Shown one piece after another: positions 1 through 21,133 of a stretch of 21,133 nt of DNA. Position numbers and translations under genes: made by a program. Under the pieces are notes generated by a model. That model was not told where the DNA came from and searched no databases. It worked only from the letters and a program-made list of their open reading frames with translations. How positions within the stretch are numbered: the first letter of the stretch is position 1; every line of letters begins with the position of its first letter. Origin of the DNA: a virus; IMG/VR virus record IMGVR_UViG_3300019360_000167, positions 1 to 21,133 of that record; one strand, 5' to 3'.

Positions 1-1150
1 CGCGTCACCTCCGAGGCGAAGGCGTTGAGCTGGTCGACCATGGTGTTGATGGTCTCCTTCAGCTCCAGGATCTCGCCGCTGACGTTGACGGTGATCTTCT
101 TGGACAGATCGCCATTGGCGATGGCGGTCGACACGTCGGCGATGTTGCGCACCTGCGCCGTCAGGTTGCCGGCCATCGAGTTCACGGAGTCGGTGAGGTC
201 CTTCCACGTTCCCGCGACACCGCGGACGTTCGCCTGGCCGCCGAGCCTGCCCTCGGTGCCGACCTCGCGGGCGACGCGCGTCACCTCGGAGGCGAAGGCG
301 TTGAGCTGGTCGACCATGGTGTTGATGGTCTCCTTCAGCTCCAGGATCTCGCCGCTGACGTTGACGGTGATCTTCTTGGACAGATCGCCGTTGGCGATGG
401 CGGTCGACACGTCGGCGATGTTGCGGACCTGGGCCGTCAGGTTCGAGGCCATCGAGTTCACGTTGTCGGTGAGATCCTTCCAGGTGCCGGCGACGCCGGG
501 CACCTGCGCCTGGCCGCCGAGCCTGCCCTCGGTGCCGACCTCGCGGGCGACGCGCGTCACCTCGCCGGCGAACCCGTTGAGCTGGTCGACCATGGTGTTG
601 ATGGTCTCCTTCAGCTCCAGGATCTCGCCGCTGACATCGACCGTGATCTTGCGCGAGAGATCGCCACGGGCCACCGCCGTGGTGACCTGCGCGATGTTGC
701 GCACCTGGGCGGTGAGATTGCCGCACATGGCGTTGACCGAGTCGGTGAGGTCCTTCCAGGTGCCGGCGACGCCGGGCACCAGCGCCTGGCCGCCGAGCTT
801 GCCTTCTGTGCCAACTTCCCTGGCCACGCGCGTCACTTCCGAGGCGAACGAGCGCAGCTGGTCCACCATCGTGTTGATGGCTTCCTTGAGCTGGAGCATC
901 TCGCCGCGCACGTCGACCGTGATCTTCTTGGACAGATCGCCGTTGGCGACCGCGATGGTCACCTCCGCGATGCTGCGCACCTGGGTAGTCAGGTTGGACG
1001 CCATCGAGTTCACGCTCTCGGTGAGGTCCTTCCACACCCCGGTGACTTCGCGGACCTGCGCCTGGCCGCCGAGCTTGCCGTCGGTGCCCACCTCGCGCGC
1101 CACACGCGTCACCTCCGAGGTGAACACGCTGAGCTGCTTGATCATGGTGT
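1..1150 (-). repeat. 276-bp in-gene tandem repeat encoding HAMP units
   Basis: The landmark GGCGAA..GTTGAGCTGGTCGACC recurs at about 15, 291, 567, 843 and (diverged) 1119, a constant spacing of 276 bp. The first copies are nearly identical at base level. The 843 and 1119 copies are more diverged. This gradient suggests recent copy-number change at the distal end of the array. Confidence 0.9.
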
Positions 1151-1670
1151 TGACGATGGTGGCAGCGCGCAGGAACTCGCCCTTCAAAGGGCGTCCTTCG
1201 ACGGCCAGCGGCATGGTCTGCAGCAGATCGCCCCGGGCGACCGCCGTGATCGTGCGGGTGACGGCGGTGGTCGGCCACAACAGGTCGTCGATCAGGCTGT
1301 TGACCGAGCCCTCCATGTCGCCCCATGCGCCGCTCGACAGGCCGAAGCGCACGCGTGTGCGGGTCTGGCCGTCGCGGCCCACCACCTGTCCAACGCGCTC
1401 GAGCTGCCTCGCCATGCGCTGGTTGGCGGACACGATGTCGTTGAAGGTGTCGGCGATCTTGCCGGGCCGTCCCGTCAGGTTCGCCGGCAGGCGGACCGAG
1501 AAGTCGCCCAGGCGCATCGCCTGCAGCGCGTCGAGCAGGTCGTCCAGATGCAGTGACGAGTCGTCGATCCCCGGACCTGTTGCGGCCTTGCGTCGTCCGG
1601 TAGCCGGGGTGAGCGGCAGCAGCTTGCGTGACCCGTTGGGGCGATGCTTGGCTTCAGCGGTCGACGACAT
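1..1670 (-). CDS. Tandem-HAMP sensor histidine kinase (partial, C-terminus outside window)
   Basis: Seen: translated from 1670 downwards, the frame stays open to the window edge (about 556 codons). After a basic N-terminus it has a run of HAMP-like units, each with the core motifs VARGDLS or [19 protein letters not shown] and INTMVDQL. Five units follow at exactly 276 bp (92 residues). The ATG at 1670 is preceded by GGAG seven bases upstream. Known: poly-HAMP arrays of this kind occur in cytosolic hybrid histidine kinases of the fungal group III (Nik1/Os-1) type and bacterial relatives, where the HAMP stack relays a signal to HisKA, HATPase and often receiver domains. No membrane segment is seen, so a cytoplasmic location is likely. 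The kinase core must lie to the left of base 1. Its antisense strand also has a long open frame, which I take as a shadow of the repeats. Confidence 0.9.
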
Positions 1671-2088
1671 GAGGACGCTCCAAAGGTCACGGTGGGCTTG
1701 GCTTGGGCCAGGCCGCGAGAAGGTGGGAGATTCTGAATCGGCAGCGCAGCGGCTGGCCGCGATCACCGCAGCGGCCGATCGACAGCCACGGAAAAGAACG
1801 GTTTGCGCCAGTCCGCGCCGCTGGCCCGACAGGGACGGCAGTTCGACAACGATGCCATGAATTTAGACTATGCACGGGTGCCCGATGGTGTGAATTGCCC
1901 CAGCCAAACCCACCAAATAGCAGGAGGAATTGGAGTCGTATCACATTCGGCGAGCCGAGTTGCACTCAAGTAGCACGTGCGTTTTTTTATTTGTTGACGT
2001 GCAACCAATTTGGCCCTGCAAGCGTTTGTACCGATTGACCTCAATCGGGGCTGTCGACCCTCGGGGTTGGCGTCGTGCGTGTCCTGGA
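1671..2088. other. Non-coding gap between the two sensor kinases
   Basis: No convincing gene is seen in these 418 bases. The gap should hold the promoter of the poly-HAMP kinase and the 3' end of the HWE kinase transcript, both read on the minus strand. The part from 1975 to 2010 is AT-rich with a seven-base T run (1982-1988). The inverted repeat GTTGCAC (1959-1965) / GTGCAAC (1999-2005) flanks that run. I see no clear sigma-70 or EcfG-type promoter. A Shine-Dalgarno-like AGGAGG at 1922 on the plus strand leads into a frame antisense to the kinase, which I reject as a gene. Confidence 0.5.
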
Positions 2089-4689
2089 TCACGCCGCCAG
2101 GCGGGCGAGCGGGATGGAGAGGTTGGCGACGAGGCCGTCCGGCTGCCAGTCGCGGGATATCGTGCCGCTGAACTGGCCGCTGATGATGCGGCGTACAAGC
2201 TGGCCGCCGAAGCCTTCGTCACCCTGGGGCGATCCCTTGAGCTTTGGCCCGCCGCGCTCCGTCCAGGTCAGGCGCAGGACATCCTCGACGACGGCGCTGG
2301 CGACGAGCACGCTGCCCACCGGCGAGGACAACGCCCCGTACTTCGCGGCGTTGGTAGCCATCTCGTGCAGGATCAGGGCCAGGCTGGTGACCGCATTGCC
2401 GCCGACCGGCACATCCGGCCCGACGATGACAATGCGCTCGCCCTTGGCCTCCCCGGCGCCGACATACGGCGAGAGGATCGTGCGCACCAGCGCCTGCAGG
2501 CTCGTCTCCCGGCTGCGCCCGGGCTCGATCAGGCCGGGCCGCGTCAGGTCGTGCGCCCGCGTCAGTGCCCCCAGGCGCCCCTGCAGCGCGGTGGCCATTT
2601 CCTGCGGCGTGCCGGCGTCGCGCGCGCTCAGGGCCACCACGCTGCTGGCGACGGCGAACAGGTTCTTGACCCGGTGGCCCATCTCGCGGATCAGCAGCTC
2701 CTGCTGCTCCTGGGCGCGCCGGCGGTCGGTGATGTCGCGCGCGATTTTCGACGCGCCGGTCACCACGCCGTCGGCGTCGCGGATCGGTGACACGCTGAGC
2801 GAAATGTCGATGAGGGTGCCGTCCTTGCGCCGGCGCACGGTTTCGTAGTGATCGATGGGCTCGCCGCGCCGGACGCGCGCCAGGATCGTCGGTTCCTCGT
2901 CATCGCGCCCCGGCGGGATCAGCATCGTGATCGGCCGGCCGACGGCTTCCCGTTCCGTGTAGCCGAACAGGTTCTCGGCGCCGCGGTTCCACGTGGTGAT
3001 GACGCCGTCGAGATCCTTGCTGACGATGGCGTCGTCGGACGATTCGACGATCGCGGCAAGTTGCTGTGCGGCCTGGTCGGCGCGTCGACGATGGGCGATC
3101 TCGGCCTGCGCCGACTTCAGCAGGCGGGCATTATCGATGGCAACTGCAGCCTGCGCGCCGATCGCCGTGACGATATCCTCCGCCTCCTGCGTGAAGATGC
3201 CGGGCCGGTCATGGCCCAGGAACAGTCCGCCGTGGACCGCGCCGGAGCGCGACACCACCGGCACCGCGAGGTAGCTGACGACCGGCAGGTGGCCGGCCGG
3301 CATGCCATGATGCGGCGGGTTCCTGCCATAGCGCGGGTCGAGGCGGATGTCGTCGCTGCGCACCACGCCGGTGCCGAGGAACGTCGGCTCGAACACGGCG
3401 GTGGCGCGGGGCAGGCCGAGCTTCTCGAACGCCGACCGCGGCGCTCCGGAGAGTGTGTAGAGCTGGTAGTGGCCGCCCTGATCGTCCTGCACGTTGTAGA
3501 AGAAGGCACCGAAGCGGGCGCCACTCAGGTCGGCGGCGAAGTCCGTCACGGCTTGGACGATGTGTTCCAGCTCGAGGTTGCTGGAGATCGATTTCGCGAT
3601 CCGGTTCAGAGCTTCCAGACGATCCGTCTGCTTCAGCAGGGTGCGCTCGGCATGCTTGCGCGCCGAGATGTCGAGGACGCTGACCAGGGTCCGCTCGGCG
3701 CGCGCACCCTCGAAGGCCATGGTGAACACCACGTCGAGGCGCCGTCCGCGCAGCGTCCGCAGGATCGTCTCGCTCTCGAACCGGCGGCATCCCTCCCACA
3801 GCGCGACCAGTTCCTCGACGAACACCGGCTCGGTCTCGGGCAGGAAGACGTCGGCCAGCGAGCCCAGCAGGGTTTGCTTGCAGTCGGCCTCGAACAGCTC
3901 GACCGTGAAGTCGTTGACGTCGGTTACGCGCACCAGGCCGATCGCTTCCGCCAGCCGCCCCGGATGGTCGCGGAGCCAGGCACGCAGGTCCTCGACGCCG
4001 TCGGCGCGGATCTTGTCCAGCATGTCGATGACGGCCGAGAAATCCTCCTCCCAGACCGCGACGCGGGCATTGTCGAAGATGCCGCGGTAGCGTGCTTCGC
4101 TGTCGCGCAGGCGCTCTTCGGTGCGGCGCTGCCCGGTGATATCGACCAGCATGTTCACGGCACCGATCAGGGCACCGGCCTCGTCGAAGAGCGGCGTCGG
4201 ATAGGGGACGAAGGGGATTCGGGTGCCGTCAGGACGCTCGGCGACGGCTTCCATGCCGCGGACCGGCTGCCGTGTCTTGAGCGCCAGGGCCATCGGGCAT
4301 TCGTCATGCGGCAGCGGCCTGCCATCGGGCCAGTAGAGCTTCCAGGAGCCGCAGAACTCGTTACGGCCCGGCTCGGGCCGGCACCCCCAAAGCCGGACGG
4401 CTTCGTCGTTGTAGAAGATGATACGGCCCTCGGCGTCGGTGGCATAGACGGCGGCGGGCAGGGCCTGGAGGAGGGCCTGGAAATAGCGCGCGGACGGCGG
4501 GGCAGTCCCGTCGTCGGACGCTGCCAGCGCTGCGATACCCGGGCGGCCCCTCGCCATCAGCCGCTCGAAATCGCGCACGATCGTCGCCTTGTCCGCGTCC
4601 GACATCGATGTTTGCGGCACGAACGCCCCACCAATCTCGCGTTGCCGGGAGCGGCAGCGCATCCGACCCGCTCTCGACAGGTCAGACAT
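2089..4689 (-). CDS. PAS-PAS-GAF-PAS HWE-family sensor histidine kinase
   Basis: This 866-residue soluble protein has approximate domains: PAS 68-190, PAS-like 196-345, GAF 365-520, PAS 540-655, then an HWE/HisKA_2 dimerisation-phosphotransfer region and HATPase. Visible catalytic features are the phosphoacceptor H672 in GHRVKN, the N-box HEMATN (775-780), the WxE signature W809-E811 and a Gly-rich box at 823-834. In this family the WxE and the unusual H-box define HWE kinases, which are abundant in Alphaproteobacteria and often feed the PhyR-NepR-EcfG general stress response. No transmembrane segment is seen, so it is cytosolic; the PAS and GAF domains probably bind a cofactor or small ligand. 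An EcfG-like promoter (4807-4831) lies upstream and the response regulator is divergent. M29 at 4605 is an alternative start; neither start has a strong ribosome binding site. Confidence 0.93.
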   Translation of the reverse strand: MSDLSRAGRMRCRSRQREIGGAFVPQTSMSDADKATIVRDFERLMARGRPGIAALAASDDGTAPPSARYFQALLQALPAAVYATDAEGRIIFYNDEAVRLWGCRPEPGRNEFCGSWKLYWPDGRPLPHDECPMALALKTRQPVRGMEAVAERPDGTRIPFVPYPTPLFDEAGALIGAVNMLVDITGQRRTEERLRDSEARYRGIFDNARVAVWEEDFSAVIDMLDKIRADGVEDLRAWLRDHPGRLAEAIGLVRVTDVNDFTVELFEADCKQTLLGSLADVFLPETEPVFVEELVALWEGCRRFESETILRTLRGRRLDVVFTMAFEGARAERTLVSVLDISARKHAERTLLKQTDRLEALNRIAKSISSNLELEHIVQAVTDFAADLSGARFGAFFYNVQDDQGGHYQLYTLSGAPRSAFEKLGLPRATAVFEPTFLGTGVVRSDDIRLDPRYGRNPPHHGMPAGHLPVVSYLAVPVVSRSGAVHGGLFLGHDRPGIFTQEAEDIVTAIGAQAAVAIDNARLLKSAQAEIAHRRRADQAAQQLAAIVESSDDAIVSKDLDGVITTWNRGAENLFGYTEREAVGRPITMLIPPGRDDEEPTILARVRRGEPIDHYETVRRRKDGTLIDISLSVSPIRDADGVVTGASKIARDITDRRRAQEQQELLIREMGHRVKNLFAVASSVVALSARDAGTPQEMATALQGRLGALTRAHDLTRPGLIEPGRSRETSLQALVRTILSPYVGAGEAKGERIVIVGPDVPVGGNAVTSLALILHEMATNAAKYGALSSPVGSVLVASAVVEDVLRLTWTERGGPKLKGSPQGDEGFGGQLVRRIISGQFSGTISRDWQPDGLVANLSIPLARLAA

Positions 4690-4806
4690 TCAGCCGGCGG
4701 ATCCGGCCCTGACTGTCAAGACGCCTGAACGAGGCTACGAGCGAACAGGGGCGTGCACATGGAAACGCGCGCCACGGCCCCCAACCGACGATATGGCCGA
4801 GGGCTA

Positions 4807-4831
4807 AACGCAGTGCGCCAGTGCTGGTTCC
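4807..4831 (-). promoter_or_regulatory. EcfG-type general-stress promoter for the HWE kinase
   Basis: On the minus strand, GGAAC (4831-4827), a 16-base spacer (4826-4811) and CGTT (4810-4807). This matches the published alphaproteobacterial EcfG consensus GGAAC-N16/17-CGTT exactly in both boxes. Initiation near 4800 would leave an untranslated leader of roughly 110 bases before the kinase start at 4689. Confidence 0.7.
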
Positions 4832-4878
4832 AGAGGCATCGCGTGGAGTTGATGACTTATACCGCCGGACATTGGGGC

Positions 4879-4904
4879 GGAACCTGGACAGCGCGGCCTT
4901 CGTT
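4879..4904 (+). promoter_or_regulatory. EcfG-type general-stress promoter for the response regulator
   Basis: GGAAC (4879-4883), a 17-base spacer (4884-4900) and CGTT (4901-4904) on the plus strand. This is a second exact match to the EcfG consensus, 48 bases from the first and pointing the other way. It fits a start of transcription near 4912 and the regulator start at 4990. Confidence 0.7.
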
Positions 4905-4989
4905 TAGCCCCAAGATGCACGCCCGCGCGATTATCGGGATGGCGCGCATGCCCGGGCGCGACAACCCACGGGTTTCCCGACGAAGACGG

Positions 4990-5376
4990 ATGTCCGCTTT
5001 GTCCGACTCGAAACCTGACCCGCTCACCATCCTCGTGGTCGAGGATGAATGGCTGCTGCGCGAGGTGATCGGCACGTATCTGCGCGACGCGGGCTGCGAG
5101 GTGCTCGAAGCGGAGAGTGGCGAATCGGCGCTGGCCATGCTGCACGAGGGCGCGGCCGTCGACGTCGTCTTCACCGACATCCGACTGCCTGGTGATGTCA
5201 ACGGCTGGGACTTCGGGGAAGCTGCCCGCGCGTCGCGCGGCGACATCCCCGTGATCTATGCGTCCGGCTATTCGATATCGCCGCCGCGGCAGGTCAGGGG
5301 CAGCCTGTTCTTCAGCAAGCCTTACGACCCCGAGGCCGTCCTGAGGGCCTGTCGCACCTTGCACCGCCAGCATTAG
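4990..5376 (+). CDS. Single-domain response regulator (CheY-like receiver)
   Basis: From the ATG at 4990 the product is 128 residues, a complete receiver domain with no output domain. Acidic residues E18-D19-E20 (VVEDEW), phosphoacceptor D63 (FTDIRLPG), the switch Ser S92 (YASGY) and K110 (FSKPY) are all present. Upstream in-frame starts would add an Arg-rich extension and would place the start ahead of the EcfG-like promoter, so I prefer 4990. Known: stand-alone receivers such as LovR or SdrG act as phosphate sinks or relays with HWE/HisKA_2 kinases in the alphaproteobacterial stress response. Inferred: this one partners the divergent kinase, with both under EcfG control. The YASGY segment resembles, but is not identical to, the PFxFATGY signature of the FAT GUY receivers. 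Confidence 0.88.
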   Translation: MSALSDSKPDPLTILVVEDEWLLREVIGTYLRDAGCEVLEAESGESALAMLHEGAAVDVVFTDIRLPGDVNGWDFGEAARASRGDIPVIYASGYSISPPRQVRGSLFFSKPYDPEAVLRACRTLHRQH

Positions 5377-5415
5377 AGCATCGCGCTCGAATGGAGCGAC
5401 GCCGTTGGCGTCATG

Positions 5416-5492
5416 CACGCTGTCATCGCGAGCGCAACGAGGGATCCAGGCGCCACCCCTGGATCCCTCGCTGCACTCGCGATGACAGCGTG
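5416..5492. repeat. 77-bp REP-like inverted repeat
   Basis: The outer arms (5416-5432 and 5476-5492) are perfect complements of 17 bases containing GTCATCGCGAG. The inner arms (5438-5450 and about 5457-5470) pair through CGAGGGATCCAGG. The structure has a small internal bulge and a short loop. Repeats with GCGAG...GGGATCCAGG arms are, to my knowledge, dispersed in many proteobacterial genomes. It lies 39 bases after the regulator stop, so it could also act as a transcription end or mRNA stabiliser. It is unrelated in sequence to the purine-rich palindromes further right. Confidence 0.85.
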
Positions 5493-5595
5493 GACGGAGA
5501 AACAGCCTGCGTCCAGTCGAACCGAACGGGCACTGAAGCGCGTCGCAGTAATCAATAAAGAATAGAATTTGCCCCGTCTCGAAAAGGGGAGATTC

Positions 5596-5790
5596 ATGTC
5601 CACTTCGGAAAAAGTAAACCGCCATAAAGAGTTGTCCATTACACGTCCGCTTTTATACCTCCCAAAGTGCGGTCAAAAATTTCTGGTTTTGTACCGGTTG
5701 CGCCTGCCATTGCGCTTGGATATATGGGCGCCATCAGAGTTCGCATTCCCGTCGCCGGGGCTAACGGGCGCTTCGCCGGCCGGGCGTTAA
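5596..5790 (+). CDS. Possible small basic ORF of unknown function
   Basis: An ATG at 5596 with a good upstream AGGGGAGA opens a 64-residue frame rich in Lys, Arg and Leu. I recognise no family. Base composition is lower in GC than the surroundings and codon use is not typical of the window. The candidate promoters lie inside it, which argues against it being a gene. It is listed only because its ribosome binding site is good. Confidence 0.2.
   Translation: MSTSEKVNRHKELSITRPLLYLPKCGQKFLVLYRLRLPLRLDIWAPSEFAFPSPGLTGASPAGR
5632..5726 (+). promoter_or_regulatory. Candidate sigma-70 promoters upstream of the virion operon
   Basis: Two candidates lie in the AT-rich stretch before the capsid gene. 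The first is TTGTCC (5632-5637), a 16-base spacer, then TATACC (5654-5659). The second is TTGCGC (5698-5703), a 17-base spacer, then TATATG (5721-5726). Either would give a leader of about 170-240 bases before 5903. The matches are moderate. Confidence 0.4.
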
Positions 5791-5902
5791 GCGGCAGGCC
5801 GCCGCCGGGCTGATGACACGGGCGTTTCGCAGGTTGCCGACGTCAGGCAACACCGGTTTTCCCGGCGGGGTACGCTCCGCCGCCCTGACAGGTTCATTCG
5901 AC

Positions 5903-6958
5903 ATGGCTGCAACCGATTATCCGGTCGGGCATCCGCTGGTCGTCAAGCTGTGGCAGAAGCGGATCTGGCGCGAGGCGCTCAAGGAGACGATGGCCATGAA
6001 GTTCATGGGCACGTCGACCAACAGCCTCATCCAGATCCTCGACGACACACAGAAGGGCTCCGGCGACCGGCTGAGGGTGCCGCTGCGCATGCAGCTCGCC
6101 GGCCGCGGCGTCGGCGAGACCGAGGCGCTTGAGGGCAACGAGGAAGCGCTGCTCACCTTCTACGACGACGTGATGATCAACGATCTGGCGCACGCCGTCC
6201 GCAACAAGACCCGCATCGACCAGCAGCGCGTGCCGTGGAGCCTGCGCGAGGAGTCGGCGGCCGGCCTGCGCGACTGGTTCGCCGACCGCGTCGACACCTG
6301 GGCCGCCAACGTGCTGGCCGGCAACACCGGCCAGCCCGACGTGCTCTACACCGGCAACCAGGCGGCCAGCGCGCCGACCTCGGCCGGCGGCAACACGCGC
6401 ATCATCTACGCCGACGGCGCCTCGACCACCGAGGGCTCGCTGACGGCGTCGCAGACCTTCACGCTCGCCATGCTCGACAATGCCGTCACGATCGCCAAGA
6501 CCGCGACGCCGCTGATCCGGCCGGTGAAGGTCGGCAGCCAGGAATACTACGTCGCGTTCCTGCACCCCTTCCAGGTCCGCAACATGCGGCAGAACACCAA
6601 CACCGGGCAGTGGCTCGACATCCAGAAGGCGGCCATGGCCGGCGGCGAGGTCGAGGACAACCCGATCTTCACCGGGGCGCTGGGCGTGCACAACGGCGTC
6701 GTGCTGCACGAGTGGACCCGGCTGCCGGCGGCGCCGACCAACGCCAGCACCCGGCGCGCGGTGTTCTGCGGCGCCCAGGCGGCGGCGATGTGCTTCGGCA
6801 AGGGCTACTCCGAGGAGCCGCTCTACGAGGAGCAGAGCTTCGACTACGGCCGCCAGTTCGGCCAGTCGGTGCAGACCATCGCCGGCATGAAGAAGATGGT
6901 CTTCAACGCCATCGACTTCGGCACCATCGTGATCACGACCTGGGCCGTGGCGCCGTAA
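5903..6958 (+). CDS. N4-gp56-family major capsid protein
   Basis: From ATG 5903 the product is 351 residues, a usual size for this capsid family. Features I recognise are the N-terminal VKLWQKRIWREAL, the early GTSTNSLIQ and the DDVMINDLAHAVR stretch, and the C-terminal GMKKMVFNAIDFGTIVI. These are typical of the major capsid proteins related to phage N4 gp56 (HK97 fold). An in-frame ATG at 5813 would add 30 residues that look unlike the family. No strong Shine-Dalgarno precedes 5903. The gene has very high GC at third codon positions. It is followed after 16 bases by a small head protein. There is no portal, scaffold or terminase gene on its left, which is unusual for a prophage. Confidence 0.85.
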   Translation: MAATDYPVGHPLVVKLWQKRIWREALKETMAMKFMGTSTNSLIQILDDTQKGSGDRLRVPLRMQLAGRGVGETEALEGNEEALLTFYDDVMINDLAHAVRNKTRIDQQRVPWSLREESAAGLRDWFADRVDTWAANVLAGNTGQPDVLYTGNQAASAPTSAGGNTRIIYADGASTTEGSLTASQTFTLAMLDNAVTIAKTATPLIRPVKVGSQEYYVAFLHPFQVRNMRQNTNTGQWLDIQKAAMAGGEVEDNPIFTGALGVHNGVVLHEWTRLPAAPTNASTRRAVFCGAQAAAMCFGKGYSEEPLYEEQSFDYGRQFGQSVQTIAGMKKMVFNAIDFGTIVITTWAVAP

Positions 6959-6974
6959 GGAAGGGAGAACACAC

Positions 6975-7421
6975 ATGGCAGCCATCTCCGCCTCCTTCGC
7001 GGCCGCCAACCAGCCGCGCATCCCCAACGGCGTCGAGACCGTCGACGCCTTCCAGAGCTACGTGACGTCGGCGACGCTCTCGGCCGGCGACGTCATCCAC
7101 TACACCAACCTGAAGATCCCGCACGGCGCCACGATCCTCGACCTGCGGCTCTACGGCGACACGCCGGACGGCTCGGGCATCTACCAGGTCGGGCTGGGCG
7201 GCGGCATCGTGTCGGGGGCGCTGTTCGGCTCGGCCACGGTGTCGGCGACGCCGGCGGTGAAGACCCAGACGACGGCGCTGCCCTACGTGGTGTCGGTCTC
7301 CGACGACGCGGTGCTGCGCTACGTCTACCCGACGCTCACCCAGGACGGCGCCATGACGTCGGGCACGGCCTCGACGTCGCTCGGCGTGCGCGTCACCTGG
7401 ACGATGAACAAGACGCGCTGA
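6975..7421 (+). CDS. Small virion protein downstream of capsid (possible head decoration)
   Basis: The product is 148 residues, with GGGAG ten bases before the ATG. The predicted sequence is Ala/Ser/Thr-rich and beta-prone (ATILDLRLYGD, YVVSVSDDAVLRYVYP), with no signal peptide or membrane segment. A short beta-rich protein just after the capsid gene is commonly a decoration or stabilising protein in phages with N4-gp56-type capsids; this role is inferred from position and size. Codon use matches the capsid gene. A quasi-palindrome starts immediately after its stop. Confidence 0.8.
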   Translation: MAAISASFAAANQPRIPNGVETVDAFQSYVTSATLSAGDVIHYTNLKIPHGATILDLRLYGDTPDGSGIYQVGLGGGIVSGALFGSATVSATPAVKTQTTALPYVVSVSDDAVLRYVYPTLTQDGAMTSGTASTSLGVRVTWTMNKTR

Positions 7422-7513
7422 TCAGAGAACAGAAGACAGGCGACAGAGGACGGAAAGACCAGACCCCCGGTCTCATTCTGTCCTCTGTCATCCGACCACT
7501 GTCATCCGTTTGG
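7422..7513. repeat. Quasi-palindrome 1 (purine-rich family), directly after stop codon
   Basis: The left side is built from AGAACAGAAGACAGG and GACAGAGGAC. The right side carries the complement (TTCTGTCCTCTGTCATCCG, 7476-7494, then a second TGTCATCCG). GACC/GGTC closes the loop. Pairing is imperfect, the weakest of the intergenic family members. It begins at the base after the stop of the head protein. Confidence 0.6.
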
Positions 7514-7538
7514 GGTCCGGGCGTGGTGATGGGTGCTC

Positions 7539-7619
7539 GGCGGAAGGCTCGCTTCCGCCATGCCGGCCCGGGACCCGCCGGCGGCGGGCCTTTGTCGAAA
7601 TCCCCCGGCCCGCCGCCGG
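7539..7619. repeat. Two perfect GC-rich hairpins before the 7638 gene
   Basis: Hairpin A is GGCGGAAG (7539-7546), a 5-base loop, then CTTCCGCC (7552-7559). Hairpin B is CCGGCGGCGGGCC (7578-7590), a 16-base loop, then GGCCCGCCGCCGG (7607-7619). No T run follows hairpin B, only AACTTTT, so it is a poor intrinsic terminator. It ends 18 bases before the start codon and could affect ribosome access or protect the mRNA end. Confidence 0.75.
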
Positions 7620-7637
7620 AACTTTTGCGAGGCAGAC

Positions 7638-8486
7638 ATGCCAATCTTCCGGCAATTCCCACTCTCCCGCATCCCGCCGTACGAGTCGCAGCCGTACGAC
7701 CTGCCGCCGGTCCTGACTCCCGGTCCCTGGCAGCTCTACGAAGCCGGCGGGCAGCCATACGAGCCGTCGTTCGGTGCGCTCATGCCGCCGGCGCCGCCGC
7801 AGTACGCGCAGGGAGAAGGGTTCGATCCGAGATTCATCCACTTGGCCCAATCGCCAGGGAGGGAATCGGGAGGCCCACAATCGGCACCATCCCGGCCGCG
7901 GTCGGCCTCGCTTCTCTACTCGCCGGAATTGCGCGGTCTCTATTCGAGCCCGCAGTCACTGCTTGGTGGGTGGAATCCTTCGCCAGAGCTACTGGAGGAA
8001 AACAGGCAGTGGAAGTACCTGGGGAGGTCGCGGGAGCCTCTCCCGGAGAGGGACCAGTCCTTTGAGGCCCGCAGCAACATCCGGCAGGAGAAAGTCAAGT
8101 TGGCCTCGCAGCCACGCACGATGCGGGATGCGGAGGACGCCCCACCGCCACGGGAGCAGCGCCAGTTGGTGGGTCAGCCGAAGTCTGAGGCTCAGAAGCC
8201 CCCTGTTCAGCCGCATGTGAAAGGCCAGTCCGAGGGGAGTCCCTTCAGCAAGGGAACCAGCATTGACGCGCGACTGGCCGGGAAGCTCGGCGTAGGCCGT
8301 GGCGAGATAGCGCCCGGCATGTCTTTCCAGATTGTCAGAGACAGCAAGGGCAAGTGGCAGGTGGTTCCTTCGCTGGACGTCGGTGTTAGCGATGGTAACG
8401 GAGTCACATTCGAGGGGAGCCACAACCCGTTTACCCATACTTGGGGGCTTCGCGGCAAGATCAAGCTTCCGCTTGGGGATCGCTGA
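7638..8486 (+). CDS. Pro-rich cargo-like protein of unknown function, possibly frameshifted
   Basis: The ATG at 7638 has GCGAGGC upstream and gives 282 residues. The first about 70 residues are Pro/Tyr-rich and look disordered. The C-terminal third (from about residue 195) has a charged linker and then beta-prone segments (MSFQIVRDSKGKWQVVPSL, GVTFEGSHN). I recognise no domain. Its Pro-rich start and relaxed base composition resemble the other cargo proteins at 10028, 15418 and 19427, but it lacks their Gly/Ala hydrophobic segment in this frame. Such a segment appears in the frame with codons starting at 7883 (open until a stop at 8065), so two compensating frameshifts between about 7855 and 8065 are possible. 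It ends 3 bases before the next gene. Confidence 0.65.
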   Translation: MPIFRQFPLSRIPPYESQPYDLPPVLTPGPWQLYEAGGQPYEPSFGALMPPAPPQYAQGEGFDPRFIHLAQSPGRESGGPQSAPSRPRSASLLYSPELRGLYSSPQSLLGGWNPSPELLEENRQWKYLGRSREPLPERDQSFEARSNIRQEKVKLASQPRTMRDAEDAPPPREQRQLVGQPKSEAQKPPVQPHVKGQSEGSPFSKGTSIDARLAGKLGVGRGEIAPGMSFQIVRDSKGKWQVVPSLDVGVSDGNGVTFEGSHNPFTHTWGLRGKIKLPLGDR

Positions 8487-8489
8487 GCC

Positions 8490-10028
8490 GTGAACCTCGA
8501 CCAGGCCATCGGCGTCCTGCAGCAGCGCCACGAGAAGATCGCGGCCAGCGTGTCGGGTGCGCCCGCGCCCATGCAGGCGCTGGAGCACGACTACCACCGG
8601 CTGCTCAACCTGCATCCCGAGCACCCGGCGCTGCTGTTCGGCATCGGCACCATCTACGCGCAGACCGACCGCTCGGGCGCCGCGATCGCGATGCTGCGCC
8701 AGTCGGTCGACCGCGGCTCGCTGGGGCCCGAGCCGTGGCTCAACATGGCCGGCGCCTACAAGAACGAGCACAAGGATGCCAGCGCGGCCGCGTGCTACCG
8801 CAAGGCGCTCGAAATCTGCGACCGGCTGGAGCAGCGCAACGAGAAGGCCAGGCGCAACAGCAAGACGCCGCCGATCGACGCGGCGCAGCTGGCCGCGAAC
8901 CGGTGCAATGCCCTGCACGGCATGGCGTCGCTCTACGTCAACGCCGGCCAGCCGGAGAAGATCATCGAATGGGCCGAGAAGTCGCTGGCGGTCAACGCCG
9001 CCGATCGCTTCGCGCTGTGGAACAAGGCGCTGGGCCTGCTGGAAAGCGGCCGGTTCGCCGAGGGCTTCCGGCTCTATGACGAGGCCGGGTTCATGGCCGG
9101 GGGCGTGAAGCCGCCGGAGCGCAAGATCAAGACCTACGGCGGCCTGCCGAAGTGGGACGGCTTACCCGGCCGGACCGTCATCTGCTACGGCGAGCAGGGC
9201 GTGGGCGACGAGATCATGTTCGCCTCGATGCTGCCGGACCTGCTGCGCGACTGCCGCGTGATCATCGATTGCGACCCGCGCCTGCAGGCGATGTTCCGGC
9301 GGTCGTTCCCCGACGCCGAGGCGGTCTACCCGACCAGCGCCTGGGATGCGCCGTTCGACTGGATCAAGGACCACACTGTCGACGCCTGGGTGCCGATGGG
9401 CAGCCTGGGCCGGTACTACCGGCCGGACCTCGCCGCCTTCCCGCGCACGCCGTTCCTCAAGGCCGACCCGGCGAAGGTCGAGCGCTGGCGCTCAGAAATC
9501 AGAAACCAGAAATCTTCTGGCCTTCCGGCTTCTGACTTCCGTCCTCTGAAAGTCGGCATCAGCTGGGCCGGCGGCCTGAAGAAGACGCGCTTCGACCAGC
9601 GCAGCATGGATCTGAGCGCATGGGCCGACATCCTGCGCGTGCCCGGCATCGGGTGGTATTCGCTGCAGTACCACCCGCAGGCGGCGGACGAGTGCGCCCA
9701 GGTCGGCGCATTGATCGGCGTGCCGATCCACCATTGGGGCGATATCGTGAACGACTTCGAGGAGCTGGCCGGCTTCCTCGCCAACCTCGACCTGGTCATC
9801 ACGGTCAACACGACGGTCGTGCACCTCGCCGGCGCGCTCGGCATCCCGACGTGGTGCCTGACGCCCGCGATGTGCGCCTGGCGCTACCAGTGCCAGGGCC
9901 CGATGCCCTGGTACGGCAGCGTCGAGATGTTCCGGCAGCAGAAGGCAGGCGAGTGGGGGCCGGTGCTGGCGGCCGTGCACGAGCGGCTGGCGGCGATGAT
10001 GCCGCTCGTGACGTGGGAGGCGGCGTAA
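8490..10028 (+). CDS. TPR-containing glycosyltransferase (GT9-like C-terminal half)
   Basis: GTG start at 8490, three bases after the previous stop; 512 residues. Residues 1-200 form TPR-like helical pairs (PEHPALLFGIGTIYAQTD, EPWLNMAGAYKN, ADRFALWNKALGLLESGRF). From about 225 there is a glycosyltransferase fold related to heptosyltransferases and other TPR-linked transferases: YGEQGVGDEIMFASMLPDL (233-251), VGISWAGG (355-362) and LVITVNTTVVHLAGALG (435-451), the nucleotide-sugar binding region. Residues 335-352 are encoded by a palindromic element (9491-9550) placed in frame in the loop before the second nucleotide-binding strand. The gene overlaps the next by one base (TAATG). Its place in a virion operon suggests glycosylation of a virion or host-surface component; the substrate is unknown. 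Confidence 0.85.
   Translation: MNLDQAIGVLQQRHEKIAASVSGAPAPMQALEHDYHRLLNLHPEHPALLFGIGTIYAQTDRSGAAIAMLRQSVDRGSLGPEPWLNMAGAYKNEHKDASAAACYRKALEICDRLEQRNEKARRNSKTPPIDAAQLAANRCNALHGMASLYVNAGQPEKIIEWAEKSLAVNAADRFALWNKALGLLESGRFAEGFRLYDEAGFMAGGVKPPERKIKTYGGLPKWDGLPGRTVICYGEQGVGDEIMFASMLPDLLRDCRVIIDCDPRLQAMFRRSFPDAEAVYPTSAWDAPFDWIKDHTVDAWVPMGSLGRYYRPDLAAFPRTPFLKADPAKVERWRSEIRNQKSSGLPASDFRPLKVGISWAGGLKKTRFDQRSMDLSAWADILRVPGIGWYSLQYHPQAADECAQVGALIGVPIHHWGDIVNDFEELAGFLANLDLVITVNTTVVHLAGALGIPTWCLTPAMCAWRYQCQGPMPWYGSVEMFRQQKAGEWGPVLAAVHERLAAMMPLVTWEAA
9491..9550. repeat. Quasi-palindrome 2, in frame inside the TPR-glycosyltransferase gene
   Basis: The left arm (9492-9513) is TCAGAAATCAGAAACC plus AGAAAT. 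The right arm (9514-9550) is built from CTTCTGGCC, TTCTGACTTCC and TCCTCTGA. The arms pair with A/G-type differences. Composition and unit structure match the intergenic elements at 17345 and 13275. The length keeps the reading frame open and encodes 18 residues (335-352). Confidence 0.75.
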
Positions 10029-11290
10029 TGGCTGATCCGTGGGACACGTTGTCGCCATCGGCATGGACCCGCGCGGCAATGTCGCATCCGTTGGGCGCCG
10101 CAGCGTACAACGCCTGGCGGCAGGGGGATCGCGCCGGCATTCTGGGCATGGTGCCGGACGATGTCCGTCGGGCGTGGTCGCCATGGCTGCTGCCGCTGGC
10201 GAACCCGGCGGTATTCGTGGACACCGTGTCGCCTGGCGCCGCGGTGCGTGACACATTGCATGCGTCCGGCGATCTGGCTCGCGCTGCCATGCGCGGCGAT
10301 CCCGTGGGCGCGCTGGGCGCTACCGGCATGGGCTTGCTGTCGATAGCCGGCCTCGTGCCGTGGCTCGCGCCAGCCAAGGTCGCCACGACAACCACCCAGG
10401 GCGCGGCGAGGGCGGCAGTGCCCGTTGCCACCACAGAGGGCAGGGGGCCGGCAAAGCCTCTGATGCCGGATCTCATGCCGTTGGTGCCGGCGGGCGGCGT
10501 GCAAAACGCCTCGAAAAGTGTTATGATCTCTGATCCTATCCCGAGGTCACAAAGGCCGTTTTCGGCGGACTATCCGACAGGAGCGCGCTCCGATGACAGC
10601 GGTCGACTCACCCACGACATCGAAGGAAGAGAACTCGTCGCAGACCGGGTGGTCGGTCGAAGAGTGGTGGGCGGAGAAGATGTTGCCGTCACGCAAGCAG
10701 AACTTGACCCCATCACAACGCGCCTTACAGGCAGCCCTGCTAAGGTTGTTGCGCCGCGCGCGCTTCCAAGAAAAGCAGTCGGAGTCTACGAGCAATGGCG
10801 CAACCCCGTAACGGGGGAACGCGAGCGAGCCATTGCCCTGAGTAAGGCGCTATCAGCGCAGGACACGCCGCGCGTCCTTGGTCACGAAGTCGGCCACGCC
10901 ATATCGAGGATGGCTGACGACATACCAGCCGACGGCATCGAGACAAAGCTCCGCCAGGTCTACAACGACCTGAACGCGCGTGACTGGCGGGTCGAGAAAA
11001 GCGCCAAGACGGGCGAGCCTGTTCCGCGGCGTTACTGGATCGGCCCCGAGCAGCAAGGCTACACGGGCGCGCACATCCCCCGGGAACTGATGGCCGAGGC
11101 GATCCGCGCCTACATGACAGACCCCAACTACCTGAAGACCGTTGCGCCGGAAGTGGCCGCGCGGACTCGCAAGTATGCCAATCCGAATCCCCTGACCTCG
11201 CGAACCATTCAGTTCAATTCGATGCTGCTGCCGCTGGCGGCGGGCGGCTTCGGGACGCTCATGCCGCCGGTCTTCGGCGAGGAGCGCTGA
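10028..11290 (+). CDS. Modular cargo protein with HExxH metallopeptidase-like domain
   Basis: The ATG overlaps the previous stop (TAATG); 420 residues. Order: N-terminal region with Trp/Pro-rich helices (1-80); Gly/Ala hydrophobic segment GALGATGMGLLSIAGLVP (94-111); a conserved-looking block RPFSADYPTGA...GRLTHDIEGREL (176-203) of the type I associate with large polyvalent phage proteins; then HEVGH (286-290), the zinc-binding HExxH motif, with E357 in LMAEAIRAY a plausible third ligand. The C-terminal NPNPLTSRTIQFNSMLL and GFGTLMP tail is repeated in the orphan gene at 20585. The stretch 10500-10810 is lower in GC than the flanks, suggesting a swapped module. Inferred role: a virion-packaged or host-directed metalloprotease; activity is not proven. 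Confidence 0.8.
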   Translation: MADPWDTLSPSAWTRAAMSHPLGAAAYNAWRQGDRAGILGMVPDDVRRAWSPWLLPLANPAVFVDTVSPGAAVRDTLHASGDLARAAMRGDPVGALGATGMGLLSIAGLVPWLAPAKVATTTTQGAARAAVPVATTEGRGPAKPLMPDLMPLVPAGGVQNASKSVMISDPIPRSQRPFSADYPTGARSDDSGRLTHDIEGRELVADRVVGRRVVGGEDVAVTQAELDPITTRLTGSPAKVVAPRALPRKAVGVYEQWRNPVTGERERAIALSKALSAQDTPRVLGHEVGHAISRMADDIPADGIETKLRQVYNDLNARDWRVEKSAKTGEPVPRRYWIGPEQQGYTGAHIPRELMAEAIRAYMTDPNYLKTVAPEVAARTRKYANPNPLTSRTIQFNSMLLPLAAGGFGTLMPPVFGEER

Positions 11291-11292
11291 CC

Positions 11293-11808
11293 ATGACGCT
11301 GATCACCGACGCCTACCGCGAGCAGAACCGCCAGCTGCACGCCGGCCGCGCCGACTACGGCACCTCGGGCAAGGCCTGGGCGCCGCAGGTGCGGCCGCTC
11401 GCCGACTGGGGCCGCAAGGCGGTCCTCGATTTCGGCTGCGGCAAGGCCACGCTCGCCGCGAGGCTCGGGCCGGCGTACCGGATCACGAACCATGACCCCT
11501 GCATCGAGGGGCTGGACGCGACGCCGGCGCCGCACCCCGTCGTGGTGTGCGGCGACGTGCTGGAGCATGTCGAGCCGGAGTGCCTCGAGGCGGTGCTCGC
11601 CGAGCTGCGCCGCGTGACGCAGGAGGTCGGGCTGTTCGTCGTCCACCTCACGGCGGCGAAGAAGACGCTGCCCGACGGCCGCAACGCGCACCTGATCCAG
11701 CAGCCGGCCGCCTGGTGGCAGGCCCGCATCACCGCCGCCGGCTTCGCGATCGAGCAGCAGGGCGCCGTCGGGCACGAGGCGTGGTTCGTCGTGAGGCCGG
11801 CTCAATGA
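11293..11808 (+). CDS. Class I SAM-dependent methyltransferase-like protein
   Basis: The ATG lies two bases after the previous stop; 171 residues, short for the family. Motif I is present as VLDFGCGKATLAARLG (residues 44-59), and HDP and the DVLEHVEPE stretch (about 92-100) correspond to the acidic loop and motif IV region. Both are usual in small-molecule and carbohydrate methyltransferases. It sits between a metallopeptidase-like gene and a glycosyltransferase and overlaps the latter by four bases (ATGA), so it probably acts on a sugar or other group made by the same operon. No DNA-methylase motif (DPPY/NPPY) is seen. Confidence 0.82.
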   Translation: MTLITDAYREQNRQLHAGRADYGTSGKAWAPQVRPLADWGRKAVLDFGCGKATLAARLGPAYRITNHDPCIEGLDATPAPHPVVVCGDVLEHVEPECLEAVLAELRRVTQEVGLFVVHLTAAKKTLPDGRNAHLIQQPAAWWQARITAAGFAIEQQGAVGHEAWFVVRPAQ

Positions 11809-12614
11809 TCCTTCAGCAGACTTCAGGACAAGCCCTTCTGCAGGCCCCGGGGCAGGCCGAGCCGCTGCTCGTCTTCATCGGTTTCGACCCGCGCGAGGAG
11901 ATCGCGTTCGACGTGTGCCGGCATTCGCTGCTGCGTCGCTCGTCGGTGCCGCTCCACGTCAGGGCACTGCGCCAGGACGGGCTTCGCGTTGCCGGGCTGT
12001 ACCGCCGCGCCTGCTTCGTGCGCGACGGCCAGCGGGTCGATGCCATCGACGGCCGGCCGTTCTCGACCGAGTTCAGCTTCACGCGCTTCCTCGTGCCGGC
12101 GCTGTGCCGATACGAGGGCTGGGCGCTGTTCGTCGACTGCGATTTCCTGTTCCTGGCCGACGTCGCCGAGCTGTGCCGGCACATGGACGAGAGCAAGGCC
12201 GTCATGGTCTGCCGGCAGCGCCACGACCCGGCCGAGGGCGTGAAGATGGATGGGCAGGCGCAGAGCCGCTACCGGCGCAAGAACTGGTCGTCCTTCATGT
12301 TGCTCAATTGCGGGCATCCGGCCGTGAAGCGCCTGACCGTTGCCGCGGTGAACGAACAGCCGGGATCCTGGTTGCACGGGTTCGAGTGGCTGGAGGACGG
12401 CCGGATCGGCGACCTGCCGCACGCGTGGAACTGGATCGCCGGCACGACGCGCGGCAGCCCCAAGGCGATTCACTACACGTCGGGCGGGCCATGGTTCACC
12501 GACCATGCGTCGGTCGCGTTCGCGCGCGAATGGCGCGACGAGCATGCACGGACACGCGCGGCCGCGACGACCGGCGCCGCCGAGACCCAAACCGTGTCGG
12601 AGGAGGCCGCGTGA
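11805..12614 (+). CDS. Glycosyltransferase with DxD motif (GT8-like)
   Basis: The ATG overlaps the methyltransferase stop (ATGA); 269 residues. After a Gln-rich N-terminus, LLVFIGFDPREEIAFDVCRHSLL opens a nucleotide-sugar binding fold. FTRFLVPALCRYEGWALFVDCDFLFL carries the DxD metal/nucleotide-sugar motif (FVDCDF), and later IGDLPHAWNWIAG and IHYTSGGPWF resemble the C-terminal parts of GT8-type transferases. No signal or membrane segment is seen. With the TPR-glycosyltransferase and methyltransferase it forms a three-enzyme sugar-modification set inside the virion operon. Substrate unknown. Confidence 0.8.
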   Translation: MILQQTSGQALLQAPGQAEPLLVFIGFDPREEIAFDVCRHSLLRRSSVPLHVRALRQDGLRVAGLYRRACFVRDGQRVDAIDGRPFSTEFSFTRFLVPALCRYEGWALFVDCDFLFLADVAELCRHMDESKAVMVCRQRHDPAEGVKMDGQAQSRYRRKNWSSFMLLNCGHPAVKRLTVAAVNEQPGSWLHGFEWLEDGRIGDLPHAWNWIAGTTRGSPKAIHYTSGGPWFTDHASVAFAREWRDEHARTRAAATTGAAETQTVSEEAA

Positions 12615-12653
12615 CGCTTCAACAGACCCGGGCCAGGAAGAGGAGGGCGCGCC

Positions 12654-13274
12654 GTGGCGACGCTGGCTGACCTGCGCGCCCGCATCGCGGATGACCTCGA
12701 TCGGTCGGACCTCACGTCGCAGATCGACGCCGCCATCCGTGACGCCGTCGAGCACTACGAGTCCGAGCGCTTCGTGTTCAACGAGGTGGTGGGTGCCACG
12801 GCGACGTTCAGCAGCAGCGTGGACTCGATCCCGCTCGCGTCGCTCCCGGTGGCCTTCACCCGCGTCGACCGCATCCGCATCGACGATGGCGGCGCCGACC
12901 TGGTCGACCTGGTGCCGCGCGACTACGCCTGGCTGATGGCGGCGCAGGATGCCAGGGCGGTGGCACGGCCGGTCGAATACTGCATCTACGCCGATCGCAT
13001 CCAGCTCGACAGCCGGCCCGACCGGGACTACGCGGCGATCCTCGATGGCGTGCGGCGCATCAGCACCGCCAGCGCCGCGACCGACAGCAGCGCCTGGTTC
13101 AACGACGGCAAGCGCCTGGTCCGCGCCCGCGCCAAGGCCGAGCTCTACGCCCACGTCATCAAGGAGTTCCCGCAGGCCGAGGCGATGGCGGCGGTCGAAC
13201 GGCGCGAGTACCGCGCGCTGAAGCAGAAGCTCAACACGCGCAACAGCGGGCGGGTGCGCCCGACGGAGTTCTAG
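12654..13274 (+). CDS. Phage head-tail adaptor-like protein (SU10-type)
   Basis: The GTG at 12654 has a strong AGGAGG 8 bases upstream; 206 residues. The N-terminal VATLADLRARIADDLDRSDL, then IDAAIRDAVEHYESERFVFNE, is the pattern I recognise from SU10-like phage adaptor proteins that sit between portal and tail in short-tailed phages. It is alpha-helical at both ends with a beta middle, and the C-terminus is basic. Third-position GC is very high, like the capsid gene. A short GTG frame of 19 codons (12612-12671) overlaps its start and begins like the gene at 11805 (MTLQQT vs MILQQT); I treat that as a remnant. A quasi-palindrome follows the stop. Confidence 0.72.
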   Translation: MATLADLRARIADDLDRSDLTSQIDAAIRDAVEHYESERFVFNEVVGATATFSSSVDSIPLASLPVAFTRVDRIRIDDGGADLVDLVPRDYAWLMAAQDARAVARPVEYCIYADRIQLDSRPDRDYAAILDGVRRISTASAATDSSAWFNDGKRLVRARAKAELYAHVIKEFPQAEAMAAVERREYRALKQKLNTRNSGRVRPTEF

Positions 13275-13391
13275 CCGGAGGACAGAGGACAGATGACGGA
13301 GGACAGAAAAGCGAAACCCAAGAGGGCAGAGCGGGGAAGGGCGGGGCAGGAGTTCATTCTGTCCTCCGTCAACCGTCCTCTGTCCTCTGCG
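13275..13391. repeat. Quasi-palindrome 3, directly after adaptor stop codon
   Basis: The left arm (13277-13308) and right arm (13357-13389) are near-perfect complements made of GGACAG/GGACGG units, with about four differences. The loop of about 48 bases is G/A-rich. It starts within three bases of the TAG at 13272-13274. There is no T run after the right arm, so it is not a standard intrinsic terminator. Confidence 0.85.
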
Positions 13392-13469
13392 AAGAAAGCG
13401 CGACGCCGCAAGCGTCTCGCTCTGCTGCTCGCCGGCTACGCGCTCGCGCAGGAACAGGAGGTTTCGTGA
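13293..13469 (+). CDS. Possible 58-residue small protein starting inside the palindrome
   Basis: An ATG at 13293, inside the left arm, opens a frame through loop and right arm and continues into a sequence-like tail: KKARRRKRLALLLAGYALAQ, a basic cluster then a hydrophobic stretch. It ends at a TGA sharing its A with the next start (TGATG at 13467-13471). The tail (13389-13469) looks like genuine coding sequence in phase with an operon junction; the N-terminal part is palindrome-derived. It may be a small membrane-associated peptide whose original N-terminus was replaced by the element. Function unknown. Confidence 0.35.
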   Translation: MTEDRKAKPKRAERGRAGQEFILSSVNRPLSSAKKARRRKRLALLLAGYALAQEQEVS

Positions 13470-13921
13470 TGTGGTGGAACCAGACGCCGCCCTGGATGCA
13501 GGGCATGGGGCAGGGCGGCCAGCCGGGCATGACGCCCGGCGCCGGCATGCCGCCGTATCGCAACGCCCCGATGAACATGAACCCGGTGCAGATGGGGCCG
13601 CCCGGCTCGATTCCCGTCGCGCCGCCACCTGCCGCGCAGCAGGGCCAGCGGCCCGTTGATCCGGCGCAGATGGGCATGCTGGCGGCGATGCTGGCGCAGC
13701 AAACGCAGAAGCCAATGACATCCGTGGCGCAGCGGGCCGCCGCAGCCGGCGCAACTGGTGTTGGCGGACCGCTGCCCGGCGGCGCGGCCGCGGTGCCCGC
13801 GGGCGCGGCCGCAGTGCCCGCCGGCGCTGCCGCGGTACCCGCCGGCATGGACCCGAGCCAACTCGGGATGCTGGCGCAGTTCCTTGCGCGGCAGGGCATC
13901 CTGGGCGGCCTCGGTCGCTGA
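13469..13921 (+). CDS. Met/Pro/Gly-rich disordered virion-associated protein
   Basis: 150 residues from ATG 13469, chosen over GTG 13466 because AGGAGG (13456-13461) then lies 7 bases away. The N-terminal half is rich in Met, Pro, Gly and Gln (MNMNPVQMGPP). There is a triple AAAVPAG repeat (residues 105-125) and a short helical end LGMLAQFLARQG. The partial protein at 20815 has the same composition and a similar GMLI...LLPGMMQQRG ending. Location between adaptor and nozzle suggests a virion component or internal protein; no family recognised. Confidence 0.7.
   Translation: MWWNQTPPWMQGMGQGGQPGMTPGAGMPPYRNAPMNMNPVQMGPPGSIPVAPPPAAQQGQRPVDPAQMGMLAAMLAQQTQKPMTSVAQRAAAAGATGVGGPLPGGAAAVPAGAAAVPAGAAAVPAGMDPSQLGMLAQFLARQGILGGLGR
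13781..13843 (+). repeat. Three in-frame 21-bp tandem repeats
   Basis: Three units (13781, 13802, 13823) each encode GAAAVPA. The first two differ at only two bases, while the third has drifted at synonymous sites, so selection on the encoded linker is likely. Confidence 0.9.
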
Positions 13922-13922
13922 C

Positions 13923-15383
13923 ATGCGCGTCGCCCTGGGCCCGCTCGCACCCGACAACCCCGACCTCGGCAACGCCGGGCTCGAGGATGCGGTGAACTGC
14001 ATCCCGCTGGACACGGCCTACGGGCCGTTCCCGGACACGCAGGTGTTCTCCGCGTCGATCTCCGGGCGGGCCCAGGGCGCCTGGTCGACCCGCGACACAT
14101 CGGGCACCGTCAGCACCTTCGCCGCCACCGCGGGCCAGATCTACAAGGCCAGCGCCACGGGCTGGGCCAACGTCTCGCGCACCGCCAGCTACACGACGGC
14201 GACCGACGGCTCCTGGGCGTTCGCGACCTTCGGCAACACCTGCCTGGCCGTGAACGGGCTCGACGCCATGCAGGTCTACACGCTCGGCAGCTCCTCGCGA
14301 TTCCTCGACCAGAGCGCCAGCGCCAGCGCGCCGCTCGCCGCCTCGATCTGCGTGGTGCGCGACTTCGTGTTCGCGGGCCGCCTGTCGACCCAACAGCACC
14401 GCCTGCAGTGGTGCCAGATCAACAACCCGCTGCGCTGGACGGCGAGCGCCCGGGCGCAGTCGGACAGCCAGGGCCTGCCGGGCGAAGGCGGCGCGATCGT
14501 GGCCATGACCGGCGGCGACTTCGCCACCGTCCTGGCGCAGCGCTCGATCTGGCGCGGCACCTATGTCGGCTCGCCGGTGATCTTCCGGTTCGACGAGGTC
14601 GTGCCCAACATCGGCTGCGCCGCACAGGGCAGCGTGGCGCGCTTCCAGAACCTGACGTTCTTCCTGTCGCAGAGCGGCTTCTATCTCTTCGACGGCGCCC
14701 AGGCGGTGCCGATCGGCAACAACCTGATCGACCGCTTCTTCCTCGACGACCGCAACCCCTCGTTCCTGAACCGCATCACATCGGTCATCGACCCGATCAA
14801 CAAGCTCTACATCGTCAGCTACCCCAGCAACGCCAGCACGTCAGGCACGGCCGACCGGATGCTGCTCTACAACTGGGCGGCCCGGCGCTGGGCCCGCGCC
14901 GAGGTGAGCCTGGAGCTGATCTTCTCCGGGCTCAGCGCCGGCTACACGCTGGAAGAGCTGGATGCGCTTTCCGGCAGCCTCGATGACCTGCCGTTCAGCC
15001 TCGACAGCGACGCCTGGGCCGGCGGCAACACCATCATCTCGGGCTTCAATCCCGTGCACCGCATGGTGACGTTCGACGGCGCCGCCAGGACGGCGCGCTT
15101 CATCACCGGCGAGGCGCAGCTGATCCCCGACCGGCGTGCGTTCATGACCGCCGTGCGGCCGCTGGTGCAGGGTAACGCCAGCACAGCCATCACCGTGCAG
15201 GTCGGCAAGCGCGATCGGCTGGTCGACAGCGTGTCGTACACGACGGCCTCGGCGATGAATGCCAACGGCCTGTGCCCGGTGCGCGCCAACGCCCGCTTCC
15301 ACCGCCTGCGCATGGACATCAGCGCCGGCTTCACCCAGGCCTTGGGGTTCGATCTCACGGCCGGACCGGAGGGACTGCGGTGA
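13923..15383 (+). CDS. Large beta-rich tail protein, probable tail nozzle/hub
   Basis: 486 residues from ATG 13923, two bases after the previous stop. The N-terminal ALGPLAPDNPDLGNAGLEDA and repeated beta segments (IWRGTYVGSPVIFRF, LTFFLSQSGFYLFDG, MLLYNWAARRWARAE) are those of a beta-propeller-like phage protein. In short-tailed phages such a protein (P22 gp10 or T7 gp12 functional analogue) follows the adaptor and forms the tail nozzle. The assignment rests on overall pattern and on the adaptor upstream. High third-position GC groups it with the capsid and adaptor. A GTG frame of 12 codons (15380-15418) spans the gap to the next gene. Confidence 0.72.
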   Translation: MRVALGPLAPDNPDLGNAGLEDAVNCIPLDTAYGPFPDTQVFSASISGRAQGAWSTRDTSGTVSTFAATAGQIYKASATGWANVSRTASYTTATDGSWAFATFGNTCLAVNGLDAMQVYTLGSSSRFLDQSASASAPLAASICVVRDFVFAGRLSTQQHRLQWCQINNPLRWTASARAQSDSQGLPGEGGAIVAMTGGDFATVLAQRSIWRGTYVGSPVIFRFDEVVPNIGCAAQGSVARFQNLTFFLSQSGFYLFDGAQAVPIGNNLIDRFFLDDRNPSFLNRITSVIDPINKLYIVSYPSNASTSGTADRMLLYNWAARRWARAEVSLELIFSGLSAGYTLEELDALSGSLDDLPFSLDSDAWAGGNTIISGFNPVHRMVTFDGAARTARFITGEAQLIPDRRAFMTAVRPLVQGNASTAITVQVGKRDRLVDSVSYTTASAMNANGLCPVRANARFHRLRMDISAGFTQALGFDLTAGPEGLR

Positions 15384-15417
15384 ACGCTGACACGTACAAG
15401 CCGATGGAGGCGACGTG

Positions 15418-16524
15418 ATGAGTGGCGATCCACTGCCCGTCTACATGCCGCTGGCCGCGCCGCCACCGCCGGCGGGCACGCCACCGCGGGACCCCTTGAG
15501 GTACATCGAAGACCGGTTGGTGAATGCACTCGCGCGCGCCTTCGGCCTGCCGCCCCTGCGCCAGCCCGACCCGCGCGCATCGGCCTGGAGCGTGTCGCCT
15601 GGCGCGCCTTTCGCGCCGGGGGCGTTGCTGTCGGCGGAAGGCGGCGGACAGCGTCTGAAGCCCGGCGCTTCGCTGCCGGGACGAACGCCCAACCCCTACG
15701 ACTTCGGCTACGACGCGCTGGATCTGATCGCCGGATTCTCACCGCTGGCCGCCGTCAGGGATGCCGCAACCGAGTTCGAGAACGCACGCATGAAAAGTCA
15801 GGCTGGTGACGCTTTGGGCGCGGCTGGTGCTACGGGGCTCGGCCTGCTGGCGCTGGCGGGAATCGTGCCGCCGGGCAGGGCGGCGGCGGCGGCAAGGGAA
15901 GCGGCGCTCTTGAAACGGGCAACCGACGCGGCGCGCAAGGCCGATCTCGCCACGGACGAGGCGAGCCGTATGCAACGCCGGGCCGCAGGCGGCTATACCG
16001 CCGGCCTCTGGCGCGGTGGTACCGGCCCGGAGAGCGGCGTCTGGTTCACACCCGACAAGGCGTGGGCAACTGACTTCGCCGCGCGGTATGGCGGCACCGG
16101 CGACCTGCGGGAGTATGCGATACGGATGGGGCGCGAGTTCGACGCGCGCCAGACCCATAGCGCCACCGAACTCAAGCCAATTGCCGACGCGATCGCCAAA
16201 ATAGACCCGAAATTCGCAGGCCAGTTGATCGAGCACGCGGACGACTGGGGCGGCCGCATTCCAGGCCCTGCCGTTTGGTACCTGATGAAGCAAAACTTGG
16301 TCGATCCGTTCGGTCCGTTCGCACGCGCCGGCTACGATTCCATCAATGCCGGAAGGGAGGTCGTCGCCTTGCGACGGACGCAGGGGCAGGTGCGGGATGC
16401 TAACAGAGCGATGTTCAATCCGGCGCTGAGAAACAGCCCTAATCCGTTTGCCGCTGTCCTTCCGCCTGCGCTGACGTTCGGGGTGCTCTATCCCACCCTT
16501 CTCAGCGAGGAGCGGCCGCGATGA
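15418..16524 (+). CDS. Modular cargo protein with ADP-ribosyltransferase-like domain (A)
   Basis: ATG 15418 chosen over GTG 15415 for its 7-base distance from GGAGG; 368 residues. Order: Pro-rich N-terminus (1-100), Gly/Ala hydrophobic segment DALGAAGATGLGLLALAGIV (131-150), Ala-rich helix (154-190), then a domain with LWRGG (197-201), VWFTPDKAWATDFAARYG (208-225), AGYDSINAGREVVAL (304-318) and ANRAMFNPALR (328-338), and a short hydrophobic tail ending SEERPR. This order resembles ART-type domains of phage polyvalent proteins (aromatic-RGG, a WFT/FS plus A-F/Y segment, then GYD...evv). A catalytic Glu is not obvious, so activity is uncertain. The 19427 gene shares every motif. The 3' end overlaps a minus-strand gene by 37 bases. 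Confidence 0.72.
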   Translation: MSGDPLPVYMPLAAPPPPAGTPPRDPLRYIEDRLVNALARAFGLPPLRQPDPRASAWSVSPGAPFAPGALLSAEGGGQRLKPGASLPGRTPNPYDFGYDALDLIAGFSPLAAVRDAATEFENARMKSQAGDALGAAGATGLGLLALAGIVPPGRAAAAAREAALLKRATDAARKADLATDEASRMQRRAAGGYTAGLWRGGTGPESGVWFTPDKAWATDFAARYGGTGDLREYAIRMGREFDARQTHSATELKPIADAIAKIDPKFAGQLIEHADDWGGRIPGPAVWYLMKQNLVDPFGPFARAGYDSINAGREVVALRRTQGQVRDANRAMFNPALRNSPNPFAAVLPPALTFGVLYPTLLSEERPR

Positions 16525-16910
16525 TAGCTCACTCTGACCCCGTTCTTCGTGACGTAGCCGAAGGTGCCCCGCCCTTCGGCGATGGCCTCATCAATGCTGA
16601 CAGGAGCAAATCCGCCGAACCAGCCCCTGTGGACAAGAACATGGCGCTCACTCGGCGTACCCGGATGTGCCACGACGTAGCCTTCGTAGACGATGTCCGG
16701 CCCTTCCTCCGCCAGAGGGTCGAAGCGATACAGGTCGTGGAGGGTAAGCACGGAACCGGGAACTTCGGGTCGCGGAAAGGTGTAGCGACGCCCGTTGTCC
16801 TCGTCATCGCCGGGTGCGTCGTCGCCTCCGATGCGATCGCGGGCGCGCGCCGGGTTGTCCTTGGTGCTCTCAGGTTCTCGCATGGCTTGAATGATATTGC
16901 GGCGCGCCAT
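16488..16910 (-). CDS. Minus-strand small protein convergent with ART-like gene; unknown function
   Basis: 140 residues from ATG 16910; a TTG at 16919 and an ATG at 16883 are alternatives, none with a strong ribosome binding site. The first about 45 residues are charged and look disordered. The rest is sequence-like, with beta and aromatic segments (GSVLTLHDLYRFDPLAEE, IVYEGYVVAHPGTPSERH, VLVHRGWFGGFAPVSIDEAI, YVTKNGVRVSYHRG). Codons end mostly in G or C, as expected of a real gene here. It is the only convincing minus-strand gene in the virion operon and overlaps the 3' end of the ART-like gene tail to tail. The plus strand is also open here (16521-16985) with ATGA overlaps at both ends, but its composition is less protein-like. 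An immunity or regulatory role is a guess from position. Confidence 0.6.
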   Translation of the reverse strand: MARRNIIQAMREPESTKDNPARARDRIGGDDAPGDDEDNGRRYTFPRPEVPGSVLTLHDLYRFDPLAEEGPDIVYEGYVVAHPGTPSERHVLVHRGWFGGFAPVSIDEAIAEGRGTFGYVTKNGVRVSYHRGRSSLRRVG

Positions 16911-16981
16911 GAGGCGCAACTAACCTATGGTTGCACATCAGGAAAAGGTACCCGCAAAAGCAGCTTGATCGAGGTGCTGCG

Positions 16982-17344
16982 ATGACGCTGGTTCTCACCG
17001 GCCCGCCGCCGAGCTGGAAGGCGCAGCTGGAGAGCGAGGATCTCCAGAACGTCAAGCGTGGCGCCGAGTTCGTGAGCCTCACGGGCGTGGCTGCAACGCG
17101 CCTGGGCAGCGGCGACTGGATCTACATCGTCGACACCACGGCGGCCAACCGGCAGGTGATCCTGCCGCGCTCGGCCGACGAGGTCGGTCACCTGCATACC
17201 GTCAAGCGCATCAGCGGCGGGGGCAACACCTGCGTCGTGTCGAGCGAAGGCGGCAACCTCGACGGGTCGACCAGCTACAGCATCGCGACGCAGCACGTCG
17301 CCGTGGGCTTCTTCGCCGACGGCGAGAACTGGTGGGCAATCTAG
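16982..17344 (+). CDS. Phage virion beta-domain protein (fibre/baseplate-type)
   Basis: 120 residues from ATG 16982, with GAGGTG upstream. The pattern YIVDTTAANRQVILPRSA, GHLHTVKRISGGGNTCVV, GGNLDGSTSYSI, HVAVGFFADGENWWAI is the well-known small beta domain of phage tail-fibre and baseplate proteins (TVTLP..., YTVKK..., TIDG..., SDG.NW). Here it stands alone as a whole protein just before the tail-fibre gene, so it probably joins or caps the fibre. High third-position GC. A quasi-palindrome starts right after its stop. Confidence 0.78.
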   Translation: MTLVLTGPPPSWKAQLESEDLQNVKRGAEFVSLTGVAATRLGSGDWIYIVDTTAANRQVILPRSADEVGHLHTVKRISGGGNTCVVSSEGGNLDGSTSYSIATQHVAVGFFADGENWWAI

Positions 17345-17440
17345 AATGTCAGAAGACCAGAAGTTCAGAAGGCCAGAAATCGGAAGGAAAGGGAGCCAGC
17401 GCTTTTCTGGTTTCTGGCCTTCTGACTTCTGGTTTCTGAA
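17345..17440. repeat. Quasi-palindrome 4, between virion protein stop and fibre start
   Basis: The left arm (about 17349-17386) is made of CAGAAG-type units (TCAGAAGACCAGAAG, TTCAGAAGGCCAGAAA). The right arm (17402-17439) is its complement with a few differences. The loop of about 15 bases contains GGAAAGGGAG. It fills the whole gap: it starts at the base after the stop and ends at the base before the fibre ATG. Confidence 0.9.
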
Positions 17441-18658
17441 ATGAGCTACAGCCCACCCGGCACCGGCGGCGGCAGCGGCACCGGCGCCGTTGACTCGGTG
17501 TTCGGCCGCACCGGCGCGGTCGTGGCCGAGGCCGGCGACTACAGCGCCACCATGATCGCGTTCACGCCGGTCGGCGGCGTGGCGGCGACCACGGTGCAGG
17601 CCGCCATCGCCGAGCTGGACAGCGAGAAGCTCTCCAGCGCCTCGGCGGCCTCGGCCTATGCCGCGATCGCGCACGGGCACGACGCCGTCTCCGTCAGCTA
17701 TTCCGCCGGTGGCGGCATCGCGGCAACCAACGTCCAGGATGCGCTGGACGAGCTCGATGCCGAGAAGCTCTCCTCGGCCTCGGCAGCGACGGCGTATGCC
17801 GCCATCGGGCACGTCCATGCCGCGGGCTCGATCAGCTACTCCGCGTCGGGCGGCATCACTGCCACGACGGTGCAGGCCGCCATTGCCGAGCTGGACGCGG
17901 AGAAGCTGAGCAGCGCCAGCGCCGCGGTCGCCTATGCAGCCATCGGCCACGTGCACGCCGCCGCCTCGGTCAGCTACAGCGCCAGCGGCGGCATTGCGGC
18001 GACGACGGTGCAAGGTGCCATCGCCGAGCTCGACGCGGAGAAGATCGGCGGCATTGCCGTCACCGTCTACACCAGCGGCTCCGGCACCTACACGACGGCC
18101 GCCGGCGTGAAGTACCTGCTGGTCGAGATGGTCGGCGGCGGTGGCGGCGGCTCCGGCTCCGGCTCGGCGCCTGGTGCCGGCGGCAACGGCGGCACCAGCA
18201 CGTTCGGCGCTTCGCTGGTCTGCAATCCCGGCGCCGGCGCGGCGGTCGCTACTGTCGACTCCAACGGCGGCGCCGGCGGCACGGCGAGCGGTGGCGACGT
18301 CAACATCACCGGCTTGCGCGGCCAGGACGGCGCCGACGGCTACACCTTCCAGGACGGCGGCGCCGGTGGCGGCACGCCGTTCGGCAACCCGCCGGGCAAC
18401 ACGGCCTCGGGGCCGACGCGCACGCCGCCGTCGAACATCGGCTGCGGCGGCTCGGGCGGCGGCGCCGACGCGACGGCACCACCCGGCGGCGGCGGCGGTG
18501 GCGGCGGCTACCTGCGCAAGCTCATTGCTTCGCCCTCGGCGAGTTACGCCTGGCAGGTCGGCGCCGGCGGTGCGGCGGGGACGGTGGGCGGCGGCACGCA
18601 GCCGAAGGCAGGTGCCGCAGGCTCGTCCGGACTGATCATCGTGACGGCATTTTCGTGA
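17441..18658 (+). CDS. Tail fibre with 46-residue repeats and Gly-rich tip
   Basis: 405 residues. The N-terminal VDSVFGRTGAVVAEAGDYSA is a common motif at the virion-proximal part of phage fibres. Four repeats follow (residues about 38-205), each with GG.AATTVQAAIAELD.EKLSS and YAAIGHVHAA, a period of 46 residues; the fourth is cut short after the EK. From about 210, YTSGSGTYTTAAGVKYLLVEM leads into a Gly-rich domain with long Gly runs, likely a receptor-binding tip of the Gly-rich adhesin type, ending SSGLIIVTAFS. There is no Shine-Dalgarno before the start because the palindrome's pyrimidine-rich arm directly abuts the ATG. Role: host recognition. Confidence 0.88.
   Translation: MSYSPPGTGGGSGTGAVDSVFGRTGAVVAEAGDYSATMIAFTPVGGVAATTVQAAIAELDSEKLSSASAASAYAAIAHGHDAVSVSYSAGGGIAATNVQDALDELDAEKLSSASAATAYAAIGHVHAAGSISYSASGGITATTVQAAIAELDAEKLSSASAAVAYAAIGHVHAAASVSYSASGGIAATTVQGAIAELDAEKIGGIAVTVYTSGSGTYTTAAGVKYLLVEMVGGGGGGSGSGSAPGAGGNGGTSTFGASLVCNPGAGAAVATVDSNGGAGGTASGGDVNITGLRGQDGADGYTFQDGGAGGGTPFGNPPGNTASGPTRTPPSNIGCGGSGGGADATAPPGGGGGGGGYLRKLIASPSASYAWQVGAGGAAGTVGGGTQPKAGAAGSSGLIIVTAFS
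17560..18050 (+). repeat. 138-bp in-gene repeat encoding fibre shaft units
   Basis: The codons for SYS recur at about 17696, 17834 and 17972, exactly 138 bp apart, with a diverged first copy upstream. The copies keep amino-acid motifs better than bases. Confidence 0.85.
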
Positions 18659-18774
18659 GTCAGAAGACAGGCATCAGGCATCAGGGATCAGACAGGAGGA
18701 CGGAATGAAGATCGCGACGGCCAAAGCCGGGCAAGGCCTTTCTGATCCCCGATACCTGATCCCTGTCCTCTGAC
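18659..18774. repeat. Quasi-palindrome 5, directly after fibre stop codon
   Basis: The left arm (18659-18696) and right arm (18737-18774), 38 bases each, match at about 33 positions. Their units are GTCAGAAGACAGG and ATCAGGCATCAGGGATCAG, different from those of elements 3 and 4. The loop is 40 bases. It starts on the base after the fibre TGA. The left arm carries an AGGAGG (18694-18699) placed for a 22-codon frame (18705-18773) that reads through the right arm. Confidence 0.9.
18705..18773 (+). CDS. Possible 22-residue leader peptide in palindrome 5
   Basis: ATG 18705 with AGGAGG five bases upstream; the frame reads across the right arm and stops five bases before the next gene's ATG at 18779. 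Translation would keep the right arm open and couple to the downstream gene. The peptide has no recognisable features. Confidence 0.25.
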   Translation: MKIATAKAGQGLSDPRYLIPVL

Positions 18775-18778
18775 CGCC

Positions 18779-18943
18779 ATGTCACCGCAGGAACGACAGA
18801 TGATCGAGGAGCTCATGGACCGGCTCGCCCGGGCCGAGGCCGAGAATGCGCGCTCGCGCAAGACGGTCGCGGCGCTGATGCGCAAAGGCCTCCTGGCAGC
18901 CGAGGATCTCGATGAGGGAGGTGGCGATGTTCGCAATCCCTGA
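18779..18943 (+). CDS. Small helical protein of 54 residues
   Basis: From ATG 18779: charged and heptad-like (ERQMIEELMDRLARAEAENA), then RKTVAALMRKGLLAAEDLDE. It is almost certainly a single long helix or short coiled coil. Codon use is typical of the window. Its last 17 bases overlap the next gene. Coiled-coil peptides of this size in virion operons may act as chaperones, spacers or accessory proteins; no specific family recognised. Confidence 0.7.
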   Translation: MSPQERQMIEELMDRLARAEAENARSRKTVAALMRKGLLAAEDLDEGGGDVRNP

Positions 18944-19424
18944 CGTCTCTGCCCCCGTCAACGGCGCGCACTGGGCCATCGAGGGCGTGCCGGCTGCGAA
19001 TGCCCCGGTGCCGTGGCGCCGCTGCTGGGAGTTGCTGTCGCGTGCCGTCGAGCGCTACCAGAGACCGGACAAGTGGACCTCGGAGAGCCTGCTCGAGTCG
19101 GTCCGGGCCGGCAACTGCCAGCTCTGGATCGCATGGTCGTGGGATCGCCGCCGCGTCGAGGGCGCCGTCATCACGCGCATCCTCGAGAAGCCGCCGATGG
19201 CACCCGATGACCGCGTCTGCGAGGGCGTCCTGGTCGGCGGCGACCACATGGCCGAATGGGGCCCCGGCATGATGGGCCTGCTGAAGGCGTGGGCGCTGGA
19301 GCAGGGGTGCTCATACATCGGCGGCCCCGGTCGCAAGGGCTGGATGCGAGCGTTCGGATTCACCGAGGTCGGCACGACGCCGGAAGGGCTGCCGGTACTG
19401 GCGATGCCGTTGAGGCGGCACTGA
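18927..19424 (+). CDS. GNAT-like acyltransferase-type protein
   Basis: ATG 18927 (165 residues) is chosen over 18912 because GGGAGG lies 5 bases before it. An alpha/beta fold is suggested: WIAWSWDRRRVEGAVITRI (central strands), MGLLKAWALEQGCSYIGGPG (acyl-CoA binding helix-like region with GPGRKGW), then FGFTEVGTTPEGLPVLAMPL. This matches divergent GNAT proteins often found in phage structural clusters. The classical R/Q-x-x-G-x-G/A is only loosely met. Possible role: acylation of a virion component or of a host target. It precedes a cargo gene by two bases. Confidence 0.65.
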   Translation: MFAIPDVSAPVNGAHWAIEGVPAANAPVPWRRCWELLSRAVERYQRPDKWTSESLLESVRAGNCQLWIAWSWDRRRVEGAVITRILEKPPMAPDDRVCEGVLVGGDHMAEWGPGMMGLLKAWALEQGCSYIGGPGRKGWMRAFGFTEVGTTPEGLPVLAMPLRRH

Positions 19425-19426
19425 GC

Positions 19427-20413
19427 ATGGCTGAGTGGTGGGAGCTCCTGCAACTTGATCCGTTCGGCACGCTGGCGCCGTCGGGCCTTATGCGGGCGCC
19501 GCCGGGATATATGCCCGGCCAAGTGCCGGCGCTACGGACTGATGGAACGATCGTCCCCGGTGGGGAGCCCGGCAAGATCGGACCGCCGCCACCACCGCGG
19601 CCCGGGACGTTCAACTGGTGGGCCGATACCGCGCTCGGGTTCACGCCGTTCGGCGCGGCACAGGGCCTCGCGGAGGTGGTCGACGCGGCCGAGCGTGGGG
19701 CGCCGTGGGGCACGTTGGTGCCGCTCGGCGCGCTGGCGGCGCTTGGTGCCGTGCCGGGCGCGGGGGCGGCCGCCCGGACAACGAAACAGGTGAACAAGCT
19801 TGCATCGGAGATGGGCATGTCCACGACGCCGTTCTATCGCGGCGGCGTGGTGCCGGCTTCGCGCGAGTATGGCGGCGCGCACTTCTCGCGCGACCGTGAG
19901 TATGCCGAGAAGTTCTCCAGGCAGGGGGCCGGCCTTGGCCCGGAGCGCGGCGCAACCAACAAGGAGCTGCGCGAATTCCGCCTTGACCTCAGCAAGACCT
20001 TTGCCGACCAGGCGCCCGTCGACGCCGCGACATATGCCAGGCTGGTGGTGGCGGCGGAACCGAAGCTGGCAGCCGAATTGGTGGACATGATCGCACCGGG
20101 CAAGAATCCGGCATGGTTTAAGGAGTTTGCGCGACGCAACCCGGACATGATGGTTTCTGACAATGGCGCTCTGGTGCGGCAGGCCATCGAAGTCAGTTCG
20201 CGTAACCCCATCGCGCTCTTCAAACGAGCCGGTTTCGATGCGTTGGACTCCGGCCGCGATGTCCGAAAGTTGACGGGCGACGGCATCAGGCTGAAAGAGG
20301 CGGCGTTCGACCCGGCTAGGCGGAGCAGCCGCGACATCATGGCGTCACTGATGCTCGGCCTCCCCGTCGCCGGAGCCTTGGCCTGGGGGCCTCCAGAATG
20401 GCAGGAGGATTGA
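19427..20413 (+). CDS. Modular cargo protein with ADP-ribosyltransferase-like domain (B)
   Basis: 328 residues. N-terminal Trp/Pro-rich region (1-65), Gly/Ala hydrophobic segment TLVPLGALAALGAVPGAGAA (96-115), then FYRGG (136-140), AHFSRDREYAEKFSR (151-165), a helical insert (about 195-262), AGFDALDSGRDVRKL (268-282), AAFDPARRSSRDIMAS (292-307) and a hydrophobic tail. Each block has a counterpart in the same order in the 15418 protein: LWRGG, WFT...DFAAR, AGYDSINAGREVVAL, MFNPALRNS. I infer a shared ART-like effector fold of the phage polyvalent type, with E160 or E155 region residues as candidates but no certain catalytic Glu. Third-position GC is lower than in the structural genes. Confidence 0.72.
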   Translation: MAEWWELLQLDPFGTLAPSGLMRAPPGYMPGQVPALRTDGTIVPGGEPGKIGPPPPPRPGTFNWWADTALGFTPFGAAQGLAEVVDAAERGAPWGTLVPLGALAALGAVPGAGAAARTTKQVNKLASEMGMSTTPFYRGGVVPASREYGGAHFSRDREYAEKFSRQGAGLGPERGATNKELREFRLDLSKTFADQAPVDAATYARLVVAAEPKLAAELVDMIAPGKNPAWFKEFARRNPDMMVSDNGALVRQAIEVSSRNPIALFKRAGFDALDSGRDVRKLTGDGIRLKEAAFDPARRSSRDIMASLMLGLPVAGALAWGPPEWQED

Positions 20414-20554
20414 TTGGATCGTGGGCCACCCTGTCAGGGGCCTTATGACCGCCGGATCGAACTCGGCGGGGTCGTTGTCGTTGGCGGCGGAAACGATCAT
20501 GCAGAACGGTACCACGCCGCAGGGCATGCGACTACTCAGTCGCAGTTGTATTGA
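20414..20554 (+). CDS. Possible 46-residue remnant ORF with good ribosome binding site
   Basis: TTG at 20414, directly after the previous stop, with AGGAGG five bases upstream. The frame is Gly/Val-rich (IELGGVVVVGGG) and ends in DHAERYHAAGHATTQSQLY before a TGA. It looks like a fragment of a larger protein that has been cut off. An overlapping GTG frame at 20421 is an alternative reading. No family recognised. Confidence 0.3.
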   Translation: MDRGPPCQGPYDRRIELGGVVVVGGGNDHAERYHAAGHATTQSQLY

Positions 20555-20584
20555 TCAACTTTTGTACACGCGAGGTGACTTGGC

Positions 20585-20815
20585 ATGGCAAGCGGAGCCA
20601 ATCCACGGATAAACGAGGCGGCCCGTGCCTACATGGCCGACCCCAACTACCTGAAGACGGATGCGCCGAAGACAGCCGCGCGAATCCGCGAGTATGTCAG
20701 CCCAAACCCCCTGACCAATCGACACATTCAATTCAACTCGCTGCTGGCGGCTGCGGGTGTCCCGGCGGCTATCGGTTTCGGGACGCTGATGCCACAGATG
20801 GAGGAGAGATACTGA
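20585..20815 (+). CDS. Orphan C-terminal tail of the HExxH cargo protein
   Basis: 76 residues with GAGGTG seven bases before the ATG. Residues 11-76 align with residues 357-420 of the 10028 protein: EAARAYMADPNYLKT vs EAIRAYMTDPNYLKT, PNPLTNRHIQFNSLL vs PNPLTSRTIQFNSML, GFGTLMP in both, and a closing EER. The HExxH region is absent, so it cannot be an active protease. It is translationally coupled to the next gene (TGATG). It is either a decayed copy or a retained tail module that docks to the virion. Confidence 0.75.
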   Translation: MASGANPRINEAARAYMADPNYLKTDAPKTAARIREYVSPNPLTNRHIQFNSLLAAAGVPAAIGFGTLMPQMEERY

Positions 20816-21133
20816 TGGGCACGGGCACACAGAGCGGCGGCGGCGGGCCGATGATGAAGATCCCGGCGCCCAGTGGCGGGCTCACGCCGGCACAGCCGTG
20901 GACGGGCATGCAGCCCTACGGCTTGAGGTCGTCGCCGCAAATGCCGGAGGGCATGGGGTCGGGCGGCCCGATGGCGCCGCCGTTCGGCAGCCCCGTGGCA
21001 CCGCCCGCTCCGGTATTCGGCATGGGCACCGGAGGCCCCATGGCGCCACAGGCTTGGCGCCAGGCGACCCAGCCCTTCGGGATGCTCATCCCCGCGCTGC
21101 TGCCCGGCATGATGCAGCAGCGCGGGCAGATGC
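20815..21133 (+). CDS. Met/Pro/Gly-rich disordered protein (partial, runs off right edge)
   Basis: ATG at 20815 overlaps the previous stop (TGATG), with GGAGGAGAG upstream. The frame is open for 106 codons to the window end. It is rich in Met, Pro and Gly with a repeated MGxGGPMAP motif, and has a hydrophobic stretch FGMLIPALLPGMMQQRG near the end of the visible part. It closely resembles the 13469 protein in composition and layout, so the two are probably paralogues. Confidence 0.7.
   Translation, partial: MGTGTQSGGGGPMMKIPAPSGGLTPAQPWTGMQPYGLRSSPQMPEGMGSGGPMAPPFGSPVAPPAPVFGMGTGGPMAPQAWRQATQPFGMLIPALLPGMMQQRGQM

Follow-up and report, generated by a model that had tools for sequence, protein, structure and literature searches.

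The 300-base gap between a sensor kinase gene and a single-domain receiver gene in a 21,133-base virus record (the whole stretch of DNA analysed, here called the window) was found to carry two back-to-back motifs that are very probably sigma-EcfG promoters, one directed to each gene. The recurrence of the motif at relatives of the receiver gene suggests that the locus is a conserved, stress-induced pair and not the product of chance. The reading favoured here, with somewhat better than even confidence, is that of an EcfG-driven feedback unit, of either sign, in the general stress response of the alphaproteobacteria.

Two divergent promoter motifs and their surroundings

The kinase gene (2089-4689, minus strand) and the receiver gene (4990-5376, plus strand) are transcribed divergently. 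The motif toward the kinase (4807-4831, minus strand, GGAACCAGCACTGGCGCACTGCGTT) is an exact GGAAC-N16-CGTT match, with the -35 element GGAAC at 4827-4831 and the -10 element CGTT at 4807-4810, and the motif toward the receiver (4879-4904, plus strand, GGAACCTGGACAGCGCGGCCTTCGTT) is an exact GGAAC-N17-CGTT match, with GGAAC at 4879-4883 and CGTT at 4901-4904. The two are arranged with the -35 elements inside and the -10 elements outside, and 47 bases lie between them, not 48 as given in the initial annotation, which was correct in describing exact matches, one per strand, that point to the kinase and to the regulator. The minus motif ends 117 bases from the kinase ATG at 4689 (201 bases from an alternative ATG at 4605) and the plus motif 85 bases from the receiver ATG at 4990, each being shortly upstream of the gene that it would drive. 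Both have the GGAAC element, the spacer of 16-17 bases and the CGTT element expected of a sigma-EcfG promoter, the consensus of which has been given as GGAAC-N16-CGTT (PMC3892343) and as GGAAC-N16-17-C/GGTT, with GGTT allowed (PMC12148442); for Sphingomonas melonis, GTT is accepted as the -10 element (PMC6599016).

One alternative is an accidental origin of both nine-base matches, with the two genes transcribed from promoters elsewhere. Against it, the mere count of matches is weak evidence. Although the two motifs are the only N16/17 matches in the whole window, 0.72 matches are expected there when spacers of 15-18 are allowed, and two or more such loose matches occurred in 18 of 100 window shuffles, so that the count is unimpressive. 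The placement of the pair, unlike the count, is convincing: among 40,000 dinucleotide shuffles of the gap a match was obtained on either strand in 169 and on both strands in 6, orientation being left free, which bears out the initial estimate that two correctly placed matches would seldom arise in a gap of this size. A scan of 4600-5830 for a sigma-70-like promoter found none, a result of little weight since 0.2 were expected by chance. No intrinsic terminator was found in a scan at the locus, and an Rfam scan at gathering scores and a tRNA scan were likewise empty.

Together the two promoters form an imperfect inverted repeat (4801-4910; arms 4801-4818 and 4893-4910, 83% complementary), and ten identical bases, CGTTTAGCCC, occur at and after both -10 elements. 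An equally high promoter-promoter alignment score was reached in 3 of 5,000 shuffles in which the motif was kept. Inspected by eye, the gaps of the relatives do not generally contain this repeat.

The promoter pair and the two genes lie in the left, bacterial-looking part of the window, and phage-like genes run from 5813 on. The left end of the window cuts the gene of a multi-HAMP sensor-like protein (1-1766, minus, the same strand as the kinase gene). Between the receiver gene and the phage-like genes there is a near-perfect inverted repeat (5416-5492) with 35-base arms, 94% complementary, and a 7-base loop; it resembles a REP/MITE element and was not reported by the terminator scan. The first phage-like gene, about 440 bases after the receiver gene, encodes a major capsid protein (PF13252; phrog_334), 89-91% identical to that of two virus records, both of which start inside the capsid gene. 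Other products of 5813-21133 are a SU10-type adaptor, a virion structural protein and a tail-fibre-like protein, and neither terminase nor portal was recognised among the window proteins scanned. Two, perhaps three, phage-side proteins (9620-11290, 15415-16524 and 19256-20413) seem by eye to have common modules and similar C-terminal ends, as though gene parts had been repeated.

The receiver subfamily and the promoter motif in its members

The receiver is a protein of 128 aa with one Response_reg domain (Pfam, 9.5e-16), in agreement with its earlier description as a single-domain regulator. Searched with the receiver, 385 genomes sampled from the class gave five best matches, in G393, G334, G254, G021 and G156, with 42-49% identity; the match in G334 adjoins a kinase fragment, as does a weaker match (37%) in G364. 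When the window receiver and the five best matches were aligned (A1, six rows), the acidic pair E18-D19, D63, S92 and K110 proved invariant. The profile of A1 retrieved 13 relatives from 132 genomes, 11 of them in 96 genomes of one order and 2 in 36 genomes of another, and a score gap bounded this set, its members reaching at least 140 bits and the next sequences at most 104 bits. In the class sample, members occur in at least 5 of the 385 genomes, which is a lower bound since a limited number of candidates was scored per genome. An HMM of the 13 relatives, built without the window receiver, gave the latter 134.1 bits; the other single-domain receivers of one set scored at most 102.4 bits and the best plasmid receiver (Bradyrhizobium sp. 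195) 110.8 bits, and some large multidomain proteins score higher in sum. Judged by its high profile score and the clear gap to other receivers, the window receiver belongs to a bounded receiver subfamily.

Conservation of the motif was evaluated within 200 bases upstream of the conserved start, where the exact motif is present in 11 of the 13 relatives and the relaxed form GGAAC-N17/18-GTT in 12; the site is thus conserved in the gaps that correspond to that of the window. For the window itself this count includes one strand only, as its minus site is just past the limit from the conserved protein start. Six of the 13 relatives have the relaxed form on both strands, divergent as in the window, and in these six the kinase-facing site is the exact one, the receiver-facing site having GGTT or TGTT as -10. 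Considering only sites that face the receiver, five relatives have the exact motif and six more the relaxed form. The sole member devoid of the motif by either definition is that of G415, which lies next to what looks like a transporter operon; the 3.4 kb examined there include no kinase. The reversed motif, used as a control, occurred in none of the 13 relatives, and in shuffles of the 14 regions a mean of 0.069 members, and never more than 2, carried the exact motif. Chance matches were rejected as the explanation on this comparison, 11 of 13 against a shuffle mean of 0.069. The genome of Dongia deserti speaks for accident in the same way as the window shuffles do: it has 154 hits of the motif and 294 of the reversed pattern, hence no enrichment, and a bare match is uninformative there. 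With the placement in the gap and the recurrence of the exact motif at the same place in the relatives set against these counts, an accidental origin of the window pair is very improbable.

The motif is not unique to the receiver subfamily, because other receivers and other genes carry it too. Among 22 control receivers (22 of the 38 non-member loci from the two order-level searches) three have the exact motif and six the relaxed one, and the figures for 138 control genes, taken from 20 loci with a simple ORF picker, are 3 exact, 9 relaxed and 2 relaxed on both strands.

A divergent kinase related to the window kinase accompanies the receiver in 10 of the 13 relatives, and all four of these kinases that were scanned are HWE kinases by Pfam. 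The partner is not fixed, since in G393 the receiver is in tandem behind a HisKA kinase and in G511 in tandem behind a weakly matching kinase frame. On sequence grounds the kinase and the receiver of the window are likely to be partners.

The link to EcfG was sought in the genomes of the relatives. PhyR relatives were found in all 16 genomes examined, 14 of them over the curated cut-off. The scan for the same motif near phyR and nepR, proposed in the initial annotation, was run on genomes of relatives and showed the exact motif next to phyR, or to a gene resembling it, in each of the 13 genomes with receiver relatives. In the first order it is beside phyR in 11 of 11 genomes, and in most of them the opposite strand of the phyR gap has a further site, of the form GGAAC-N17/18-GTT; across the gap from phyR, 10 of the 11 have a frame that is NepR-like or EcfG-like (ORF lists, by eye), and the eleventh list has PhyR only. 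G393 and G511 contain two phyR-like genes each, one of which has the exact motif before it. In G393, where the subfamily receiver has an EcfG motif as well, a neighbouring gene that encodes CsbD also carries an exact motif. The gap beside phyR in the three genomes examined from the Dongia order (G001, G010 and G012) contains no exact motif, only GGAAC-N17/18-GTT. A NepR search of the 21-kb record, the sole record of the window's genome, returned no match.

The claim that EcfG promoters drive both genes is well supported by the conservation in the relatives and by the same motif beside their phyR, and these comparisons make EcfG dependence of both genes in this host highly likely. As a variant compatible with this explanation, an EcfG paralogue and not the main EcfG might read the promoters. 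Several EcfG factors exist in some species (PMC3892343, PMC7083833), but no finding here favours a paralogue, to which only a small probability is given.

As a separate observation, the Dongia deserti genome has, at locus L170 (5625-6551), an exact EcfG motif that heads two small receiver genes in succession, possibly another EcfG-controlled receiver locus.

The kinase, its relatives and the plasmid loci

The kinase gene is predicted to encode a sensor histidine kinase of 866 aa. Pfam recognised PAS/PAS_4 (two PAS stretches), GAF_2 (9.2e-18) and HWE_HK (3.3e-16), and with 60.2 bits for PF07536 against a cut-off of 22.8 the protein is an HWE histidine kinase. A second PAS-like block, at about 195-350, was recognised by alignment to relatives only and had no Pfam hit; with it, the PAS-PAS-GAF-PAS sensor described in the initial annotation is confirmed.

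Near-full-length relatives of the kinase were found on Sinorhizobium plasmids and in two genomes of the Dongia order. The former are 59% identical and match the window kinase across all domains (HWE domain about 51%); the latter are 56-57% identical, with 58-73% in the sensory domains and 34-36% in the HWE domain. The HWE domain of the window kinase is 49-54% identical to those of Rhizobium setariae, G364 and G288. Given these differences between lineages, one lineage may have acquired its HWE domain by exchange. With the ten divergent partner kinases of the receiver relatives the HWE domain of the window kinase has only 30-37% identity, a point against the favoured reading.

The motif and the receiver do not always accompany such kinases. 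In the Dongia order the exact motif is located about 30 bases upstream of the kinase relatives in G001 and G012, the kinase frame of the latter being split, and G010 has a motif with one mismatch before the conserved part of the kinase; no receiver was found beside the similar kinase in any of the three. G364 and G288, close to the window kinase in its C-terminal half (61% and 58%), have a divergent receiver of another group, without EcfG motif. A scan of 80 kinase relatives disclosed the exact motif (spacer 15-18) in 7, the stretch scanned including coding sequence, and of these 7 only L001 (Dongia deserti) and L070 have a motif that starts at most 70 bases upstream of the start. The 80 sequences were rejected as a footprint set, as most match the C-terminal part only and are not orthologous. 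No kinase relative was confirmed in viral contigs.

Of the plasmid matches, five named receivers, out of 1058 matching records, and five kinases, out of 1195, were examined. Of the five receivers, that of Mesorhizobium sp. L-2-11 has the exact motif, that of Bradyrhizobium barranii the relaxed form, and three have neither. Plasmid pA of Sinorhizobium chiapasense carries, in tandem, an exact motif, a single-domain receiver gene and a kinase relative; the kinase aligns over 71-864 with 59% identity (51% in the HWE domain), and the receiver has a lower score, 98.6 bits, on the subfamily HMM. At two Ensifer adhaerens loci the exact motif precedes a same-strand kinase-type gene upstream and not the kinase relative.

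Further arrangements were noted on plasmids. Two S. meliloti plasmids (L262 and L263, about 3100-3830) have a GGAAC site followed by a broken receiver frame and a kinase; the site is exact in one and has GGTT in the other, the kinase is in two pieces in one, and a further exact motif (3803-3827) is directed away from the kinase. Behind the kinase relative on the Ensifer adhaerens plasmid pCTYH.Ch1_2 (L265, 4031-9784) there are genes for an annotated sigma-70 family factor, for a CBS-domain protein and for DNA topoisomerase IB, and this region is possibly a stress-response island.

Predicted role and comparison with known systems

In the mechanism proposed, the divergent sigma-EcfG promoters would cause the HWE kinase and its partner receiver to be made together once the general stress response is on. 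The kinase would sense its signal via the PAS and GAF domains and would exchange phosphoryl groups with the receiver, which, as it has no output domain, is presumed to be a phosphate acceptor or shuttle. Since its synthesis would coincide with free EcfG, the pair would most likely act back on the PhyR-NepR-EcfG switch, and such feedback on the stress response is considered probable. The pair would perhaps dampen the switch by withdrawing phosphate from the relay upstream, the action proposed for LovK-LovR. Of that system it is reported that lovK and lovR are SigT-controlled, with likely negative feedback, and that the pair is a phosphate sink which drains MrrA (PMC5964349). It provides the best precedent for a negative sign, to which about an even chance is given; MrrA and SdrG would be the precedents for a positive one, and the sequence does not decide between the signs.

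A positive or hub role overlaps with the feedback explanation: EcfG would raise an extra stress-sensing kinase and a receiver that passes phosphate toward PhyR, and the loop would amplify or widen the inputs. PhyR is activated mainly by HWE/HisKA2 kinases, and two single-domain receivers, MrrA and SdrG, are positive components (PMC5964349, PMC6599016); in S. melonis core regulators, as well as an orphan hybrid kinase, are EcfG-dependent (PMC6599016). The window receiver, however, does not have the FATGUY signature of the known hubs and has an aromatic residue at K-3 (by eye), and SdrG is only a weak match to it (E 3.2e-4); this role is considered rather unlikely. Also unlikely is an output branch, in which the pair would belong to the stress regulon and would control motility, attachment or metabolism via other partners, with no feedback on PhyR. 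It would accord with the action of LovK-LovR on the holdfast and of Sma0114 on catabolite repression (PMC5964349), and with the exchangeable kinase partner seen in G393 and, in a similar layout, in G511. Yet no output domain or neighbouring target gene suggests another process, and in 10 of the 13 relatives the partner kinase is related to that of the window, of the class employed in the stress response.

EcfG-controlled kinase-receiver pairs are already known. For this receiver subfamily and its divergent promoter pair no description was found in the open-access literature, most subscription papers being outside the scope of the search. Beyond the EcfG-driven feedback unit of the window, it is tentatively suggested, with slightly less than even confidence, that the unnamed receiver subfamily and the PAS/HWE kinase form a conserved module accessory to the general stress response of the alphaproteobacteria, marked by back-to-back EcfG promoters that mirror those of phyR, with kinase relatives also on plasmids, and setting the strength or the shut-off of the response in several lineages. 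Tuning and shut-off of the stress response in alphaproteobacteria are known from few species, and a receiver subfamily recognisable from its sequence, with EcfG promoters before most of its members, provides a list of testable feedback candidates in little-studied lineages. The findings suggest that kinase-receiver pairs come under EcfG control more widely than LovK-LovR alone would indicate.

In LovK-LovR of Caulobacter crescentus, as in the window, a kinase and a single-domain receiver are encoded together, with plausible feedback on the stress response. LovK-LovR is under an EcfG-type sigma factor, and for the window pair such control is predicted from the EcfG motifs on both strands. The two systems differ in that lovKR is an operon, whereas the window genes diverge with one promoter each, and in that LovK has a LOV domain, whereas the window kinase has PAS-PAS-GAF-PAS; the blue-light kinase model NF052306 gave 151.9 bits, under its cut-off of 450, and no cysteine was seen by eye in PAS3. 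A LovK-LovR pair by architecture was rejected on these grounds, no LOV domain being recognised and the genes being divergent. The similarity in logic to LovK-LovR that had been suggested at the outset is reasonable, given the reported SigT control of lovK and lovR and their likely negative feedback (PMC5964349), and the initial interpretation as a whole is supported in part.

The S. chiapasense pA locus has, like the window, a long kinase relative, a single-domain receiver and an exact EcfG motif, but there the motif is followed by receiver and kinase in tandem, and in the window the two genes diverge. SdrG and MrrA, the FATGUY receivers, are alphaproteobacterial single-domain receivers like that of the window, and they act in the stress response. 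The FATGUY motif reads PFxFATG[GY]. At this position the window receiver has PVIYASGY, and it retains an aromatic residue at K-3 of the active-site lysine (by eye); FATGUY membership was rejected on these two features. In FATGUY receivers the Y-T coupling residue is missing (PMC5964349). Last, the gap between phyR and nepR-ecfG resembles that of the window in having GGAAC-type promoters between divergent genes; it serves the core switch genes, whereas the window gap would serve a sensor kinase and its receiver.

Follow-up and report, generated by a model that had tools for sequence, protein, structure and literature searches.

Purine-first hairpins with facing heptamer or octamer arms between the genes of a prophage

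The window, by which we mean the whole analyzed stretch of 21,133 nt (virus record IMGVR_UViG_3300019360_000167), is a prophage contig whose host is kin to Vineibacter/Reyranella. It carries five quasi-palindromes, numbered elements 1 to 5 (Table 1), which mostly sit between the stop codon of one gene and the start codon of the next. The arms are made of tandem degenerate units with a purine-rich 5′ arm, and the best period is 7 in elements 1, 2, 3, and 5 and 8 in element 4, bearing out the short degenerate units described in the initial annotation. The quasi-palindromes claimed there also proved real: inverted repeats and RNA-fold z-scores (−4.3, −1.7, −7.3, −8.0, and −6.4 for elements 1 to 5) back the hairpins. 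We graded elements 3, 4, and 5 as very strong, element 1 as good, and element 2 as weak, with 13 of 200 shuffles of element 2 alone folding equally well. The window contains four purine-first hairpins with a score of at least 12, whereas 30 dinucleotide shuffles of its full length yielded one. Terminal inverted repeats, a trait of MITEs, are present; the loops differ, the unit type varies from element to element within this one phage, and no single consensus unites the five. Rfam 15 models gave no match anywhere in the window. A terminator-like site (a stem followed by a T run) was found on the plus strand in none of the five elements and on the minus strand only once, at chance level, in element 2. 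We rejected the reading as intrinsic terminators because the mRNA strand carries no T-run tail in any of the five.

Table 1. Positions of the hairpin elements and of associated genes and ORFs in the window
Feature	Coordinates	Strand	Description
Major head protein gene	5813..6958	+	phrog_334, E 5e-77
Element 1	7422..7513		KGACRGA-type heptamer hairpin; its first base directly follows the stop of 6975-7421; arms (core) 7429-7458/7473-7502, 73% complementary
Element 2	9491..9550		Short, weak CAGAAR-type heptamer hairpin; in frame within gene 8490-10028
Element 3	13269..13396		KGACRGA heptamer hairpin (13275-13391 in the initial annotation); behind stop codon 13272-13274; arms 13269-13308/13357-13396, 85% complementary
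58-residue ORF	13293..13469	+	Begins inside element 3, in its left arm, with an ATG in CAGATGACGG and SD-like GAGGACAG
Element 4	17345..17440		CAGAAR octamer hairpin; exactly fills the space from stop codon to next ATG; arms 17365-17385/17405-17425, 90% complementary, longer if gaps are allowed
32-residue ORF	17346..17444	+	Runs through element 4; its TGA overlaps the next start as ATGA
Tail-fibre-like gene	17441..18658	+	Between elements 4 and 5; phrog_863, E 1.3e-9
Element 5	18659..18774		Mixed ACAGG/GATCAGG heptamer hairpin; between the stop of 17441-18658 and ATG 18779; arms 18659-18696/18737-18774, 87% complementary
22-residue ORF	18705..18773	+	Ends 5 nt short of the next ATG; SD-like GGAGGACGG lies in the element 5 loop

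Small ORFs accompany elements 3, 4, and 5. The ATGA overlap at the end of the element 4 ORF may allow translational coupling to the following gene. By eye, the basic/hydrophobic C-terminal half of the 58-residue ORF resembles small ORFs in the same place in the prophages of Vineibacter terrae and Reyranella sp. CPCC 100927.

We compared the arms within and between elements. Own-arm matching exceeded what shared-unit composition gives in element 3 (p 0.01), element 4 (0/2000), and element 5 (p 0.001) and did not exceed it in element 1 (p 0.14) or element 2 (p 0.10), and the earlier claim that arms agree within an element thus holds, beyond unit composition, for elements 3, 4, and 5 only. The companion claim, that no alignment exists between arms from different elements, is true only in part: element 1 aligns with element 3 (score 23 vs 14.5 between its own arms), element 2 aligns with element 4 (15.5 vs 11), and element 5 has its match in a family scattered over the chromosome of another alphaproteobacterium (genome G547). 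Comparisons of the best arm elsewhere with an element's own arm take a maximum over 163 low-complexity hairpins and are suggestive only, except for element 5, one arm of which is near-identical, for 25 nt, to a hairpin on the G547 chromosome.

Relatives were located via the major head protein gene, and the homologous sites examined in them lack the hairpins of the window. The prophage of V. terrae has no hairpin at any of the five sites. That of Reyranella sp. CPCC 100927 lacks one at four of five, and at site 1 it carries a hairpin of other sequence. Relative to both, element 2 is a net gain of 30 nt in the window. Both relatives lack element 3, and both lack element 4, the tail-fibre gene, and element 5 jointly, the stretch 17441..18658 having no match in either. 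Families that share the hairpin pattern are dispersed on the chromosomes of G547 and a further genome, G743, and own arms in the G547 hairpins match beyond shared units, albeit weakly (p 0.016). Many metagenomic phages also bear such hairpins, flush to stop codons between structural genes. One contig (L145) has an element-4-like hairpin at a junction that has none in another (L308), and contigs L194 and L200 contain several copies with arms and loop in common. Copies of one consensus exist in G547, G743, and L194/L200 but not among the five elements of the window. Common to the whole class are a period of 7 or 8 and purine-first polarity, the 5′ arm being purine-rich on either strand.

Other searches were negative. 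TTCTGACTTCTG occurred in 7 of 75 family genomes, with no excess over a reversed control, and neither it nor TCAGAAGTCAGAA occurred in V. terrae or Reyranella sp. CPCC 100927; a derivation of the CAGAAG type from the closest hosts thus finds no support. The hairpin pattern was found in 0 of 398 Pseudomonadota, phage and plasmid collections held no close copies at E 0.01 (BLAST with the low-complexity filter on), and literature queries by exact repeat sequence returned nothing related.

Orthologous junctions could be followed in a family of metagenomic phages, the L207 family. At the junction between head-protein and tail-fibre genes (junction 2), 7 contigs are bare, with just 21–24 nt comprising the stop, the SD, and the ATG; a hairpin is present in 13 and another palindrome in 2. 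The same members of the family have hairpins at both junctions, and in contig L211 the entire hairpin is duplicated in tandem. Among ten orthologous hairpins at the other junction (junction 1), arms match no better within an element (15.8) than between elements (15.5; p 0.34), fixed splits gave no arm covariation (p 0.59 and 0.74), and left arms of orthologues are at least as like one another as they are like their own right arms. Arms thus drift independently here, an outcome that the initial annotation had named as one that would refute it. At junction 2, both arms change together between relatives, and the reason is that the entire hairpin there is of another unit type. Both arms of L225 consist of KGACRGA units and both arms of its tree neighbours L221 and L224 (support 96/93) of RTCAGKR units, between the same flanks. 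Within one unit type, junction 2 retains weak residual arm matching (p 0.17 or 0.015 depending on the split; fixed splits were used, as optimised split points bias upward). The hairpins mostly diverge faster than the adjoining gene.

On balance, we favour an explanation in which whole hairpins are gained and replaced at tolerated stop-start junctions, much as REP sequences or MITEs are, and in which each hairpin is born matched and then drifts. The elements would be whole palindromic inserts from several related families, each with facing tandem heptamer or octamer arms, and would enter DNA as ready-made hairpins; they are probably small, nonautonomous, REP- or MITE-like elements. They may survive in a phage late operon where harm is small, directly past a stop and ahead of the next start, or else in frame within a protein region that tolerates them. 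The two arms would be alike because they were so when the hairpin arose; later, each would mutate and acquire or shed units on its own, and the whole hairpin could be replaced at the same junction by one of another unit type. Start codons and ORFs borne by the hairpins may affect translation of the downstream gene as a side effect. From these patterns we infer an act of transposition and an enzyme that performs it. No consistent target-site duplication was seen (AATG flanks element 4 on either side, and elements 1, 3, and 5 and the L145 hairpin show none), a reading limited by relatives too divergent to give an exact empty site. Counting against whole inserts, the five elements have no common loop, unlike copies of one element, and hairpin replacement might also be recombination between phages.

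Several known systems share traits with the elements. STRR sequences of cyanobacteria, named in the initial annotation as the nearest known thing, are short tandem heptamers, intergenic and multicopy, in direct arrays that are not known to have facing arms; the kinship to heptamer repeats stands, and the facing complementary arms set the window elements apart. As in Rickettsia palindromic elements, in-frame insertion into protein genes occurs, elements 2 and 3 behaving in this way; the Rickettsia families have a fixed consensus and are not known to have tandem heptamer arms. Like REP/REPIN sequences, the elements are small, dispersed, nonautonomous extragenic palindromes, but the ends of all five, read directly, show no GTAG/CGTC at the foot. 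A REP/RAYT origin is unsupported: no transposase was linked to the hairpins, and none of the 11 Y1 transposase loci in G547, G743, V. terrae, and Reyranella sp. CPCC 100927 is flanked by them. In G547, one of the Y1 genes has CAGGGGACAGACCACGTTTTC, a repeat distinct from the hairpins, at its flanks. The nearest published description that we found is of paired tandem hepta- and octanucleotide arrays in Geobacter metallireducens (PMC2700814). These arrays, in classes 1–4, consist of 3–5 tandem degenerate units of 7–8 nt paired on opposite strands at variable distance; they are intergenic, multicopy, and missing from the sister species G. sulfurreducens (PMC2700814). All five elements resemble them in their tandem 7- to 8-nt units and facing arms on opposite strands; the complement of the class 3 unit MTYCTGA (TCAGAA) fits elements 2 and 4 but not 1, 3, or 5. 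In Geobacter, each class repeats a single unit at many places on the chromosome and is interpreted as a site for a global regulator, whose binding is proposed (PMC2700814), unlike the several unit types at stop-start junctions of one prophage. TAACTGA repeats of Beggiatoaceae and cyanobacteria are likewise tandem, intergenic heptamers, with ends that lie most commonly 1 nt upstream of a start codon and with a patchy distribution, but they are direct repeats of one fixed heptamer with a single inverted case reported (PMC4679880), whereas the window elements have facing arms and no fixed heptamer.

Template switching in replication (quasi-palindrome correction) could instead make and keep arms alike, starting from a short heptamer array and without transposition; it is a mutation process rather than an element, and PMC7202029, PMC3820800, and PMC8794818 document it for E. 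coli and yeast as well as for other genomes. The unit-order-specific arm match in elements 3, 4, and 5 speaks for it, as do, weakly, the residual matches in G547 and, for hairpins of a single unit type, at junction 2; recent birth accounts for this closer own-arm match, and template switching would account for it too. Yet it predicts neither the lack of covariation and the mutual likeness of left arms at junction 1 nor dispersed families whose copies share arms and loops, nor bare orthologous junctions, and we consider it rather unlikely as the main cause. The earlier suggestion that arms are copied from each other is thus opposed, at least in part, by both of the observations that the annotation itself had named as refuting, shared-pattern copies and independent drift, and retains the weak residual matching in its favour. 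Ongoing arm-to-arm copying is not needed, and there may be room for a minor share of template switching.

Selection for a messenger function, either mRNA stabilisation or control of downstream translation, would keep structure and leave sequence free. Flush placement between stop and start in the late operons of several unrelated phages is consistent with it, as are the filling of both junctions in the same L207-family members and the start codons and ORFs within elements 3, 4, and 5. It is nevertheless unlikely: related phages, including the V. terrae prophage at all five sites, lack hairpins at the same junctions, such hairpins are also scattered on chromosomes, the mRNA strand has no terminator tail, and junction 1 shows no arm covariation. 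Moreover, G-U wobbles among the hairpin mismatches number 4 on the mRNA strand vs 10 on the other, which leaves the proposed selection for hairpin structure unsupported at the level of mRNA pairing. By analogy with the Geobacter arrays, the arms might also be arrays of putative DNA-binding-protein sites, given that the CAGAAG type is complementary to the class 3 unit, which is paired on opposite strands (PMC2700814), that a constant unit core stands among variable positions, and that polarity is fixed. We regard this as very unlikely, because one protein would need one unit and the unit type changes between elements of one phage; the closest hosts lack such sites, and PMC2700814 names no protein.

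Beyond whole-hairpin gain and replacement itself, we tentatively suggest, as an idea that may well prove wrong, that hairpins of this purine-first, heptamer-armed kind form a class apart, as yet without a name, which extends across bacteria and phages; such palindromes would be mobile or made by an enzyme, and dedicated machinery would produce tandem 7- to 8-nt units of fixed polarity and insert or exchange entire hairpins at stop-start junctions. Phages are compact, yet these hairpins lie between their head and tail genes. The signature of the class is simple, consisting of a period of 7 or 8, arms that face each other, and purine-first polarity, and makes an automatic survey possible. Finding the mover or polymerase responsible would account for a repeat type that has until now been described in fragments, as the Geobacter arrays and as heptamer repeats of other bacteria, and would show how phages come to have imported start codons and small ORFs between their genes.

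The window is 21,133 bases long, comes from IMG/VR as a virus record, and holds the structural operon of a prophage. Its nearest phages reside in Vineibacter terrae (G001; head protein 89% identical) and Reyranella sp. CPCC 100927 (G002; 85–87%). A histidine kinase in the flank is 69% identical to one in G002, which places the window's host among the relatives of these alphaproteobacteria. The host flank also carries a 35-nt palindrome, 94% complementary (GTCATCGCGAGCGCAACGAGGGATCC...), of another kind without tandem heptamers. A long ORF at the window's start translates into a block of ∼120 residues repeated about four times and probably represents the antisense strand of a tandemly repeated gene.

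Features of the window, with folding z-scores of the five hairpins
Feature	Position	Annotation or z-score
Long repetitive ORF	25-1400	
Histidine kinase	2089-4689	
Palindrome, host flank	5416-5492	
Major head protein	5813-6958	phrog_334
Element 1	from 7422	-4.3
Element 2	from 9491	-1.7
Element 3	from 13275	-7.3
Virion structural protein	13758-15383	
Element 4	from 17345	-8.0
Tail-fibre-like protein	17441-18658	
Element 5	from 18659	-6.4

The quasi-palindromes described in the initial annotation are real hairpins, borne out by the inverted repeats read in the sequence, and match that description only in part. Four purine-first hairpins scoring at least 12 occur in the window versus one in 30 dinucleotide shuffles of it. 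The best arm period is 7 (8 in element 4); element 2 is short and weak. We shuffled the 7-mer blocks of one arm and rescored its match to the other. The own-arm match was rarely equalled in elements 3 (p 0.01), 4 (0/2000) and 5 (p 0.001), whose arms therefore agree down to the precise order of their unit variants; no unit-order-specific matching was found by this test in elements 1 and 2. Agreement of arms within each element, as originally claimed, goes beyond shared unit composition in three of the five. The claim that arms of different elements do not align is only partly right: KGACRGA units are common to elements 1 and 3, and CAGAAR units to elements 2 and 4 and the G002 hairpin at the place of element 1. 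Element 5 mixes ACAGG and GATCAGG. Along 25 nt, one of its arms is near-identical to a hairpin on the chromosome of G547, an alphaproteobacterium in which such hairpins form a dispersed family.

The first base of elements 1, 3, 4 and 5 directly follows a stop codon. At the other end, element 4 reaches the base before the next ATG, and element 5 ends four bases before it. A 58-residue ORF has its start codon in element 3; by eye, its C-terminal half resembles small ORFs that G001 and G002 carry at the corresponding position. A 32-residue ORF extends across element 4, and its stop codon overlaps the start codon that follows. Element 2 lies in frame within a gene. No terminator tail accompanies any of the five on the mRNA strand, and arm mismatches give no support for RNA-level selection. 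Read as protein, arms yield recurring peptides (QSAECRVQNAECRVQ, QKPEARNQKPE and SEDQKF..SDFWFL; contig loci L200:3161-4750 and L145:8291-8803, window 17346-17444), which could help find such hairpins in protein databases.

At homologous sites, G001 has 0/5 of the hairpins and G002 has one, at the place of element 1 and differing from it. Neither relative has a match to the sequence spanning elements 4 and 5 (17345-18774), where the two hairpins flank the tail-fibre-like gene as if all three made up one cassette. Viral contigs yielded 19 stretches with the pattern CAGAANNCAGAA-(12-42)-TTCTGNNTTCTG, which was present in 0/398 Pseudomonadota genomes. Between four and six hairpins occur in each of several phage contigs. 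Most of these are tandem-armed and built of other units (ATGCAGA, GTGACGG, GAGTGAC, GGTGATTA and others), and many fit exactly between stop and start codon beside portal, head or tail genes. Locus L145 has a hairpin like element 4, and the same junction in L308 is without one. A looser scan revealed a strong CACAGAG-type hairpin on the Reyranella chromosome (L037 8776-8912), with related sequences in loci L199 (5997-6095) and L367. A further common kind of palindrome (GTCATTCCGG / GATTCCCG) neighbours a heptamer hairpin in L213 (2249-2526) and, in L337 (upstream of 1501), lies inside the loop of a hairpin with CACGAAG arms.

Tandem-armed hairpins not retrieved by search patterns comprised 13 purine-first and no pyrimidine-first cases. 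Viral loci totalling 615 kb, selected on protein alone, contained nine purine-first hairpins, one mixed and no pyrimidine-first one; several of these are orthologous copies. This polarity is independent of orientation because a hairpin reads alike on both strands. The test counted no tandem-armed hairpins in 800 kb of the two host genomes.

The arms had been proposed to be copied from each other, for example by template switching, which PMC8794818, PMC3820800 and PMC7202029 document elsewhere as a process that creates and maintains hairpins. Phages of the L207 family supply two orthologous junctions for arm comparison. At junction 1, 5′ of a conserved small gene, a KGACRGA hairpin occurs in ten alleles, and the two arms of an allele match no more closely than arms taken from different alleles (15.8 vs. 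15.5, p 0.34; fixed splits p 0.59 and 0.74), which argues at least partly against copying. Arms drift independently there, and the hairpins are more divergent than the adjoining gene in nearly all pairs. Junction 2, where a head-protein gene adjoins a tail-fibre gene, is bare in 7 contigs (21–24 nt comprising stop, SD and ATG), and has a hairpin in 13 and other palindromes in 2; in L211 (2363-2566) the whole hairpin is duplicated in tandem, head to tail. KGACRGA occupies both arms of L207 and L225, and RTCAGKR units occur in most others. L225 groups with L221 and L224 in the tree of a neighbouring gene (support 96/93), so the same site holds a complete hairpin of a different type, through either insertion or recombination. 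Within one unit type, residual arm matching at junction 2 is weak (p 0.17 or 0.015 depending on the split).

We propose that whole hairpins were gained from several families and tolerated at stop-start junctions, their arms matched at birth and drifting afterwards. The data show where hairpins are present or absent, their families, the independent drift at junction 1, the difference in whole hairpin type at junction 2 and the polarity; transposition itself, its enzyme and any translation effect are what we infer. Y1 transposase loci of four genomes (G547, G743, G001 and G002) are without these hairpins. Inverted copies of a different repeat, CAGGGGACAGACCACGTTTTC, flank a Y1-type transposase gene in G547 (L277 1300-1420 and 2195-2275; G547:C3), in a layout like that of REPs.

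The nearest published description that we found is of Geobacter metallireducens, with paired tandem hepta-/octanucleotide arrays on opposite strands, whose class 3 unit MTYCTGA is complementary to the CAGAAG type (PMC2700814). TAACTGA heptamers of Beggiatoaceae, many of which end a single base short of a start codon, are direct repeats (PMC4679880); the arms here face each other. We found no publication on such hairpins in phages in the open-licence literature, and the class seems to be unnamed. Paired degenerate heptamer arrays are known; those described here lie in phages, sit at stop-start junctions and combine several unit types in one genome. The elements are not categorically strange, but the class has a striking polarity and an origin that can now be tested.
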